A stretch of DNA of 64,000 bases. Source: Phycisphaeraceae bacterium (GTDB lineage Bacteria > Planctomycetota > Phycisphaerae > Phycisphaerales > Phycisphaeraceae). The stretch covers positions 62,001 through 126,000 of the forward strand of contig JADZCR010000006.1 of NCBI GenBank assembly GCA_020851465.1. The letters are read 5' to 3'. Shown here in pieces: positions 1-64,000 of the stretch. The first letter of the stretch is position 1. Every line of letters starts with the position of its first letter. The notes under the pieces are model-generated. The model worked only from the letters and a program-made list of their open reading frames with translations. It was not told the DNA's origin and ran no database searches. The translations under genes and the position numbers were made by a program.

Positions 1-507
1 GTGGAGCACCTGGGTGCCGACCGTCAATGGCTCAGAACGACTGCCTGCGGCTGGCGGAGTTTCGTAGCGGCAGAGATTTTTCACAGTGGTCGGCGCGATC
101 AACGCCATCGCGGCAAAGCCGGCCATCCTCGCATCGGCACATGCAGCAACCAGTCCGCCCAGCGAAAACCCGATCACCCCGATGCGCGAGCGGTCCGCGA
201 ATGGTTGGCCGCTCGTCCACTGGGTCATGTGAACAGCGTCGGCAACCTCACCTGAGACCAGTGCCCGGTCAAAAGAGCCGTCGGATTCGCCGGAGTTGAG
301 GAAGTCGAACGTGACAGCCGCGATCCCGTGCTTTGTCAGCTCACGGGCGAGCCGAATCCACACAAACCCCGCCTCGGTACGGCTGCCGGTGAAGCCGTGG
401 AGTAACAGCACAGTCGGCACGCGCCGGGTTGATTCGGGCAGATAGACCATGCCACGGATGGTTTGGCCGTGGTGGGAGACTTCGATGGCGTTTTGCCCTT
501 CACGCAT
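1..507 (-). CDS. Alpha/beta hydrolase, 3' end outside the window
   Basis: The reverse strand is open from an ATG at 505-507 to the left edge with no stop, so the C-terminal part lies outside the window. The visible 169 residues read as a serine hydrolase of the alpha/beta-hydrolase fold (dienelactone hydrolase / acyl-peptidase type). They show an oxyanion-type motif LLHGFTGSRTE near residue 35, the segment VTFDFLNSGES typical of the strand and loop before the lid, and the nucleophile elbow GFSLGG near residue 115. The catalytic Asp and His would be in the missing part. The frame is closed by a TAG at 547-549; an upstream GTG at 529-531, preceded by GGGA, is an alternative start. The gene lies downstream of sat on the same strand with a gap of about 200 bases, so cotranscription is possible but not shown. 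The substrate is unknown. Confidence 0.85.
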   Translation of the reverse strand, partial: MREGQNAIEVSHHGQTIRGMVYLPESTRRVPTVLLLHGFTGSRTEAGFVWIRLARELTKHGIAAVTFDFLNSGESDGSFDRALVSGEVADAVHMTQWTSGQPFADRSRIGVIGFSLGGLVAACADARMAGFAAMALIAPTTVKNLCRYETPPAAGSRSEPLTVGTQVLH

Positions 508-719
508 GATTGAGCTTGGGCTGTCCAACACGTCTTCCCGGGCACACTATGCAGAGCGGAAAACGTGCAGCCGCTGCCGTTATCTTCAATTTCGGCTTCA
601 TCTCCGCAAGTGAGCGGTTCACCGCACAAGCCGCAAAAAGCGCGCAAGGCGAGCTTGCCGGGCGCACAATAACTCCTGCGGTTCAGAGCGATTTTGTCGT
701 CAGACTCGCGGAGAGAGTC

Positions 720-1928
720 TCAGGCTTTAGCCCACGCCGAGTGCATGAGGATGTCCGCCACTTCTGGACGGCTGAACTCCTGCGGAGGTCGCTGACCAGC
801 CTTGAGCATCTCGCGCACCTTCGTGCCCGCGACGCTTACTTTCAGCTCCGGCCCATGCGGGCAGGTCTTGCTGCTGACGACCGCTTCGCACGCCTTGCAC
901 CAGGCGGTGTGCTCAAACTTGTAGATTTCGATGCCGATGTCTTTGGGGTCGAAGCGATCGAAAATCTTTTGTGCGTCATAGGTGCCGTAGTAGTTCCCGA
1001 CGCCCGCGTGGTCGCGGCCGACGATGAAGTGTGAGCAGCCGTAGTTCTTGCGTACCAGCGCGTGCTGGATGGCTTCGCGCGGGCCGGCGTAGCGCATCGC
1101 CGAGGGCATGACCGTCAGCATCGTTCGCGCAGGGACGTAGTACTTGCTCACCAGAGCCTTGTAGCATTCCATGCGGACGTCCGCAGGAATATCGCCGGGC
1201 TTGGTCTCGCCGACGAGCGGGTGAATGAGCAGGCCGTCCACGATTTCCTGCGCGACCTTGGTGAGGTACTCGTGAGCGCGGTGGATGGGATTACGGGTCT
1301 GGAAAGCGATGATTGTTTTCCAGCCGCGTTTCTCAAACTCCGCACGAGTCTGCGCGGGTGTGAGTCGGTACTCGGTGAACTGCTCGCCCTTGTCCTTGTC
1401 GGGTGTCACGGTGATGACATCGATCGGGCCGGCGACGAGCCAGTTACCTTCCTCCATGACCGCTTTGGCACCGGGGTGAGCCGCGTCTTCGGTGCCGAAG
1501 ACATTGGGAATTTCGAGCTTTTTGTCATGGGCGTAAATTTCCTTGACATCAATGGTGCCCATCAACGTGCCGTCTGCGTGCTTGAGTGCAGCCTTGGAGC
1601 CGACCTTCAGCGTGCCCTTGACCTGATCGTTGACTGCGAGGGTGATCGGGATCGACCACGGCAGGCTGTCGCCGTCAAGACCACGCGCCTTGCGGGTATT
1701 GCTGAACCGAAGGTTTTTACAAATCGACTCGAAGTCCGCCTGACCGACAAAGCCCTGAAGCGGGCTGAACGCTCCGATGGCGATCATTTCCAGGTCGCAG
1801 GCCTGCTTGGCGGAGAGCGTGATGACGGGGAGAGAAGCAGCCTCCTGTCTGACCTTTGCGGCACGGTCAGCGGGAAGGATGCGATTGACGAGAGTGCCGC
1901 CATGCGGCGCGATGAGGGAACCAGCCAT
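720..1928 (-). CDS. sat: Sulfate adenylyltransferase (ATP sulfurylase)
   Basis: Makes adenosine 5'-phosphosulfate and pyrophosphate from ATP and sulfate, the first step of sulfate assimilation (or, run backwards, the last step of sulfur oxidation). The 402-residue protein is the single-chain Sat/MET3 type rather than CysDN. The signature QTRNPIHRAH is at about residues 210-219 and the second nucleotide-binding motif GRDHAG at about 304-309. Three cysteines in the C-terminal segment (C344, C347, C356, followed by PHG) match the metal-binding knuckle of bacterial Sat proteins. I chose the ATG at 1926-1928 because AGGAG stands seven bases before it; an in-frame ATG five codons upstream lacks a good ribosome site. 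No APS kinase or APS reductase gene is adjacent. A cysteine synthase lies far away at 57.8 kb, so an assimilatory role is likely. The gene diverges from the thioredoxin-like gene at 2110. Confidence 0.96.
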   Translation of the reverse strand: MAGSLIAPHGGTLVNRILPADRAAKVRQEAASLPVITLSAKQACDLEMIAIGAFSPLQGFVGQADFESICKNLRFSNTRKARGLDGDSLPWSIPITLAVNDQVKGTLKVGSKAALKHADGTLMGTIDVKEIYAHDKKLEIPNVFGTEDAAHPGAKAVMEEGNWLVAGPIDVITVTPDKDKGEQFTEYRLTPAQTRAEFEKRGWKTIIAFQTRNPIHRAHEYLTKVAQEIVDGLLIHPLVGETKPGDIPADVRMECYKALVSKYYVPARTMLTVMPSAMRYAGPREAIQHALVRKNYGCSHFIVGRDHAGVGNYYGTYDAQKIFDRFDPKDIGIEIYKFEHTAWCKACEAVVSSKTCPHGPELKVSVAGTKVREMLKAGQRPPQEFSRPEVADILMHSAWAKA

Positions 1929-2109
1929 GTCAAACTCCTGCAAAGGGTGATGAGATCAAAATTGAGTAGGGGGGCATGGTAGGGCGATGTATTTTGCGTC
2001 GCAACTATGACCATCAGCCGCGATATGATCGGTAGTGCCTGTCGGCAGCTTATGCGCGTCAGACAGCCTGATTCCACAGCCGCCCACAGCGATCCGCCCC
2101 GGAGCCTCC

Positions 2110-3327
2110 ATGAAATACCCATCCTCATTTTTCATCGCTGCATTGAGCCTGATGACGTTTATTTCACCAGCGAACGCGGATGCAGCAGGTGAAGCGATCA
2201 AAGACACCATCGCTCAGGCCTACGCGGGGATAAAAACGTATTCCGCCACGGTCCACTTCGAGTTACGTCAGACGCAGGGCCGCTGGCGCACGACGCAGGA
2301 GACGGAGATCAAGGTCGCGTTTGACCGCAAGGCCGGCCGGCTGCTGATCGACAAACCGGACGTCATCATCGCCATCAATCACAGCAAGCTGTTCATCAAA
2401 AGTTCAGAGGAAGGGTTTGAAGGCCGACACGTTGAAACGACGCTGAGCACCGCTGACGCCAACGCTTCAGTTCTGCTGGAGTATGAAGCACTGGCAAAAA
2501 AAATGCCTTTCGTCGCCAAGCCCCCGTTGTGGGATCTGTTGTTTTTGATCGGCGACAAGCCGCTCGAATCCATCAACGACGGTGAATCGCCCGATATCGT
2601 CGTACCGCCAGCAAAGGAAGATGACGCGGACAAGCGGCCGACGATTACCTTTGATTCCAAAGTCGGCCGCGTGAGGATCGTCGCTGACTCGACGACGCAC
2701 CTGATCGCCGAGGTCACCATCGATCTGCCCGCGGATACAGCCGACGAGCAGACGAAGGCTTCGCTGTATTACCGATTCGATCATGTCGTGCGTGACCAGC
2801 CGATTGAAGAGAAGGTGTTCACGATAGACACGAGCGGATCGGTAGCGGTCGGTTCGTTGGCGGAATTGATGCACGAGGCTGCGGACATGGGGCCATCTCT
2901 GGAGGGACAGCCTGCGCCGCCGCTCGATGCGGTCACTCTCGATGGGCGTCCTGCGTCGCTGGCGGAGGAGAAGGCAGACGTGGTCGTGCTGGAGTTCTGG
3001 GCGACCTGGTGCCGTGCGGATTCCTACCTGCTCCCTGCTTTGCAGAAGGTCAGCGCGTGGGCAGCTCAGGAAAAATCATCCGTCGCAATCTATGCAATCA
3101 ATTGCGAGGAAGAAGCAGACGTCGTGAAGGAATTTTGGGAGCAAAAGGAATTGAAGCTGCCGGTGCTGCTCGACAAGAGCGGCAAGGTCGCACGGGCGTT
3201 TCACATCGACGGCGCGCCAGCGACGGTGGTCATCCACAAGGGCACAGTGGTGCGCGTCATTCCGGGGTTGGGACGCGATGCCGAGGAACGACTCAAACGC
3301 GAAATCACAGATTTACTTGCCAAGTAA
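2110..3327 (+). CDS. Secreted DUF2092-like protein with one-cysteine thioredoxin domain
   Basis: A 405-residue exported protein. Residues 1-24 form a signal peptide ending in ANADA. Residues about 28-240 are rich in beta structure and resemble DUF2092 (LolA/LolB-like) periplasmic proteins. Residues about 265-405 form a TlpA/ResA-type thioredoxin fold containing the usual EFWATWC segment. Where family members have CxxC, this protein has C301-R-A-D304 (codon TGC at 3010-3012), so the resolving cysteine is missing and a normal disulfide reductase cycle is not possible. It could work as a monothiol, chaperone-like or binding domain. The cis-Pro loop region (DGAPATVV) is present. The start was placed at 2110 because the signal peptide begins there and GGAG precedes it; the open frame extends 25 codons upstream. 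It converges on the response regulator gene with a 32-base gap. Confidence 0.85.
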   Translation: MKYPSSFFIAALSLMTFISPANADAAGEAIKDTIAQAYAGIKTYSATVHFELRQTQGRWRTTQETEIKVAFDRKAGRLLIDKPDVIIAINHSKLFIKSSEEGFEGRHVETTLSTADANASVLLEYEALAKKMPFVAKPPLWDLLFLIGDKPLESINDGESPDIVVPPAKEDDADKRPTITFDSKVGRVRIVADSTTHLIAEVTIDLPADTADEQTKASLYYRFDHVVRDQPIEEKVFTIDTSGSVAVGSLAELMHEAADMGPSLEGQPAPPLDAVTLDGRPASLAEEKADVVVLEFWATWCRADSYLLPALQKVSAWAAQEKSSVAIYAINCEEEADVVKEFWEQKELKLPVLLDKSGKVARAFHIDGAPATVVIHKGTVVRVIPGLGRDAEERLKREITDLLAK

Positions 3328-3359
3328 GCATCGACGCGCCGCGAAGCGGTCTCGGCAGC

Positions 3360-4007
3360 CTACAACGTCGTCAATCCGTGCCGAATGGCGTACTTGGTCA
3401 GCCCCGCGACGCTGTGGATGTTGAGTTTCTTCATGATGTTGCGCCGGTGCGCTTCGACAGTGCTGGCGGAAATGTGCAGTACCGCCGCCATTTCTTTGGA
3501 GGTCTTCCCTTCGGCGAGCAGTTGCAACACCTCGCGTTCACGGGCACCCAGAACGGATTTACTCGAAGTGTCGAACGGCAAACGCCGCGACAGGTAACTG
3601 TCCACTACGGAGCTGGCGATTTCAGGACTAAGGTAGCGCTGGTTGACATTGGCTGCGCGGATGGCACTGAGCAGTTCATCGCTGGTCGCGGTTTTGAGCA
3701 CGTAACCCGAAGCGCCGGCTTCCAGGGTTTCCATGATGAATCGCTTGTCGGAAAATGCGGAAAGAGCGATCACCTTCACATCAGGAAACTGCTTGCGGAT
3801 CTGCCGCGTAGCGTCGATGCCGTTCAGATCCGCCATCCCGATTTCCATCACCACAACGTCCGGCGATCGCTCACGCACCATTTCAAGCGCAGCCCTGCCG
3901 CCCGATGCCTCGCCGACAACCCGCATGTCGGGTTCTCTGTCGAAAAGAGACCGCAGGCCTTGAAGCATCATTCGATGATCGTCTGCCAGTAGGACTTTGA
4001 TGCTCAT
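3360..4007 (-). CDS. NarL/FixJ-family response regulator with Glu at the phospho-acceptor site
   Basis: A 215-residue two-domain transcription regulator. Residues 1-120 form a receiver domain with the acidic pair D9-D10, the conserved Ser in VIALSAF (near 83) and the Lys of YVLKTA (near 105). Residues about 150-212 form a LuxR-type helix-turn-helix (LGAREREVLQLLAEGK, then TSKEMAAVLHISASTVEAHR). The residue that should be the phosphorylated Asp is Glu55 (GAA, complement of 3843-3845) in VVVMEIGMADLNG, and the usual Pro after the Met is Ala. Asp-to-Glu changes at this site often mimic phosphorylation, so the protein may be constitutively active or controlled in another way; that is an inference. 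No sensor kinase gene is adjacent. The ribosome site is weak (GAA-rich). Confidence 0.92.
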   Translation of the reverse strand: MSIKVLLADDHRMMLQGLRSLFDREPDMRVVGEASGGRAALEMVRERSPDVVVMEIGMADLNGIDATRQIRKQFPDVKVIALSAFSDKRFIMETLEAGASGYVLKTATSDELLSAIRAANVNQRYLSPEIASSVVDSYLSRRLPFDTSSKSVLGAREREVLQLLAEGKTSKEMAAVLHISASTVEAHRRNIMKKLNIHSVAGLTKYAIRHGLTTL

Positions 4008-4318
4008 GTGTTTTCAATTCCCCGATCGTCGGACTTTTCATGCGCTGATTAGGCGCTGCACTGCTCGCGGCCGAACCGCGGCTGTGATCGCTCCGCCATC
4101 CACAGCCTCACGGTGAGGCTGCGAACTGCTGAGCCGCTCATGCTTACGAATGGAACTTCCTGAGGTCGAACTTGCCCGCTCGTTCCGGTTTGAGACCGCC
4201 CGACATGCGGGGATCGACGTAACGACCTCACCACTATTGTAGGAGGGCAATCTCGGAAAACGCGATATGCAAACCGTGAGCGGGTGCGATTGTCATTTAT
4301 CATCAGCGGGCTGGTGAC
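4008..4318. other. Intergenic region with one perfect hairpin
   Basis: No convincing gene on either strand. The only clear structure is a perfect inverted repeat, CAGCCTCAC at 4103-4111 and GTGAGGCTG at 4113-4121. It is not followed by a T-run in either direction, so it does not look like a rho-independent terminator. It could be a protein-binding site upstream of the response regulator gene. Confidence 0.5.
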
Positions 4319-4346
4319 TTGCCGGGCTCAACCCTACCCGTATAAT
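4319..4346 (+). promoter_or_regulatory. Sigma-70 type promoter for tRNA-Gly
   Basis: A -35 element TTGCCG at 4319-4324 and a perfect -10 TATAAT at 4341-4346, separated by 16 bases. Transcription would begin near 4353, about 27 bases before the mature tRNA 5' end. Confidence 0.7.
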
Positions 4347-4379
4347 TGCCGACGTACAGCGTTGAGAAAGTACGCTTGT

Positions 4380-4451
4380 GCGGGTGTAGCTCAGTGGTAG
4401 AGCGTCACGTTGCCAACGTGAATGTCGAGGGTTCAAGTCCCTTCACCCGCT
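4380..4451 (+). tRNA. tRNA-Gly (GCC)
   Basis: The cloverleaf folds completely: acceptor GCGGGTG pairs with CACCCGC, D-stem GCTC/GAGC, anticodon stem TCACG/CGTGA with loop TTGCCAA (anticodon GCC), and T-arm with the loop TTCAAGT. The discriminator base is T and the CCA end is not encoded. It has its own promoter and a terminator six bases downstream, so it is transcribed as a single unit. Confidence 0.97.
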
Positions 4452-4456
4452 TTGAT

Positions 4457-4494
4457 AAAGACCCGGTGCCTGACGGTGCCGGGTCTTTTATTTT
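4457..4494 (+). terminator. Rho-independent terminator after tRNA-Gly
   Basis: Ten-base stem AAAGACCCGG (4457-4466) with CCGGGTCTTT (4479-4488). The loop can pair further, and a T-rich tract TTTATTTT follows. Confidence 0.85.
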
Positions 4495-4601
4495 GGTACT
4501 TTGAAGCAGTTCTGGATCACAGGTTGCGTCCTTCGCATTTCACCGGCGGGCGGCGCATCGAGATTTCGCAAACCGCCTCATGACGGCTGTGGAGAACCGT
4601 T

Positions 4602-5336
4602 TTGCATCAACCTAAAACCGTGGTGCTGTTTTCCGGCGGCATCGACTCGACCACGATGCTCTTTCACCTGCGACAGGCCGGCCACGAAGTGCTTGCCTTG
4701 TGTGTGGACTACGGCCAACGTCATCGCACGGAGCTGTCACGAGCTGCTCGGATCGCTGAGGCATGGTCGATCCCGCTTGAGACCGCCGACCTCCGCGCGA
4801 TCACCCGTCTGCTCGCGGGATCAAGTCAGACCGATCCTGCGGTTCAGGTTCCGCTGGGACACTACACCGATGAGTCGATGAAGGCCACCGTCGTTCCCAA
4901 CCGCAACATGATCATGCTCGCGGTTGCGGCAGGCTGGGCGATTACGCAGCAGGCATCGGCAGTCGCTTACGGAGCGCATTCCGGCGATCACGCCATATAC
5001 CCGGATTGTCGACCGCAGTTTGCTGACGCACTTGCGCTTGCCATCAGCCTCTGCGATTGGCGCAGCGTGGAACTCATCCGGCCGTTTGTGAACATGAGCA
5101 AAACGCAAATCGTCACCCTTGGCCACAGCCTCGGAGTCCCGTTCGCCAGGACATGGAGCTGTTATCAAGGCGAATCGTTGCATTGCGGCGCGTGCGGGAC
5201 TTGTATCGAGCGGCGTGAGGCATTTTTGCTGGCAGGTGTGCCCGATCCGACGGACTACAGCGAAAATGCGCCTGCGATGTCACCTCGCGGTGATGTGGAT
5301 TGGAGTCGGACGATTACGGGAAAGGTTCGCGCATGA
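4602..5336 (+). CDS. queC: 7-cyano-7-deazaguanine synthase QueC
   Basis: Converts 7-carboxy-7-deazaguanine to preQ0 with ATP and ammonia in queuosine biosynthesis. The 244-residue protein has the PP-loop SGGIDST at residues 11-17, the family segment VDYGQRH at about 35-41, and the C-terminal zinc site made of C187, C195, C198 and C201. Length is normal for QueC. The start is TTG at 4602; it is supported by GGAG at 4591-4594 and by the family N-terminus, which begins just before the PP-loop. No queD, queE or queF is next to it. The downstream enzyme tgt lies at 43.3 kb in this window, so the pathway genes are scattered. Confidence 0.96.
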   Translation: MHQPKTVVLFSGGIDSTTMLFHLRQAGHEVLALCVDYGQRHRTELSRAARIAEAWSIPLETADLRAITRLLAGSSQTDPAVQVPLGHYTDESMKATVVPNRNMIMLAVAAGWAITQQASAVAYGAHSGDHAIYPDCRPQFADALALAISLCDWRSVELIRPFVNMSKTQIVTLGHSLGVPFARTWSCYQGESLHCGACGTCIERREAFLLAGVPDPTDYSENAPAMSPRGDVDWSRTITGKVRA

Positions 5337-5419
5337 TCTCTCATCTCACGAGCGATAATACTTGAAGGCGGGGTTGTGTTGCCGATTTCGCGGGCTTACC
5401 AATCCACGGTTGATGGGAA

Positions 5420-6250
5420 TTAGTTGCCGTTGGCTTTCACCGCACGGATGAACTCGTGATCATCGAAAACAAAGCCGAATGCCAGTGCTACGCGCCACAG
5501 GGCGATCTCTTTGCAAACTTCACGTCGAGCGGTCTCTTTGTTTTCGACAGCGGTGACCGCTTGGCGGATTGTTGAGCACATGATGGAGCGAGAAGACATG
5601 TCTGCCATGCCGCCGGGCGAGAGCAGCAGGCACCAGTTGATGGCAAAGCCGATATAAACCAGGTGATTGATGCCGTCGGCGGCACAGAGGCCTGCGAGTT
5701 GGTCTGCGTTTTCCGCGATGCCTTCGCTACCCTGAGGCCGGGCCTCTTCCATGAAATCAATATCCTTGAATCCACGGTTCACGTCGTTGACGTTGTGAGC
5801 ACCGACGAACGAATGTTCGTTGCGGAACTGTTGTACCGCAGCCATCAGTGGATCATCAAAACGAATTCGCTGTGGTTTAGGTTGATGATTTGCCAGAGAG
5901 GTGGCACGCTGGTAGCCGGGTAAATTCTGATAGGTATTTCCACCGCCGACCACGTGGTAGAGGGTCATCCCCGACTCGCGGACAGCACGAAGGAGCGGCG
6001 GGAAAACGGTCCTGGCGATTTTCGTTGCGCGGGGGATGTATTCGACACAGCGATACCAGCCGGGGAACTGCTCCGGCGTGCCACAGTCCCACGCGTGCAT
6101 AACCACCATCGCGGTGCGGCGGCGATCAAAGGTCAATTCCGCTTCCTTCCATCCGCCGTAGCCTTCTCCGGACACGTCGAGTGTCAGGTCCGCGTCGAAT
6201 TGCTGGTAGTAACCAGCCCGTATGCGAAGGTGATTTTTATCCATGGTCAT
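5420..6250 (-). CDS. Isochorismatase-like cysteine hydrolase
   Basis: A 276-residue protein of the isochorismatase-like fold. The central strand RRTAMVVMHAWDCG stands where relatives carry the first catalytic Asp, and the presumed nucleophile is the Cys in GFAINWCLLLSPGGMADM, which matches the family pattern of a strand ending in N-x-C. The first acidic residue is not in its usual place (VVMH instead of VVxD), although an Asp follows three residues later, so the catalytic triad is not certain. The open frame continues 41 codons upstream, but the segment there is Arg/Phe-rich and unlike the family. I placed the start at the ATG at 6248-6250, where AGG precedes; ATG at 6242-6244 is equally possible. 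The reaction is unknown. Converges with queC. Confidence 0.75.
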   Translation of the reverse strand: MTMDKNHLRIRAGYYQQFDADLTLDVSGEGYGGWKEAELTFDRRRTAMVVMHAWDCGTPEQFPGWYRCVEYIPRATKIARTVFPPLLRAVRESGMTLYHVVGGGNTYQNLPGYQRATSLANHQPKPQRIRFDDPLMAAVQQFRNEHSFVGAHNVNDVNRGFKDIDFMEEARPQGSEGIAENADQLAGLCAADGINHLVYIGFAINWCLLLSPGGMADMSSRSIMCSTIRQAVTAVENKETARREVCKEIALWRVALAFGFVFDDHEFIRAVKANGN

Positions 6251-6571
6251 CAGCCTATTAAATCGCGCAATGGTATCGAAACCACGAAATCTGTGTGAAT
6301 GGTCAAAATTGCTGGTTATGCAGCGTGTGAAGCGGAATCGTAACGGTTGATGCGGATAGTCAATGGTTCTCAATAAAAGAATATCTGGATCAAAAAATAT
6401 GTAATATGGATAGACCCCTTGGGACCGAATCAGGAACGCGAGTAGCTCGCCGCGCGAACCGCGACACCGGGGGGCGAAAGGAAAGACTAATCGAGAATGG
6501 TCACGTTTTCCGCCGCAGTGAAGTAAGTGGATTCAGAAGTATCAGTTAACCACTACAGGAGTCAGTTCGTC

Positions 6572-6964
6572 ATGACAACAGCAGCTACAGGAAATTGGCA
6601 TGAGGTTTTGGAAAAGACCGAATGGGTTGCAATCGTGACATGGGATGGCCAGCAGGCACACACCGTCGCCAACTGGGGAGACTACGTCCGAAAACTGAGC
6701 GATGCCGGCTCCGACACGCTGGTGATGCCTGCCGGCCGATACCATCAGACGGAGTCCAATCTACGACGTGACAAGCGCGTGCAGGTGATCCTCGCATCGC
6801 GGCAAGTCAACGGCAGCCGCGGCACCCCCGGCCAAGGTTACCTGCTCGAAGGCGAGGGAGACGTTGAGCTTGAGGGCGAGTTTGCCAAACGAGCCAAGGC
6901 TGCCTATCCCTGGGCGCGCGGAGCATTGATCCTGCGCATTCGTTCCGCCCAGGCTCAACTCTGA
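6572..6964 (+). CDS. Pyridoxamine 5'-phosphate oxidase-like FMN-binding protein
   Basis: A 130-residue single-domain protein with the split-barrel pattern of small PNPOx-like flavoproteins. The first strands read TEWVAIVTWD and AHTVANWGDYV, followed by the flavin-phosphate-type stretch DTLVMPAGRYHQTESNLRRDKRVQVILASRQV and a short C-terminal half with GQGYLLEGEGDVEL. The start at 6572 is supported by AGGAG at 6557-6561. Members of this family bind FMN or F420 or reduce small quinone-like compounds; the substrate cannot be told. It stands alone between two oppositely oriented or distant genes. Confidence 0.7.
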   Translation: MTTAATGNWHEVLEKTEWVAIVTWDGQQAHTVANWGDYVRKLSDAGSDTLVMPAGRYHQTESNLRRDKRVQVILASRQVNGSRGTPGQGYLLEGEGDVELEGEFAKRAKAAYPWARGALILRIRSAQAQL

Positions 6965-7187
6965 GGTTGATGCCTCTCTGCGCGTTGACTCTGACTTATG
7001 TCTGGATGTCGTGATACGACGCTTTTTCGCTGCACACGTTGTTACGTCAGAATGGCGTGAATCAACGGTGGGTGGTGATGGCGGCATCCGTTGGCGCAGC
7101 GACGAGTAACTCGATTCAATGGATGCTCTCAAAGTCTGGTGAACGACCCAGCCACAAAGTCTCGTCGTTCAATTATGTCACGACAAG

Positions 7188-7224
7188 TGGTATAATCGGT
7201 CGTATCATGTCCGCTACGACATGA
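7188..7224 (+). promoter_or_regulatory. Extended -10 promoter followed by a 7-base inverted repeat
   Basis: TG at 7188-7189 plus a perfect TATAAT at 7191-7196 form an extended -10 element; a recognisable -35 is lacking (TTCAAT at 7168-7173). Transcription would begin near 7203. Directly there lies a perfect inverted repeat TCATGTC (7205-7211) / GACATGA (7218-7224) with a six-base spacer, well placed for an operator or leader hairpin for the lyase gene at 7255. Confidence 0.55.
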
Positions 7225-7254
7225 TTATTGTTACTGCGCATTGGAAGCTCATTC

Positions 7255-9411
7255 ATGACATTTCAATTCGGAATCGCCAGAAGTCTCTATAAGGCACATC
7301 GTCATCCACGGTTGCTCTGCGATGAAGCTGACCTTGAACGGATCAAAAAACAGGTCCGCACCGGTCAGGGCAAGAAGATTTATTCAGAGTTTCGCCGCAA
7401 AGTTCGGGTGATGGTCGAAGCGATTGAAGATCATCCCGATAAGTTGGCACCGCTGATCGGTCATCTGCAGATCCGTAAAGATCCCCGTGGCGTTCAGGTC
7501 GTGGGATCACTTCCAGATATAGCACTGGTTGGCATTCTTGAAAACGATCAACGCGCGATGCGAGCTATCCGACGGGTACTCGTAGGTATTCCTGATGCGG
7601 ATGCGGAGGGACCAAACGACAGCTATAGCCTGTCCTTTGCTAACTTCGGCACGATCGCCCCGGCTTACGATCTGGCGTACAACGCGATGACTCCCGACGA
7701 GCGGGCGATTTTCTGTCGTTGGGCGGTGGATCAGTCGGTCAGAGGCAGTCTCGAAAGAATCACAAAAAATAACTTTCTCCGTTCCTCTGCGCACAACCAA
7801 TGCATGGTCGGTCTTTTCAGTTCACTGCCGACACTGCTGGCGATCGAAGGTGATCCGGGAGTTCCCGATCTCAGTACGGAAAAGGCTGCGTTGCTTCAGT
7901 ATTTCGAGGCGTCGGTTTACGCATCGCTTGGGCCGGGCGGGTATCCCAATGAGGACATCGGCTATGGCACTGCGATGGTCTGTTACATGGCTCGCGTCGC
8001 CGAGGCAGTGCGTCGCGCGGGGCTTTTTGATGTTTACACGCAGTGTCCTCGCTACACGCGCTTTGGCCAGGCTTTGCTGCACTTCATCCAGCCGTGGGGT
8101 ACTTATACATCGAACACTGGCGATTACGGTGCGGACTTTGGCCCGCGCAGCATGGTGCTGCCACGACTGGCGACGGAGACGAATGACCCGACGATTTTAT
8201 GGCTGTCGAGCACATTGACGTATCCCATTGCCAGCGCGTGGGCCGGCAACATGAAGCGATATCGCGGAACTTTTCCTGAAGTGGAGTTGTCTCCGGGTAA
8301 TCGCGCGTGTGTAGATACGTATGCACTACTGACGCTTGATGACCTCAAAAAGCCGGTCCATCCATCGAAAGCTCGCAAGTCGATTCCGACGCAGTTCATG
8401 GACCCGCAGCGAGGGATCGTTACTTTCCGCAGCAGTTGGAAGAATGATGCAACCTTCGTCGTGTTCGACGGCTCACAGCGCAGCCCATCCTCAGCAGGAC
8501 ACGAACACGACAGCGGCGGACATTTCAGCATCTCCGCACTCGGTGAGTATTTTGCGATCGACACCGGTCGGTACAACATCGAACAGGATCAACACAATCT
8601 GGTGCTCATGGAGGGCAAGAGCGGCCAATCCACCGGCGGGGATTGGCGGATGAGCTACTACCACGCGGTGCTCACCGGATATCACCCCGGCAAGTTTGTG
8701 GACACCGCCTCGGTGGACAACTCGCACCAGAGCAACTGCTACTGGTCCTATCGCACGCTGGGGCTGGTCAAGGGCACGCATCCTTACGTCTGGATCGCGG
8801 ACGACGTCAATGCGGACCACTGCATGAAGGGGCCTCGTGAGTTCTGGTGGACGATGAACGTCAACCCGAACCACAAAATCAAGATCAACGGCGATTCTGC
8901 CACGGTCGTGGGTAATGACCATGGCAACATGCTCGATGTCCACTTCTCGCTGCCGTGTAGCGGTAATTACCCGACACCTCACAAGCTTTCATTGGAGCAG
9001 GATGTCAAGCTCGCCGGTTCTCAGAATTATCTCGGACCTGATGCGCTCGATCTTGCCCGGAAATATTCGAAGACCATCGGTAACCTGCAATATGGCCCCG
9101 TGTTCGCACGGCCGCGACTCATCGGTAAGGTTCACGGTTACAACGGCCGTTTCCTCTCGATCATGATTCCACGACGGAAGAGAGAAAAGCCTGCAAAAGT
9201 GGAGCAACTTCCGACATTAGACAACGCGCTGGCGGTACGCATCACCTTCAACGATGTTCAGGACACCCTGATCTGGGCGTATGAACACGGCCTGCTGGAA
9301 GCCGGCGATGTCAAAGCTCGCGGACAATGGATCGTGGTACGAAAGTCACGGCGCACCGGCCGGCTGATTGATGTCGCGATCGGTGGGAAGGATGGATATC
9401 TCCTCAAATAG
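7255..9411 (+). CDS. Heparinase II/III-like polysaccharide lyase
   Basis: A 718-residue protein with the two-part layout of chondroitin/alginate-type lyases. Residues about 20-350 are helical (alpha/alpha toroid; HNQCMVGLFSSLP, then GPGGYPNEDIGYGTAM). Residues about 390-640 are a beta-sandwich with the heparinase II/III signature region GHEHDSGGHFSISALGEYFAIDTGRYN, which resembles the metal- and substrate-binding part of the family. Such enzymes cleave uronic-acid-containing polysaccharides by beta-elimination. There is no evident signal peptide, so the site of action is uncertain. The start at ATG 7255 has GGAAG seven bases before it; a TTG nine codons earlier is less likely. Neighbours are also of carbohydrate type. 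The exact substrate cannot be read from the sequence. Confidence 0.75.
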   Translation: MTFQFGIARSLYKAHRHPRLLCDEADLERIKKQVRTGQGKKIYSEFRRKVRVMVEAIEDHPDKLAPLIGHLQIRKDPRGVQVVGSLPDIALVGILENDQRAMRAIRRVLVGIPDADAEGPNDSYSLSFANFGTIAPAYDLAYNAMTPDERAIFCRWAVDQSVRGSLERITKNNFLRSSAHNQCMVGLFSSLPTLLAIEGDPGVPDLSTEKAALLQYFEASVYASLGPGGYPNEDIGYGTAMVCYMARVAEAVRRAGLFDVYTQCPRYTRFGQALLHFIQPWGTYTSNTGDYGADFGPRSMVLPRLATETNDPTILWLSSTLTYPIASAWAGNMKRYRGTFPEVELSPGNRACVDTYALLTLDDLKKPVHPSKARKSIPTQFMDPQRGIVTFRSSWKNDATFVVFDGSQRSPSSAGHEHDSGGHFSISALGEYFAIDTGRYNIEQDQHNLVLMEGKSGQSTGGDWRMSYYHAVLTGYHPGKFVDTASVDNSHQSNCYWSYRTLGLVKGTHPYVWIADDVNADHCMKGPREFWWTMNVNPNHKIKINGDSATVVGNDHGNMLDVHFSLPCSGNYPTPHKLSLEQDVKLAGSQNYLGPDALDLARKYSKTIGNLQYGPVFARPRLIGKVHGYNGRFLSIMIPRRKREKPAKVEQLPTLDNALAVRITFNDVQDTLIWAYEHGLLEAGDVKARGQWIVVRKSRRTGRLIDVAIGGKDGYLLK

Positions 9412-9443
9412 AAGCAGGGGTACTGCTGCTGGATGATTGCTCG

Positions 9444-9471
9444 CATCCGAAGGGATGCAGCGTCATTTTTT
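9444..9471. terminator. Possible terminator between converging genes
   Basis: Hairpin GCATCC (9444-9449) / GGATGC (9454-9459) followed on the plus strand by a T-run ending near 9471. It overlaps the stop of the minus-strand gene. The stem is only six bases, so this is a weak call. Confidence 0.4.
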
Positions 9472-11457
9472 CATCAAGCCCTTCAGACAGCCTTCGAGGA
9501 CGATGACTTCTTTTGGTGACACGGCATAGACGGTTTCATCTTCCACCGCGATGAGGTGATCGTGACTCTGAAGAAGCAAGGCCACCACTTCCGGTTTTCG
9601 CATATCCCAAAGCTCGATGGCTTTTGTACGGTTGAGGACGAAATAACCCGGCACACCTGCCCAGTGCATGTAACCGAACCCCTCCGGCACTTGTCGCAGC
9701 TCCGAAGGCTTGGGTACTTCCCACGTCTTGAGATCCAGGACAAACCATCTTTGCCCACCTCCGAAAGACCCATTCAGCTGGCAAAGGAACTTTCCGCTTC
9801 CCATGGGACCGCGCACATGGACATATTCGGTTCCGGCCGGCGCTTCGACATGGCGCATGACCTTCAATGTCTCCGGATCGATCTGCGCGATCATGCATCG
9901 TTCCATGGTGGGCGGGCAGCTCTGGCAATCCGCGTGGCGCGTAGTGCCGGCAATGATCGATTTCGATGAACGGTCGTAGAACAGCGACACGATCTGCTGA
10001 TCGGGTAGAGGATTTTGTGAATAGGTGGCGATGCCTGTGCGGGTGTCATACCGAGTAAGCACGGAGCCGAGAGAGCCGTAGGTGACGCTGCACGAGTAAA
10101 AGATTCGTCGGCCGTCGTCCGTCTTGCCGACGGGTCGCATACCTTCGGGGGGATCAGCGACCACGCGAGGATTTTCCGGGAAGCGGGCCGGCTTGGCGGG
10201 GTCATATTCCATCAGCTCGCCGCCGGTGTAGGCACTCATGTAAACCTTCTTGCCTATTTTCCACGTCTGCAAGATCTCGCCGAATCCGGGCGCAGCCCGG
10301 CCGCAATCCACTCCTTTTTTCGTTTTGAGATTGACTTCCCAGAATCGCTGCGTGATGAAAGGCGTTCCCAGTACGCGGTCGCGGTCGATGCGTTGAATGC
10401 AGTCCGTGGTACCCCAGGAACAGGTGGGGAGCTGCTTGCATAGTTCGAGTGCGCCGGTGTGAGCATCGAATCTCTTGAACTCACCGTATAAGCCGACAAA
10501 AACGATCTTCCCTGACCGCGTCAGGTTGATATTGAAAGCCTGTGCGGCGCCGGGACGGCAAAGATTTTTCACCTCACCGGTGGTCATATCCCAGCGACCA
10601 ACGGATGTTTCTCCCGATTCAATCACCACACCCCATGCGATTTTTCCCTGACGTGCGAACCAGGACATCTCACGCATGGGCTTTGGGCCTGTCTGGTCGA
10701 ACGTATCGGTACGGCCGTCGTACCAACCGCAGCCATCTCTGGGGATGTAAGCTCGTCCCTGCTCGTCGGTGATGACACGATAGATGGTTCCGCCGGACAA
10801 GTCGTGGACATCGATCGATTCGGCGTATTTCCGAAGCGTCACTTTTTCGCTGACCGGATCCCACCGCGCCATGGTCTCGCCGGGACAGGCGAGCAGCAGC
10901 GTCCACGTCCCGTCTCCATTGGGAAAGCTGGTTCGGGCGTAGTGGTCGAGCGTATCGAGCTGATGGACCTTGATCGGTTTACGTTTGCGTATGTCGAAGG
11001 AGAAGCCGACCGTATGAGGCGGCGGGAAGGCGACCGCAAAGAGCTTGCCGTGATCGCGGTCAATAATCATGCCTTGAAAGTTGAGCGCAGCCGGCGCACC
11101 GGTTTCGTAAATCTCCGTTTTGCCGCTCTTGAGTGAAAGTCGTTCGACGCGAGAAAGGTTACCGCACAGCCAGAGAGTGTCAGCATCTTCCTGAGCCGCA
11201 CTGTAGAAACCACCTCGCGTCCAGTTTCCATTGGAAGGAAACCGGTACACCCTCGTGTCGCCGTCTTCATTGACCAGCACAGCAAGTGGGCCGACGTTGG
11301 CGTTCCACGTAGAGATCCAGAAGCGATCTTTGCCTTTTTCATCAGGCCCCAGCGAGATCAATGGGGTGTTGATGAAAGGGTCAGGAGAAGCTGGGATCGA
11401 TGCCCGGAGGACTTTGGAGCGGATGGTACGGGAACGCGGCGCGTTACGGGTTGACAT
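9463..11457 (-). CDS. Large beta-propeller protein of unknown function
   Basis: A 664-residue protein built from repeated four-strand blades with no recognised catalytic domain. Repeats show patterns such as RFWISTWNANVGPLAVLV, DTLWLCGNLSRVERL, GRAYIPRDGCGWYDGRTD and FYSCSVTYGSLGSVLTRYDTRTG. This fits a seven- or eight-bladed propeller like those of PQQ/WD40-type or streptogramin-lyase-like proteins. No signal peptide is apparent; the N-terminus is Arg/Ser-rich. The start at 11457 has AGGAG seven bases upstream. A Cys cluster (HADCQSCPPTMERC) near residue 535 could bind metal. It converges on the lyase gene, and planctomycete propellers of this kind often sit beside polysaccharide lyases, which suggests a role with oligosaccharides; that is context only. 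Confidence 0.6.
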   Translation of the reverse strand: MSTRNAPRSRTIRSKVLRASIPASPDPFINTPLISLGPDEKGKDRFWISTWNANVGPLAVLVNEDGDTRVYRFPSNGNWTRGGFYSAAQEDADTLWLCGNLSRVERLSLKSGKTEIYETGAPAALNFQGMIIDRDHGKLFAVAFPPPHTVGFSFDIRKRKPIKVHQLDTLDHYARTSFPNGDGTWTLLLACPGETMARWDPVSEKVTLRKYAESIDVHDLSGGTIYRVITDEQGRAYIPRDGCGWYDGRTDTFDQTGPKPMREMSWFARQGKIAWGVVIESGETSVGRWDMTTGEVKNLCRPGAAQAFNINLTRSGKIVFVGLYGEFKRFDAHTGALELCKQLPTCSWGTTDCIQRIDRDRVLGTPFITQRFWEVNLKTKKGVDCGRAAPGFGEILQTWKIGKKVYMSAYTGGELMEYDPAKPARFPENPRVVADPPEGMRPVGKTDDGRRIFYSCSVTYGSLGSVLTRYDTRTGIATYSQNPLPDQQIVSLFYDRSSKSIIAGTTRHADCQSCPPTMERCMIAQIDPETLKVMRHVEAPAGTEYVHVRGPMGSGKFLCQLNGSFGGGQRWFVLDLKTWEVPKPSELRQVPEGFGYMHWAGVPGYFVLNRTKAIELWDMRKPEVVALLLQSHDHLIAVEDETVYAVSPKEVIVLEGCLKGLMKK

Positions 11458-11508
11458 GGCGTACTCCTGAAGGAATTTCGTGGCTAGCAGAGTGGAAATT
11501 ATTTATGA

Positions 11509-12924
11509 CTAGGGTGATGGAGCGGTCGCGGGGGTTGTTGTCGGCTGAGTCGCGGGTGTGATGGGATCGACACCCAGCAATCCAGCCGCACGTTGAAGCT
11601 CAAGGAAATCAACCTTGCGTGTGAATAACTCACTGGTCAATAGAAGTTGGGCATTGAGCAACTGATCCTGTGCAACGAGTCGTTCGAGGTTTGTCGCACG
11701 ACCGACTCGAACCAGATCCGCAGCCTGGTCAAAAGCCTCCTGCGCGGTATCCACCTGGACGCGCAGCTCTTTTAAGCGATGCTCACTGGTGATCAGGTTT
11801 TGGTAGGCGATTTCGATGTCCTGCTTCACCTGCCGCCGGGTCAGTGATTCTTCGAATTTCGCTTGTCGAAAAGCGGACCACGCAGCACGAACTTCCTGAT
11901 GAATCCGTCCTGCGGTGAAGACGGGAACGTTGGCTTCGATGAGTGCGGTATAGAGGCTCGCAGATGGCACGCTCTCGCGATAAACAAAGTAGTCGAGATT
12001 CAGAGAAACGGACGGGTAATGCTGCGCCATGGCGGAGTCGACCCCATATCGCTGCGCCCTCACTTTAGCGTTAACCGCGGCAAGGTCCTGCCGCAAGCGG
12101 TAGGCGGCTTGCAGGAACTCCGCCTCCGTCGGCAGATCAGCAGAAACGTCGAAGTCATCTACGAGCGGGCCAGTCACCTGAGGCGTTCCAACGAGAAACG
12201 CGAGTACCGATCTGGCGTTGGTGACGTCGCCTCGCGCCTGGGCAACCTGTACGCGCGTGTCGGCAGCTTGAGCCTGAGCTTGAGAGAGTTCGAGCGGCCG
12301 GCCAGTACCCACTTCGAGCAGTGCCCGAACATCGGCTACTCGTTCTTCCTGCACAGCCAGCGAGTTTGCCAGAACCTCAACCTGTCGTTCTGAACGAAGA
12401 ACCTGATAAAACGCCTGCGCTACGTCGATCAAAAGAGTTGCCTTGGCATCGAGCAGAATGGCACGACGTTGCTCAATCGTAAAATCTGCGGCGCGAACGT
12501 CCTGAAGATTCTGCACAGGATTGAAGTTCACATAGCCGCTCCCGACTACCGCATCCGTCGTTGTGCGTTTTGAACTGCTTGTCCCGCCGGAGACGGGATC
12601 ACGCATCACGGTCGTCGGGCCGAAACTCACCGTCGGCATGAAGTCTGCGAGCAGACGTTTCTTGGCGATGATCGCTTGAAGATAATTTTCACCTTCGATG
12701 TTCAGCCGCTCGTTGTCCTGATTAGCCAGCAGCATCACACGTGTAAGCGAAACAGGTTCGCCCTGTGCGAGACGAATCACGTTTCCCTTGACATCGGCTT
12801 CAAGCACACGGCGATAGGTTGCGATTTCTTTCTCTTGATCCACCTTGCAGCCGTGCATCACGCTTGTCACGAACATGAAGCCAATCACGAACACAGAAAC
12901 TTTCAACAGATGGAGAAGGTTCAT
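11509..12924 (-). CDS. TolC-family outer-membrane efflux lipoprotein
   Basis: A 471-residue outer-membrane factor. The N-terminus is a lipoprotein signal peptide with lipobox SVMHGC (residues about 22-27), then two long helical repeats typical of TolC/OprM (for example AQAQAADTRVQVAQARGDV and the later QDIEIAYQNLITSEHRLKEL), each with strands for the beta-barrel. The C-terminus is a Thr/Pro-rich tail. The open frame starts 31 codons upstream, but the signal peptide marks 12924 as the start. It is divergent from the membrane-fusion-protein gene at 13113, with a shared upstream region of about 190 bases. No inner-membrane pump gene is present here. Confidence 0.9.
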   Translation of the reverse strand: MNLLHLLKVSVFVIGFMFVTSVMHGCKVDQEKEIATYRRVLEADVKGNVIRLAQGEPVSLTRVMLLANQDNERLNIEGENYLQAIIAKKRLLADFMPTVSFGPTTVMRDPVSGGTSSSKRTTTDAVVGSGYVNFNPVQNLQDVRAADFTIEQRRAILLDAKATLLIDVAQAFYQVLRSERQVEVLANSLAVQEERVADVRALLEVGTGRPLELSQAQAQAADTRVQVAQARGDVTNARSVLAFLVGTPQVTGPLVDDFDVSADLPTEAEFLQAAYRLRQDLAAVNAKVRAQRYGVDSAMAQHYPSVSLNLDYFVYRESVPSASLYTALIEANVPVFTAGRIHQEVRAAWSAFRQAKFEESLTRRQVKQDIEIAYQNLITSEHRLKELRVQVDTAQEAFDQAADLVRVGRATNLERLVAQDQLLNAQLLLTSELFTRKVDFLELQRAAGLLGVDPITPATQPTTTPATAPSP

Positions 12925-13112
12925 CGCGATTGGCCTACCCCATGGGAGGGTGGAGTATCGTAGTAAATGGATGATTCGTCCGGGGTAGGGTACTGAATTT
13001 AAGTTCAACGGAGCCATTGGTTTTGCATTGCTGCAATGTCCTATGGTTGAACCCGTTATTCTAGGGCCTCTACTGTGTTTGTATCGTGAGACGAAGCTAA
13101 GATCAGCAACCC

Positions 13113-14453
13113 ATGCTCCCCGATATGAAATTATCCGTATTGACCTGTGCGCTGTGGTTTATCGCGGCGGCTTTGCTGTCCATCGTGACGGGAGGATGTG
13201 AGAAGAAGGACAGCGCCAGCCGGCCGGGTATCGATTCCCGTGCCCCGGTGCCCGTCGTGCTGCGACAGGTGCGTGTGCAGGGAGTGCAACGTCAAATCGA
13301 GGTGGTAGGCACTCTCTATGGCGATGAGGACACCACCGTATCCGCCAAAGTTCCCGGTAAGATTGTCGAGTTGACCTGCGATATGGGTGATCGCGTCAAG
13401 TCAGGGGAAAAGCTGGCGCAGATTGAAACGACCGATTACGAGCTGGCGGTCACGCAGCGACAACTCGCAGTGCGCGAATCGCTGGCCAAGGTTGGTTTAA
13501 CCCAACTGCCTGCGGATTCATTCGATCCAGCCTCTGTCCCGACTGTTCTGCGCGCCAAGGTACAGGCAGAAAACGCGGAGGCGAAGTTCAACCGTGGCAA
13601 GATGCTGTTCGAGCAGTCGTCGCCACGCATCAGCCAACAGGAGTTCGACGATCTGCGCACCGCGCTGGAAGTCGCCCAACGTGATTATGACGTGGCGGTA
13701 CTTACCGCCAGGGCCGTGGTGGAAGAGGCTCGGGCGCGGCAGGGTGATCTGCTTGTCGCGCAGCAACGTCTCCGTGATGCGTCCATTACCGCGCCTTCAT
13801 CCGTCAGCAACGAAACGCAGCGATCCTACACCGTTGCTGCCCGTATGTTTTCGGTCGGCGAGTATGTCAAGGAAGGGGACCGTCTCTATCGTCTGGTGGA
13901 TGACAGTATCGTCAAACTCCGCGCCGCCGTCCCCGAACGCTTCGCAGATCAGATCAAAGTCAGCCAGAAGGTAACAATCCAGGTTGAGTCAGCCTCCAGG
14001 CAAGGCGTTGGTCAGATTGCCCGCATCAATTCGCAGATTGATCCTGCTAGTCGGACTTTCGAGATCGAAGTTGTTGTGCCCAATTCGGATCGTGTCTTTA
14101 AGCCCGGCGCGTTTGTACGAGCGTTTATCCAGACCCACATCGACAAAGACGTGGTCTTTGTACCCAGAGAGGCGGTCCTCAGCTTTGCGGGTGTGAGTAA
14201 AGTTTTCCTTGTCGCCGACGGCAAAGCCAGGGAAGTCCGTGTGGATTTGGGTGGTATTGAGGGCGATTGGGTCGAGATCGTCAAGGGGTTGAAAGCGGGG
14301 GAGTCCGTGGTCGTAGAAGGCACAAACAAGCTGGCTACGGGTGTGCCGGTTGAAGTGAAGATGGAAGCTACTCAGCGTCCCGTGGCTCCCTCCTTGCCGG
14401 ATGCTGCCAGTGAGGGCAGCGCACGCGCAGTCACCCGGAAAAACGGCACATGA
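13113..14453 (+). CDS. RND-type efflux adaptor (membrane fusion lipoprotein)
   Basis: A 446-residue periplasmic adaptor of the HlyD/AcrA family. It has a lipoprotein signal peptide with the lipobox-like VTGGC near residue 29, a barrel-sandwich (lipoyl) half GKIVELTCDMGDRVKSGEKLAQIET at residues about 88-112 (in shorter blocks here), a helical hairpin at about 115-220, then the second lipoyl half and beta-barrel (KLRAAVPERFADQIK) and the C-terminal membrane-proximal domain. The start is ATG 13113 or ATG 13125 (MKLSVL); neither has a clear ribosome site. It links a TolC protein (divergent gene at 12924) to an inner-membrane pump that is not encoded in this window. Export substrate unknown. Confidence 0.9.
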   Translation: MLPDMKLSVLTCALWFIAAALLSIVTGGCEKKDSASRPGIDSRAPVPVVLRQVRVQGVQRQIEVVGTLYGDEDTTVSAKVPGKIVELTCDMGDRVKSGEKLAQIETTDYELAVTQRQLAVRESLAKVGLTQLPADSFDPASVPTVLRAKVQAENAEAKFNRGKMLFEQSSPRISQQEFDDLRTALEVAQRDYDVAVLTARAVVEEARARQGDLLVAQQRLRDASITAPSSVSNETQRSYTVAARMFSVGEYVKEGDRLYRLVDDSIVKLRAAVPERFADQIKVSQKVTIQVESASRQGVGQIARINSQIDPASRTFEIEVVVPNSDRVFKPGAFVRAFIQTHIDKDVVFVPREAVLSFAGVSKVFLVADGKAREVRVDLGGIEGDWVEIVKGLKAGESVVVEGTNKLATGVPVEVKMEATQRPVAPSLPDAASEGSARAVTRKNGT

Positions 14454-14489
14454 GAAACGGACGGCAAACGCAGCGTCATGCGTGTTGTT

Positions 14490-15797
14490 TTAATTGGTGA
14501 GTATTTTGCGGATCGCATCTTTAATCAGACCCTCGCAACCGCGATCGACTTCTGTCCATGCGGGGTCAACCTCGTAGCCGCCTTGGTCAAACATTTTGTC
14601 GGTCCCGACATAGTTGAGGAAGCTGTCACCGTAAGCACTCACTGCAATCTTTCTGACTCCGGGATCGGGAGTAAGGGATTTGGCGAAAAACTGATAGTCG
14701 ATGACCAACTCCGAGGGGAGAAAAAGCACGTCGTACGGGCCGAGTGTGAGCCGTGACAGGCGGAAGGGATAGCTGGTGATTCGATTGCGGAGCTTGTGCG
14801 CTTTGAGTCCCGCGAGGTACTTGAAATTCGTAAGAGCTGCGGGATCGTTCAGCACACGTTCATAGTGGGTGAGATCGTTTGACTCGCTGCGCAGCGGCAT
14901 GGGGAATGTTGCGTCACGCCACGCCATCTTGATGGGTACGGAATGTGAAACCTGTCTTTGAAAAGCAGCCTGCATCGCGTCGAACAAACGCACGCCAAAG
15001 GCGAGTCGGTCACGGCTTGGATGTGTCGTCGTATATTTCCCCGCGGTGACGTCGCCCGCACAACCGGTGAAATAGATCGGGAACACTCCGGGATTGGATT
15101 TTTCGAATAGCTCAAGACACACACCCACCGTATCACCTGATACCAGCCTGCGCCCGTCTGAGACTTGCGGGTGACTCGCGTAAAAACTCCAACACGCGAA
15201 GGCCTTGCCCGCCGGGTTATGAAAGGCAATCTGATCCAGCATCGGATCGATCCTGCCTTCAGGCGCAGTCTTGATCTTCGGATCCTGACATTTGCTGAAG
15301 CGGATATGGCAGCGATTGTTCTCGTCAATAATTCTACGGCTGCTGGCAAACTGAATCACGCTTTCGCTGGCGAAAGAAATACTCCCAACCGTCGTACCAG
15401 GCGACGCCATCGCAGCGCGAACAGCCAGACGAGCTTTTCCAAGGATCGACCAAAAGTATTCTTCATCATGGACGGCCGGCTGGTAGAGATGGTGGACTTC
15501 CTCATAGATCAGCGGCGCATCATGAGTGTGAACGCTATGGACGGTCACGTGGCTCGTCGGTACATCCGCTGCTTCAGCGAGTGTCTCGATCAGACGCTGG
15601 TGTGATCGCCCGCAGAGATAACAAAACTCGACAGCCGCGATAACGACCCGCGATCCGCCGGTGTCCAGAATCATGCCGCGTAATGACAGTGTCTGCTCGA
15701 TACCAAGTGACGGTAATGTGTGCAGACCGCCGCAGAGATACCCTCCCACGGGAGGCGTGACATCGACAAGAAAAGTCCTTGCGGTGAGTGGAGACAT
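14490..15797 (-). CDS. Neutral/alkaline ceramidase-like hydrolase
   Basis: A 435-residue protein resembling the N-terminal catalytic domain of neutral/alkaline non-lysosomal ceramidases, a zinc amidase family with many members in Planctomycetes. Seen motifs are the putative zinc ligands HTHDAP at residues 90-95, a second histidine site in YASHPQVSDG, and TGCAGDVTAGKY, which matches the conserved GDVxP-like segment near the catalytic Ser of ceramidases (here Thr follows). No signal peptide is visible, and the C-terminal immunoglobulin-like domain of true ceramidases is absent. AAGGA ten bases before the ATG supports the start. In this setting it could deacylate or hydrolyse a carbohydrate- or lipid-linked amide; a true ceramide substrate is not established. 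Confidence 0.7.
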   Translation of the reverse strand: MSPLTARTFLVDVTPPVGGYLCGGLHTLPSLGIEQTLSLRGMILDTGGSRVVIAAVEFCYLCGRSHQRLIETLAEAADVPTSHVTVHSVHTHDAPLIYEEVHHLYQPAVHDEEYFWSILGKARLAVRAAMASPGTTVGSISFASESVIQFASSRRIIDENNRCHIRFSKCQDPKIKTAPEGRIDPMLDQIAFHNPAGKAFACWSFYASHPQVSDGRRLVSGDTVGVCLELFEKSNPGVFPIYFTGCAGDVTAGKYTTTHPSRDRLAFGVRLFDAMQAAFQRQVSHSVPIKMAWRDATFPMPLRSESNDLTHYERVLNDPAALTNFKYLAGLKAHKLRNRITSYPFRLSRLTLGPYDVLFLPSELVIDYQFFAKSLTPDPGVRKIAVSAYGDSFLNYVGTDKMFDQGGYEVDPAWTEVDRGCEGLIKDAIRKILTN

Positions 15798-15916
15798 TCT
15801 GCAAAATCCTTCTGGGGGGACACATTTCTACGGTACTGCCTGAGATAGAGATGGCCGGACACCATCAAATTAGAATGAAGTATCGTCTTTGTACCGCAGT
15901 CTAGTCGAGAGGTTTC

Positions 15917-17437
15917 ATGCCCGCACCGATTAAAGCTGAGCGTCTCGACGAAGGGTTGTACCGTTTTCATGACACCTGCAACGTCTATGTCGTGCGCGGT
16001 AAGCAGGGGAGTCTGGCCATCGACTTTGGTTCAGGAAGATGGCTCAGCGCAGCAAAGGCTCTCGGACTGCTGCCCATTGAGCGGGTCATGCTCACCCATC
16101 ACCACCCCGATCAGTGTGCGGGCCTGCTCCGACGCAGGAAGTGGCCGTTCATCATTGACGCACCTGCCAACGATCAGGTATTTCTTACTCGACAGGGAGT
16201 TACGAAGTATTGGAAACACCGCTACGCGAATGGTGTGCCCTCGAGCTATGCAGTGTTACCTCGCGGCTTGCCGAACGGCATGGTCAGGTTCAGCATGGAG
16301 GGTTTCACCGACACGCTATGGAACGATAAGCGGGTGCGTTTCATCTCAACTCCCGGCCATAGTCAAAACGCGATTTCCATCCTTCTCGATCATCACGGAA
16401 AGCAGATCGTCTTCTGCGGTGATGCAGCCCACGCCAACGCAACGATCCATGAACCTTTTCAACTGGAGTGGGACCATTGGACAGGCAGCGGGGCACTGGC
16501 CGCATGGGAAGGTATCGTGCGAATCTCCAGCCTGGCGATCGATCTGCTCTGCCCGGCTCATGGGCCAGTGATCAAACGTCATCCTCGAACGATGCTCAGA
16601 AAGCTCGCAAAGCGATTGCTGGATTTCTATCACGCCAAGGGTTCGATCGTTGCGGGTGAACCGGATCACTACATCACAGCCGAACCACAGCCTGGCGGAG
16701 CCAAAAAATTATTGCCTTCGCTCTATCAATTTTCAGTTAATGGTTATCTCATCCTTTCGTCCACAGGCGAAGCGATGGCAATCGACGCGATGCACAGCGA
16801 CGGGCCAACGATTGAAAGACTACTTGCAGATTTGAGTGGTGCGAGCATCACCGCAGCAACGGCTACGCACTGTCATTTCGATCATGCGGACGGTCTGCCG
16901 TATCTTCAACACAGATACGGAACGCAGATCGTCCTTCATCCCTGGGTCGCTGCGCCGTTGCGGCAGCCGAGTCAGCACGACGTGCCGTTTCTTCCTGCTA
17001 AGCCGATCATCGCCGACCGTCTGCTGCCGGAGAACGGCCCCTTTCGCTGGAATGAGTTCACGTTTCGAGTCGCACCGTACCCCGGTCAGACTCGCTGGCA
17101 CGCGTGCCTGATGGCTGACATTGACGGACAGCGGGTGTTCTTTGGCGGAGACAGCTTTCAGCCCGCTTCACGATGGAACGGCACGGGCGGGTTCTGCGCC
17201 CTGAACGGTTCATCATTCGCGGGCTTCCGTCAAAGTGCACGGCTTGTCATGTCTTGGAAACCGGATCTCATTGCCAATGGCCACGATACCTATGTGACGT
17301 ATCACCGAAGTCAGTTTGAGAAAATCGTCGCATGGTCATACCAAGCGGAGCGGGCAACGCGGATGTTGTGTCCCAGGGGCGACCTGAATCGTGATTATTA
17401 TCTGCATTCACCAACACGGATAAGGAAGCGACCATGA
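15917..17437 (+). CDS. Tandem metallo-beta-lactamase-fold hydrolase
   Basis: A 506-residue protein with two MBL-fold units. The first (residues about 1-240) has the metal motif region LTHHHPDQ at 60-66, where the final His of HxHxDH is Gln, plus STPGHSQN and the metal-bridging Asp in FCGDAAH. The second (about 265-490) has a complete THCHFDHADG at 317-326, VAPYPGQTRWHA and GGDSF. The second half therefore looks fully metal-binding, the first partly degraded. No signal peptide is seen, so a cytoplasmic enzyme is likely. The stop overlaps the start of the beta-helix gene by four bases (ATGA), so translation of the two is coupled. The substrate is unknown; MBL proteins next to polysaccharide genes may act on lactones or esters, but nothing here proves it. 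Confidence 0.78.
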   Translation: MPAPIKAERLDEGLYRFHDTCNVYVVRGKQGSLAIDFGSGRWLSAAKALGLLPIERVMLTHHHPDQCAGLLRRRKWPFIIDAPANDQVFLTRQGVTKYWKHRYANGVPSSYAVLPRGLPNGMVRFSMEGFTDTLWNDKRVRFISTPGHSQNAISILLDHHGKQIVFCGDAAHANATIHEPFQLEWDHWTGSGALAAWEGIVRISSLAIDLLCPAHGPVIKRHPRTMLRKLAKRLLDFYHAKGSIVAGEPDHYITAEPQPGGAKKLLPSLYQFSVNGYLILSSTGEAMAIDAMHSDGPTIERLLADLSGASITAATATHCHFDHADGLPYLQHRYGTQIVLHPWVAAPLRQPSQHDVPFLPAKPIIADRLLPENGPFRWNEFTFRVAPYPGQTRWHACLMADIDGQRVFFGGDSFQPASRWNGTGGFCALNGSSFAGFRQSARLVMSWKPDLIANGHDTYVTYHRSQFEKIVAWSYQAERATRMLCPRGDLNRDYYLHSPTRIRKRP

Positions 17438-18714
17438 CGCGTCGGAAATCCGGGCATCGCACACAAAAATCATCTGCAAAACTGACGAACCTGACCATTC
17501 AGAATCTGGTTGATGCGGCAGCCCGACGCGGCGGAGGAACGGTCAAAATCCGAGCAGGCATCTATCACATGCACGATGCACTGCACCTGCGCAGCGGGGT
17601 GCACCTGGTCGGCGAGCCTGGCGCAGTGCTGAAAAAAGTGCCAAGCGTGAGCTCCAGCCTGATCGATTGCCTCGGCTTTGGACATTATGAATTTCGTGTC
17701 GCTGAGCCGGATAGGTTTCGTGTCGGGATGGGTGTTCACCTGCTCGATGACAATGCAGGCGGGTTTTACACGACGGTGGCAACGATCACCGACAAGATCG
17801 GCGATACGTTTTTCATCAACCGTCCGTTCTCACATGACTATGGGTTTCTATTCAACGGCAGAGCCGTTTCCGTTTACTCCCTCATCGAAGGTGACGGAGT
17901 TCAGGATGTGTCAGTGACGGGATTATCGCTTGACGGCAACAACGAGAAGGAGCCTTTCCAACTCAATGGCTGCCGGGGCGGTGGAATCTTCTTGATTATG
18001 TCCCACCGTGTGAGCATCCGGAATGTCGAGATTCATCACTATCGGGGGGATGCACTCAGTTTCCAGCAGTGCAGCGACATCAGAGTCGAGTCGTGCGAAA
18101 TCCATCACAACACGGCGTCAGGCTTGCACCCCGGCAGCGGCAGCGTACGCTACGTGATGCGCAAAAATCACCTGCATAACAACGGTGGGTACGGCGTCTT
18201 TTACTGTCTGCGCACGACCCATTCGATTTGCGAGGAAAATCTGATCCATCACAACCACCTCGCGGGTATCAGCATCGGTGAGCGTGACACAGATCACCTC
18301 ATTCGTTCCAACTCGATCAGCAACAACGCAGGACCCGGTATCGACTTTCGCGTGCCGAATCGACAGAGTGGCGACCGAACCTTGGTACTCAACAACACGC
18401 TGCGAAACAATTGCACTCGTTTCGGAGCGGCGGAGATCGTCATACCGCGAGGTCTTGCCAATATTCATCTGGCGGAGAACATCATTGAGCCAGCCGGCGG
18501 CGTCGCCAGTGCCGTTTCAGTTGAGTCCGGCGTACGCGAGATCAGCGCGGTGAATAATCAGATCGCGGGACATCCGCAGCAATCCCGCGATTTCCCGGCG
18601 GGTCTGGTGGAGACATCAGCACCGACTCGATTACCCAGTGTCGGTCCCGCAGCACTCGCTCTCGACGGAGCGCGTCATTTACGTGTCGATGCTTTGCAGC
18701 CATGGGAGCGATGA
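17434..18714 (+). CDS. Right-handed parallel beta-helix protein (pectate-lyase-like fold)
   Basis: A 426-residue protein with a start region typical of pectate-lyase-superfamily proteins (LVDAAARRGGGTVKIRAGIY) followed by about ten parallel beta-helix coils. Coils show the PbH1 pattern with Asn ladders: VSIRNVEIHHYRGDALSF, IRVESCEIHHNTASGL, YVMRKNHLHNNGGYGVFY, SICEENLIHHNHLAGISI, LIRSNSISNNAGPGIDF. Such proteins are lyases, epimerases or polysaccharide hydrolases; no catalytic residues can be assigned with confidence. There is no signal peptide; the N-terminus is basic. It overlaps the tandem MBL gene by four bases, implying that both products serve one process. Confidence 0.8.
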   Translation: MTRRKSGHRTQKSSAKLTNLTIQNLVDAAARRGGGTVKIRAGIYHMHDALHLRSGVHLVGEPGAVLKKVPSVSSSLIDCLGFGHYEFRVAEPDRFRVGMGVHLLDDNAGGFYTTVATITDKIGDTFFINRPFSHDYGFLFNGRAVSVYSLIEGDGVQDVSVTGLSLDGNNEKEPFQLNGCRGGGIFLIMSHRVSIRNVEIHHYRGDALSFQQCSDIRVESCEIHHNTASGLHPGSGSVRYVMRKNHLHNNGGYGVFYCLRTTHSICEENLIHHNHLAGISIGERDTDHLIRSNSISNNAGPGIDFRVPNRQSGDRTLVLNNTLRNNCTRFGAAEIVIPRGLANIHLAENIIEPAGGVASAVSVESGVREISAVNNQIAGHPQQSRDFPAGLVETSAPTRLPSVGPAALALDGARHLRVDALQPWER

Positions 18715-18842
18715 TTGAACGTCGCGAAAATCTTGCGTGATGAAAAATGTTTTTTGCTTTGAATAAGGGCGTCGGACGTAGAAACAGAGATCGCAGCATT
18801 TTCGGCGACAACTGATGCGATTGATACGGATGGGATCTACGG

Positions 18843-18871
18843 TTGGCGACACAACGGTACGCCGCTATACT
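18843..18871 (+). promoter_or_regulatory. Sigma-70 type promoter for tRNA-Val
   Basis: A -35 TTGGCG at 18843-18848, a 17-base spacer and a -10 TATACT at 18866-18871. Transcription would begin about six bases before the mature tRNA. Confidence 0.75.
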
Positions 18872-18883
18872 GCTGCCATCACC

Positions 18884-18957
18884 GGGCCATTAGCGCAGTT
18901 GGCTAGCGCGCTTCCTTGACATGGAAGAGGTCACTGGTTCGAGTCCAGTATGGCCCA
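18884..18957 (+). tRNA. tRNA-Val (GAC)
   Basis: Complete cloverleaf: acceptor GGGCCAT/ATGGCCC, D-stem GCGC/GCGC, anticodon stem CTTCC/GGAAG with loop TTGACAT (anticodon GAC), T-arm ACTGG/CCAGT with loop TTCGAGT, discriminator A. CCA is not encoded. Confidence 0.97.
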
Positions 18958-19315
18958 CTTACTTTGCCGGAAGTAAACGGAAATTTGTTGTAATTTTCGG
19001 AAAATATAGCCCGTTTTGATAATCGTTCGTTGGTGGCTTGTTTCTCATCTCTGGTCAAAGCCGACCATTGCTGCCGCAGATCTGGCAGTGCTATTTTAGA
19101 ATCAACTCGTTGCGTATCTGAAAAAGACGGCGATAGACGATCTTGGTTTGCACATGAAACCATTTAGAGACGCGATTGCAGTTCCACGCGAAGTCTCGCG
19201 GCGGATGTGCACGGAGTTACAACATACCTGTGCAAGTTGCTTACGAAATGGCTGTGCCGCTGCTTATGTGGAAATATTTTGGACCATGCTTGCCGCGTTA
19301 TAGAGAAAGCACTGT
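18958..19315. other. Intergenic region downstream of tRNA-Val
   Basis: About 360 bases, more AT-rich just after the tRNA, with no convincing gene. A minus-strand open frame of 86 codons (19163 down to 18903) runs through the tRNA antisense and ends in the well-known false peptide WTRTSDLFHV; it is not a gene. Its first half contains LPDLRQQWSALTRDEK, loosely like the C-terminal end of some tyrosine recombinases. A tRNA-targeting element may have decayed here, but the evidence is too weak to call. Confidence 0.4.
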
Positions 19316-19861
19316 TTACGCGGACTTTCTCTGCCTCTGGAGCATCATCGTGCCGCCCGCGATCAGGAGAACAAGCGAAGCAGGCTCGGGCACTTCAGTG
19401 AAGAGAAAGTTGGAGGTCGCGTAAAACTCCGGCGGGGCACTGTTCGTTGGCATAACCAAGGAACTACCGGTTACGTAGTAGCCATTACCCAAGGTAATAA
19501 GCGGGTCGCTCGACAGGCTGGAGAATCCGTTGTATGGCCAGGGATCAAAACCGAATGTGACCGCGGCGATGCGGTATGTAGTTCCCCCCGTCAGGGTGAC
19601 TGGTGATCCGAGGGCTTGATATTGAAAGTAACCGTTCGGTGAGGTCCCAGAGGCTGGGTCAGTGGTGAGGATCGTTAAAGAAGTGACGAGGGAGAGTGAT
19701 AACCTAGTGTATTTTAATAGTTTAAATACTGAACATACCCCTGATTCCCAGCGGATCAGGGAATGGAACACGAAACTTTTGGGCGGTAATTGTGACAGCG
19801 GTTGATTGACAAAGACGCAGGCCGAAGCGTTTGCACTACCTATTATTGTTGGGATACTCAC
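19316..19861 (-). pseudogene. Truncated PEP-CTERM protein gene
   Basis: The C-terminal 25 residues form a typical PEP-CTERM sorting signal: VPEPAS, a hydrophobic stretch LVLLIAGGTMML and a basic end QRQRK. Before it lies a beta-rich segment (YFQYQALGSPVTLTGGTTYRIAAVTF) similar to surface proteins in which a strand is followed by PVTLTaGttY. Upstream of about residue 55 the frame loses all similarity, has no signal peptide, starts at a doubtful GTG and enters an AT-rich stretch (19700-19730). A PEP-CTERM protein without a signal peptide could not be exported, so I read this as the 3' remnant of a gene whose 5' half is gone. A frameshift rather than a deletion is possible. Confidence 0.65.
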
Positions 19862-19868
19862 CCCGCGC

Positions 19869-21767
19869 TCACGCGGAGATTTGGAACACCTGTGCTGCTA
19901 CCCACTGGCCAGGCTCAGCGGCGAAGCGGAGCCAACGCCAATAGCGTGCGGGTGTCACCGATGCGCTACGTGTTGCCGTTCGGCGGATGGCGGCTAGGAA
20001 GAACTCTTCAATTTTCTTCAACTCATCCGCAGTGCAGTTGCCGGGTTCGGCACGGGCAAGCCATTCGACAAATTGCTCGCCGACGGATTTGCCGTCTTCA
20101 ACATTTTTTCCTGAATTGTCTTTGGCATCACTCCTGGCATTACCCTCGGAGGCACTCCCGTGAGCATTGTCCGAAAGGCCATCGGTGAGAATCGGGCTCA
20201 GCACATCGCGACCAAACTGTCGCAGTGATGCCTCCGGGTGGTAACTGAAGTAGGTGTGTGCCAGGTAGTTCAAGGAGTAGGGGATGCAGCGGTTGGACAC
20301 CTCGCCGTGGATCGACACTCCCGTGATGTTGGCGCGTGACGCGCGCAGGCACGCCTCTTTGATGCATGAGATCTGCAGGCTGTAACGGTCGCAGGGCAAG
20401 CCCTTCAGATACACGCCCTGGCTGGACCACTGGCTGCCCTGGTGAATAAATCCGACATTGCGCCGGGTGGGCGGCTGATGGTCAGCAGGCCAGTGATCGT
20501 TATGCAGCATCGACGCGGGCTGCCCATTATCGAGCCATTCAGCCAGCGGTCGTTGCTGCTGGTTGACCATGCGCGTAAGTGTCCATTGGCAGATGCTGCG
20601 CGGGTCGAGATCGTGTGCGAACTCCGGGTCCGCTCCGTGAATCCGCCATGGTTCCGCTGTGTGCCAAGTCCTTGGGGGCAGGTAGCCGCGCTCCGGGCTT
20701 GGATCGGGTGCAAAGCCGGTATAAGTGGCGTAGGTGATCCACGCATCGGGTTTAATCCGCAATGCCTGGTCGATAAACGGCGTGTTGGCGAGTTGCATCG
20801 TGGAGAAGTAGCCGGCCTGTCGCTGGTCCTTGCGCGCCGCAGTGCAACGGTCGCAGTAGCAGACGATGAAGTCCCCGTGTTCTACGTTAACTCCCCCGAT
20901 TTCAAAGGTACTGAAAAGCCAGTCGGCGCATTGCTTGAGCCAGTTAATCGTGGACGGATGTGTCGGGCATGGATAGAGCGTCGATAGCGATCCGCTCTCT
21001 TCAACCAAACCAGCTTTCGGGTGCGTGCGCACAAAGCATTTGGCATTCAGCGGGTGGGCGGTGGTGTCGGTTGAATCATCAGAGCCGTAGTACACGCCGC
21101 CGTAAACGCTGGTGCCGACGCCCGGAAGAATTCTGATGCCGCGATCAGCAGCGTACCGGCAGATCTCCTGGCTGGCCGCGATGCCGCCGTGTGCATCCCG
21201 GATGAAGCCCCAGATCACGATTCCGCCGACCCGCGTACGGACACAATGATCGATCAGCAACTTGTAATCACGGATAAAATCGTCGGCTGTTTTGGTGTAG
21301 TGGTTGTTGCAGCCGGTTTCCTGCTGACCGTCGGCCATGAGCCACCAGTTGGTTGAGTGATCCCATGTCCAGTAATAGTTCAAGGGCAGGGCGGGTGTCT
21401 CGCGCATCTCACCAGCGGACCAGGTAAGCACACCCTTATGAACCTGCGCGCGGTTGAGAAGCTCCGCCAGTCCGTGCAGGAGTCCACGCTTGTTGCCGCC
21501 GAGCACGTAAAGCCGCCGATCTTGCGGAACGATCGCAAACGCCCCATCGCCCAGTCCGTCCAGCGACACCGTCAGACGCTGTGCCAGTTCGCGTGACAGG
21601 GCATCGTCGGCGGACAGGGCGATTATCGCATCACCGACGATTAGTTCTGCGCTGGCGGATACGGATGGCAAGGTATGCCCGGTGAACCGAGGGGCAAGCA
21701 TTTGATGAGCTGGCTGGCCGGACCAGTCGGGGAGAACGAGTACGGGATTAGTTAGAGTTTGATTCAT
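19869..21767 (-). CDS. Glycoside-hydrolase-like protein with GH20-type N-terminal domain
   Basis: A 632-residue protein. Residues about 40-110 resemble the alpha/beta domain that precedes the barrel in hexosaminidases and glucuronidases (ALSRELAQRLTVSLDG, then FAIVPQDRRLYVLGGNKRGLLHGLAELL). Residues about 125-500 are consistent with a TIM barrel (LNYYWTWDHSTNWWL, VGGIVIWGFIRDAHGG, ADRGIRILPGVGTSVYGG, WITYATYTGFAPD). Catalytic acids cannot be fixed by eye. Residues about 560-590 are a charged, Gly/Ser/Asp/Lys-rich insert (SASEGNARSDAKDNSGKN) that interrupts the C-terminal helical part. No signal peptide. The ATG at 21765-21767 is preferred over the preceding TTG; no ribosome site is visible. 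Divergent from the dehydrogenase gene at 21894. Confidence 0.65.
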   Translation of the reverse strand: MNQTLTNPVLVLPDWSGQPAHQMLAPRFTGHTLPSVSASAELIVGDAIIALSADDALSRELAQRLTVSLDGLGDGAFAIVPQDRRLYVLGGNKRGLLHGLAELLNRAQVHKGVLTWSAGEMRETPALPLNYYWTWDHSTNWWLMADGQQETGCNNHYTKTADDFIRDYKLLIDHCVRTRVGGIVIWGFIRDAHGGIAASQEICRYAADRGIRILPGVGTSVYGGVYYGSDDSTDTTAHPLNAKCFVRTHPKAGLVEESGSLSTLYPCPTHPSTINWLKQCADWLFSTFEIGGVNVEHGDFIVCYCDRCTAARKDQRQAGYFSTMQLANTPFIDQALRIKPDAWITYATYTGFAPDPSPERGYLPPRTWHTAEPWRIHGADPEFAHDLDPRSICQWTLTRMVNQQQRPLAEWLDNGQPASMLHNDHWPADHQPPTRRNVGFIHQGSQWSSQGVYLKGLPCDRYSLQISCIKEACLRASRANITGVSIHGEVSNRCIPYSLNYLAHTYFSYHPEASLRQFGRDVLSPILTDGLSDNAHGSASEGNARSDAKDNSGKNVEDGKSVGEQFVEWLARAEPGNCTADELKKIEEFFLAAIRRTATRSASVTPARYWRWLRFAAEPGQWVAAQVFQISA

Positions 21768-21870
21768 CAATGCATTATGTATGTCGTCAGTTGGCCAGCA
21801 AGCATTATGGCCCGTACCGTAGTGAAGACACGGTAACTTATATCCCCTGTCTCGATATCATGTTCGACTC

Positions 21871-21884
21871 ATACTCAGGAGTAT
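21871..21884 (+). promoter_or_regulatory. Hairpin covering the ribosome-binding site of the dehydrogenase gene
   Basis: Perfect inverted repeat ATACTC (21871-21876) / GAGTAT (21879-21884). It contains the AGGAG at 21877-21881 that is the only ribosome site for the ATG at 21894, so folding would hide it. A two-base loop is tight, and in RNA at least one pair would open. Confidence 0.4.
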
Positions 21885-21893
21885 TGATTTCCA

Positions 21894-22901
21894 ATGAACG
21901 CAACCGCTCTCGTCTGCTCACAGGATCAAAAGTTTCAGATCGCACCGGTCGAACTGCCTCAGTTGCGACCACAGGACATTCTGGTTCGCAATCACTGGTC
22001 GGGTGTCAGTATCGGCACCGAATTCGCAGTGATCCGAGGAAAGCTTAACTGGGGAGCGTTTCCGCTCTGCACGGGCTATCAGTCGGTGAGTACCGTCGAG
22101 CGCATCGGTGAGGGTGTGACACGATTCAAGGTGGGGGACAAGGTTTACCATCGCGGAGGCCGCGGTCCACTCAAGATGGGTAATCAAAACGTCTCGTGCG
22201 CCTCGGGCGGACATGCTTCACATTCCGTGGTTGATTCGACGGAAGGTACGCATACGGCCGCGATTCTGCCGCCGGGTGTGGATGAGGCCGTGGCGTCGTT
22301 GTTCGTCGTCGCAGCAGTCGGCTACAACGGCGTGAATATGGCTCAAGTGCAAACGGGCGACCGTGTCGTTGTATTCGGCTCCGGGTTGATTGGTCTGGGA
22401 GTCGTGGCGGCTGCTGCGCTGAGAGGCGCGGTCGTGACCGTCATTGATCTAGACGCGAGAAAGCTTGAGATTGCCGGTAAGCTCGGCGCGAGACACCTGA
22501 TTGACTCCTCAAAGGAAAATGCATCCGTGGAAGTGAGCAAAATCGCTCCCGGCGGCGCAGACGTGGTATTCGAGTCCACCGGCGTGCCCATGTGCGTGGA
22601 CATGGCGATGGGACTGTGCAAGACAACCGGAAAATTCGTTTTTCAGGGTAATTACGGAGCCAAACCACTGTCGTTTAACTTTCTGGTCCCACACTCCAAA
22701 CGGGTGACAGCATACTTCCCGTGTGATGACGGTTACCAGCCTTGCCGTCAGGCTGTAATGGCGCATCTGGCGACAGGAACGCTCAAGTGGCACGAGGTCA
22801 TCACCCATCGGGTCAAAGCTGCGGAGGCCCCCGCGCTTTACACTCGGATCAACGCAGGCGGTGATACCAGCGAAATCCTGGGCGCGGTGATCCAGTGGTG
22901 A
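21894..22901 (+). CDS. Zinc-type alcohol dehydrogenase-like (MDR) oxidoreductase
   Basis: A 335-residue medium-chain dehydrogenase/reductase. The N-terminal GroES-like domain (1-125) lacks the catalytic zinc cysteine and instead has GVSIGTEF near residue 37, a variant shared with BchC-like and sugar-type MDR proteins. The Rossmann domain has GSGLIGLG at 162-169 followed by VIDLDARKLEIAGKLGA, where the Asp after the second strand suggests NAD(H). It probably oxidises a polyol or sugar derivative. Its divergent partner is a glycoside-hydrolase-like gene, which supports a role in sugar catabolism. The modA gene begins 37 bases downstream on the same strand, but the functions do not obviously match. 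Confidence 0.85.
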   Translation: MNATALVCSQDQKFQIAPVELPQLRPQDILVRNHWSGVSIGTEFAVIRGKLNWGAFPLCTGYQSVSTVERIGEGVTRFKVGDKVYHRGGRGPLKMGNQNVSCASGGHASHSVVDSTEGTHTAAILPPGVDEAVASLFVVAAVGYNGVNMAQVQTGDRVVVFGSGLIGLGVVAAAALRGAVVTVIDLDARKLEIAGKLGARHLIDSSKENASVEVSKIAPGGADVVFESTGVPMCVDMAMGLCKTTGKFVFQGNYGAKPLSFNFLVPHSKRVTAYFPCDDGYQPCRQAVMAHLATGTLKWHEVITHRVKAAEAPALYTRINAGGDTSEILGAVIQW

Positions 22902-22938
22902 AGGGCGAGGAGTGATGTTCGGATGGAGGGTTCGCGTG

Positions 22939-23832
22939 ATGTTGCGAGCAGTCATCTTGAGCCTGTTGATATCGGTCGTCGCCTCGGCTGAGACGATCCG
23001 GGTGTCGGCTGCGATCAGTCTGCGCGGCGTGCTCGAAACCATCGCAAAAAATTATGAAAAGGAAACGGGCGAGCGCATCGAGTTGCGCTTCGGTTCATCC
23101 GGCCAGATCATGACGCAGATCAAAGGCGGTGCGCCGGTGGATGTATTCATCTCCGCCGCTGATCGTCAGGTGAACGAGTTAGTGGAAGCGGGGCAGGTTG
23201 ATGCCCAAAGTGTTCGTGTGGTTGCGGGAAACGAACTGGTGTTGATCGTTTCCGCAGACGCGAAAGACCCTCCCAGGGACTTCACAGAATTGGTAACGGA
23301 CAAAGTGACTCGACTGGCTATGGGTGAACCGCGCACGGTTCCGGCCGGCATGTACGCAGAACAGACGCTCAGATATTTCAAGCTCGAAGATACGCTCCAA
23401 AAGCGGATCGTGTATGGCACAAACGTAAGACAAGTACTCGACTATGTGATCCGTGGAGAGGTATCAGCTGGACTGGTGTACGCCACCGACGCCAGGGAAG
23501 CGGGCGACAAAGTGAAGGTCATCGCGATTGCACCGGCTGGTGCTCACGAGCCGATTCACTATCCAGCAGCGCTGATCAAGGGCAGTTCACAGGGCGTCGC
23601 ATCCGGACGGTTTCTCGATTATCTGGCTGGACCGTCTTCGCAGGAAGTGTTGAAGAGATTCGGGTTTTCTGCACCGACGGAGAAACCAGCTGCCACTCAA
23701 CCAGACAAACAACCAGAGACTCGACCGAGTGAAAGAGAGAGTCGGTTGCCGAATGTAAGCCATCAGTCGGGAGCGGGCGTCCTGTGTGATGCGTCGGGTC
23801 TGGTTACCCGGGTCGAATCCTTGTATTCATGA
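22939..23832 (+). CDS. modA: Molybdate ABC transporter substrate-binding protein
   Basis: A 297-residue periplasmic binding protein of the ModA family. It has a signal peptide (MLRAVILSLLISVVASA), the oxyanion-binding starts VSAAISLRGVLETIA and FGSSGQIMTQIKGGAPVDVFISAA, and the later GEPRTVPAGMYAEQTLR, GTNVRQVLDYVIRGEVSAGLVYATDA and LKRFGF motifs. The start at ATG 22939 is supported by GGAGGG eight bases upstream; an earlier GTG and ATG sit too close to their GGAG. After the normal family end (RFGF) there is a tail of about 50 residues rich in Pro, Gln, Thr and Arg (EKPAATQPDKQPETRPSE), odd for a binding protein. The stop overlaps modB by four bases. It presumably delivers molybdate or tungstate. 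Confidence 0.92.
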   Translation: MLRAVILSLLISVVASAETIRVSAAISLRGVLETIAKNYEKETGERIELRFGSSGQIMTQIKGGAPVDVFISAADRQVNELVEAGQVDAQSVRVVAGNELVLIVSADAKDPPRDFTELVTDKVTRLAMGEPRTVPAGMYAEQTLRYFKLEDTLQKRIVYGTNVRQVLDYVIRGEVSAGLVYATDAREAGDKVKVIAIAPAGAHEPIHYPAALIKGSSQGVASGRFLDYLAGPSSQEVLKRFGFSAPTEKPAATQPDKQPETRPSERESRLPNVSHQSGAGVLCDASGLVTRVESLYS

Positions 23833-24500
23833 CTGAACTGCTCCACCCACTCTTTCTCTCACTGGAGATCGCGCTTTCGGCGACAGTGCTGGCAGCGATC
23901 TTCGCAGTACCGCTGGCGTATGTGCTGAGTCGTCGTCGTTTTCCGGGGCGCAGCGTGGTGGAAGCGATTGTGACGGTGCCGCTGGTACTGCCGCCAACGG
24001 TCGTCGGCTACCTGATCATCATGACGCTTGGATCGCGTGGCTGGATCGGCAGATGGCTGCACGATGCGCTGGGATATTCGATTTTGTTCCGGTTCGAGGG
24101 GGCGGTGCTGGCGGCGGCACTGGTGGCGCTGCCGATGCTCTATCTGCCCGCCAAGGCTGGTTTCGCAGGTGTTAACCGCGACCTCGAAGACATCGCACGC
24201 CTGCTTGGTTCGACTCGTTGGCAACTGTTCTGGCGCGTCAGTCTCCCGCTGGCTGGTCGTGGCATCGGTAGCGGTGTTGTGCTGGCGTTCGCGCGGGCGT
24301 TGGGAGAATTCGGTGCGACAATGATGGTGTTTGGGCTTCAGGCAGACCGCACTACGCTGCCCATCGTGATCTATCTCGACTACGAGCAGGGGCAGATGCA
24401 GAAAGCGACTCTCGCGGTGATAGCACTGTCAGCAGCTTCGCTGGTGTTTGTCAGCGTGTACAACCGTTCGGGGCTGGGGATGCAGACGCGAACGACATGA
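23829..24500 (+). CDS. modB: Molybdate ABC transporter permease
   Basis: A 223-residue inner-membrane permease with five predicted transmembrane segments. The EAA loop that docks the ATPase is DIARLLGSTRWQLFWRVSLP at about residues 121-140, followed by RALGEFGATMMVFG, the hallmark of ModB/CysT-type permeases. It is translationally coupled to modA through an ATGA overlap. The expected third gene, the ATPase modC, is not here: the next gene is on the opposite strand. The permease must pair with an ATPase encoded elsewhere. Confidence 0.93.
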   Translation: MTELLHPLFLSLEIALSATVLAAIFAVPLAYVLSRRRFPGRSVVEAIVTVPLVLPPTVVGYLIIMTLGSRGWIGRWLHDALGYSILFRFEGAVLAAALVALPMLYLPAKAGFAGVNRDLEDIARLLGSTRWQLFWRVSLPLAGRGIGSGVVLAFARALGEFGATMMVFGLQADRTTLPIVIYLDYEQGQMQKATLAVIALSAASLVFVSVYNRSGLGMQTRTT

Positions 24501-24557
24501 GAACACATCGCCCGGCTGTGCGGGAACCCGCCATCGGTTGAATGAAGCAGAATTTCC

Positions 24558-25850
24558 TTACGCCAGCCCGCGAATCATGTAACCCTGAAGCACGCCCGAT
24601 TCATCAGAGTTGAAGAATGCACATTTTCCGTCCGGAGAAAGAAACGGATGCGAATGCATGCTTTTCCAGAAAGCGGTGCGCGTGTCGAGAAGATAGACCC
24701 AGTGATCCAGCGGATCCTGCATCTCCCGTCCAAACTCAGCGATATAGAGTGAGCAGCCGCGATCTCTGTGCGGGTGACAATCGGTGACGAATCGTTTGCC
24801 GGCAATATCAGTGGCAAAGTGAAAAAAGCGAGGTTGCTCAAATGTTCGTGACAGCACGTTTCGTCTCGCGCCGGTTGTGCGCAGGCCGACATGTCCATCG
24901 AACGGTGCCGCTACTCCTTCGACGATTTGCTCCGTGGAAGTTTTTTCTGTCGAGCCATCTGCTGCGGTTGTGGTCACGATCTGATCGGGCAGGCCGCAGG
25001 TGCTGATTGCACTGGTACCGCGCCCACGCCAGCACTGATGTCCCTGGCAATACTCCAATCCATCACGTCCCCACGGTAAGTTTCGGAAGTTGCTGCCGTC
25101 ATCGCGGATCACATGGATGTCCGCGCCGGCAGCTCCTTTACTCCTTCCGCCGCAGAGGATGCGGATATTGCCGTCGGGATCACAGACGTTGTCATGATTC
25201 TGCTGCACCATGATGTCGTGAGAAGCGATCGGATCAAGCGAGCGGCAATATTGCGGGTGCACATTGCACCAGGACGGCCCCGCAAGTACGAGGTCTGCTG
25301 TCGCCTTTTCAATATCACACACGATCATGCCCCAAGGGGCGAGGTTGGTTTTTCCATCTCCAAAAAACCCCGACGTGGCAATCCGCTTGCTATCCGACGA
25401 AATGGTCGAGAGCGGATATATCATGCTGATTTTTGCTTTGGCGCCGGGAAGCGGCGTGTCGAGTACAAGAATGGTTTCTCGGTCGGTGCCGTCAAGACGG
25501 ACTCGTTTCAGTGAAAGTCGTCCGGCGTTAAGCTCGGTTTGATCCTGAAAGTAATAAAACCACTTGCCGTCAGGGGAAATCGACGGCGCGGTCGGCCCCA
25601 GCTCATCAGTCAACGGTACGGGTTGATCTCCTGGCGATTCAGCATTGTAAAGCAGGTAGCGATGAGCGGGGTCATGCCTGTTCGATCCATGCGGATGCGC
25701 AGATCGGTGCATGACAAACCGCTTTGAATCAGGCGTGAAAATCTGCGCTTCCATGTAAATATGGCACGAGGGAATCGCCTCGTGAGTCAGTTGGAAAACT
25801 TCAAGGCCGGCAGGGGAGCGACGGTCCAGCAGGTCAGGGCGTGAGATCAT
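24558..25850 (-). CDS. Oligogalacturonate-lyase-like (PL22) beta-propeller protein
   Basis: A 430-residue protein of the PL22/TolB-like propeller type. It has repeated WD-like blades (SISPDGKWFYYFQDQTE, TISSDSKRIATSGFFG, then SHPFLSPDGKCAFFNSDESG at the end), the last closely resembling the closing blade of oligogalacturonate lyases. Candidate Mn-binding histidines are HPHRDRG near residue 370 and HSHP near 405; HPQYCRSLDPIASHDIM and QNHDN lie at positions expected for the active-site channel. Such enzymes split unsaturated galacturonate disaccharides in the cytoplasm, which agrees with the absence of a signal peptide. The start has AGGTG seven bases upstream. Substrate assignment to pectin fragments rests on family resemblance only. 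Confidence 0.68.
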   Translation of the reverse strand: MISRPDLLDRRSPAGLEVFQLTHEAIPSCHIYMEAQIFTPDSKRFVMHRSAHPHGSNRHDPAHRYLLYNAESPGDQPVPLTDELGPTAPSISPDGKWFYYFQDQTELNAGRLSLKRVRLDGTDRETILVLDTPLPGAKAKISMIYPLSTISSDSKRIATSGFFGDGKTNLAPWGMIVCDIEKATADLVLAGPSWCNVHPQYCRSLDPIASHDIMVQQNHDNVCDPDGNIRILCGGRSKGAAGADIHVIRDDGSNFRNLPWGRDGLEYCQGHQCWRGRGTSAISTCGLPDQIVTTTAADGSTEKTSTEQIVEGVAAPFDGHVGLRTTGARRNVLSRTFEQPRFFHFATDIAGKRFVTDCHPHRDRGCSLYIAEFGREMQDPLDHWVYLLDTRTAFWKSMHSHPFLSPDGKCAFFNSDESGVLQGYMIRGLA

Positions 25851-26103
25851 GGGTTATTCACCTGGATTTGGGAACCAATAAAGTTAGCGACTATTACTAC
25901 AAACGCCTGCTTGATGTCCCGCGTCGATAGGGAACGGATCATTCATTATCTTTTATATCTGCGGATTATTCATAAGAATTCCCTCACTCACTTGTGAGCG
26001 TTTCGATTATGTTGTGCATCAACTTGCTGCGGATCGAGGTACGAAAAATCAATATCATCCGCTTCAAGCAATGAGAACACGGGCCTCATATCGGAGCATC
26101 CTT

Positions 26104-29100
26104 ATGCGTCATCGAATCTCCTCAGCGTTGCTTCTGTTGATTGTTCTGTCACTGTTGCAGCTTACGCCAAGTCGTGCCGCTGATATGCCCACGGATGGCG
26201 CCGCGAAGCTCACGCAGATACTTGGGGCGTCCGACAAGTGGAAGCTGACTCCGGCAACAGGATACGTCTTGGGAACGAAAGCCGGTGTCCCTACCTTGAC
26301 GGGGCCGGCTTCGACGGTTCTGACGGTTGAAAGCTCGGACGTCGTCGCAGCCCCGGTAGAGTTGGAAGTCAAGTATCGCCTGATCGCGCCGAAAGGCTTA
26401 TCAACCTATGTCCAGCTTCAACTGGCGGTCGGCGAGCACCAGGACAAGAAACCACAGTCGATTGACTTATCCGTCAGCTCAACAGACGCAACAAACTATC
26501 TTCGATACACAACAACGGTGAAGGGCGGTACGGTTGGTCCCGCAGCGTCGGGATATCTGCACTTTGCGGCTGTGAGCGAGCGCAGTCTGGGGTGGACGGA
26601 AGAAATGCGGCGGGCGATTGATGCCCAGATTGCCGCTTCACCAAAGATCGAGGAGTCGCTCCTCACCGCTAAGCTGTCCATCACCAACGGACGAGTGCGG
26701 TCGTGGGTCAATGGCCGCTTTGTGAGCGAAACGAAACTCGCCTCTGACTACAACGCCACGGGCAAAGTACGGATCCTGGCTGCGTCAGGATGTGAGCTGG
26801 TTTCGGTTCAGGTCAGACCGCTAGCAGCGCAGCCGACGTTGTTTGAGCCGATTCCCATCGAAGGCCATACCAATAGCGATACGCTCAACGGATCAAAGGT
26901 TGATTTGTCGTCATTGACCGGTGATCATCAGGTTGATGGCGTGCCATTTCAGTTTGTCCCGCCGGCCAATTCGAGAGGCGACCATCTTGACGTAGGTCAG
27001 AGTTGGACGCGATTCGGTTCGATTCCGGGGTACATCGCGGGCAACTTTGGTTCATTCGGCGGGCGTTGGATATCGGCTGACCGCATCGATCCGTCGCGGC
27101 TTTGTTTTTATGTTCCACAAGGTCGTTATAAGGCACTGCATTTGATCGCGGTTGCAGATGATCGCCAGGACGGGGTCCCGGTTGTGGGTGTCCAGTTTTA
27201 CCGCCCCAATGCCGGCCATCCGATGAATTTTTCCGGTACGGTGCCCAACAATAAAGGCAAGGGAGGCGAGGGCAAAGCAGTTCCGATCAAACTCGCCAAT
27301 GGCAAGAGTGCCAAGCTCTATCATGTCACAATTCCACTTGATCCCGATGCGTTTTCCTGGCTGAGCGATCTGGACCTCATCGGCCTGGAGATCACCAAGC
27401 AGATTCATTACTACCGTGGTTACCCCGACCCGCTTGAATACAGTTGGCACGGCGGCGGCCTGCCCAGCTCGGTGCAGATCTACGCCATGACTCTTGAGCG
27501 GGCAGGCGTGGACATTGACATCGTGCCTGAAAATTTCGGGCATGTGTGGACCGCGCCCTCAATGCCGAAGTACTCAATCGACCTGCGCAATGACACGGGC
27601 AAGATGACTAAGGCAAAACTTGTCATCGCCACGACAAGCGAAGACGGAAAGGACACCAGTCGGAAAGAAGTAAATGTCACGCTGCCTGCGGATGGAACAC
27701 TGGTCAAGACACCCATCACACTCAATCCAACCCGCTACGGTCTGCACCAACTGACGGTGACGGTTAAGGCTGGTGATGAAAACGCGAGCTACGAACGGAA
27801 CCTGGCGTTCTTTCACGAGGACACGCGGGACAAGGAACCTTGGCAGCACGGTCACGGTCCCATTCTGGGTTACTGGGGTTGGGGAGGCGCACACGACACA
27901 CCCAAGGCTGACAAGGAAATATCCGTGATGGCTGCTGCCGGCGCGGAAACCTCGACAGCCAATTATGAACTCGGCACACCCGAAGTTCAGGCGATGGCGG
28001 AGAAACACAACTTCGTTTCCGAAGCGGCATTTTTTGGTGGCGTGATGTACTACAACGGCTTTTACGATTGGTACTCCGGCGCGCCGAAGTTCAACCCCGC
28101 TGATCCTGAAGGTTCGGGTAAGGCTCTGGTCGAGGCGATGAAAAAGGGAGGCAAGGCGCAGCCTAGCAAAATCAGCCGGCCGACTTATGTTCCCTTCTTC
28201 GCCGAACCTCATTTTGGCAATATCACCACGGGAATCTGGCCGTCGTACTACGGCGAACCATACACGCTCACCGAGGCTGAGCAGAAGATTTTCGATGATA
28301 TGAAGGTCAAGTTTTTGGCCGGTGCCAAAGCTATCCGCAAGGAGTGGCCCGACCTGAAACTGCTCCTGCCCTATGGCGATCCGATGGTGGCTGCGGTCTT
28401 CCTCCGTCTCGCGCCGGAGACACGTGAATACATCGATGGCTGCGCACTTGATCTGCCGGGCTTTGAGCGATTACCCGAACAGCAGATTAATCAAGTAGTG
28501 CTCAATCGCCTATATCCGATCCTCAAGGACATCCGCCAATACGTGAAGGAACCGTACTTCACTCTTATTGAAGGAACCTGCATCTCATCGAAGGACTTTG
28601 ACACTGGTGAACGCGGTCAGGCGGAAATCGGTATCCGTGACTTCCTGGTGCTCATGGGTTACGGCATCAACAACCTGGAGAGCGGTAACGCGCCTTTCGA
28701 TTGCGCCAACTACTGGGGTGAGAACCACTACGGGGCCGGCTGGCTCACCCGGCTGCCGCTGGCGATGCCCAAACCCGGATACGTCCAATATGCGACGATG
28801 ACCCGCCATCTCAATCGGGCAAATTTCGTCAAATATGTTCCCACCGGTTCTACTTCAACCTACTGCCAACGCTACGACCACTACAAGACCGGCAAGGTTA
28901 TTCACGTGCTCTGGACCATCCGTGGTACGCGGCCTGTCAGCATCCACGTTCCATCCGGAACGACCATCGACGTTTATGACCCCAACGACAATGTCACGAC
29001 GCTCAGGGAAAAGAATGGCGTCGTAACTTTCAATATCGATCAGCTTCCCGTCTATGTGGAGGGTTTGACAGGTGACGCCAAGATCACTCTGGGTAAGAGC

Positions 29101-30186
29101 GATCATTCCGATTCGAAGCCCGGCAAGGAAAGCGAAAAACTCGCCAACCTCGGTGATGGATCGTGGACGATTGTGAAAAAAAGTGACGCGGAATACACCG
29201 GAAATAAGCCGCTTCAGGTAGAGCGTTTCCTCGCGGACATGACGGGTACTTCAGTTGAAGCGCCCAAAGCCCAGGGAAGACGCGCACTGGCGGTACATCT
29301 GGAACCGCAGGATAAAGATCGCGGCGTGATGCCGTTCTACACCACGATTGAGCCGACGAAGCCGATAGCGATTCTCGGTAAAGCAAGCCAGTTGGGATTG
29401 TGGGTCCACGCTTCGAGCGATTGGGGTCGAGTTGTTTATGTTGTGCGTGACGCCAAGGGTGAGAAGTGGCTCAGCGTTGGTACAAAAGACGACTGGAACA
29501 ACGATGACATCCACGGATGGAGTAATTTCTGTTTCGACGGCTGGCGGTATCTGACCTTCCAGTTACCCTCCAACTTGCCCTATGACTCGTACCGTGAAAG
29601 AGGTTCAAGTTGGTGGGGACATTATGGCGGTGATGGCATCGTGGATTTGCCGTTGTCGATTGAAAAGTTGATCGTTGAGCGTCGTCCCAAAGCGATCTAT
29701 GGCAACGATCTGGTTGAAGTCAGCAAAGACGATGTGTTGCTGGGTGACCTCCGGGCGGAATACGCCAGTGAAGACGATAAGGGCAAAGAAGTCATCCGTC
29801 TTTCCCGTCTGCGGATGCCGCCACCTGCCTCTGCGCCTGATTTGACGAATCCGATCGCCGAGCTGGCAGCTACCGGCACAGGTACCCCAACGACGATCAA
29901 AGGAGTGCGCGATCCGGAACACTTCTACGACGGCACACGTTGCCATGTGGATTTTGATCCAGTTGCCGGTGCGAAGACCTACGATGTATGGGTCAGCCCA
30001 TATGAGGATGGTCGTGGCGCACTGAAATTGGGTGCTGCATGGACTGAGCCGGGCAAGCTGATTCAGGGACTGCGCCCGGAAATTACGTTCTTCGCCTTTG
30101 TGACCTACACGGATGCCCAGGGCAAAGTATCGAAACCATCAACTCCGCTGCGTTTCGTACTCAAAGACCGGTTTGGTTACAAATGA
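26104..30186 (+). CDS. Very large secreted modular protein, glycoside-hydrolase-like core
   Basis: A 1360-residue exported protein. It begins with a signal peptide (ALLLLIVLSLLQLTPSRA) chosen over an upstream frame extension because GGAG stands before ATG 26104. Residues about 30-260 look like a jelly-roll (laminin-G/DUF1080-like; VELEVKYRLIAPKG, GRVRSWVNGRFVSETKL). Residues about 270-500 form a second beta domain, about 500-590 an immunoglobulin-like domain (LDLRNDTGKMTKAKLVIATT). Residues about 590-960 look like a TIM barrel (PILGYWGWGGAHDTP, YVPFFAEPHFGNITTG, WPDLKLLLPYGDPM, EPYFTLIEGTCIS), as in clan GH-A glycosidases. About 1030-1250 is another beta-sandwich, and 1260-1360 a fibronectin-III-like domain (AKTYDVWVSPYEDGRGA). 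Candidate acids are in the AEPHF and LIEGT motifs. I do not recognise the whole architecture; a secreted polysaccharide-active enzyme is the best guess. Confidence 0.6.
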   Translation: MRHRISSALLLLIVLSLLQLTPSRAADMPTDGAAKLTQILGASDKWKLTPATGYVLGTKAGVPTLTGPASTVLTVESSDVVAAPVELEVKYRLIAPKGLSTYVQLQLAVGEHQDKKPQSIDLSVSSTDATNYLRYTTTVKGGTVGPAASGYLHFAAVSERSLGWTEEMRRAIDAQIAASPKIEESLLTAKLSITNGRVRSWVNGRFVSETKLASDYNATGKVRILAASGCELVSVQVRPLAAQPTLFEPIPIEGHTNSDTLNGSKVDLSSLTGDHQVDGVPFQFVPPANSRGDHLDVGQSWTRFGSIPGYIAGNFGSFGGRWISADRIDPSRLCFYVPQGRYKALHLIAVADDRQDGVPVVGVQFYRPNAGHPMNFSGTVPNNKGKGGEGKAVPIKLANGKSAKLYHVTIPLDPDAFSWLSDLDLIGLEITKQIHYYRGYPDPLEYSWHGGGLPSSVQIYAMTLERAGVDIDIVPENFGHVWTAPSMPKYSIDLRNDTGKMTKAKLVIATTSEDGKDTSRKEVNVTLPADGTLVKTPITLNPTRYGLHQLTVTVKAGDENASYERNLAFFHEDTRDKEPWQHGHGPILGYWGWGGAHDTPKADKEISVMAAAGAETSTANYELGTPEVQAMAEKHNFVSEAAFFGGVMYYNGFYDWYSGAPKFNPADPEGSGKALVEAMKKGGKAQPSKISRPTYVPFFAEPHFGNITTGIWPSYYGEPYTLTEAEQKIFDDMKVKFLAGAKAIRKEWPDLKLLLPYGDPMVAAVFLRLAPETREYIDGCALDLPGFERLPEQQINQVVLNRLYPILKDIRQYVKEPYFTLIEGTCISSKDFDTGERGQAEIGIRDFLVLMGYGINNLESGNAPFDCANYWGENHYGAGWLTRLPLAMPKPGYVQYATMTRHLNRANFVKYVPTGSTSTYCQRYDHYKTGKVIHVLWTIRGTRPVSIHVPSGTTIDVYDPNDNVTTLREKNGVVTFNIDQLPVYVEGLTGDAKITLGKSDHSDSKPGKESEKLANLGDGSWTIVKKSDAEYTGNKPLQVERFLADMTGTSVEAPKAQGRRALAVHLEPQDKDRGVMPFYTTIEPTKPIAILGKASQLGLWVHASSDWGRVVYVVRDAKGEKWLSVGTKDDWNNDDIHGWSNFCFDGWRYLTFQLPSNLPYDSYRERGSSWWGHYGGDGIVDLPLSIEKLIVERRPKAIYGNDLVEVSKDDVLLGDLRAEYASEDDKGKEVIRLSRLRMPPPASAPDLTNPIAELAATGTGTPTTIKGVRDPEHFYDGTRCHVDFDPVAGAKTYDVWVSPYEDGRGALKLGAAWTEPGKLIQGLRPEITFFAFVTYTDAQGKVSKPSTPLRFVLKDRFGYK

Positions 30187-30258
30187 TGAGGCAGGCTTTA
30201 GTTGGCACCGCTCCGCACGGGCACGGATAATGGATGTTCAGTAACGACGGTCGTAGAT

Positions 30259-32199
30259 TCAACGTCCCTGCACCGCGGCCCGTTCCGCGTTGCTGCTGTT
30301 CATCACCTTGTTGATCCGCGCCGCGACGATACCGGCCTGCTTGTCCATATCGAGATCCTTCAATAAGTCTCGATATCGCCGGCCGACTTGATACCAGTTG
30401 CTTTGCTTGCGGAATTCCGGCGACATAGGACCGGGTTCTTCACACTTGGCCCACGTCTGATCGTAAAGGAGCGGGATTTTCTTTTCCTGGTTGCTGTCGC
30501 GTAACAAAGTCTCGGTTTTTTCCAGCGCGACGAGGATGAACGGACCGGCATTGACGTAACGGTTGATGATGTCTTCGTAACACTTTCCCGCTTTCTTGAT
30601 ATCGCCGGCTTTTTCCCACATCGCCGCCTGCGCCATGCGGGTTTCTGCGCAAAGGTCCGCACGGCTACCCATCATCTTGAAGACGGTCTCCCAGAGAGCG
30701 TTCTGTTCCTCGATATCGGGTACGGTCTCGACCATCGGCTTGAGAATTTCAAGAGTGAAATCGGGATAATCCTTGCCGCAGAGTTTGTTGAGCGTGTCCG
30801 CCCAGCGTCGCTTTTGCTCGAGCGACATTCGGCCGGATTTCGCAAGCTCACGGATTCCGAACCAGCCGTATGCGTAACCGGGTGATTGCCGTAGGCCTGC
30901 TTCGAGCAAGGTAAGCTCACTTTCGAGTCCAGGACGGCGCGGCAGAGTGTCGGCAAGCGGGGGAACTTCATCCTTGCCGTTTGTCGCTTTATTGGCTGCT
31001 TGATTCCCCGTCGGTTTACTTGCGGAGGTTTGCGGTTGAGAGGTTGATACCAACAGCGGCGGGGGAGAGAATTCCGCTTTATTATTTTCGAGTGACATAA
31101 GCCGTGCAGCGGCGTCGGTGAATGCGACTGCCGCTTGTCGTTGCGGTTCCTTCGTGCCGATGAGTTCAGCGGTCAACCCCACCAATGCATCGGGAATCAT
31201 TTTGCCTGTTTGCGGGTCGAGGACGACGCCGCGGATCGTCGTGAAATTACTGTAGCGACCGGTTCTGAAATTCCACGCACCGCGGGTGCCTTTTGCCTGA
31301 AGATATCCGACCCAGGCATGACCGATCTCCGAGCTTTGGCCGACGGTGTAGGCAGTCGGCACACCGATCGCTTTACCGACGGATGAGGCGAAATAGGCCT
31401 GATCGGCGCAGACTCCGCCGTATTGAAGAATGTTGGGCAGATTGAAGCCGCGTCTCGTCACTTCCTTAGGTGTGTTTTGGAAGTAATGGCTGTAGTCGTA
31501 TTTGATGGAGTAGAAAAGTTGACCTACTGCGGAATTACCCTTGTATTTATTGAGTGCCCACTGCATTTCACGGATCGACGCGGTTGAGTCCACGACAAAG
31601 ACAAGCATTTCAGTCGGCACATACTTGAGGCCAAAAAGCATCTGCCCCTCGTGATCGGTAAAAAAGTCAAAGAGGGCGACGGGATCGGGAGCCTTGACTT
31701 CATTTTCGTTGATTTGCCGGGAAAGCTCCTGATCGTGAACGACGCATATCGCGGCAGTCAGTGTGTGGAACGGATCGAGCTGCTTTTCGTGCGTTTTGCG
31801 GAGTTTATTCAGGAGCTGGTAAACAGCATCGAGGTGATCTTCGGGGCGTACCGCAAATACCACGGCTCGCGCCAGGTCGGGATTAGCTCGCAGATAGCGG
31901 AGCATCTCCACGCGGTCGAAGTCAGGACCGGAGCCGACTTGTGACAGTTGTGCAGCTAATCGTCTCGCGCTGGCGACCTCAACAAACGTATTGGTTTCAG
32001 TGATGGGTACATGCGCGATGACCTGATCGAACAGCCTGCCCAGTTGGCGCGCAGCCAAAGCGAGATCTTTGGATGACTCAGCCGCGTCGAGGATCTGATC
32101 GATGCGTTGACGAACTACAGGGAGCGATTCCGCACGGGTAGCGGCGGTGATCACATGATAGAGCACAAGGCTCATCATCACGCACAGGAGATGGCGCAT
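30259..32199 (-). CDS. Secreted transglutaminase-like protein with TPR-type C-terminus
   Basis: A 646-residue exported protein with a signal peptide ending near TRAE (residue 24). A helical region (30-220) precedes a transglutaminase-like core with the putative nucleophile C264 in GGVCADQAYFASSVGKAIG and H294 in EIGHAWVGYL. The third member would be Asn310 or a nearby residue (GAWNFRTGR), as no Asp is in the usual place. A Gln/Ser/Thr/Pro-rich linker lies near residues 390-425, and the rest (430-640) is helical with TPR-like spacing. Such proteins are often cysteine peptidases or cross-linking enzymes of the envelope. The gene may be leaderless (see the -10 element at 32206). Its neighbours do not define a role. 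Confidence 0.65.
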   Translation of the reverse strand: MRHLLCVMMSLVLYHVITAATRAESLPVVRQRIDQILDAAESSKDLALAARQLGRLFDQVIAHVPITETNTFVEVASARRLAAQLSQVGSGPDFDRVEMLRYLRANPDLARAVVFAVRPEDHLDAVYQLLNKLRKTHEKQLDPFHTLTAAICVVHDQELSRQINENEVKAPDPVALFDFFTDHEGQMLFGLKYVPTEMLVFVVDSTASIREMQWALNKYKGNSAVGQLFYSIKYDYSHYFQNTPKEVTRRGFNLPNILQYGGVCADQAYFASSVGKAIGVPTAYTVGQSSEIGHAWVGYLQAKGTRGAWNFRTGRYSNFTTIRGVVLDPQTGKMIPDALVGLTAELIGTKEPQRQAAVAFTDAAARLMSLENNKAEFSPPPLLVSTSQPQTSASKPTGNQAANKATNGKDEVPPLADTLPRRPGLESELTLLEAGLRQSPGYAYGWFGIRELAKSGRMSLEQKRRWADTLNKLCGKDYPDFTLEILKPMVETVPDIEEQNALWETVFKMMGSRADLCAETRMAQAAMWEKAGDIKKAGKCYEDIINRYVNAGPFILVALEKTETLLRDSNQEKKIPLLYDQTWAKCEEPGPMSPEFRKQSNWYQVGRRYRDLLKDLDMDKQAGIVAARINKVMNSSNAERAAVQGR

Positions 32200-32205
32200 A
32201 GCCGA

Positions 32206-32211
32206 ATTATA
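32206..32211 (-). promoter_or_regulatory. Perfect -10 element six bases before a start codon
   Basis: TATAAT on the minus strand ends six bases before the ATG at 32197-32199. Transcription would start on, or next to, the A of the start codon, giving a leaderless mRNA, and no ribosome site is seen. No good -35 was found at the right distance. Confidence 0.35.
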
Positions 32212-32311
32212 AGATCGTCATACGCGGCAACGGTGCAGATCGCATCCTCCTGCCGGAAGGCGATTTCACAGAACGCTATTGGAGCAAAGGAGCTTTTACG
32301 CCAGTACGGAC

Positions 32312-33376
32312 TTAGTTGATGGTGACCTCTTTACCCTTTGCCGCCGATTCATAGATCCCGTCAAGCATTTTCTGGACCATCTGGCCGTGTTCCGCCGGTG
32401 CGAGGGTCGGCTTGTTGTACAGCACATGATCAACGAAGTTGCGCATTTTGAGCTGGAAGTGATCGCCGTAGCCGTTGGGGGAGAGATAGCTGGGTGTCTG
32501 ATTCACCATGTAGCCGGCCTCGTCCTTGAAAATCACCGGCGGATCCCAGTTCGCCCCGCCTTTTTCACCCATAATCGAGAAGCCGAATACGTCTTTATCA
32601 ATATGTGACACAAAGCTGCTTTCCAGCGAGAGCACTGCGCCATTTTCAAATCGAATTTGACCGACGGCGAGATCCTCGACGTTGTAGGTTTTGTGGTCCC
32701 AGTTCGGCCACATCGAGATGGTGTTTGATTTTTTATTTCCGAGATAGGTCCATGTCTGCCCGGTAGCCGCGATTGGGCGAGGCGATCCCATGACAAAATG
32801 TGTGACTTCGAGGATATGCACGCCGATGTCGATCATCGGTCCGCCGCCTTGAAGCTCTTTGCGACCAAAGACACCCCAGTTAGGAATACCTCGGCGGCGC
32901 AGAGCCTGACAGCGGGCGTACATGATTTTGCCGAAGGTGCCTTCTTCTACCGACTTGCGGAGGTATTCCGTGTTGGCTCCGAAACGCCACTGGAAACCGA
33001 TAACGAGTTTCTTTTTATGCTTGGCCGCGGCGTCGAGCATCTGCTGACCCTCGCGAGCGTTCATGGCCAGCGGCTTTTCAACCAGGACATGCGCACCGGC
33101 AGCGAGTGCGGCAATGGTGCAGGGGGCATGCAGACCGTTGGGCGTGCAAACACTGACGGCATCAAGATTGGCCTTGGCCAGCATCTCGTGATAGTCGGTG
33201 TAGGTTTGCGAGACGTTGTAGGTTTTTGCGTGACGGGCCATGGCGGCTTCGTTGACATCCGCCAACGCGACGATTTCGACATCGTCCATCTGCTGAAGGT
33301 AGGTCATATGCGCGCCTGCGATACCGCCGGCACCGATGATTCCGATGCGAAGTTTTTTGGAATTTTTAGTGGCCAA
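32312..33376 (-). CDS. Gfo/Idh/MocA-family oxidoreductase
   Basis: A 354-residue NAD(P)-dependent sugar or inositol dehydrogenase. The Rossmann motif GAGGIAGAH is at residues 15-23, followed by ALADVN. The catalytic-Lys motif EKP is at 100-102, and GGGPMIDIGVH (177-187) supplies the Asp183 and His187 typical of the family active site. No signal peptide or Tat motif is present, unlike many planctomycete relatives, so it is cytoplasmic. GGAG lies 14 bases before the ATG, a wide spacing. Such enzymes oxidise or epimerise pyranosides, and this one closes the carbohydrate-rich region; its substrate is not evident. Confidence 0.9.
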   Translation of the reverse strand: MATKNSKKLRIGIIGAGGIAGAHMTYLQQMDDVEIVALADVNEAAMARHAKTYNVSQTYTDYHEMLAKANLDAVSVCTPNGLHAPCTIAALAAGAHVLVEKPLAMNAREGQQMLDAAAKHKKKLVIGFQWRFGANTEYLRKSVEEGTFGKIMYARCQALRRRGIPNWGVFGRKELQGGGPMIDIGVHILEVTHFVMGSPRPIAATGQTWTYLGNKKSNTISMWPNWDHKTYNVEDLAVGQIRFENGAVLSLESSFVSHIDKDVFGFSIMGEKGGANWDPPVIFKDEAGYMVNQTPSYLSPNGYGDHFQLKMRNFVDHVLYNKPTLAPAEHGQMVQKMLDGIYESAAKGKEVTIN

Positions 33377-33708
33377 GGGAATGCTCCGAGTTAGTGGTGG
33401 GGGTGGGAATGAAGCGGAGAATTATGGAGACAAGCCCCCTTTGGAGCAAATCACATGTGAAAAGTGTTGGCGCAATGGATTAAGGGGACGATTTCCCGCA
33501 ACGCGGCTCCAGCCATTGCCATGAGGCCACAGCCCAATCAGAGAAGGTTTGGTGGTTCCAATACAAATTTTTCCTTCTTAAGAAAGAACCTTCAGGGGAC
33601 CTGGCCGACTAATCAGAGTAGAGACCGATAGTGAGGATGGGCGGAATTGCCCTTGGCGATTATGAGGTAACGTACTAAACTTAAGTAACCGGAAATCAGG
33701 AGCTGCGC
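33377..33708. other. Divergent intergenic region with nested inverted repeats
   Basis: No gene is seen. Inverted arms GAAGGTT (33542-33548) and AACCTTC (33586-33592) enclose a second palindrome TTCTTAAGAA (33574-33583). This lies between the divergent oxidoreductase and VWA genes and may be a regulatory site. AGGAG at 33698-33702 is the ribosome site of the VWA gene. Confidence 0.4.
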
Positions 33709-34869
33709 ATGTTCTGGTTTGGATTTGCTGATACGTCGAATACGCCTGAAAAGCCCGATGCTGCGCCCGCGGAGTCGGGATTGCCCACACGGTCGGAAGA
33801 GCGTGTCAACGTCGGCGAAGAGGTCAATGATGTTATTACTGCGCTCCTGCCGTGGGGCATTTCGATTCTGCTGCACGCAGGCATCATTCTCATTGCGGTT
33901 TTCGCAGTTTACACCGTGACTGAAATTAATCAGGAAGGCGATAACGAAGAAGTTATTATCCCCATCGCGAGGCTGGGTGACACGCCCGGCGGGTCGTTAA
34001 CCATGGGTAGTGATGCGAACTCAGTCAGCTCAGGGCTGAGCACCTCGGCAGCACCCTCGCGGTCCACCTCATCTTCCAGTTCGACATCAATTTTTTCGCG
34101 TTCGTCGGCGGGAGTCGGTGGCGCGGGTATGGGCACAGGGCCAGGGTCAGGCGGCGGCAGCGGTGGGGGTAGCGGTGGCGGTACCGGCTCCGGTGTCGGC
34201 GGCGCGGGCTGGGGTGGCGGGGCACTCGGCTCAGGTGGCGGCGGCGGTGGCGGTGGAAAGGGCAGCCCCTTTGGTTCAGGCGTTGGCGGCGGCGGTGGCG
34301 GGCCTAAGGCGAAATTCTTCGGTTCCGGCGGTAACGCGCGAAAGGTCGTTTATCTCATCGACGCATCCGGCTCGCTCATCGACACACTACCGTTTGTTAT
34401 CGCCGAACTGAAGCGATCCATCGGCGAACTCAGCGATGCGCAGTCGTTCACTGTGATCTTTTTCCAGGGGACTCAGGTCATCGAACCTCCACCTGCCGGA
34501 ATGCGCAAAGCAACCACCGACAAGCGACAGGCGGTTATTCAGTGGATCGACCCCAAAGCCGGCAACATTGTGCCAATGGGTCTGGCGGAGCCGATCGACG
34601 CTCTCAAGCGAGCCCTCTCCTACAAGCCCGACTTGCTGTTTATTCTTTCTGACAACATCACGGGACAGGGTGTTTATGAAGTAGATCAGAAGCGATTGCT
34701 TGCCGACATCCAGGCAGCCAACCGTAGCGGCACAAAGATCAACACCATCCAGTTCCTCTATCCCGACCGGCTTACATCTTACGGCATGAAGGGAACGCTG
34801 GAACTCATCAGCGAGCGGAGTGGCGGAATCTATAAGTTCCTCGATGCGAAGGAACTGGGTATTCAGTAA
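33709..34869 (+). CDS. TonB-like anchor with periplasmic von Willebrand A domain
   Basis: A 386-residue inner-membrane protein. Residues 1-45 are cytoplasmic; one transmembrane helix spans about 46-70 and contains S52-I-L-L-H56, the SxxxH arrangement that TonB and TolA use to engage ExbB/ExbD or TolQ/TolR. Residues 100-135 are Ser-rich and 136-200 almost pure Gly/Ser, a long flexible linker in the place of TonB's Pro-rich one. Residues 211-386 form a VWA domain with the metal motif D218-A-S220-G-S222 and a later Asp in FILSDNITGQG (315). Other folds for the C-terminal domain are unlikely. The ExbB and ExbD genes lie downstream on the same strand. I infer that it transmits proton-motive work to a periplasmic or outer-membrane partner, with VWA as the gripping domain. 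AGGAG at 33698 supports the start. Confidence 0.8.
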   Translation: MFWFGFADTSNTPEKPDAAPAESGLPTRSEERVNVGEEVNDVITALLPWGISILLHAGIILIAVFAVYTVTEINQEGDNEEVIIPIARLGDTPGGSLTMGSDANSVSSGLSTSAAPSRSTSSSSSTSIFSRSSAGVGGAGMGTGPGSGGGSGGGSGGGTGSGVGGAGWGGGALGSGGGGGGGGKGSPFGSGVGGGGGGPKAKFFGSGGNARKVVYLIDASGSLIDTLPFVIAELKRSIGELSDAQSFTVIFFQGTQVIEPPPAGMRKATTDKRQAVIQWIDPKAGNIVPMGLAEPIDALKRALSYKPDLLFILSDNITGQGVYEVDQKRLLADIQAANRSGTKINTIQFLYPDRLTSYGMKGTLELISERSGGIYKFLDAKELGIQ

Positions 34870-35288
34870 TTTAAGGTTAACGAAGCCGAACGTGCCGTGC
34901 AGAGGGGACGATTCACGATCTGACGCGTCATCGGCAGGTGATCGCAGCGTCGGATCGAGAGTGGATCGCAGAAAAAGCTCTCTAAAAGTATTCAGCGACG
35001 AGCGTATTTTCACCACGCGTTTGCATTACCTCCGCGTAGTCTCCGCGTCGATTGATTGATGATCCGCCAGAGTATTCAACCAGACTGCCCGCGATTTGCG
35101 TGTCTCACCTTATTTGGTGGAATCTCCAGATAAGGTTTCGTCGTATTATTGGTTGGTTCGGATTGGCTCCAACGCAACTTGGAACCCTGATAAACTGCCG
35201 TTAAAAGAGGAGCAGGGTGCGAAAGGGTAATCTACCGGCTGTTCAACAGGCTGCATGAGGTAACGACGGTAACACTGGGCAATCCATC
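34870..35288. other. Intergenic region, 419 bases
   Basis: No gene is seen. It holds two short inverted repeats: ACCTTAT (35107-35113) / ATAAGGT (35130-35136) and TCCAA (35168-35172) / TTGGA (35179-35183). Either could be a binding site for the downstream gene. No convincing terminator was found, so readthrough from the VWA gene is possible. Confidence 0.4.
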
Positions 35289-36449
35289 ATGAGCAAAACT
35301 ATTCAGCAACGGTATCGGCGTGCTGCGTCCATCTGGGTCGCGTTAGCGGTCGCTTTCAGTCTGACATGCACTGCTGAGGCAGACTCCCTCAAAATCGCGG
35401 GCAGCTGGTTGAATGATGTGACGATCCAGAGCGTTAAGGACGGCCAACTCATTTATGTCTCGCCTACCGGTGCGGAAGTCGAGAAATCGCTCGCCGAAAT
35501 AGAAGGAATCAAGTTAACGGGACAAGCTGATCTTGAAGCCGCACAAAAAGCCGCCGATGTCGGTGATGTGAAGGGCGCCAACTCGTCGTATCAGAAAGCT
35601 CTGACGGTTGCGCGGCATCCGTGGCTCAAGCGTTGGATTTCTAGCCAGTTGATGGCATTCAACGAAGCAAACCACCAGCCGGTGGAGGCTGTGGATGCGT
35701 ACCTTGCTCTGGCGAAGGATGAGAAGGCCGAATCATTTTTCTTTGCCAAGCCGCCCGTGAAATCGTTGGCCGCTGCAAGTGCGGAACAAAAGGCGGAAAT
35801 TCGCAAACGGCTCACCGAGGCGAAAGAGGCCGTCACAGGCAAAGAAGCATCAGACGGTTTGGCGAAAATGATCGAAGCGGTAGGGGCACAGGCGGCATCG
35901 GCTTCCACGCCTTCACCAACGAATAGCACCAGTAGTAATGAGACCCCACCAGGGGCATCCGGACCCGCACCAGCCTCGGTTATTCCTCTGCCCAAAGCAC
36001 TGCCTGAAAATGATCCCGTCGCGGAACTGCTCCGTGCGGGAAAGTTTGAGGAAGCCTTGGCTGAGGTTAATAAGAAACTCGATGAGCCTGTACCCGTTGG
36101 ACAGGCACCGCAGACCTCGCGGCAGCTTTATGAGCGAGGGATCGCGCAATTCAATCTGGCGGAAAAAGCAAGCGGCTCCGCGCAGGAAAATCTCTATCTG
36201 GATGCCGGCTTGAGCTTCATGCGGGTTGTCATTCATTTTCCGCGTAATACGACTTGGGTTGGCCCCGCATTGATTGAGGCGGGGGCGGTCCACGATAAGA
36301 TTGGCCGCCGCGATATCGCGATGGGGCTATGGGATCGGGCGCGAAACATGATTAATCCCGATGATGATCCGGCATTAATGGCACGGTTAGAAAAGTTGAT
36401 TGCTGGCGATGCGCATGAGGAACCGCCCGCGACCCCGCCGACGGAGTAG
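35289..36449 (+). CDS. Secreted TPR-like protein of the ExbBD locus
   Basis: A 386-residue exported protein. The signal peptide covers residues 1-31 (WVALAVAFSLTCTAEA). Residues 34-75 form a small beta unit (SWLNDVTIQSVKDGQLIYVSP) that resembles the short SH3-like domain found at the start of several planctomycete TPR proteins. Residues 80-200 and 240-375 are helical with TPR-like features (AGKFEEALAEVNKKL, FNLAEKASGSAQENLYLDAGL), separated by a Ser/Thr/Pro-rich linker at 205-235. It probably works as a periplasmic protein-protein scaffold for the proton-channel complex encoded next. Spacing to exbB is 155 bases. The ribosome site is weak. Confidence 0.7.
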   Translation: MSKTIQQRYRRAASIWVALAVAFSLTCTAEADSLKIAGSWLNDVTIQSVKDGQLIYVSPTGAEVEKSLAEIEGIKLTGQADLEAAQKAADVGDVKGANSSYQKALTVARHPWLKRWISSQLMAFNEANHQPVEAVDAYLALAKDEKAESFFFAKPPVKSLAAASAEQKAEIRKRLTEAKEAVTGKEASDGLAKMIEAVGAQAASASTPSPTNSTSSNETPPGASGPAPASVIPLPKALPENDPVAELLRAGKFEEALAEVNKKLDEPVPVGQAPQTSRQLYERGIAQFNLAEKASGSAQENLYLDAGLSFMRVVIHFPRNTTWVGPALIEAGAVHDKIGRRDIAMGLWDRARNMINPDDDPALMARLEKLIAGDAHEEPPATPPTE

Positions 36450-36604
36450 TAGCGTTGCTGGAGAAGGTTGGGTGGTCGTCCCCATTAACCGCTTGTACGT
36501 CTCCCGCCGTTGGACCCTGTTCGTAAGCGTTTGTAGAATCTCGGTTCTCGATGAATCACGATCGACGATACAGTCGTGATTGTCTGATCAAAAAAGGAGC
36601 ACGC

Positions 36605-37438
36605 ATGTCGAAACGTAAGAACTTCGTTCTCTCACTCTGGGCGGCGGCGTTGGCGATTGCCTTTTGCCTGATGCAGGTCGCGCCGGTCCTTGCGCAGGAA
36701 GAAGCGGCGGAGCACAAGCCCAAAGGCTTCTTCCAGAAGTTCATGATGGTCGCCGACGAGCAAGGGATTGAGTTCATCGGTACCGCGGTTATCTGGGCCT
36801 GCTTTCTGATCTCGATCGTCATTATCTCGTTGATTATCCAGGCAGCCTTAAAAACTCGAAAAGCGGTGTACACACCGGGCACGCTGGTCGATACGCTCGA
36901 CCGCCTGATTGCGGAGAAGAACTTCAAGGAAGCGATCGAAGTTGCCAACAGCGATCCAAGCCCGTTCGGTCACATCATGCGACATGCACTCGCCGAAGCT
37001 CCTCGCGGATATCCGGCGATGGAGGCGGCGATCGAGGAGACTGCTGACAACATCAACAACCGTCGCGTCCGCAGTTTTGTGTGGCTTGAGCTTGCCGGTG
37101 CCGCCGGCCCGATGATCGGTCTCTTCGGAACGGTGTACGGCATGATCGTTTCGTTTAATAAGCTGGTCGAAGCAGGCGGTACGCCCAAGGCTTCGGCTCT
37201 GGCGGGCGGTATCGCGACCGCGCTGGTGTGTACCTTCTGGGGGCTGATCGTCGGTATTCCGGGCGTTATCACCGCGTCACTCTTCCGCGTCATGACCGAA
37301 GGCCGTACCGCTGAGGCGATCGCGGCTGCCAAGCAGCTCATCGCGCCGTTCCGGCCCGGTGCGGGTAAGTCGTCGAAGCCCTCGACTCCCGCTCCCAGTG
37401 CTGCGCCGGCGACACCTAAGCCCGTCACTGCGACCTGA
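36605..37438 (+). CDS. exbB: MotA/TolQ/ExbB-family proton channel with signal peptide
   Basis: A 277-residue inner-membrane protein. A cleavable signal peptide (to about residue 31, VLAQ) precedes three membrane spans at about 57-82, 160-185 and 198-228. The core GAAGPMIGLFGTVYGMIVSFNKL and the last span GGIATALVCTFWGLIVGIPG match ExbB. In the last span the Glu of E. coli ExbB (GIAEAL) is T205, while the Thr (ATA) is kept as T210. A Ser/Pro/Ala-rich tail (250-277) extends the cytoplasmic end. AGGAG supports the start at 36605, and the 18 upstream codons of open frame are discarded. It forms the stator with the two ExbD proteins that follow. Confidence 0.92.
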   Translation: MSKRKNFVLSLWAAALAIAFCLMQVAPVLAQEEAAEHKPKGFFQKFMMVADEQGIEFIGTAVIWACFLISIVIISLIIQAALKTRKAVYTPGTLVDTLDRLIAEKNFKEAIEVANSDPSPFGHIMRHALAEAPRGYPAMEAAIEETADNINNRRVRSFVWLELAGAAGPMIGLFGTVYGMIVSFNKLVEAGGTPKASALAGGIATALVCTFWGLIVGIPGVITASLFRVMTEGRTAEAIAAAKQLIAPFRPGAGKSSKPSTPAPSAAPATPKPVTAT

Positions 37439-37542
37439 GTCAGGTTTGGCAACCACCACGGCGTGAACTTGCCTCACGCTGGCGTCGTCTTAATTAATAA
37501 GTTTCCTTGACTTGATTCCTTGGTTTCACCCTGATTTTCACC

Positions 37543-38037
37543 ATGGCGAAGCGCAAGAAAACCGAGCTGCCCAAGGCGGAACTCAACATCACGTCCATGA
37601 TGGATCTGGTGTTGAATCTGCTAATGTTTTTCGTGCTGCTGGCGAATTTTTCGATGGCGGAGCTTCCGCCGATGACTCCGCCCAATCCACTTTCGTCAGA
37701 AGCGCGCCCCAGCGTTGAACCTGACAAGGTCACTGTAAACATCATCCCGGAGCTTGACGCAAGCGGCCAACCAACCGGGGCGGCACGGGCGATCAAGTTT
37801 GGCTCCAATCAGGAGCTGGCTCCACAGGAAACCGCCCGACTGACGCAACTGCTTGCTTACGAACGCGAAAAATCACTGCGTGATGTAAAAGAAAAAGATC
37901 GTTCCGCCGCACGCGGTGTCACCGTGGATCTCCGTGCTGATCAAGCTCTCCGTTACGATCAGGTGCAGCCGGTGATGGCTGCGATCCAGCGGGCGGGTAT
38001 ACGACAGATCAATCTGGTGGCCGCAGTGAAAAACTGA
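37543..38037 (+). CDS. exbD: Biopolymer transport protein ExbD, first copy
   Basis: A 164-residue single-span protein. The N-terminus is basic. The transmembrane helix at about 18-38 (TSMMDLVLNLLMFFVLLANF) carries the essential Asp at D21, the proton carrier of ExbD/TolR. A periplasmic domain follows after a Pro-rich linker (ELPPMTPPNPL), including the dimer-forming part VDLRADQALRYDQVQPVMAAIQ, which matches the ExbD C-terminal domain. No ribosome site is clear at ATG 37543. It is 51 bases before the second exbD, and the two proteins differ, so they may form a heteromer. Confidence 0.92.
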   Translation: MAKRKKTELPKAELNITSMMDLVLNLLMFFVLLANFSMAELPPMTPPNPLSSEARPSVEPDKVTVNIIPELDASGQPTGAARAIKFGSNQELAPQETARLTQLLAYEREKSLRDVKEKDRSAARGVTVDLRADQALRYDQVQPVMAAIQRAGIRQINLVAAVKN

Positions 38038-38088
38038 ACCCGGTATTCGCGCCGTTGCCGCACAGTAACCGGTAGTCCTGGAGAAACG

Positions 38089-38652
38089 ATGTCAGTCACT
38101 CCTCCCAAGTCGAATCAGCCGCATGAGTCGCAGGCCGCCGCACACGAGGAGGCGCCCAAGCGAGTCAAAAAACATAATCCCAATATTCGTGTGGCAGCAC
38201 TCAACATTACGTCCTTCATGGATTTGACGTTTAACCTGCTGCTGTTCTTCGTGCTCACCGCCAATTTCGCCTCTGCCGAAGGTGTGCTGTTGGCCACGCT
38301 ACCCAAAGGCAGCGGGGGCGGCGGCGAAGCGATACTCGATACCCCTGACGAGACCCCGCCTGATGATCGTCCGCCCGTTCGCATTTTCCTCCAGGCGGTG
38401 CCCGGTGCCGGTCAGTCCGCATTCATCCGCATCGAAGGCGTACCCACGAGTCCGGGTCAGGATTATGAGCAGTTTTACCAGATGCTCAAGCAATGGCGAC
38501 GGGATCCGAGCAACCCCAACGGCGCGTATGAGCCGGACCAGCCGATCAACATTCAACCTGACCGAAACTGTTCGTGGAATGACGTGGTGAACGCATTCAA
38601 TGCCGCCATTCGCGCTAAATACACGAGTGTCGGCCTGTTGCCAGCGTCGTAA
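38089..38652 (+). CDS. Biopolymer transport protein ExbD, second copy
   Basis: A 187-residue second ExbD-type protein. The cytoplasmic segment (1-38) is longer and polar; the helix at about 41-60 holds D45 in TSFMDLTFNLLLFFVLTANF. The periplasmic region has an acidic, Pro-rich linker (TPDETPPDDRPPV) and a domain ending CSWNDVVNAFNAAIRAKYTSVGLLP, which corresponds to the last strand and helix of ExbD. GGAG six bases before the ATG supports the start. With exbB and the first exbD it gives a channel with two distinct ExbD chains. Confidence 0.92.
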   Translation: MSVTPPKSNQPHESQAAAHEEAPKRVKKHNPNIRVAALNITSFMDLTFNLLLFFVLTANFASAEGVLLATLPKGSGGGGEAILDTPDETPPDDRPPVRIFLQAVPGAGQSAFIRIEGVPTSPGQDYEQFYQMLKQWRRDPSNPNGAYEPDQPINIQPDRNCSWNDVVNAFNAAIRAKYTSVGLLPAS

Positions 38653-38712
38653 CGCGCACCTGTCACTCCGCGAGGGAAACCGGAAGGATCCGAATAGCTG
38701 TTCGAGCCATCC

Positions 38713-41643
38713 ATGAAGCATATTGCCCGCTTAGTCGTCGCCGTTACTTTGTTCACCGCTTTGATGGTGCAGCCTGCTTTCGCACAACTCTCCCGTCTCG
38801 ATAAAAACACACTGGTCGATGGACTTCGCCGGGAAAAGATGGGCGAGTTGTTAAAGCATCTGGCCGAGACGGATCCGCAGTTTAAGACCGACAAGATGTT
38901 CGCAAGCAACGTGTTGATCGCGCAGCTCATGCTCGATTACACGATCAAGGGAACAGCTGCAGGACAGGAACCCGACCCGGTCAAGGCCGCCGAACTGCGT
39001 CAGGAAGCACTCGATGCATTTACCCAGGCTCTTGATGCGCGACGTAAACTCATCGCGGATTTCAGGGATAACGATCAGCGGCCGATTTTCCAGACCCAGC
39101 TTGCTGAGCAGATTCTGTTCGACGGTCTGCAAAACGAACAATTTGCCGCGGAGTTTTATGACGTAGGTGTCCCCACGCAGGCCCAGCGTGATCGATTTGA
39201 AAAACTGGTGGCGGAAGCTCTGGTCTCCCTCACGGATGCAGACCTTCGATTTTTTTACCTTCAGGGGCAACTGCCAAAAGAAAAAGATCACGTCGATAAG
39301 CGGGTCAACACCGGTTTGTGGGATCGGATGATTAACGATTACTACAAACTGCGCACTCAGCTTTTCCTGGCGCAGGCGGCCTATTACACAGCTTTGCTTC
39401 CCGACAGCCATCCGTACTACCAGAATCTGGGCAAGGATCCGCTGATCGGCGCTGTGCAGAAAAAGACACCCGCGGAGGAGCGGGCGCGTCTGCTGGCACT
39501 GGTTGTCGAACGCAGTCAGCCCTTCATTGACGATAAGAGTGATAAGTTCGAGATTCGTCGTGAGTCGATGTCGATTGTCGCACGGGCATTGGTGCAGGCG
39601 GGAAAAACCGCCGAAGCCACCGCCATGCTTGATGAATTGCTTGCCCCGTCAACCGAACAGAATGATCTGATCAATCTGGTGTTGACAGCAAAGAAGTCGC
39701 AGCTTCTCGATGCGACAAAGCAATCCGATGCTGCGATCCAGTTGTTGCACGACCGGGCGTTGCGTCCGCCAGCGGGTAATTCGCCGACAGGATTGCTGTT
39801 TCGTTTGCTGCTCGTTGATGCGGAGCACCGCATACTTCGTCGTGCCGCCGAGGCCGCCCCGCCCGATAAGCGAATGGCCGAGATGGACAGGGCATATCGT
39901 GTCTATTTGAGATTTCTCGACGATCCCGCGATTGGTGAAAACAAAGAGCCGCTGCGGATGTACATCTATCGCCGTTGGGAGGCGAACATTCCCGCCGGTG
40001 CAGACCTGACGAGTCTTCCTCCCGTGGTCGTCGGTTCAGTGGCGGAAATGGCGAGACTAGCCGGCGCGGACCTGCTTGCCGAAGGTAAGCCGGAAGAAGC
40101 GCAGAAGAAATTTGAGCGCAGCGTTGAGGTCGCCAATAAACTTCTAGAGCGAAAGCAGCTCGATCCAGCCGTCGAAGCTAACGCGCTCTACAGCAAAGCC
40201 TACGCGACCTATGTTCTTAATCAGAGCAACGATCTCAAAAAGCTGGAAGTCATCGGCATCATCACCGACATGGCTGAGCGATTTCCGCGACAGCCGTTGT
40301 CGGAATCGGCGATCGGAAGTGATGCTGTTCCGTTGGCGCGTTACATGTTCGAGCAGGAAAATCATCCTTCCGCCACAGGTGAAGTCTATGACAAGGCGAT
40401 GAAAGTTCTGCTCAAGAATTACGGAGTCAGCAAGGCCGCGGATGATCAACGCCTGCCCTATGCGGAATTGATCCTCCTGCCGCAGGGACGCTATGTAGAA
40501 GTTGCGGATGTACTCAAGGGAGTGCCTCGTACGCATCCGGATTATTTCCCCTCGCAACGGCTGCGTGTTTTCTCGATGCTCCAGGTTTGGCGCGAAGCGG
40601 TCAAACCTCAGCCGGAGAGCACCCAGCCGCCTGCGCCTGTCGAAGGGCAGACAGCCGTTGCTCCGCCCAAGCCGGAGGAGCTTGCCAAGGCAACGACGGA
40701 AGCCGCATTGCAGCTCATGCAGGAAGCCGACGCAGCACTTGCCGGAGCACAGGATCAGGAAACTCGCAAGCGCATCCTCCAGGCTGCCGGTTGGTCACGG
40801 CTGGTTCTTTTTGATGTCTCCGTCGAAGCGGACAAGGACATTCCGAAGGGACTCGAATACTTCCGGGATTTCGATCGTATTTTCGCCACGGACAAGGAAT
40901 TGATCAGTCAGATGCTTCAGCGGCGGATCACCGCTTACCTGAACATCGATCGTATTGATGACGCGGTATCGGAAGCGTCATATATGTTTGATAACTTTCC
41001 TGATGCCGCTGCGCCTGTCGTCGAGCAGGTTGTCGCCAAGCTCGATACGCAGATGGATACGCTCCGCCGCGAAGCCGCTGCGACTAATGTGGACCGCATC
41101 CGTGAAGAAAAGACCGCTCAACGCAAGGCCCGCGCTGATGCAGCGGTGAAGATGTCGGAATTGCTCCTGACTTGGGCGAAGGATCCCAAGAAGGGTTTGA
41201 CGCCTGAGCAAATCCTGCCGGCCCAGTTGACTTATGTGAAGTCTCTTCTGATGGCTGGTCGCCCTGGAGAAGCCCTGACGATCGTCACACCGTTGGAAAA
41301 ACAATTTCCCAAAGAAGCACGAGCGATTCTTTACAAGTCCGACGCCATTTTCGATTCGGGTGACAAGTCGCGGCTGGTTGAGGCTGCCCGTGGCTACTCG
41401 ATGATTGTCAAGGACATCAAGCCCGACAAAGGTGGCGTCTATCCGCCGATCTGGTGGGGAGCGATGCTTCGCCGCCTCCAGATCAATCTGAAACTGGAGG
41501 AAAACGTCGAGGATGTTCCGGTGCGCATCCAGGCACTGCGTCTTCGGGACCCGAATCTGGGCGGTGACCTCTTTAAGAACGACTACGAAACACTCGACGC
41601 CAATGCAAAGCGTTGGATCTCAGCTCATCCCGGGAAGAAGTGA
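38713..41643 (+). CDS. Large secreted TPR-type protein of the ExbBD locus
   Basis: A 976-residue exported protein. The signal peptide ends at AFAQ (residue 25). The rest is almost entirely alpha-helical with repeated motifs of TPR size: ARALVQAGKTAEATAMLDEL, EGKPEEAQKKFERSVEVANKLL, ALIPEQILPAQ-like stretches and MAGRPGEALTIVTPLEKQFP. No enzymatic motif is visible. A Gln/Pro/Ala segment near 635-655 (STQPPAPVEGQTAVAPPKPE) separates two halves. Its position 60 bases after the second exbD suggests the same unit; a role as periplasmic or outer-membrane-facing scaffold is inferred. Length and repeat nature resemble the gliding or TolB-associated TPR proteins of other ExbBD loci, without clear homology. 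Confidence 0.72.
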   Translation: MKHIARLVVAVTLFTALMVQPAFAQLSRLDKNTLVDGLRREKMGELLKHLAETDPQFKTDKMFASNVLIAQLMLDYTIKGTAAGQEPDPVKAAELRQEALDAFTQALDARRKLIADFRDNDQRPIFQTQLAEQILFDGLQNEQFAAEFYDVGVPTQAQRDRFEKLVAEALVSLTDADLRFFYLQGQLPKEKDHVDKRVNTGLWDRMINDYYKLRTQLFLAQAAYYTALLPDSHPYYQNLGKDPLIGAVQKKTPAEERARLLALVVERSQPFIDDKSDKFEIRRESMSIVARALVQAGKTAEATAMLDELLAPSTEQNDLINLVLTAKKSQLLDATKQSDAAIQLLHDRALRPPAGNSPTGLLFRLLLVDAEHRILRRAAEAAPPDKRMAEMDRAYRVYLRFLDDPAIGENKEPLRMYIYRRWEANIPAGADLTSLPPVVVGSVAEMARLAGADLLAEGKPEEAQKKFERSVEVANKLLERKQLDPAVEANALYSKAYATYVLNQSNDLKKLEVIGIITDMAERFPRQPLSESAIGSDAVPLARYMFEQENHPSATGEVYDKAMKVLLKNYGVSKAADDQRLPYAELILLPQGRYVEVADVLKGVPRTHPDYFPSQRLRVFSMLQVWREAVKPQPESTQPPAPVEGQTAVAPPKPEELAKATTEAALQLMQEADAALAGAQDQETRKRILQAAGWSRLVLFDVSVEADKDIPKGLEYFRDFDRIFATDKELISQMLQRRITAYLNIDRIDDAVSEASYMFDNFPDAAAPVVEQVVAKLDTQMDTLRREAAATNVDRIREEKTAQRKARADAAVKMSELLLTWAKDPKKGLTPEQILPAQLTYVKSLLMAGRPGEALTIVTPLEKQFPKEARAILYKSDAIFDSGDKSRLVEAARGYSMIVKDIKPDKGGVYPPIWWGAMLRRLQINLKLEENVEDVPVRIQALRLRDPNLGGDLFKNDYETLDANAKRWISAHPGKK

Positions 41644-41661
41644 GAATCGTCACTATCTGAA

Positions 41662-41753
41662 GCTGCTCTCATCCACGCAATAAAGTGTGTTGGGAAAGGT
41701 ATGCCGTTCCCGACTCGTTGGTGGAAAATACGACTCGCTGCTCCCATCCACGC
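41662..41753 (+). repeat. Short direct repeat pair
   Basis: GCTGCTCTCATCCACGC at 41662-41678 and GCTGCTCCCATCCACGC at 41737-41753 differ at one base and are 75 bases apart. They frame the untranslated stretch between the TPR gene and the Nudix gene. Confidence 0.6.
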
Positions 41754-41775
41754 TGGGTTACCTACAATTCCCCGC

Positions 41776-42297
41776 ATGCTTCCAAAATATCTCCGGTCAG
41801 CGAAGATCGTTTTCAAAGGCAAGCGTTTTGACATTGCCCGTACGAAGGGCAGACATCCGCGAGAAATCATCGTGCATCCTGGTGCCGTGGTGATCCTGCC
41901 GTTTCTGGACCGCGAGACCGTGGCATTGATACGTAACGAGCGCGTGGCTGTCGGCGAAAAATTGTGGGAATTGCCTGCCGGTACACTCGAACCGGGTGAG
42001 CCGCCTCTATCCTGCGCCAGGCGTGAGTTGATCGAGGAGACCGGCTATCGCGCCAAGCGCGTCCGTCAGCTGACGATGTTCTTCACCAGCCCTGGAATTT
42101 GCACGGAAAAGATGTTCGCATTCGTGGCTGAGGGATTGGTTCAGGTCGGTCAACATCTGGATGAAGGGGAAAAGATCACAGTTGAACCGATGGGCCTGTC
42201 GAAAACGTACGACATGGTAAGGCGAGGAAAAATCCGTGACGGCAAAAGTATCGCGACGTTGCTCTTTTATCGCTCGTACCTCGAGGGTGAACGATGA
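41776..42297 (+). CDS. Nudix hydrolase, ADP-ribose pyrophosphatase type
   Basis: A 173-residue Nudix protein. The Nudix box spans residues 69-91 with Gly69, the REL-x-EE core (R83, E84, E87, E88) and the closing G-Y. The preceding KLWELPAGTLEPGE is typical of ADP-ribose pyrophosphatases (NudF-like), which split ADP-ribose into AMP and ribose 5-phosphate. The open frame extends 25 codons further upstream, but the usual family N-terminus fits ATG 41776. The stop overlaps the rhomboid gene by four bases (ATGA), so the two are cotranslated. Confidence 0.88.
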   Translation: MLPKYLRSAKIVFKGKRFDIARTKGRHPREIIVHPGAVVILPFLDRETVALIRNERVAVGEKLWELPAGTLEPGEPPLSCARRELIEETGYRAKRVRQLTMFFTSPGICTEKMFAFVAEGLVQVGQHLDEGEKITVEPMGLSKTYDMVRRGKIRDGKSIATLLFYRSYLEGER

Positions 42298-43217
42298 GTT
42301 GGCAGGACCGGGCCTACAACCGCGAAGATCGCGAAGGTGATCGATCGTTCTCGATGAGCGGTTTGGGTGGACGTTCCGTCACGACATGGCTGATAGCAAT
42401 ATGTATCGCAGTGTTTGTGATCGACGCATTGACGGGGCGCATGGCTGGACGGTCGCATGCCATCGGTAACGGCCTGCTCACGGAATGGGGATACTTTTCC
42501 GCAGGTACACTTCAGCGGTTTCAGCTCTGGCGGATCATCACCTTTCAATTTCTGCACGCCGATATTCTGCACATCGCGTTCAATATGTACTTTTTGTATT
42601 TCTTCGGTCGAATCGTAGAAAGCGCGCTGACCCCGCTTCGCTACCTTGCGTTTTATCTGCTCTGTGGAATAGGCGGAGCTGCACTTTACATGGGACTCTT
42701 GGCGTTGGGTGATGCGACTCAGGCGACGCATGTGCCGTTTCTCCTTTTTGGAAATCCAAACACACCGCTCGTGGGGGCGTCTGCTGGTATTTTTGGTGTC
42801 ATGCTGGCTGCGGCTGCGCTCGCTCCGCACCAGACGGTTTCACTGATTATCCCGCCCATTACTCTGCGCCTTCGCACATTGGTTTACATCCTTGTTGCGC
42901 TGGCAGCTTTTTTCGTGATGGTGGACAACCAAGGCGGTGAAGCGGCGCATCTAGGCGGTGCGTTAGTCGGTGCGTTACTGATTCGACGGCCAGGGTGGCT
43001 TGCTTTCGCTGAGTATCCCAAACGGTTTCTCCCGCAACGCAGAAAGCAGAGTCGCTGGCAACGTAAGCTCAAAGCAATGCGAACAAGCGAGGAGAGTGAG
43101 CAAGCTGAGGTGGATCGGATTCTCGATAAGGTCCGCCAGCACGGCTTGCACAGCTTGTCACGCAGTGAAAAAAAGGCCCTCCAGCGGGCGACTCAGCGAC
43201 AGCGCCAGACCGGATGA
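42294..43217 (+). CDS. Rhomboid-family intramembrane serine protease
   Basis: A 307-residue membrane protein with six predicted spans. The catalytic serine is S163 in GASAGIFG and the catalytic histidine H219 in GGEAAHLGGALVG. The LWRIITFQFLHADILHIAFNM segment at about 79-98 carries the conserved N-terminal loop residues. The C-terminal 60 residues are basic and helical (VDRILDKVRQHG, then LSRSEKKALQRAT), a short cytoplasmic domain common at the end of planctomycete and actinobacterial rhomboids. It cleaves transmembrane proteins inside the bilayer. The partner Nudix gene overlaps by four bases, but the functional link is unclear. Confidence 0.92.
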   Translation: MSWQDRAYNREDREGDRSFSMSGLGGRSVTTWLIAICIAVFVIDALTGRMAGRSHAIGNGLLTEWGYFSAGTLQRFQLWRIITFQFLHADILHIAFNMYFLYFFGRIVESALTPLRYLAFYLLCGIGGAALYMGLLALGDATQATHVPFLLFGNPNTPLVGASAGIFGVMLAAAALAPHQTVSLIIPPITLRLRTLVYILVALAAFFVMVDNQGGEAAHLGGALVGALLIRRPGWLAFAEYPKRFLPQRRKQSRWQRKLKAMRTSEESEQAEVDRILDKVRQHGLHSLSRSEKKALQRATQRQRQTG

Positions 43218-43322
43218 CTGATCGATGGATTGGGATTGATCGCGTATCTCTTTCCGTGGTAGAGGTGATTCTGCTGCTGACATCAGGTCCCGCGGATCGT
43301 TACTCCAAAAGTATCCTCGCCG

Positions 43323-44501
43323 ATGTCTTATGATCTGCGCATGTCCGCACCGCTACGTTATGAAAAACTCGCTGCTGCCTCCGACTGCCGCGCTCGGTTG
43401 GGACGGGTCACGACGCCGCACGGTTCGTTTGATACTCCGGCATTTATGCCCGTCGGCACACAGGCGACCGTCAAAGGGATCCTGCCCGCAATGGTGCGAG
43501 ATATCGGGGCTCAGATCATTTTGTCCAATACGTACCATCTGTTGCTGCGGCCTGGATCAGAACTGATCGCAGGGATGGGCGGCTTACACTCGTGGATGAA
43601 ATGGGATCGGCCGATTCTCACGGACTCCGGTGGATTTCAGGTATTCAGTCTGGCAGATATCAATCGCATCGGAGAGGCAGGCGTTACCTTCAAAAGTCAT
43701 CTCGACGGTGCGACGATCGAGCTGACTCCTGCTCGCAGCATCGCGGTGCAGAATCAACTCGGTGCCGACATCATCATGGCTTTTGATGACTGCCCGCCAA
43801 GCAGGGTGGATGCTGCGAACCAGGAAAAGGCTGACGAAGAAAAACAGACATCACTCCGTATCGCCGCTGCCGTTGAGAGATCGGCTCGGTGGCTCAGTCA
43901 ATGTGTGGCTGCGCATGGTCGGAAGACGGATCAGGCGCTCTTTGGGATTGTGCAGGGTGGAACAGACCTGGCCTTGCGTACGCGATCTGTTGAGCTGACG
44001 CTCGAACACGACCTTCCCGGCTATGCGATCGGCGGTGTGGCGGTGGGGGAGACGTTTGAAGATCTCAAAATCGTTGTTGAACACACTGTATCGTTGTTAC
44101 CAGCCGACCGGCCGCGTTATCTCATGGGGGTTGGCTACGAACGTGATATTCTGGCCGCGGTTCGCGCAGGCGTGGATATGTTTGATTGCGTGTTGCCGAC
44201 ACGCAATGGACGAAATGCCAACGCCTTTACCCCGACCGGGCGGATGCGGCTGCGCAACGCAGCGTATGCACACGATCCGTTGCCCATCGATCCGTCGTGC
44301 GATTGTCCAGCTTGTGGGGGAGGATTTTCGCGGTCTTATTTGCGCCACCTGTTTATGGCCGGCGAAATGCTCGGACCAATCCTGGTCAGTGCCCATAATC
44401 TCCGGCATTTCCAGCGGTACCTTCTGGACATCCGGCGAGCTATCACCGACAATAACTGGTCTTTAATCAACCGGCACTGGCCGGTTGCCGGATCACTGTA
44501 A
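43323..44501 (+). CDS. tgt: tRNA-guanine transglycosylase
   Basis: Exchanges the wobble guanine in GUN anticodons of tRNA for preQ1, the central step of queuosine synthesis. The 392-residue protein has the base-binding region LTDSGGFQVFSL with D101, the nucleophile Asp in DCVLPTRNGRN, and the zinc site CDCPAC with a distant His in SAHNL. Length is normal. The start may be ATG 43323 or ATG 43341; neither has a strong ribosome site. yajC and secDF follow on the same strand, an order (tgt-yajC-secD-secF) that is widespread in bacteria. Confidence 0.97.
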   Translation: MSYDLRMSAPLRYEKLAAASDCRARLGRVTTPHGSFDTPAFMPVGTQATVKGILPAMVRDIGAQIILSNTYHLLLRPGSELIAGMGGLHSWMKWDRPILTDSGGFQVFSLADINRIGEAGVTFKSHLDGATIELTPARSIAVQNQLGADIIMAFDDCPPSRVDAANQEKADEEKQTSLRIAAAVERSARWLSQCVAAHGRKTDQALFGIVQGGTDLALRTRSVELTLEHDLPGYAIGGVAVGETFEDLKIVVEHTVSLLPADRPRYLMGVGYERDILAAVRAGVDMFDCVLPTRNGRNANAFTPTGRMRLRNAAYAHDPLPIDPSCDCPACGGGFSRSYLRHLFMAGEMLGPILVSAHNLRHFQRYLLDIRRAITDNNWSLINRHWPVAGSL

Positions 44502-44605
44502 AACGTCTTTTTGTGAGCGTTTTTCCGGTTGGAAACAGACGCATTAAGCTCCCGGCAAATATCGCTGGGGTACTTACGGTAATCGCAATTATCTCTGGAG
44601 CCACT

Positions 44606-45067
44606 ATGTTTGACTATTCGTCACTGACTTTGGTGCTAACCGGAACCGCCGACCCGCAGCCTACCGCTCCGTCCAATCCCGCTTCGGTTCAGAACACCAA
44701 TACTTCGCAGCAGCAGTTGCATCCAACTACACAGGGCAGCGGTCAGACACAAAGCAGCGGCAGTCCGTTCGGGATGCCCATCTTCCTGATCATCATGCTG
44801 GTGCTGATGTATTTCCTGATGTTCCGAGGCCCGCAGAAGGAAAAGAAACGTCGCGAGGCACTCCTGTCCGCACTCAAGAAGGGAGATAAGGTTTTAACCG
44901 TTGGCGGGATGATCGGCACCATCATTGAACTCAATGAGAATGAAGTGATCCTCCGATTGGATGATAACACCAATGCCCGCGGCCGCTTCACACGCATGGC
45001 GGTTCAGCAAGTCATCGAACCACGTGCCAACGGTGAAAAGACCGAAGTTCCCGATAAAGCGCAATAA
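44606..45067 (+). CDS. yajC: Preprotein translocase subunit YajC
   Basis: A 153-residue protein of the Sec accessory complex. The N-terminal 45 residues are Thr/Gln/Asn-rich (a periplasmic or linker part), followed by the transmembrane helix MPIFLIIMLVLMYFLMF. The YajC signature RGPQKEKKRREALLSALKKGDKVLTVGGMIGTI comes next in separate blocks. GGAG six bases before ATG 44606 supports this start; a GTG at 44513 would add 31 residues. YajC works with SecDF in membrane insertion, and secDF lies 59 bases downstream. Confidence 0.92.
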   Translation: MFDYSSLTLVLTGTADPQPTAPSNPASVQNTNTSQQQLHPTTQGSGQTQSSGSPFGMPIFLIIMLVLMYFLMFRGPQKEKKRREALLSALKKGDKVLTVGGMIGTIIELNENEVILRLDDNTNARGRFTRMAVQQVIEPRANGEKTEVPDKAQ

Positions 45068-45126
45068 CCAACTTCATCACGATCCGCCTGCGGCCTGCCG
45101 GGGCGGCGCAATCATCCTGAAAAAAT

Positions 45127-48100
45127 ATGGAAAAAGTACCCCTCTGGAAGCCGCTGCTGATCATCGCGATCATCGCGTTTTGCGCGTATGTTCTTCATCC
45201 GATTGAGCGCACACTCAAGCCTGGCCCCGACCTGGCTGGCGGCACGACACTGGTCTATCAAGTCGATACCGCTTCAGGCGGCGATGCCAAACAGGACATC
45301 GAAGATACGATCGCCGTTTTGCGAAACCGCGTGGATCCGCTTGGTCAGCGCAATCTGATTTGGCGTCCGACCGCCGGCTCGCGAATCGAAATCCTCATGC
45401 CTCATGCTTCGACTGAGACGCGAGACCTGCGTCGTCACTACACCGAGGCTCGTGATGCACTGCTGAGCGGCAACCTCTCCCGGACACAGTTGGAAGCGGC
45501 ACTCCGTTCTCCTGAGGCGGAGCGGTCAGCGCTCTTTCGTACATGGGCTGGCGGTCATCCGGATCATCTGAAGGTATTTGAGGATGTAAGCAAAGCCTAC
45601 GCCGATCTCGAAGCCGCTCGCGTCCCTTACAACGAAGCACAGCGGCGACATAAAGCACTGGAAGCATCGGTTTCGACGCAACCGACAACCTCCCCATTTG
45701 ACAGCAAGATCACCAACCCGGAGTTGATCTCTTCCCAGCACGAATTGACACGGCGGACGAGGGCATTCATTGCTGCTCGTGATCGCTATAACGCAGCGAT
45801 TGAAGCGGCCTTGGTGGGTAACGTGGATTCGAGCGAGCTGGATCGCTTGTTCGCGATGCCGAAAAAACCAGTCTCAAGTGACCCTAATGCGGAGACATTC
45901 CGCGAAAAAGGATTGCATGAACTGATTGCCAAGCATCCGACCCGTGAGGCTGCGCTCCGTCATCTGGCGACGAACTACGAAGCCTACGAAGCGGTCAAGG
46001 GAGCACTCGAAGATCCCAGTGACCTCCAGCAGCTCCTCAAAGGTTCAGGTGTTTTAGAGTTCCGCATTGCCCCGGCGCCGGGTGAGGTGGCCGACCTGCA
46101 AACCTATCGGGATCAGCTTCGGGAAAAAGGGATTCGTGGCGTTACGGGGACAGCCTACCGCTGGCTCGCCATTGATGATCCGCTGACATTTGCCGACGGG
46201 AAGAAATTTCAGGAAGCAATGATGGCCAATCCGGAGGGCTACTTCGCCAGCCGCGGCCTCATTGCCCAGCGCGATCGTGACGGCGAGACGATTTACATGC
46301 TTCTGCATAACACGCCTGATGCCGCAATGATGCACGGGCGAGAAGCGTGGGCATTGACTGACGCATTCAAGGATCAGGATCAGCGCGGATACCCCGCGGT
46401 CTCTTTCCGTCTCAACGCCGTGGGTGGACGGCTCATGGGGCAGCTTACCACGGACCATACCAATAAGCCGATGGCGATCGTGCTCGACGGTCGCGTGATT
46501 TCCGCGCCGAATATCAATGAACCGATCCACGGCAGCGGGATCATCACCGGGCGTTTTGACGATAAAGAAATTTCCTATCTGGTCCGCACGCTCAAGGCTG
46601 GTTCGCTCAAAGCGAGGCTCAGTGACGATCCCATCAGCATTGAAACGACCGGGCCGACATTCGGCAAGGAAAACCTCGATGCGGGTCTACGCGCGGCCTG
46701 GTGGGCTACGGGCCTGATCTGCGCCTTCATGCTGATTTACTACTGGATGCTGGGTTTCGTGGCGGTATTTGCGCTTGTCGTCAATATCGTGCTGACTTTG
46801 GCGGTGATGGCGATGACCCACGCGACCTTCACGCTTTCAGGTATCGCGGGAATCATTCTGACCATCGGTTTGGCGGTCGATTCCAACGTGCTGATTTACG
46901 AGCGCATCCGTGAGGAGCAGTTACGCAAAGCCTCGGTCCAACGTGCGGTCAAGCTGGGGTTTGAGAAAGCATTTGCAACCATCATCGACTCCCACATTAC
47001 TACGCTGATTACCTGTGTGATTCTTTTCTACACAGCGACCGCCGATGTTAAGGGTTTTGCGGTGGCGCTCGGTATCGGCCTGGTTGCCAACCTGTTCACT
47101 TCGGTCTTTTGCAGCCGTGTCATCGTTGATCTCTATATCCAGATTTTCAAACCGCACAGCATCAAAACGCTCACGACAGAATTTCCCGCGATTCACCGGA
47201 TTTTCGAGCCTAATATCGACTGGGTTGGGAAGCGTTATTTTTACGTCGGTATCAGTGCGGTTCTGACGCTCGGCGGGCTCGTTGGCATCTGGGTGCGTGG
47301 CGCGGATTTCCTGGATATCGAATTCCGCAGCGGTACGCAGGTGACTTTCGAGTTTGCTAATGATCCGGCGACAGGTAAACCCCGAACTCTCACCGCGCAT
47401 GAGGTTCGTAAAAGACTTGAGGAGGTTGCCGCGACCGATCCCAAACTTAAGCCTCTCGCCGACGCCACCCCGGTGACGGTTGGAGCCGTTGAAGACGGCA
47501 AAGCCAGTACCTTCACGATCCAAACACTCTTGACCGATGAGCGGGCGGTGAGTCGTGCGGTCAAGACCGCCTTTTCGGATCTGTTGGAGGAGACGCGCCC
47601 GTTGAAGTTCGTGGGTAGTGAGTCAAAAGAGGTACTACCCGAAGGAATTGTCCGCCCGATCAAGGTAACATCGCTCGGAGTGAACATCGGACGGCCAGAA
47701 ATCGAGACGGATGTCTCGGCGTTCCTGGGCGGTGTGGTGATTGTGCTTGACCAGCTTGAGCCGGCAACAACAACACAGCAGATATCTGACCGCATCGGTC
47801 GAATGCAGTCACAGCCGGGCTATGAGTCGGGCGGATATCGACCCTTTACTGTGATTGGCTTGGATCTGGCTCCCGGCGGCTCGCCGGAAAAGCCGCTCTA
47901 TCGCTCCGTGGCTGTGGTTGCTCGGGACGAGCGCACCAATTATGCGGATGAAACCGGCAGCGGATCAATCACGACCGACTTTACGAACCCGCAAGGTTTG
48001 GCGGCAACGGAGTGGAAACTCGTGCATGATGCGACTCAGCAGGATACGAGTCTTGCTGGTGTCACCAAGTTTGACTCGCAGATTTCGACCACGATGAAAA

Positions 48101-48678
48101 ATCAGGCCATCGTCGCGGTCATCCTGAGCTGGCTCATGATTATGGCCTACATTTGGTTCCGCTTCGGCAGCCTTGCGTATGGTGCCGGTGCAGTTCTGGC
48201 TCTGATCCACGACGTGATTACCGCTATCGGTCTAGCAGCCTTGACCGTCTATTTCTGGGATACCGCAGTGGGACGCGCACTGCTGATTACGCCTTTGCGC
48301 GTGGATCTGGCGATGGTGGCTGCGGCGTTGACGCTCATCGGATATTCGGTCAATGACACAATCGTGGTTTTTGATCGCATCAGGGAAAATCGCGGTCGCC
48401 TTGCTTATGCCTCACCCAAGGTCATCAATGACTCGATCAATCAGACCATCAGCCGCAGTGTTCTGACGGTGGCGACGGTGTTGATCGCGGTGCTTGCCAT
48501 GTATGTCGTGGGCGGGCCAGGCATCCACGGATTTTCATTCGTGATGCTCGTGGGCGCGCTGGTCGGGTGTTACTCCTCGATCGCGGTGGCATCTCCGATC
48601 CTGCTATTCGTCCGCAGGAAAGAAAAACCTCATTCCACCAAGGCAGCCGAGACAAACCTGCCAAGCCCAACGACCTGA
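45127..48678 (+). CDS. secDF: Fused protein-export membrane protein SecDF
   Basis: A 1183-residue RND-family protein that pulls preproteins across the membrane using proton motive force. SecD occupies about 1-690: first helix at 8-26, DLAGGTTLVYQVD, then, after RIEILMP (86-92), an insertion of roughly 210 helical residues, before the normal LLKGSGVLEFRIAP (near 303). The transmembrane block includes TLSGIAGIILTIGLAVDSNVLIYERIREE. SecF occupies about 690-1183 with DFLDIEFRSGTQVTF and, in its membrane block, TLIGYSVNDTIVVFDRIRENRG. The periplasmic part of SecF is also long, about 240 residues. Fusion of SecD with SecF is known in several phyla; the SecD insertion is what is unusual. Confidence 0.93.
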   Translation: MEKVPLWKPLLIIAIIAFCAYVLHPIERTLKPGPDLAGGTTLVYQVDTASGGDAKQDIEDTIAVLRNRVDPLGQRNLIWRPTAGSRIEILMPHASTETRDLRRHYTEARDALLSGNLSRTQLEAALRSPEAERSALFRTWAGGHPDHLKVFEDVSKAYADLEAARVPYNEAQRRHKALEASVSTQPTTSPFDSKITNPELISSQHELTRRTRAFIAARDRYNAAIEAALVGNVDSSELDRLFAMPKKPVSSDPNAETFREKGLHELIAKHPTREAALRHLATNYEAYEAVKGALEDPSDLQQLLKGSGVLEFRIAPAPGEVADLQTYRDQLREKGIRGVTGTAYRWLAIDDPLTFADGKKFQEAMMANPEGYFASRGLIAQRDRDGETIYMLLHNTPDAAMMHGREAWALTDAFKDQDQRGYPAVSFRLNAVGGRLMGQLTTDHTNKPMAIVLDGRVISAPNINEPIHGSGIITGRFDDKEISYLVRTLKAGSLKARLSDDPISIETTGPTFGKENLDAGLRAAWWATGLICAFMLIYYWMLGFVAVFALVVNIVLTLAVMAMTHATFTLSGIAGIILTIGLAVDSNVLIYERIREEQLRKASVQRAVKLGFEKAFATIIDSHITTLITCVILFYTATADVKGFAVALGIGLVANLFTSVFCSRVIVDLYIQIFKPHSIKTLTTEFPAIHRIFEPNIDWVGKRYFYVGISAVLTLGGLVGIWVRGADFLDIEFRSGTQVTFEFANDPATGKPRTLTAHEVRKRLEEVAATDPKLKPLADATPVTVGAVEDGKASTFTIQTLLTDERAVSRAVKTAFSDLLEETRPLKFVGSESKEVLPEGIVRPIKVTSLGVNIGRPEIETDVSAFLGGVVIVLDQLEPATTTQQISDRIGRMQSQPGYESGGYRPFTVIGLDLAPGGSPEKPLYRSVAVVARDERTNYADETGSGSITTDFTNPQGLAATEWKLVHDATQQDTSLAGVTKFDSQISTTMKNQAIVAVILSWLMIMAYIWFRFGSLAYGAGAVLALIHDVITAIGLAALTVYFWDTAVGRALLITPLRVDLAMVAAALTLIGYSVNDTIVVFDRIRENRGRLAYASPKVINDSINQTISRSVLTVATVLIAVLAMYVVGGPGIHGFSFVMLVGALVGCYSSIAVASPILLFVRRKEKPHSTKAAETNLPSPTT

Positions 48679-48770
48679 CTTAAGCAACCTCCGTTCACAG
48701 TACCGACGTTTAGGTTGTTGATGGCTGTCGTGTGCGATTGCTTTGATGAGGGCTACCCCGTTCGCCAGCA

Positions 48771-49655
48771 TCATCGGGTGGACATGATCTTGGGTACATA
48801 GATGTCGTAGCGAAGGCTTTTGCCTTTGTGGCTGGTTGTGGGTTTGTCTCGCAGAGGACCAGCCTTGAGGGGTCGCTTTACCACGACACGCTTTCGGGCG
48901 ACGAGGATTGCCCAGTCAAAAAGCTCCCCGGCGTCAAGATCATCACCCACCAGCCGACGCGCAACCTTCATCGGTTTTCGCTCAGCAGTTTTTCGCGTGG
49001 CAGAGTCGGGAAACATCGGGTCCAGAAACACAACATCCGGCTGAAGGAAATCCTGCATAGCAGGGGGCAGATCACTTCCTGGAGTCTCCGGGTCAGCGCC
49101 GCCGCGAGCGATTCGACGGAGCATGTGTCGGGCGTCCGTCTGCACCAGATGTAACCGTGAAAGAACATCGGGATGTTCTGCGCCGGCTCGGAAAAGACCA
49201 TCACGCAAGAGGGTCGCCATGATTTTATTTCGTTCGCAGGTCAATACGCTGCATCCGAGTGATGCAAGCAACCAGGCGTCTTCACCCCAACCCGCAGTGG
49301 TATCGATCACAGTCAGTGGCAAGTCGGATCGCTTCTTCAAGCCGACAGCTTTGGCAATGGGTTGCGAGAGACTACGGCCGGCACCGGAGGTGGTGTCCAC
49401 CTTCAGGAGATCCACAGATACCGGGTTGCCGCCTTTGATCGTTGGATCACCCTTGAGGACTCGCAGCGCAAGTCGATCCGAACTGACCACCAGCAACATT
49501 TCAAAATGAGTCCGGGTCGGTTTTTCCAGGAAGGGCAGACTCAGATCGACAGCCAATCGAGCCGCAGCCTTGAGGAGATTGATGTCTTTTGGCGGATCGG
49601 CACACACACCGATGAGCGGCGGGGTATCGGTCTCGATACGTCGTGAATCGGTCAT
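48771..49655 (-). CDS. rsmJ: 16S rRNA guanine-1516 N2-methyltransferase
   Basis: A 294-residue SAM-dependent methyltransferase of the RsmJ family. The SAM motif VIDTTAGWGEDAWLLASLG is at about residues 115-133, the second acidic position CERN at about 139-142, and the catalytic DPMFP motif near residue 212. The N-terminal part (1-100) contains the family's Lys/Gly-rich substrate region (KGGNPVSVDLLK). Ends with KSLRYDIYV, typical of RsmJ. It methylates G1516 in 16S rRNA. It stands on the minus strand, with the RNase Z-like gene 38 bases upstream, so both may be one transcript. Confidence 0.87.
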   Translation of the reverse strand: MTDSRRIETDTPPLIGVCADPPKDINLLKAAARLAVDLSLPFLEKPTRTHFEMLLVVSSDRLALRVLKGDPTIKGGNPVSVDLLKVDTTSGAGRSLSQPIAKAVGLKKRSDLPLTVIDTTAGWGEDAWLLASLGCSVLTCERNKIMATLLRDGLFRAGAEHPDVLSRLHLVQTDARHMLRRIARGGADPETPGSDLPPAMQDFLQPDVVFLDPMFPDSATRKTAERKPMKVARRLVGDDLDAGELFDWAILVARKRVVVKRPLKAGPLRDKPTTSHKGKSLRYDIYVPKIMSTR

Positions 49656-49693
49656 ACGTACATGATAAGCCAGCCAGGGAAAAGGACGCGGTT

Positions 49694-50632
49694 TTACCCG
49701 TCGCTTTCCTCTGAGGTTGCCGGTTCCACGCCGCCTCCAGCCGCGACTTGCTGCTCATAACGCAGGCGGTTGGTTCTGCCGTCCATCAGCATGTGTAATC
49801 GTCCACGATCCGATACCCCCAGCGCTGTTTCGATCTGTTTACGAGCATGCCCCATATGTGTCCGCCGTGACAGGTGCGTTAGGATGACGGCTTCTGCTTT
49901 CGAACGCTTAAGCAATTCGACCACATCATTGAGATGCAGATGCCTGCCCACCGTGGCGCGGCTGACGTGATCGGGCTCGGTGAAAGTACATTCGGTAATC
50001 AGAATTTTTGCCTCAAGCACGTCAGATCGCTCGAAATGAGGCCCCCACATCGTGTCGCCGGTGTAGCAAACCAGCGGAATTTCCAGAGCATGCGTGATTT
50101 CGTGACCTTTCTTTTTGAGGCCGATGAGCTGTTCCTGTGAAAGGCTCGCCAGCTCAGGCTTGAGCTTGCTGCGGCGCTCTACGATCACGAAACCCAGCGA
50201 GGGCACCCCGTGATTAGTGGCGAAGGCGCGTAGGAAGATATTGTTTTTGATTTCGATTTCACCTTCGGGGGCAAGTGCGATCACATGGTATGGCGTGCGC
50301 TGCGCTTCGATGTCCACCCATGCACGCATAAGGTTGTGAATCGGCTGTTCCAGTGCGGGATGGACGATGACCTTACCTGCCCCCATGCCTTGAAAGACGC
50401 GCTGCGAAAAGTAATACGCCAGACCTGCGGAGTGGTCCATGTGACCATGCGTCAGCGCAACGTGATTGCTGGATAGTGCGGCTCGCGGGCATCGGCCGAT
50501 GTCAAAACATATATCGAGTTCGGGGATTTGTACGACTGATTCCTCCCCGGCAATCGACAAGCCCTGCACACGGAAGGGGGGGACATAGAGGAATCCCAGT
50601 TGTGGTCGTCGGGAGGGTTCGCGAGGGATCAT
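49694..50632 (-). CDS. Ribonuclease Z-like MBL-fold hydrolase
   Basis: A 312-residue metallo-beta-lactamase-fold protein. The metal motif HGHMDH is H62-G-H64-M-D66-H67, further ligands are likely in ATNHGVPSLG, the Asp of CYTGDT, and ILTHLSRR. The region VERRSKLKPE resembles the recognition segment of RNase Z rather than beta-lactamases, and the order of motifs matches that of RNase Z (3'-tRNA processing). The long exosite arm typical of RNase Z is not clearly visible, so a different phosphodiesterase role is possible. No ribosome site precedes the ATG. tRNA-Cys is encoded on the same strand about 150 bases upstream. Confidence 0.75.
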   Translation of the reverse strand: MIPREPSRRPQLGFLYVPPFRVQGLSIAGEESVVQIPELDICFDIGRCPRAALSSNHVALTHGHMDHSAGLAYYFSQRVFQGMGAGKVIVHPALEQPIHNLMRAWVDIEAQRTPYHVIALAPEGEIEIKNNIFLRAFATNHGVPSLGFVIVERRSKLKPELASLSQEQLIGLKKKGHEITHALEIPLVCYTGDTMWGPHFERSDVLEAKILITECTFTEPDHVSRATVGRHLHLNDVVELLKRSKAEAVILTHLSRRTHMGHARKQIETALGVSDRGRLHMLMDGRTNRLRYEQQVAAGGGVEPATSEESDG

Positions 50633-50645
50633 GAGTTAGATCAAA

Positions 50646-50764
50646 GTGCAAGGTTCAACAGGCAAAGTGCGTGGATGCGCGTGCATCCGGTCAGCAGGCC
50701 AGGCGTGGAAGAACAGGTGAAGTATTGACTCTTAGGTCGTGACTTTGCATGTTGAACATTGCAC
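50646..50764. repeat. Imperfect inverted repeat with an inner hairpin
   Basis: Arms GTGCAAGGTTCAAC (50646-50659) and GTTGAACATTGCAC (50751-50764) match at 13 of 14 positions when inverted. Between them lies a perfect hairpin GGATGC (50673-50678) / GCATCC (50683-50688), and CAAAGTGC occurs twice (50642 and 50663). It sits between tRNA-Cys and the RNase Z-like gene. It could be a structured RNA or a small palindromic repeat element. Confidence 0.5.
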
Positions 50765-50778
50765 CCTGAACTTCCAAC

Positions 50779-50859
50779 AGGCCGCGGTGGGATTCGAACC
50801 CACGAAGCTTTCGCAACGGATTTGCAATCCGCCCCATTAGTCCACTCTGGCACGCGGCC
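50779..50859 (-). tRNA. tRNA-Cys (GCA)
   Basis: Read on the minus strand, acceptor GGCCGCG pairs with CGCGGCC. The anticodon stem GCGGA/TCCGT (one wobble-type pair) holds the loop TTGCAAA with anticodon GCA, and the T-arm is GTGGG/CCCAC with loop TTCGAAT. At 81 bases it is long because of the D-loop and variable arm (about 12 bases). The discriminator is T and CCA is not encoded. Confidence 0.93.
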
Positions 50860-50871
50860 GCGAGAATTGAG

Positions 50872-50900
50872 ATTGTTGTAAGACGCAGCGAGACAGTCAA
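50872..50900 (-). promoter_or_regulatory. Sigma-70 type promoter for tRNA-Cys
   Basis: Minus-strand -35 TTGACT (complement of 50895-50900), 17-base spacer and -10 AACAAT (complement of 50872-50877), placing the start about six bases before the mature tRNA. Confidence 0.65.
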
Positions 50901-51298
50901 GTTACGACATCCTAGACCGCGTGAGAGGCAGCATTTGGCACACCCAATTTAGAATTAGAGAGCTTGCCAAAACCTATCAGAGAGAGTTTAGATGATGAAC
51001 GACTTCACATTTACCAGAATGACTAACACTCAGCTCAGTTGATCCCTTGGCTAGAGTGCAGCCGTGACGTGTGCATACAGCCCGGTTACTCAATCACAGG
51101 TTGTGATACGGTAAACGAGCCTGCATGGGTTCGATAAACGTGGAAGATAGTCGCTTTCGCGGCGATATTTGCGGGGTCGATGTACGTTTTTCCGCTCCTT
51201 AACGCGAGGCAAATCGATCGGTTATGATGCTTAGGTCTAAAATAGACCATTGAACGGTATTGATAAAGTCATTATCCCCCCAATAGAGAAAGAGTTGT
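50901..51298. other. Intergenic region with two small palindromes
   Basis: No gene is seen. ATCACA (51093-51098) / TGTGAT (51102-51107) resembles half-sites of CRP/FNR-like regulators in reversed order; GGTCTA (51234-51239) / TAGACC (51243-51248) forms a small hairpin about 55 bases before the next start codon. Either could regulate the gene at 51299. Confidence 0.4.
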
Positions 51299-54013
51299 AT
51301 GCATTGGACTAACCGGGTGAATTCGTCCTTGTTTTTAATTCTCGTGATCGCGGCTATGACAGTGATCGGGCCTGCGTGTGCGGCGTTAGCGGAGGGCGTT
51401 CGCCAGCCGCAACCCAAGCAGCGTCTTGCGCTACTTGATCCAGAGGGTACAACCTTTCAGCTTTATGAAGGGCTGACCTTATTGATTAATAATCAGGACA
51501 ACAAGGCGTTCAACCTGAATCTTGATGTCCGTGATTTGAATTTATTTGAAACAGGACCACGCGAAATTCTTTTCAAGGTGTATGACCCACAAGGCAAAGC
51601 GGTCGTACGTGAAGTGATCCCGGACGATGGCGTGACCTCGCCAGCGAGCCTTTCGCCGACAGGCGGTTGGGATCACGAGGCCTGGTATTACATACATGAC
51701 TACAACCGCGGCGGCACTCCGATGCTGCGTTGGTCAGCGATGACTTCGCTGGATCGTCTGGCGGCAACACCGGTACGCACTTTTGAAACGAAGATCCCAG
51801 CTTCGGGTAAAGGAATGTACCGGGTGGTGCTAGTTGGTGTGCGCGACCACGTGGTGACGGTGAAGATTGACCAAAAGCTTCCGTGGGCAGCAGGGGGAAA
51901 TCCGTTTTTTATTCATCCAGTGGGGGACTTTCTTCGCCATCGTTTTGTTTACGTTCCGCGCGGGGCCACCAGCCTCATGATGTCGGTGGTCGAACATGAT
52001 CGACCACGTACTACGAGGTTCATTCTCCGCGATCAGGAGAATAAGGTTTTAATTGACGGTAACACCTCGGCAACGACGGTGACTTACGTTGAGATCAAAC
52101 CGGACAAGCCCGGCGAATGGGATGACAAGGTATTCAGCCTGGAAATTCCCGATGCCTCCAATCAATGCATGGTGCAGATGGCCTTTGCTGTACCCAAGCA
52201 CGAGGGCATCTCCAGACCCTGGCCGAACATTGCGGCTCAGGCTTATTTCGCATCGGATGTCGCGACAGCCAGAGCATTGCAGGGAGGGGCGATATATCAC
52301 GATGGTCAAACATTCTGGCAGCCGTCACAGGTTCGTCTTCACGACTGGCTAAAAAAACTTACGCCTGCTGATTTTGAGGTCAAAGGTGAGGATGGCAAGG
52401 CAATCCAGCCGGTTTCACACACCAACGAGAGGCGAACTTTCTTCACCTATGACATCAAGCCCAATCGCAACGCTGAGTTTTATCCGCTCAATGGCGTGCA
52501 TGAGCAGCCGCCACTCTCGGATACGATCATGTTCAGCTACGACCTGCATCATCAACGCCAGGCACTCAATGTGGCGATCCGCGATGTAGCAGCAGGATTG
52601 CGCCTTATTGGTCCGGGTGATCACGTCATGGACACAACATGGCGCGGCATGGCGAATCTCGCCTATGAATTCGGCACCTATCGTTTTCACTGGTGGAGAC
52701 CAGCATCAAAGCTGCTTCACGAAAAAGATACTCCTGAAGAAGTGAAAGAAATCCTTCGTGATGCGGTACTCAACGCTGGTGATCGACTTGCGTTTTGCGA
52801 TAACTGGGAACGTGTCAACGGCAACGCATTCGTTACCGTTCTCTGCGGTCTGCGGTATGTGTACGCGGGAACGGGGGACAAACTTAACGAACAGTTGTTT
52901 AACACGTTCTACGATCGGTTCACGCATGGCGGTTTTGGTCAGCGGGTGGGATTGGGCGCATCAGGCGCGATCCAGGAAGAGTTCGCATATGACAATCACT
53001 ACGGTTCATATCCGACGAAAACACTCGATGCTGTAGCAAGGGATTTTCAAGATCCTAAGTTCATCGAGATGCGCGATAATTTGCTCAATTTTTACAGCTA
53101 TGTTCGGAACAATGAAGTCGCGGCGTGTCCGTGGAGTGCCCGCACGTCACATAATCCTGATTACCCTGCGCCGACGGAAGGCCCCTACACGCTTAAGTGT
53201 CTCGGTGGGCCTGATCTGACGGCATCGGTGAATAACGCCAACGAGTTTTTTGCCGCCCGTCGCAAAAACTACTACATCGTTTCATATCACGGGCGTATCA
53301 CGCCTAAGTGGGAGGGTGACAGCTTTCGCGGTCAGATGGGTTGGAGCGGGGGCGTTCTTTGTCAGTTCGTTGTGCCCGGCAAAGGAACGGTTCTGGCGTC
53401 AACCATCGATCCTCCCGGCTATGGCACCAATATGCACCCGTCGCAGTGGCGGACGTTTCGGATTAACTCAATTGTCGGCGAAACAGCGGACGGGAAACCC
53501 CTAATTGGGGCTGACTGCGAGCATCCTGACGCCAAACTCATTGGTAATACTGCGTCCGGCTCGGGAGAGGTGCGTGATTCCTCTGTACATGCCTCGCGTT
53601 CATACACCTATAACGCGGATCATGTACTGGTTCAGGCGAGCCTGCACATGACTGACGACGACGAATCATTGAATTTCTGGTTCAAGAGTCCGTTCCGTGG
53701 CCAAATTGCCCAGGCATGGGAAATGATTCCGTTTGTCGCCAAGGGCGCGACCGTCAAGGTATTAAATGCCGGCGGTGTTGAAGCGGGTGTGCTTACTGAG
53801 ACGCTTATTGAAGGCCAGACGGTCGTAATCGACCGTGGAGGTTATGGCGTACGGATCGAGCTGGAGAAACCTATGAAGATCAAGCGTGGAGCTGGTGACA
53901 CAGTGATGATCCAGCTCATTGCCGAGACACCTCTCGGCCCGCGAGATGATAAAACCAAGCCTAATGTTGAAGACGCTGCGATCAAGTACAAGCTCGTGCC
54001 GTTTGGTGGTTGA
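51299..54013 (+). CDS. Large secreted protein of unknown function
   Basis: A 904-residue exported protein with a signal peptide (LFLILVIAAMTVIGPACAAL). Residues about 40-340 are two beta-rich domains (GTTFQLYEGLTLLINNQD, then FILRDQENKVLIDGN). Residues about 400-640 are helical, rich in Trp, His and Tyr (MANLAYEFGTYRFHWWRP, GASGAIQEEFAYDNHYGSYP), reminiscent of the alpha/alpha toroid of polysaccharide lyases. The remaining 260 residues are beta-sandwich-like (GDSFRGQMGWSGGVLCQFV, ADHVLVQASLHM). This order (toroid then sandwich) is that of PL8/PL12/PL21-like enzymes, but I see no signature that fixes a family. It starts at ATG 51299, with a weak ribosome site. It almost touches the converging RMD1-like gene (gap of six bases). 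Confidence 0.6.
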   Translation: MHWTNRVNSSLFLILVIAAMTVIGPACAALAEGVRQPQPKQRLALLDPEGTTFQLYEGLTLLINNQDNKAFNLNLDVRDLNLFETGPREILFKVYDPQGKAVVREVIPDDGVTSPASLSPTGGWDHEAWYYIHDYNRGGTPMLRWSAMTSLDRLAATPVRTFETKIPASGKGMYRVVLVGVRDHVVTVKIDQKLPWAAGGNPFFIHPVGDFLRHRFVYVPRGATSLMMSVVEHDRPRTTRFILRDQENKVLIDGNTSATTVTYVEIKPDKPGEWDDKVFSLEIPDASNQCMVQMAFAVPKHEGISRPWPNIAAQAYFASDVATARALQGGAIYHDGQTFWQPSQVRLHDWLKKLTPADFEVKGEDGKAIQPVSHTNERRTFFTYDIKPNRNAEFYPLNGVHEQPPLSDTIMFSYDLHHQRQALNVAIRDVAAGLRLIGPGDHVMDTTWRGMANLAYEFGTYRFHWWRPASKLLHEKDTPEEVKEILRDAVLNAGDRLAFCDNWERVNGNAFVTVLCGLRYVYAGTGDKLNEQLFNTFYDRFTHGGFGQRVGLGASGAIQEEFAYDNHYGSYPTKTLDAVARDFQDPKFIEMRDNLLNFYSYVRNNEVAACPWSARTSHNPDYPAPTEGPYTLKCLGGPDLTASVNNANEFFAARRKNYYIVSYHGRITPKWEGDSFRGQMGWSGGVLCQFVVPGKGTVLASTIDPPGYGTNMHPSQWRTFRINSIVGETADGKPLIGADCEHPDAKLIGNTASGSGEVRDSSVHASRSYTYNADHVLVQASLHMTDDDESLNFWFKSPFRGQIAQAWEMIPFVAKGATVKVLNAGGVEAGVLTETLIEGQTVVIDRGGYGVRIELEKPMKIKRGAGDTVMIQLIAETPLGPRDDKTKPNVEDAAIKYKLVPFGG

Positions 54014-54019
54014 CGATAT

Positions 54020-55162
54020 TTATCGCGACCACTCCAGCGCGATAATAATGACATCGATCACAAAGAGCAGCACGATGGTAACTTCGAGTGTAATCATCCA
54101 GCGGTTGATCTGGTCCTGTTTGAGAAGTTGGTATAAGTCGTCGAGCGTTTTGAGCTTGGAGTCGATAGTCGCGTGCCAGTCCGCCAGATGGAACCGACCG
54201 GCAAACTGCTGATAGAGACGGGCAAGGTGCCAGTCGCCAAAAAACTTTGTCGTGTTGGACAGTTCATCGCTAAGCCGTGTCAGATCGATCCGAATTTCCC
54301 GGAGACTGGCAAGCATACGATTTTTACGACGCACGCTTCTTGCAGCGACGTCAGCATAAGAGCGACTAATCGAATCATCTAGCAGCCGATCGTAGGCCTG
54401 AAGTTCCGCCAACTGGACGTTGGCTAACTCAATGATGTGCAGTGACTCGTCGAAGTGCTTCGGATCATCAAGGATCAGAGCTGCGTTCCAGTCAGTGACC
54501 ACTATGTCACGCTCGTAATAGCTGATGTATCGGCTTGTGGTGTCCTCGGTTTCCTGTTCTGAGAGTGGAAGTCGTTCCTGGGTTAAAAGCAGTGCAACCA
54601 TGACACGATGTTGTCTCAGCCATTCTTCAGCAGTCTGGCCGTCGATCAGAGAAGCGCGGGCGTCAAGGCAGAATACGGTATAGGTTTCCTCATAACGTGC
54701 TCTGTCGTGCGGTCGAATGGTGTGAGCTTCAAGTTCACGCCGCACTTCCTCCGCCAATGTGCGTGCCTCGTCACGCAGAGGTCCGCTCTGGAAGCTCAAC
54801 TCGTGGTAGTACACCAGTTCCTCTAACGACAAGCCATCGAACGGTACCCGCAGAGTCAGGCTGATAGCTCCAACGGGAAATAGCTTGATAGATCTCTCGA
54901 CACGAACTGCGCCCCTTGGGCCAATTCTCTCCACGGGAGAGAGCTTTACCATTTGCGGTCGAAAAAAGAATGCGTCACGCGGATTACGTCGGCCGGGTTC
55001 CATCTCGAACTGAGTTAGCTCCCGCCCCAGCAGAGTGAAAATCCGCTCCTCTTTCATGTCATAGGCGATGTCAAAAGCATAGATGTACTCAACAAAACCG
55101 CGATACTGCTCCTCGGAGCTGACCGAGTGGCTTTTTAAGGGTTGTTGCGAGCTTGTGGTCAT
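54020..55162 (-). CDS. RMD1/DUF155-family membrane protein
   Basis: A 380-residue protein of the RMD1/YagE-like family, best known from yeast mitochondrial and sporulation proteins. Its C-terminal half has the family helices DWHATIDSKLKTLDDLYQLL and the following QDQINRWMITLEVTIVLLFVIDVIIIALE, which forms one membrane-spanning helix at about 352-376. The N-terminal half has the conserved acidic/aromatic positions (YAFDIAYDMK; ARSVRRKNRMLASLREIRIDL) and a long helical middle. Residues about 100-140 (RVPFDGLSLEELVYYHEL) are less typical. No enzymatic motif is known for the family. The gene is on the minus strand alone between a large secreted protein and the S1/P1-like gene. Confidence 0.75.
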   Translation of the reverse strand: MTTSSQQPLKSHSVSSEEQYRGFVEYIYAFDIAYDMKEERIFTLLGRELTQFEMEPGRRNPRDAFFFRPQMVKLSPVERIGPRGAVRVERSIKLFPVGAISLTLRVPFDGLSLEELVYYHELSFQSGPLRDEARTLAEEVRRELEAHTIRPHDRARYEETYTVFCLDARASLIDGQTAEEWLRQHRVMVALLLTQERLPLSEQETEDTTSRYISYYERDIVVTDWNAALILDDPKHFDESLHIIELANVQLAELQAYDRLLDDSISRSYADVAARSVRRKNRMLASLREIRIDLTRLSDELSNTTKFFGDWHLARLYQQFAGRFHLADWHATIDSKLKTLDDLYQLLKQDQINRWMITLEVTIVLLFVIDVIIIALEWSR

Positions 55163-55244
55163 GGCTCAGGTATTCTAGGTGACTGCTTCCAAAGAGCCGT
55201 ACCAGGTGAAGCAATGACCCCCTGGTAACGATAGGAGTCGGCAT

Positions 55245-56150
55245 ATGCGAATCTGGCCTGCGTTTATAGCGGTCTTGATACTCACCATTTCCAGCGATCT
55301 TCGTGCCTGGCATGCCCAGGGGCACTGGTATATCGCTGACTCCGCTACAAAAGTATTACCTGATGATGTTCCCGCCTTTTTCCGTGAAGGCCGAGAGGTA
55401 ATTGCATCCTGCGCAAACGACCCGGATCTGTTCAAGGAGTGTTCGCTCCGAACCCTGGATGTTGCGGAAAGTCCTGAGCATTACATCGACCTCGAATATC
55501 TGCGCGGTACGAAACTGCCACCGACACGGTATGCGTTTGTTCAGATTTGCGATCAGAAGAAACTCAATCCCTCGCGAGTGGGTATGTTGCCTTATGCGAT
55601 TACAGAATGGACGCAACGATTGACGGTTGCTTTCGCGGAGCATCGCCGTTGGCCGGAAGATCGCGCGGTTCAGATCAAGTGTCTGGTTTACGCGGGGTTG
55701 CTATCGCATTACAGCGGTGATGCAGTCATGCCGTTGCACACGACCGTTCATTTTGATGGCCGAGCGGATAAGAAAAATAAGTCACCGCGCAGTGGTATCC
55801 ATGAAAAGGTCGATGCTTTACCCGGTTATTTGAGACAGCCGATCGAGGTTCGGTTAACTGCGGGGCAGGTGCGTGTATTTGAGTCGTTGTTTGACGACAT
55901 TGTGGAAGAAATCCAGTGCAGCCATAGGTTGGTGGATGCCTGTTATGAGATGGAGGGAGAGTTCCTTACTGAGGAGGGCGAAAAAATATCTGAACGTGTA
56001 ACAGCGTTTGGCGTGGAGCGGATGTGTGCAGGTAGTGCATTCACAGCCAGTCTATTTCTAACGGCTTGGCGTGAATCGGAAAAAGTTGAATTGCCGAAGT
56101 GGGTGGAACGGTTGCACACAGTGCCATCTACGCAACCGCAACCCAAGTGA
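55245..56150 (+). CDS. S1/P1-nuclease / phospholipase-C-like zinc protein
   Basis: A 301-residue exported protein. Cleavage of the signal peptide after residue 21 would leave Trp22 at the N-terminus, as in P1/S1 nucleases and zinc phospholipase C, where this Trp binds zinc. Further likely ligands are H27 (HAQGHW), the H79-Y-I-D82 pair, H155-x3-D159 in LSHYSGDAVMPLHTT, and H186 in GIHEKVD. The fold would be all-helical. AGGAG seven bases before the ATG supports the start. The protein may hydrolyse nucleic acid or a phosphodiester in the periplasm. It runs toward the SpoIIE-phosphatase gene with a 13-base gap. Confidence 0.75.
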   Translation: MRIWPAFIAVLILTISSDLRAWHAQGHWYIADSATKVLPDDVPAFFREGREVIASCANDPDLFKECSLRTLDVAESPEHYIDLEYLRGTKLPPTRYAFVQICDQKKLNPSRVGMLPYAITEWTQRLTVAFAEHRRWPEDRAVQIKCLVYAGLLSHYSGDAVMPLHTTVHFDGRADKKNKSPRSGIHEKVDALPGYLRQPIEVRLTAGQVRVFESLFDDIVEEIQCSHRLVDACYEMEGEFLTEEGEKISERVTAFGVERMCAGSAFTASLFLTAWRESEKVELPKWVERLHTVPSTQPQPK

Positions 56151-56163
56151 GCAGAAATTGTGT

Positions 56164-57510
56164 TCAGGAGGCAGCTTCATCTCTGACCTGAATAGCCAGC
56201 ATGGTCTGATCATCTTTCTGCTGCATACCTGCTTCGTGTTCCCGCAATACCGTATTGACACTGGCGATTACGCAGTCAGGATCACCCGCGCAATTTGTCA
56301 AAGCATGTTCCAGTCCCCGAATGCCGAACATGGATCCGTTTGGTCCTTCGGCTTCAATGATGCCATCGGTATAGAGCACAAGTGTTTCGCCGGGGGCCAG
56401 CGTCAATTTCGCTTCGTCATATTCGACCGCGTCCATAATGCCCAGCGGTAGATGTCCGACAGCATCAAGCGGCCGAAGAGTCTTTCCGTAACCCTTGGGC
56501 TTGATCAGAGGTGGATTGTGACCAGCTCGAGCGTAGGAAAAGGAGCGATCCTGAGGGTTGTAAAACGCCAGGAACGCAGTGACAAAGGTGGCTTCGATCC
56601 GCTTCGCGTAAAGATGGTGGTTTAGATGAGTGAGGACTTCAGCCGGTCCACGCGGTTCATGAGGGTAAGCGTGCAGGATGGCATGAACCATTGCCATCAC
56701 AACAGCTGCAGAAGGGCCATGGCCTGAGACATCGGCTATTAAGAGGGCCCACCGGCCGTTGGGATCGAAGCTGCCGGATGACTGCTCGTGAACCAGCGGC
56801 GCGATGTCATACATATCACCACCAGCACGGTCATAGGTTTGGTAACTCGATGCCATCAGCAAGCCCGGAACTTCCGGCAGAGAATCAGGTAGTAAAGCTC
56901 GCTGGATCCGGGCGATGCGGTCCAGCTCAGCATGAATTCGTGCGTTCGCATCACGAAGTTGATGTGTTACGCTGAGATTCTGGGCCATGACTCCGATGAG
57001 ATTGGCTCGCAAAAGCAGATCTTCCAGATTGGTCTCGTTAAAGAAATCCGGCTGCGTATCAAAAATGAATACCCAGTCGTTCGTCTGACCATGTAGAAAA
57101 AGCGGTGCTGCGATCAGCGAGCGATAGCGGGCGAGTTGGTCGCCAAGCACCACATCATCAGGGACGTAAAGTCGGCGAATGAGTTTGGGTAGTCCATCCG
57201 CGATTACTTCACCGATAAACCCGCCACGAAAGCAGCGAGGTTTATCGCCTTCACGGAAATCATCCGGCAGCGGTTGCGGTCCGGAGTCAGCGGCGAGCAA
57301 CCGATCAATTCGATATTCTCCGGGATTGCAACCATCCGTCCGTACTGACATGAATCCCTTTGATCCATACAGTTCGCGCATCGTGTCCACGAAAACCACC
57401 TGAATCTGGCGTGGATCGTTGATGCGGCTGATCCGGTCAAATAAACCCAGCAGTCGAGGCAAGCGAGTGTTGCTGGTCAGGTTGGCAAATTGAGAGGTAT
57501 TCGCGCCCAT
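56164..57510 (-). CDS. GAF-domain SpoIIE-type (PP2C) serine phosphatase
   Basis: A 448-residue cytoplasmic regulator. Residues 15-185 form a GAF-like domain (HGQTNDWVFIFDTQPDFF). After the linker helix RIHAELDRIARIQRALLPD comes a SpoIIE/RsbU phosphatase domain (200-445) with metal ligands in RAGGDMYDI (D232), ADVSGHGPSAAVVMAMV (D260), YTDGIIEA and DDQTMLAI. Such proteins dephosphorylate anti-sigma antagonists (RsbV-like), turning on stress sigma factors. No anti-sigma or antagonist gene is adjacent. The frame begins at ATG 57510. The GAF region has no heme or cyclic-nucleotide motif that I can assign. Confidence 0.9.
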   Translation of the reverse strand: MGANTSQFANLTSNTRLPRLLGLFDRISRINDPRQIQVVFVDTMRELYGSKGFMSVRTDGCNPGEYRIDRLLAADSGPQPLPDDFREGDKPRCFRGGFIGEVIADGLPKLIRRLYVPDDVVLGDQLARYRSLIAAPLFLHGQTNDWVFIFDTQPDFFNETNLEDLLLRANLIGVMAQNLSVTHQLRDANARIHAELDRIARIQRALLPDSLPEVPGLLMASSYQTYDRAGGDMYDIAPLVHEQSSGSFDPNGRWALLIADVSGHGPSAAVVMAMVHAILHAYPHEPRGPAEVLTHLNHHLYAKRIEATFVTAFLAFYNPQDRSFSYARAGHNPPLIKPKGYGKTLRPLDAVGHLPLGIMDAVEYDEAKLTLAPGETLVLYTDGIIEAEGPNGSMFGIRGLEHALTNCAGDPDCVIASVNTVLREHEAGMQQKDDQTMLAIQVRDEAAS

Positions 57511-57793
57511 CAGTGATGGCCTTCACTGCAATTTGATACACGAATATTTTGGTTATTTCCGTAGTTCTGCATTGGTTTGACCTATGCAATTATGATCAAA
57601 ATCCTTCGACTCGCAGCAGTGGGGCCTCCGTGCAACGGCCTAACTCATCAGGCCTCATGCCCGAACGCTCTATGTTGCCGGCTTGTTCGTAGTGGTTGGG
57701 GGCGATTGATGAAATTTACCCACAGGATAACGAAGACCTGAGGTTGGTTGAGGTCTCGAGGCTTGATGCAGGCTACCTGCGGAGTGACTGGCC

Positions 57794-58753
57794 TTACGAC
57801 GCCAATCCCGCGAAGAGAGCCGTTGAGAGGTAGCGCTCACCAAAGCTTGGAAGAATCGCAACGATGAGTTTGCCCTTGTTTTCAGGTTTGGCAGCTTGGC
57901 GTGCCGCGGCAATCACAGCTGCACCGGAGCTGATACCCACCAGCAGGCCTTCCTCCTTGGCGGTTCGGCGTGACCACTCGATGGCTTCATCATTGGTCAC
58001 CAGTTCCACGCCATCGACAATGCTCATATCGAGATTGCGTGGAATAAAACCGGCACCTAGTCCCTGGATCTTGTGCGGGCCGGGTTTGAGCGGCTCACCT
58101 CGCATCTGTTGTGCGATGACGGGTGAATCCACCGGCTCGACAGCGATGCACTTGAAGGAAGGCTTTCGCGGCTTGATGTATCTGCCGACGCCGGTGATAG
58201 TGCCGCCGGTGCCGACACCGCTGATGAGAATGTCCGCCTTGCCTGCGGTGTCTTCCCAGATTTCAAGACCTGTAGTCGCCTCGTGAACCGCGGGATTGGC
58301 GGGATTTTCAAATTGCTGAGGCATCCAGGCGTTTTCCGTGGTGCCGACGAGTTCTGCTGCCTTGGCGATGGCCCCCTTCATGCCGTTGGCGGCAGGGGTC
58401 AACACGAGGTCAGCACCGAGCATGCGGAGCAAAGCGCGGCGTTCGAGACTCATCGACTCAGGCATGGTCAGGGTTAGCTTGTAGCCCTTGGCAGCGCAGA
58501 CAAATGCCAGCGCGATACCGGTGTTTCCACTGGTGGGTTCAATGATGTGAGTGTTTTTATTGATCGTTCCTGCTTTTTCAGCGGACTCGATCATGGCACG
58601 ACCGATACGGTCCTTGACACTGGCGAGCGGATTGAAGAACTCGCATTTAACCAGCACGGTCGCACCGCCCGCGGGGATAACGCGGTTTAACTTGACCAGC
58701 GGAGTGTTGAAAGTGGTTTCGATGACGCTGTTGTAAAACTTTCCGTGAGGCAT
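57794..58753 (-). CDS. cysK: Cysteine synthase A (O-acetylserine sulfhydrylase)
   Basis: A PLP-dependent beta-replacement enzyme of 319 residues forming cysteine from O-acetylserine and sulfide. The PLP-binding Lys is K47 in [11 protein letters not shown]; the substrate loop is TSGNTGIAL (74-82), the phosphate-binding loop GTGGTITG (about 181-188), and the C-terminal SGAA segment binds the pyridine nitrogen (GISSGAAV). The protein closely matches CysK rather than CBS or threonine-type enzymes. AGGAG supports the start. No cysE lies nearby. Together with sat it supports assimilatory sulfur metabolism. Confidence 0.96.
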
Positions 58754-59190
58754 GATGAGGCTCCTTGATTTGTGAAAGTAACAAGCGAAAAAGCGATGTT
58801 AGGGATTGTGATCCAGTGCGCCAAGCGGCAAAGAAAAAGAGATAAACGGTCAGATAACTCCGCTTGGTATTCAAGTTCTAAATTATTGCGATGGTACAGC
58901 CTCCGATTATTAAAGCTCCAGTCTTGGTCATTGTGTTGGAGTGTCAGGGAATCCCCCAGCACAGATTGCAAAATCTTTCGTCAATCGGGCGATAGATTAG
59001 ATTCTTGAGGCGTTCTGCTGGTAATTTCACAAAGAGGGGAGTCAATCGTTTAATTCGATCATTATGCCCCTACGGGGCTTTAATCGAGCCTAAGCTTCCA
59101 GTCTGACGTGTTTTTCGGTTAGACGGATCGTTTAGTCGATAACATGGGCAGCCGCTTGTGGATGTCCGCTAACGGTTTCCGGTGGATTTC
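58754..59190. other. Divergent intergenic region
   Basis: No gene is seen. It contains the hairpin GCCCC (59066-59070) / GGGGC (59074-59078) followed by TTT, a small terminator-like structure with no obvious gene before it. It could mark a short untranslated RNA or the leader of the HAD gene. Confidence 0.4.
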
Positions 59191-60048
59191 ATGCAGATGA
59201 CTGCCCGGCACAATCAATCTATTCAAAGCTCAGCCGTTCGTGAGAGACCCGCCATCGAAATGGTGGCTATCGATGTGGATGGGACATTGCTTACCGATGA
59301 CAAGCGCGTAAGTGTGCGCAACATTGAGGCAGTCCGAGCCGCTGTAAAGTCTGGCGTGCGCGTTGTGCTGGCTTCGGCTCGCCCGCCGCGCTCCATGCGG
59401 GAGCTCTACGGATACCTCGGCCTCGATACGCTTCAGGTTAACTACAACGGTGCGCTGATTCATGACCCGATACGCAAGCGGCATGTTCACCATCAACCGC
59501 TTTCCTCGACGGTAGCCCAAAAGGTAATCCGTATTGCTCGGTCGCTCTATCCCCAGACAGTCGTGAGTGTTGAAATTCTCGATAAGTGGTACACCGACCA
59601 CGTGGACGAGTCGCTCCCGACGGAGACATCTCGAGCATTCACTCCTGATTTTGTTGGTCCGCTGGATGCGTTTCTGCATGTGCCGGTCACCAAGGTCATG
59701 CTGCTGGGCCAGCCGAAGTGGATGCCTGAGATTCGAGCCGCAGTACTCAGAAAATGCCGTAATCAGGTGGGTATCGCGGTTAGTGATGCACACCTGTTGC
59801 AAATTGTTCATCCCCAGGTGGACAAAGCTATCGCGCTGGCGCGGGTGGCTAAGGGATATGACATTCCGGCAGAGCGTGTCATGGCGATTGGCGATGCTCC
59901 AAACGATGTCGGCATGATCGCATGGGCAGGACTAGGTGTTGCGGTCGAAAACGCTTGGCAGGAAACCCGTAACGCGGCTGATGTCATTGTGCCAGCCAAT
60001 GACGAAGACGGCGTTGCCTTTGCGCTTAAACGCTACGTACTGGATTGA
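59191..60048 (+). CDS. Cof-type HAD-superfamily phosphatase
   Basis: A 285-residue HAD hydrolase of the Cof (type IIB cap) subfamily. Motif I is DVDGTLL, with the nucleophile Asp and the acid/base Asp two residues on; motif II is VLASAR (Ser); motif III/IV is GDAPNDVGMI. The Lys of motif III lies in DKAIALARV. The cap lies between motif II and III (residues about 85-195). Such enzymes dephosphorylate sugar phosphates, FMN or PLP; the substrate is unknown. ATG 59191 was preferred over the GTG at 59182 because of GGTGG upstream. It converges on hsp20. Confidence 0.88.
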   Translation: MQMTARHNQSIQSSAVRERPAIEMVAIDVDGTLLTDDKRVSVRNIEAVRAAVKSGVRVVLASARPPRSMRELYGYLGLDTLQVNYNGALIHDPIRKRHVHHQPLSSTVAQKVIRIARSLYPQTVVSVEILDKWYTDHVDESLPTETSRAFTPDFVGPLDAFLHVPVTKVMLLGQPKWMPEIRAAVLRKCRNQVGIAVSDAHLLQIVHPQVDKAIALARVAKGYDIPAERVMAIGDAPNDVGMIAWAGLGVAVENAWQETRNAADVIVPANDEDGVAFALKRYVLD

Positions 60049-60150
60049 AGTCGTTTTCGATAAACGATAAAGCAGCTTGCCCTTAGTGCAGCCCTGTCAC
60101 GATAGTGATTTAAGCTACGAACATCTGAAATCGGATCATGATTCCCGCAT

Positions 60151-60182
60151 AAAAAAGTGGGACAGCTTTCGCCGTCCCGCTT
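60151..60182 (-). terminator. Rho-independent terminator of hsp20
   Basis: Read on the minus strand, a stem of about 12 pairs (60171-60182 with 60155-60166, one mismatch and one G-T pair) with loop GAAA and then six T residues (complement of 60151-60156). It lies about 45 bases after the hsp20 stop and is the best terminator in the window. Confidence 0.85.
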
Positions 60183-60226
60183 CGGATGGGCATTATTTTC
60201 GTACGAAAATTCGGTACCCTCGAAAG

Positions 60227-60658
60227 TCACTTGACTTCAATTTTGCGAGGCTTGACCTCTTCGCGTTTGTTGAGCGTCAGGTGAAGCACGCCGCTGTCGA
60301 GACGGGCATCGACTTTGGTTTCATCTACCGTGTTGGGGAGGGTAAAACTGCGCGCCACACGAGTGAAACGACGCTCCGCCAGATGGCTTTCACCTTTTTT
60401 CTCTTCCACCTTGCGTTGCGCGACAATGTGGAGCAGACCGTTTTCGAGTGTTATTTCGACATCCTCTTTCTTGAACCCGGGCAATTCAGCTTCGACATAG
60501 ATGTGATCGTTGTCCTCGCGAATATCCACGGGATAAATGCCGGTTACGGAGCGATCTCCATCACTCCACCAGCGAGACAAAGTCCGATTGAACTCGTCCT
60601 GTAGGTTGTCGAGTGGACTCTCGGTACGGTAGCCGCGTCGAATCGTGATCGGTAGCAT
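60227..60658 (-). CDS. Small heat shock protein (Hsp20 / alpha-crystallin family)
   Basis: A 143-residue chaperone that keeps unfolded proteins soluble without ATP. The alpha-crystallin domain covers about 40-130: DNDHIYVEAELPGFKKEDVEI, the loop ENGLLHIVAQRK, and ARSFTLPNTVDETKVDARLDSGVLHLTL, with the family GVL motif. The C-terminal anchor is KPRKIEVK (I-x-V). The start is fixed by AAGGAG eight bases upstream. A possible minus-strand -10 TATAAT (complement of 60786-60791) would give a leader of about 120 bases with a strong hairpin (60698-60727). A clear terminator follows. Confidence 0.95.
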   Translation of the reverse strand: MLPITIRRGYRTESPLDNLQDEFNRTLSRWWSDGDRSVTGIYPVDIREDNDHIYVEAELPGFKKEDVEITLENGLLHIVAQRKVEEKKGESHLAERRFTRVARSFTLPNTVDETKVDARLDSGVLHLTLNKREEVKPRKIEVK

Positions 60659-61044
60659 GATATTTCTCCTTTCATGAGTAACAGTGATAGATCACCAGCC
60701 AAACACATGGATCCGCGTGTGTTTGGCCTTACCTCTTTAAGAGATGCAATTCCAAGTCCATCGATGATATTCGGTAAAATCAGTAATTATAAATAGTTAA
60801 ACAATTCTATTCTTGCCGACGACTGCCGTATTAGCAGTTACTCGTTGCGATGTCTGCTAAGATGAGCCTGATAGAAACTGGTATTCCCGGCAGAGAAGAT
60901 TTCACGTTAGACAGCGCAGCTGTATTGAGGGTATTTGAAGATCAGTAATCAATTAACAATCTTTATCTCACGGCGATTGTGTGCGGCTAATTTTGTTGCG
61001 CCTCGGTTGATATTCACCACAATGCCGCGACAATACCTCTCCTT
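60659..61044. other. Divergent control region of hsp20 and argC
   Basis: No gene. It contains the hsp20 leader with a 10-base inverted repeat, a smaller palindrome CTCTT-T-AAGAG (60733-60743), a minus-strand TATAAT (60786-60791) and an AT-rich stretch. On the plus side, a weak promoter-like pair TTGCGC and CACAAT lies near 61003-61030 before argC. Confidence 0.45.
60698..60727 (-). promoter_or_regulatory. 10-base inverted repeat upstream of hsp20
   Basis: GCCAAACACA (60698-60707) and TGTGTTTGGC (60718-60727) are perfect inverted copies with a 10-base spacer, about 40 bases before the hsp20 start codon. The architecture is that of the CIRCE heat-shock operator (arms of nine, spacer of nine) but the sequence is different. 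It may be an operator or an RNA hairpin acting as a thermosensor. Confidence 0.5.
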
Positions 61045-62085
61045 ATGACGATACGTGCTGCCATCCTCGGACCGACCGGCTATACAGGACTGTTTCTGAT
61101 TCAACTCTTGTCACATCACCCTTCGGCAAGAATTACATACTTGGCGAGTCATCGTGAAGAACTGCCGGATATCACCCAGGTGTTTCCGCAGTTGCTTGGT
61201 CGCGTCGATCCGTCGGTAGCAATGTGCCGACCGATTGATCCGGAAGCGATTGCCAAAGCAGCAGACGTAGTTTTTCTTGGACTGCCGCATCGCGCAGCGA
61301 TGGCGTATGTTCCGGGACTTCTGGACGCCGGTTTGCGAGTGATCGACCTGTCAGCGGATTACCGACTCAGTGATGCCGAGTTGTACGCGAAGGTTTACGG
61401 CCATACGCACGACGATCGCAAAAACCTTAAGGATGCGGTTTACGGATTACCCGAACTATTTCGGGATGATCTTCCCGGTGCGATGCTGATCGCCAATCCA
61501 GGCTGCTATCCGACTGCTGCGGCCTTGGCGATCGCCCCGTTGCTTAAGCACGGTGTCGCCCAGACTGAGGGCATCATCATTAATGCTGCCTCAGGTGTTA
61601 CTGGTGCTGGAAAATCTCCCGCTCCACACCTGCACTTTGCTGAACAGAACGAGTCGTTCCTTGCCTACGGAAACATCGGCGGGCATCGTCATCAGCCGGA
61701 GTTAGAGCAGACGCTGACGATTGTGGCGGGCCAGCCTATCAATACGCTTTTTGTTCCCCACCTTTTGCCGCTTGATCGAGGGATCCACGAAACAATCTAT
61801 CTCGACCCGGTCAATGCAGATGTGACTCAGGAAGACCTCTTCGATGCTTACCGTCAGGAGTATTCCGAGGATACGTTTGTTCGGATCCGCAAGGATCTGC
61901 CCAACGTCAAAAACGTCCGGGATACCAATTTCTGCGACCTCACCATACGGCTGGCGGGGCCACCCGATCAGCGGAAGATCGTTGCATTCAGTGCGATCGA
62001 CAACATGATTAAAGGTGCCAGCGGTCAGGCGATTCAGAATATGAATTTGGTATTTGAGCTGGATGAAACAACAGGTCTGCTTTGA
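61045..62085 (+). CDS. argC: N-acetyl-gamma-glutamyl-phosphate reductase
   Basis: Reduces N-acetylglutamyl phosphate to the semialdehyde in arginine (ornithine) biosynthesis. The 346-residue protein has the NADP-binding GPTGYTG (9-15), the nucleophile C154 in NPGCYPTA, and the His of GGHRHQPE. The segment VIDLSADYRL is a further hallmark. Length is normal for the shorter argC type. The start is ATG 61045, after a pyrimidine-rich stretch without a clear ribosome site. No other arg gene is in the window. Confidence 0.96.
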   Translation: MTIRAAILGPTGYTGLFLIQLLSHHPSARITYLASHREELPDITQVFPQLLGRVDPSVAMCRPIDPEAIAKAADVVFLGLPHRAAMAYVPGLLDAGLRVIDLSADYRLSDAELYAKVYGHTHDDRKNLKDAVYGLPELFRDDLPGAMLIANPGCYPTAAALAIAPLLKHGVAQTEGIIINAASGVTGAGKSPAPHLHFAEQNESFLAYGNIGGHRHQPELEQTLTIVAGQPINTLFVPHLLPLDRGIHETIYLDPVNADVTQEDLFDAYRQEYSEDTFVRIRKDLPNVKNVRDTNFCDLTIRLAGPPDQRKIVAFSAIDNMIKGASGQAIQNMNLVFELDETTGLL

Positions 62086-62176
62086 GTCATCCCATTTCGA
62101 TTAGCGAAAGAAGCCACTATCGAGTAGCGCGTTTGGAAATCGTTCCATAAGTGTGAAACTGCTACGGGGTGATCTG

Positions 62177-63976
62177 CTATCTGATGCCATCGATATTTTG
62201 CCCTTTAATCTCTTCGTAGCCTTGTCGCGCAGCTTCATGATTGGGTGAGCGGAGCAGAATTCCCTGGTAAATGGCCAGGGCTTCGGTTGGCCTGCCTTCC
62301 GCGCGGGCCAGAGACGCGGCACGGAGACAGACTTCAATCTCCAGTGGTGCGGTAAGTTGCGCGGCATGCAGTTGCAGTGATGCCTCTTCGAGATTGCCTT
62401 GGTGGATATCGTCATCCACGATCGCCAGTCGTGCCTGCCAATCGTTAGGAAACTGATCGATGATTACACGGAACTGATTGGCTGCTTCTGTTGTCTCGCC
62501 GAGCTTCTGGTAGGCTCGACCCAAGGCCATGCGAGCCTGGGTCATCTGTGGTTGACGCTTCACCAGATCTTCGAGCATGACGATGCCGCGACCTGTCTGC
62601 TCCTCGTCATCGCTCCGGGTTAAAGCCCGACCAAAGTTATAAGTTGCGACAGGATTATTCGGCTGGTACGCAAGGTCCGTCTCAAAACGGGTGATTTCGC
62701 TAGCCCAGGCGAGATTGGCGTGGTAGATCATCCAGCCCATGGCTACCATCAAAATCGTACAGGGCAGCACCGCGGCAGCACGCCGACGGGATGAGCTACG
62801 GATGAAGCGGTCAATCCATGCAGCAATAAAGCAGACGGCAGCCAATACTAAGGGAGCGGCAAAACGATGCGTCATGTATGCGCGAGTTGGCACGAAATAA
62901 TTGCAGACGATCGCGAGATGACTCAACGCCAGTATCAACGCGAGGGCGAGCCAGCTACGGCGTTTCCACAGGATGACCAGTACAACCAGCAAAGTGACGA
63001 CGACGACGATACCCAGAAGCGCGTCTTGATGAGCAAGAGTTGGCGGGAAGGGCGGAATATGGTTGTAGGTCATTTCCGGCCAGAAAAGCTGACGGAAATA
63101 TTGCCATACGGTTGCCATTGCAGCCGGCCATCGTTGTGTGATGGGCATTCCGGTAAGCGGATTCAGTGAAAAAGTGGAAGCAGCTTTGTTTACTGCGGGT
63201 AAACCTCCGAGGATCAACCGTACAACAAGAAACGCACCCAGCGGCACGAGCAAGACCACTGCACCCAGTACGGCTGTACGAGGCGGAACCATAGGCGCGG
63301 GGCCGACTGCTGCGTGACGGTTGAACCATGCCTGCGCCAGGACTAACGGCAAGAGAACTATGCCGGTTTCCTTGGACCCAACGGCAATGACAGCAAAGAG
63401 CAGAGTTTCAATCGCACGCAGCCAGTCCCATTTACCTTTTTCGATGGCACGTTTTTGCAGGTAAAGCACCCCTAGGACGCCGATGAGCGAGAGCAGATCC
63501 GCCCGTCCGATGATGTGATTAATCGATTCGGCATGGAGTGGGTGAGCAACAAACATCGCGGCAGCAAGCCATGCTGCGGTTCGACGCACATAACGGCTCA
63601 TCCATAGGGCACCGAGCCATCCCGCAATCCCCAAGATCGCGATATTCACCACGCGGAATGTTGTCGGATTCAGATTACCCAGCCGCGCATTGAGGTGATA
63701 ACTCAGCACGGTGATCGGCCGGTAAAGAGTCGCGGCATCGCCATGACCGGCCCAGACATCCTGTGTCCAGAGCTGCGTCAGTCCGCGAGGCTGAGTGACG
63801 TTGGGGTTGAGCAGAATGCCGGGAATATCATCGATGACAAAGGGATTATTGATGGCGTTGTGATAGAGTCCGAACGCGATCGCCACGAGCACCAGAGGTA
63901 GAAAAACTCGCAGCACCAGCCGCGTATCGCGCTGGGGCAGAGTATTGGATATTGGTTCACGTCGGGCAAGCCTCAT
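62177..63976 (-). CDS. TMTC-like polytopic membrane protein with C-terminal TPRs
   Basis: A 599-residue inner-membrane protein. Residues 1-415 contain roughly 10 hydrophobic spans; the first luminal loop carries an acidic pair in FVIDDI (D49, D50), and TLYRPI, FVAHPLHAESINHIIGRADLLSL and GSKETG match conserved positions of TMTC/DUF1736 proteins and GT-C glycosyltransferases, which use dolichol- or undecaprenyl-linked sugars. Residues about 430-590 are TPR-like (LEDLVKRQPQMTQARMALGRAY; RSPNHEAARQGYEEI). A protein O-mannosyltransferase-type role is possible but unproven. Its start lies 24 bases from the right edge, so a further gene may be coupled upstream. Confidence 0.72.
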   Translation of the reverse strand: MRLARREPISNTLPQRDTRLVLRVFLPLVLVAIAFGLYHNAINNPFVIDDIPGILLNPNVTQPRGLTQLWTQDVWAGHGDAATLYRPITVLSYHLNARLGNLNPTTFRVVNIAILGIAGWLGALWMSRYVRRTAAWLAAAMFVAHPLHAESINHIIGRADLLSLIGVLGVLYLQKRAIEKGKWDWLRAIETLLFAVIAVGSKETGIVLLPLVLAQAWFNRHAAVGPAPMVPPRTAVLGAVVLLVPLGAFLVVRLILGGLPAVNKAASTFSLNPLTGMPITQRWPAAMATVWQYFRQLFWPEMTYNHIPPFPPTLAHQDALLGIVVVVTLLVVLVILWKRRSWLALALILALSHLAIVCNYFVPTRAYMTHRFAAPLVLAAVCFIAAWIDRFIRSSSRRRAAAVLPCTILMVAMGWMIYHANLAWASEITRFETDLAYQPNNPVATYNFGRALTRSDDEEQTGRGIVMLEDLVKRQPQMTQARMALGRAYQKLGETTEAANQFRVIIDQFPNDWQARLAIVDDDIHQGNLEEASLQLHAAQLTAPLEIEVCLRAASLARAEGRPTEALAIYQGILLRSPNHEAARQGYEEIKGQNIDGIR

Positions 63977-64000
63977 GTTGTCTCATCGTCTGACATCGGC

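Follow-up and report, generated by a model that had tools for sequence, protein, structure and literature searches.

Planctomycete bacteria conserve the set of five or six genes at the locus described here, which is likely to encode a proton-driven force transducer of the TonB/TolA kind with a vWA domain as its output. The window, meaning the whole stretch of DNA that was analysed, spans 64,000 nucleotides. Between positions 33709 and 41643 it holds six open reading frames, all on the forward strand and each present as an earlier note on this DNA had claimed:

33709..34869, forward strand: putative vWA force-transducer gene, 386 amino acids (open reading frame, structure model, vWA folds in the PDB)
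35289..36449, forward strand: secreted partner "TPRa", 386 amino acids, an optional component
36551..37438, forward strand: ExbB/TolQ-like channel subunit, 295 amino acids (PF01618, 3e-23)
37543..38037, forward strand: ExbD1, 164 amino acids (PF02472, 7e-16), a lineage of its own in 44/44 loci
38089..38652, forward strand: ExbD2, 187 amino acids (PF02472, 6e-12), a lineage of its own in 44/44 loci
38713..41643, forward strand: large secreted alpha-solenoid "TPRb", usually the terminal gene, 976 amino acids (model, TPR families in relatives, conserved position)

Roughly a dozen families within the class share the gene order vWA-(TPR)-ExbB-ExbD1-ExbD2-solenoid, and 224 of the 240 pairs of adjacent core genes in relatives lie within 150 bp of each other. 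ExbB adjoins the vWA gene in 50 of the 51 relative loci, the one exception ending near a contig edge, and no further gene is conserved in the neighbourhoods of relatives. A neighbourhood peculiar to this genome, which the earlier note had named as a point against its reading, is ruled out by this recurring order. In the window 419 bp lie between the vWA gene and its downstream neighbour, and scans for promoters and terminators gave signal at chance level.

The vWA protein runs from a cytoplasmic N-terminus through one transmembrane (TM) helix and a Gly/Ser linker to the vWA domain, with the following features:

33838..33912, forward strand: TM helix, residues 44-68 (helix in the model; P48, W49, S52 and H56 conserved)
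33862..33876, forward strand: S52-x3-H56, predicted motor-docking motif (conservation in 65 relatives; control 3/378)
33946..33987, forward strand: candidate "motor box" strand after the TM helix, EEVIIPIARLGDTP, residues 80-93 (I/V-I-P-x-A pattern)
34003..34320, forward strand: Gly/Ser-rich disordered linker, residues 99-204 (pLDDT mostly <50)
34321..34866, forward strand: vWA domain, residues 205-386 (VWA_3 in relatives, model, PDB folds)
34360..34374, forward strand: MIDAS DxSxS (D218, S220, S222)
34651..34653, forward strand: MIDAS aspartate D315

The S52-I-L-L-H56 motif stands in the N-terminal TM helix as it had been read. Among 65 aligned vWA relatives, the majority of them retrieved via the vWA domain alone, H56 is kept in every one and S52 in 59, so that the conservation in orthologs on which the earlier reading had been staked is indeed found. 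SxxxH falls at a clear N-terminal hydrophobic segment in 53 of 59 vWA relatives, and of 11 more distant loci that were inspected 9 have it too. As controls, the N-terminal membrane segments of other proteins carry it in 3/378 cases and the ExbB, ExbD and TPR partners from the same loci in 0/202. Conservation and control counts together rule out a chance origin of the motif. Following the SHLS spacing taken from PMC12905483, the remaining L and S are replaced by A63 and V67 in the window, and mostly by A/G and V/T in relatives.

In the monomer model a helix at residues 35-76 is followed by a disordered stretch (74-199, pLDDT mostly <50) and an alpha/beta domain (212-383). The post-TM pattern I/V-I-P-x-A is conserved (P85 in 48/65, P93 in 49/65), and its segment is disordered, without a strand, in this model. 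Pfam gives no match for the window's own vWA protein, neither to a vWA family nor to a TonB_C or TolA C-terminal domain, while VWA_3 is matched by 10/13 members of its alignment. Searching PDB sequences with a profile of vWA relatives gave no match, and fold comparison was needed; the model retrieves vWA/integrin-I folds, with a best E of 5e-9. The MIDAS residues are as first read and widely kept in the relatives (D218 64/65, S220 61/65, S222 62/65, D315 57/65), and from the sequence of this intact site the domain would be expected to bind metal. Tandem vWA copies occur, and the same genome holds a second vWA system.

The motor subunits were correctly named in the earlier note, one ExbB and two ExbDs agreeing with the Pfam matches given above, and the window ExbB aligns with solved ExbB/TolQ. 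Its translation probably starts inside the reading frame, behind a leader, at the Met of MSKRKNF near residue 19. The residues presumed to serve proton passage are as follows:

37130..37132, forward strand: ExbB T194, aligned with E. coli ExbB T148 (52/52)
37232..37234, forward strand: ExbB T228, aligned with E. coli ExbB T181 (52/52)
37603..37605, forward strand: ExbD1 D21, the predicted proton-carrying aspartate (aligns with solved ExbD)
38221..38223, forward strand: ExbD2 D45, the predicted proton-carrying aspartate

Both channel threonines are thus kept in all 52 ExbBs, and the TM aspartate, represented here by D21 and D45 as claimed, in 106/107 ExbDs. A review places the docking partners of the transducer at a Ser on ExbB TM1 and a Pro on TM3 (PMC12905483); S88 (51/52) and P187 (52/52) are plausible counterparts. 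In 44/44 loci the two ExbDs fall into separate lineages, ExbD1 and ExbD2, according to their position, a pattern consistent with a fixed heterodimer.

Of the two proteins described earlier as TPR-type, the 976-residue one upholds that description, being all-helical in its model (pLDDT 87.8) and having TPR_14 matches in 8 of 10 relatives. The 386-residue partner does not, with no family match in Pfam; it has a signal peptide, a conserved N-terminal region and a helical C-terminal part, and is missing from about half of the loci. Fold searches with the solenoid returned generic alpha-solenoids only, at low TM-scores. These matches include two chains from the periplasmic flagellar scaffold of Campylobacter, which were not taken as homology.

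The earlier note had suggested a possible new machine. Novelty of kind does not hold, since the class of protein was predicted by Williams-Jones et al. (2025; PMC12204202), who described vWA force transducers with a TonB-like His helix in Planctomycetes. Their first family, for which no phenotype is known, shares with the window a Ser/His TM helix, a disordered linker of about 100 residues and a C-terminal vWA domain, alongside a tolQ-like gene, a heterologous tolR pair and a TPR gene. It differs in that its vWA gene is often downstream, whereas that of the window comes first, and in that "many" members carry SHLS, of which the window does not keep the L and the last S. Further differences are the tandem vWA copies, the additional secreted partner, which is optional, and the solenoid conserved at the end of the set. 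The family also has a motor-box strand behind its TM helix, for which the window offers the candidate segment at residues 80-93. Added beyond that paper are residue and operon conservation, the intact metal site, the second vWA system in the genome, and near-universality in a class without detected TolB and with patchy TonB. With ExbBD-TonB the window has in common ExbB, ExbD, the SxxxH docking helix and a flexible periplasmic arm, but it has no TonB_C domain and two ExbDs.

In the proposed mechanism an ExbB pentamer would surround one ExbD1-ExbD2 heterodimer, with D21/D45 and T194/T228 providing the route for protons. The vWA protein would use S52/H56 to dock laterally on ExbB, with S88 and P187 as likely partners, and its post-TM segment would engage the ExbDs. 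In independent, published AF3 models of this architecture the helix bearing the His docks onto the motor (PMC12204202). The flexible linker would carry the vWA domain into the periplasm, where its metal site may grip an acidic ligand on an envelope partner, to be pulled on or released as the motor cycles. For this partner, or for a scaffold around it, the secreted solenoid encoded in the same set is the strongest candidate. The anatomy put forward in the earlier note, a TonB-like docking helix and vWA output on ExbBD, stands because S52/H56 are conserved and the neighbourhood is not unique; transfer of energy from ExbBD to the vWA arm we infer with good support. That note's further idea, a vWA "hand" that may hold the TPR proteins, has co-occurrence as its support, and from this the smaller partner departs in about half of the loci.

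More specific versions of the transducer reading concern its load. It is possible, though unlikely, that the module stands in for TolA-TolB in constriction or tethering, the vWA arm moving an outer-membrane lipoprotein or the solenoid and so stabilising the outer membrane or drawing it in at division. Tol-Pal (TolQRA-TolB-Pal) likewise combines a motor and an SxxxH transducer with a periplasmic TPR protein nearby, but in the window vWA replaces TolA domain III and the operon is without Pal. vWA matches are found in 222/248 genomes of the class, against TolB_N in 0/61, this genome included. TonB_C exceeds the cut-off in only 26/61, neither it nor the TonB-dependent-receptor plug is detected in this genome, and OmpA/Pal-type domains are present in 61/61. 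This case rests on co-distribution, however, where a diverged TolB or TolA could escape detection, and no OmpA-type gene is among the conserved neighbours. That the module is the general envelope motor of the class, doing the job of TolA-TolB by catching a partner, in the outer membrane or the solenoid, with the metal site of its vWA domain and letting it go again, is rather unlikely. Papers on the essential genes of Planctopirus limnophila and of Verrucomicrobium spinosum do not name the proteins in their main text.

A further version, quite unlikely, is a surface adhesion or gliding machine like Agl-Glt of Myxococcus xanthus, in which the motor would drive a complex with a vWA adhesin through the envelope or along it. 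AglRQS likewise consists of a single TolQ-like protein and two TolR-like ones, and its TPR partners are exported (PMC3169522); the Glt complex holds CglB, an adhesin of the vWA type (PMC13104615); and gliding is among the options proposed by Williams-Jones et al. (PMC12204202). CglB, however, is a separate protein placed on the surface by the review (PMC13104615), whereas the vWA domain of the window is fused to an inner-membrane docking helix; with no other gene conserved at the locus, there is no Glt-like set.

SxxxH accounts for docking and does not prove force, and the linker, long and disordered, might serve simply as a tether. The vWA protein might then be a plug or sensor that gates or assembles the motor without transmitting force, which is improbable given the three-domain layout, as in TonB/TolA, and the retained proton residues; the secreted solenoid aside, the locus also has no other constant output protein. 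vWA and TPR proteins co-occur in BatABCDE/MoxR-type complexes. Such a complex merely lying beside exbBD is very improbable and was rejected, as the neighbourhood has no conserved MoxR or Bat gene, ExbB stands beside vWA in 50/51 relative loci and the docking motif is present. The least probable reading, an in-pore vWA helix as in the TPH-vWA family, which joins vWA to a TolQ-like pentamer, bears an Asp in its TM helix and has no tolR/exbD gene (PMC12204202), was rejected because the TM helix here (residues 44-68) contains no Asp and has SxxxH, and two Asp-bearing ExbDs are present.

Returning to the force transducer, the conserved S52/H56, D218 and D21/D45 reduce the published prediction to a few point mutants. 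The presence of another vWA system in the genome suggests that ExbBD-type motors may have acquired vWA domains on more than one occasion. To our knowledge, few kinds of load are known for such proton motors (TonB, TolA, MotB, Agl and some others), and the planctomycete class in question has an unusual cell biology. If the transducer reading is true, a metal-dependent adhesion domain would be a motor output, near-universal in the class, and would show how motors gain new tasks.

The vWA force transducers of Williams-Jones et al. (2025; PMC12204202) join a transmembrane helix carrying the His of TonB and TolA to a disordered linker and a vWA domain. Their genes lie beside a tolQ-like gene, a tolR-like pair and a gene for a TPR protein, with Planctomycetes among the hosts; AF3 models show docking and no phenotype is known. 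The window locus has the features of this published kind, and the claim of novelty made in the earlier note fails. Its reading of the raw sequence was accurate, all six ORFs lying on one strand between 33709 and 41643. The locus differs from the published description in that its vWA gene comes first, the Leu and last Ser of the SHLS motif are replaced by Ala and Val, and the set includes an optional secreted partner, TPRa, with tandem vWA copies in relatives.

ExbB and both ExbDs are recognised by Pfam, which gave no match for the window vWA protein itself; of the 13 sequences in its alignment, however, 10 match VWA_3. The predicted model of this protein consists of a long N-terminal helix (residues 35–76), disorder (74–199) and an alpha/beta domain similar to the inter-alpha-inhibitor, ANTXR2 and integrin I domains in a fold comparison against the PDB. 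The last protein, TPRb, is modelled as an all-helical solenoid (mean pLDDT 87.8) and its relatives match TPR families, so that its earlier “TPR” label stands. The same label is unsupported for TPRa, which has no Pfam family match; inspection by eye shows a signal peptide, conservation in the N-terminal region and helical character in the C-terminal part.

The proposed helix motif was borne out by 65 vWA proteins, drawn from the window and 51 loci elsewhere: H56 is invariant (65/65) and S52 present in 59, otherwise Ala or Gly. As most relatives were retrieved via residues ~177–385 only, the N-terminus was mostly unselected. SxxxH falls within the N-terminal hydrophobic segment of 53 of 59 vWA proteins, against 3 of 378 other proteins of the same loci and 0 of 202 ExbB, ExbD and TPR partners. 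It recurs in the N-terminal helix at 9 of 11 further vWA loci (L101–L109), the majority belonging to other classes within the phylum; the exceptions are an ORF cut by a contig end and a longer, 530-aa vWA protein that seems not to belong to the family. The MIDAS residues are likewise kept (D218 64/65, S220 61/65, S222 62/65, D315 57/65). At L038, L042, L044, L046, L048, L050, L051, L052, L062, L063 and L079, two to three tandem vWA genes precede a single motor, all copies with the His and a few without the Ser, which suggests one motor with alternative arms. Three loci of family f48, from another class (L103, L105, L106), encode the SxxxH helix with no ExbB or ExbD within ~9 kb of the vWA gene, and may be orphan transducers borrowing a motor.

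Within the motor, ExbB T194 and T228, the aligned counterparts of E. coli T148 and T181, are invariant (n = 52), and the Asp aligned with ExbD D25 is found in 106 of 107 ExbDs. The network that the Ser/His touch in solved structures of the TonB and TolA complexes includes a TM1 Ser and a TM3 Pro of ExbB (PMC12905483); S88 (51/52) and P187 (52/52) are their plausible counterparts.

The recurrent order is vWA(1–3)-(TPRa)-ExbB-ExbD-ExbD-(ExbD)-TPRb, with TPRa optional and TPRb nearly constant. This order holds for vWA, ExbB, two or more ExbDs and the solenoid at 44 of 52 loci, window included, and 224 of 240 pairs of core neighbours lie ≤150 bp apart. The vWA gene of the window is separated from the next gene by a gap of 419 bp, whereas the two overlap by 4 bases in several relatives, and joint transcription is thus only likely. 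At the 44 two-ExbD loci, the best match of a first-position ExbD is always another first-position one, and likewise for the second; the pair therefore represents two old, separate lineages, which fits a heterodimer. Comparison of the neighbourhoods found no further conserved gene; a secreted, weakly transglutaminase-core-like protein upstream (30259–32199, − strand; E 0.017) is not among the conserved neighbours. One locus, L049 (G143:C1:4325000–4344500), holds two divergent vWA/ExbB/ExbD/TPR modules ~3.5 kb apart.

Of 248 genomes from the class Phycisphaerae, 222 have a vWA match, a count of similarity to the domain; the whole module was checked only at a set of 40 genome loci and another of 11. 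A search for other ExbB genes in the window genome led to a second vWA system on contig 17 (L088), listed here with two more ExbB-bearing loci of that genome:

L088 (G000:C17:140000–156500), 3223–9137, − strand: second vWA transducer candidate
L087 (G000:C5:306000–322000), 5534–11362, − strand: TPR protein, ExbB, ExbD and a 629-aa protein
L089 (G000:C6:362500–379000), 7672–8316, + strand: short ExbB-like gene

L088 encodes ExbB and one ExbD, together with a TPR protein of 883 residues and a protein of 611 residues whose helix carries S-L-M-L-H and which has a clear vWA domain (VWA_3, 5e-14). Another genus of the family shares this gene order, there with S-V-L-L-H (L100). Since its class-wide matches, the L100 counterpart aside, are only 20–28% identical and mostly larger (~700–900 aa), the L088 system may, on sequence grounds, have recruited another vWA lineage independently. 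At L087, the third ExbBD cluster, no TonB-like partner is evident; its 629-aa protein has FHA/YscD-like and CBM9-like regions. No ExbD was seen adjoining the L089 gene.

By analogy with TonB and TolA, proton flow through ExbB-ExbD1-ExbD2 would alter the docked vWA helix and arm, and the metal site would hold a periplasmic or outer-membrane partner that the vWA domain pulls on or releases. The secreted solenoid TPRb is the best candidate for this partner because it is near-constant in the gene set. One concrete option is that the system substitutes for TolA-TolB in stabilising or constricting the outer membrane, a role backed by distribution data: TolB_N was found in 0 of 61 class genomes, TonB_C above its cut-off in 26 and OmpA/Pal-type domains in all 61. 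The window genome yielded neither TonB_C nor a TonB-dependent receptor plug. The other option is surface work of the Agl-Glt kind, favoured by the composition of one TolQ and two TolR (PMC3169522) and by CglB being a vWA adhesin (PMC13104615).
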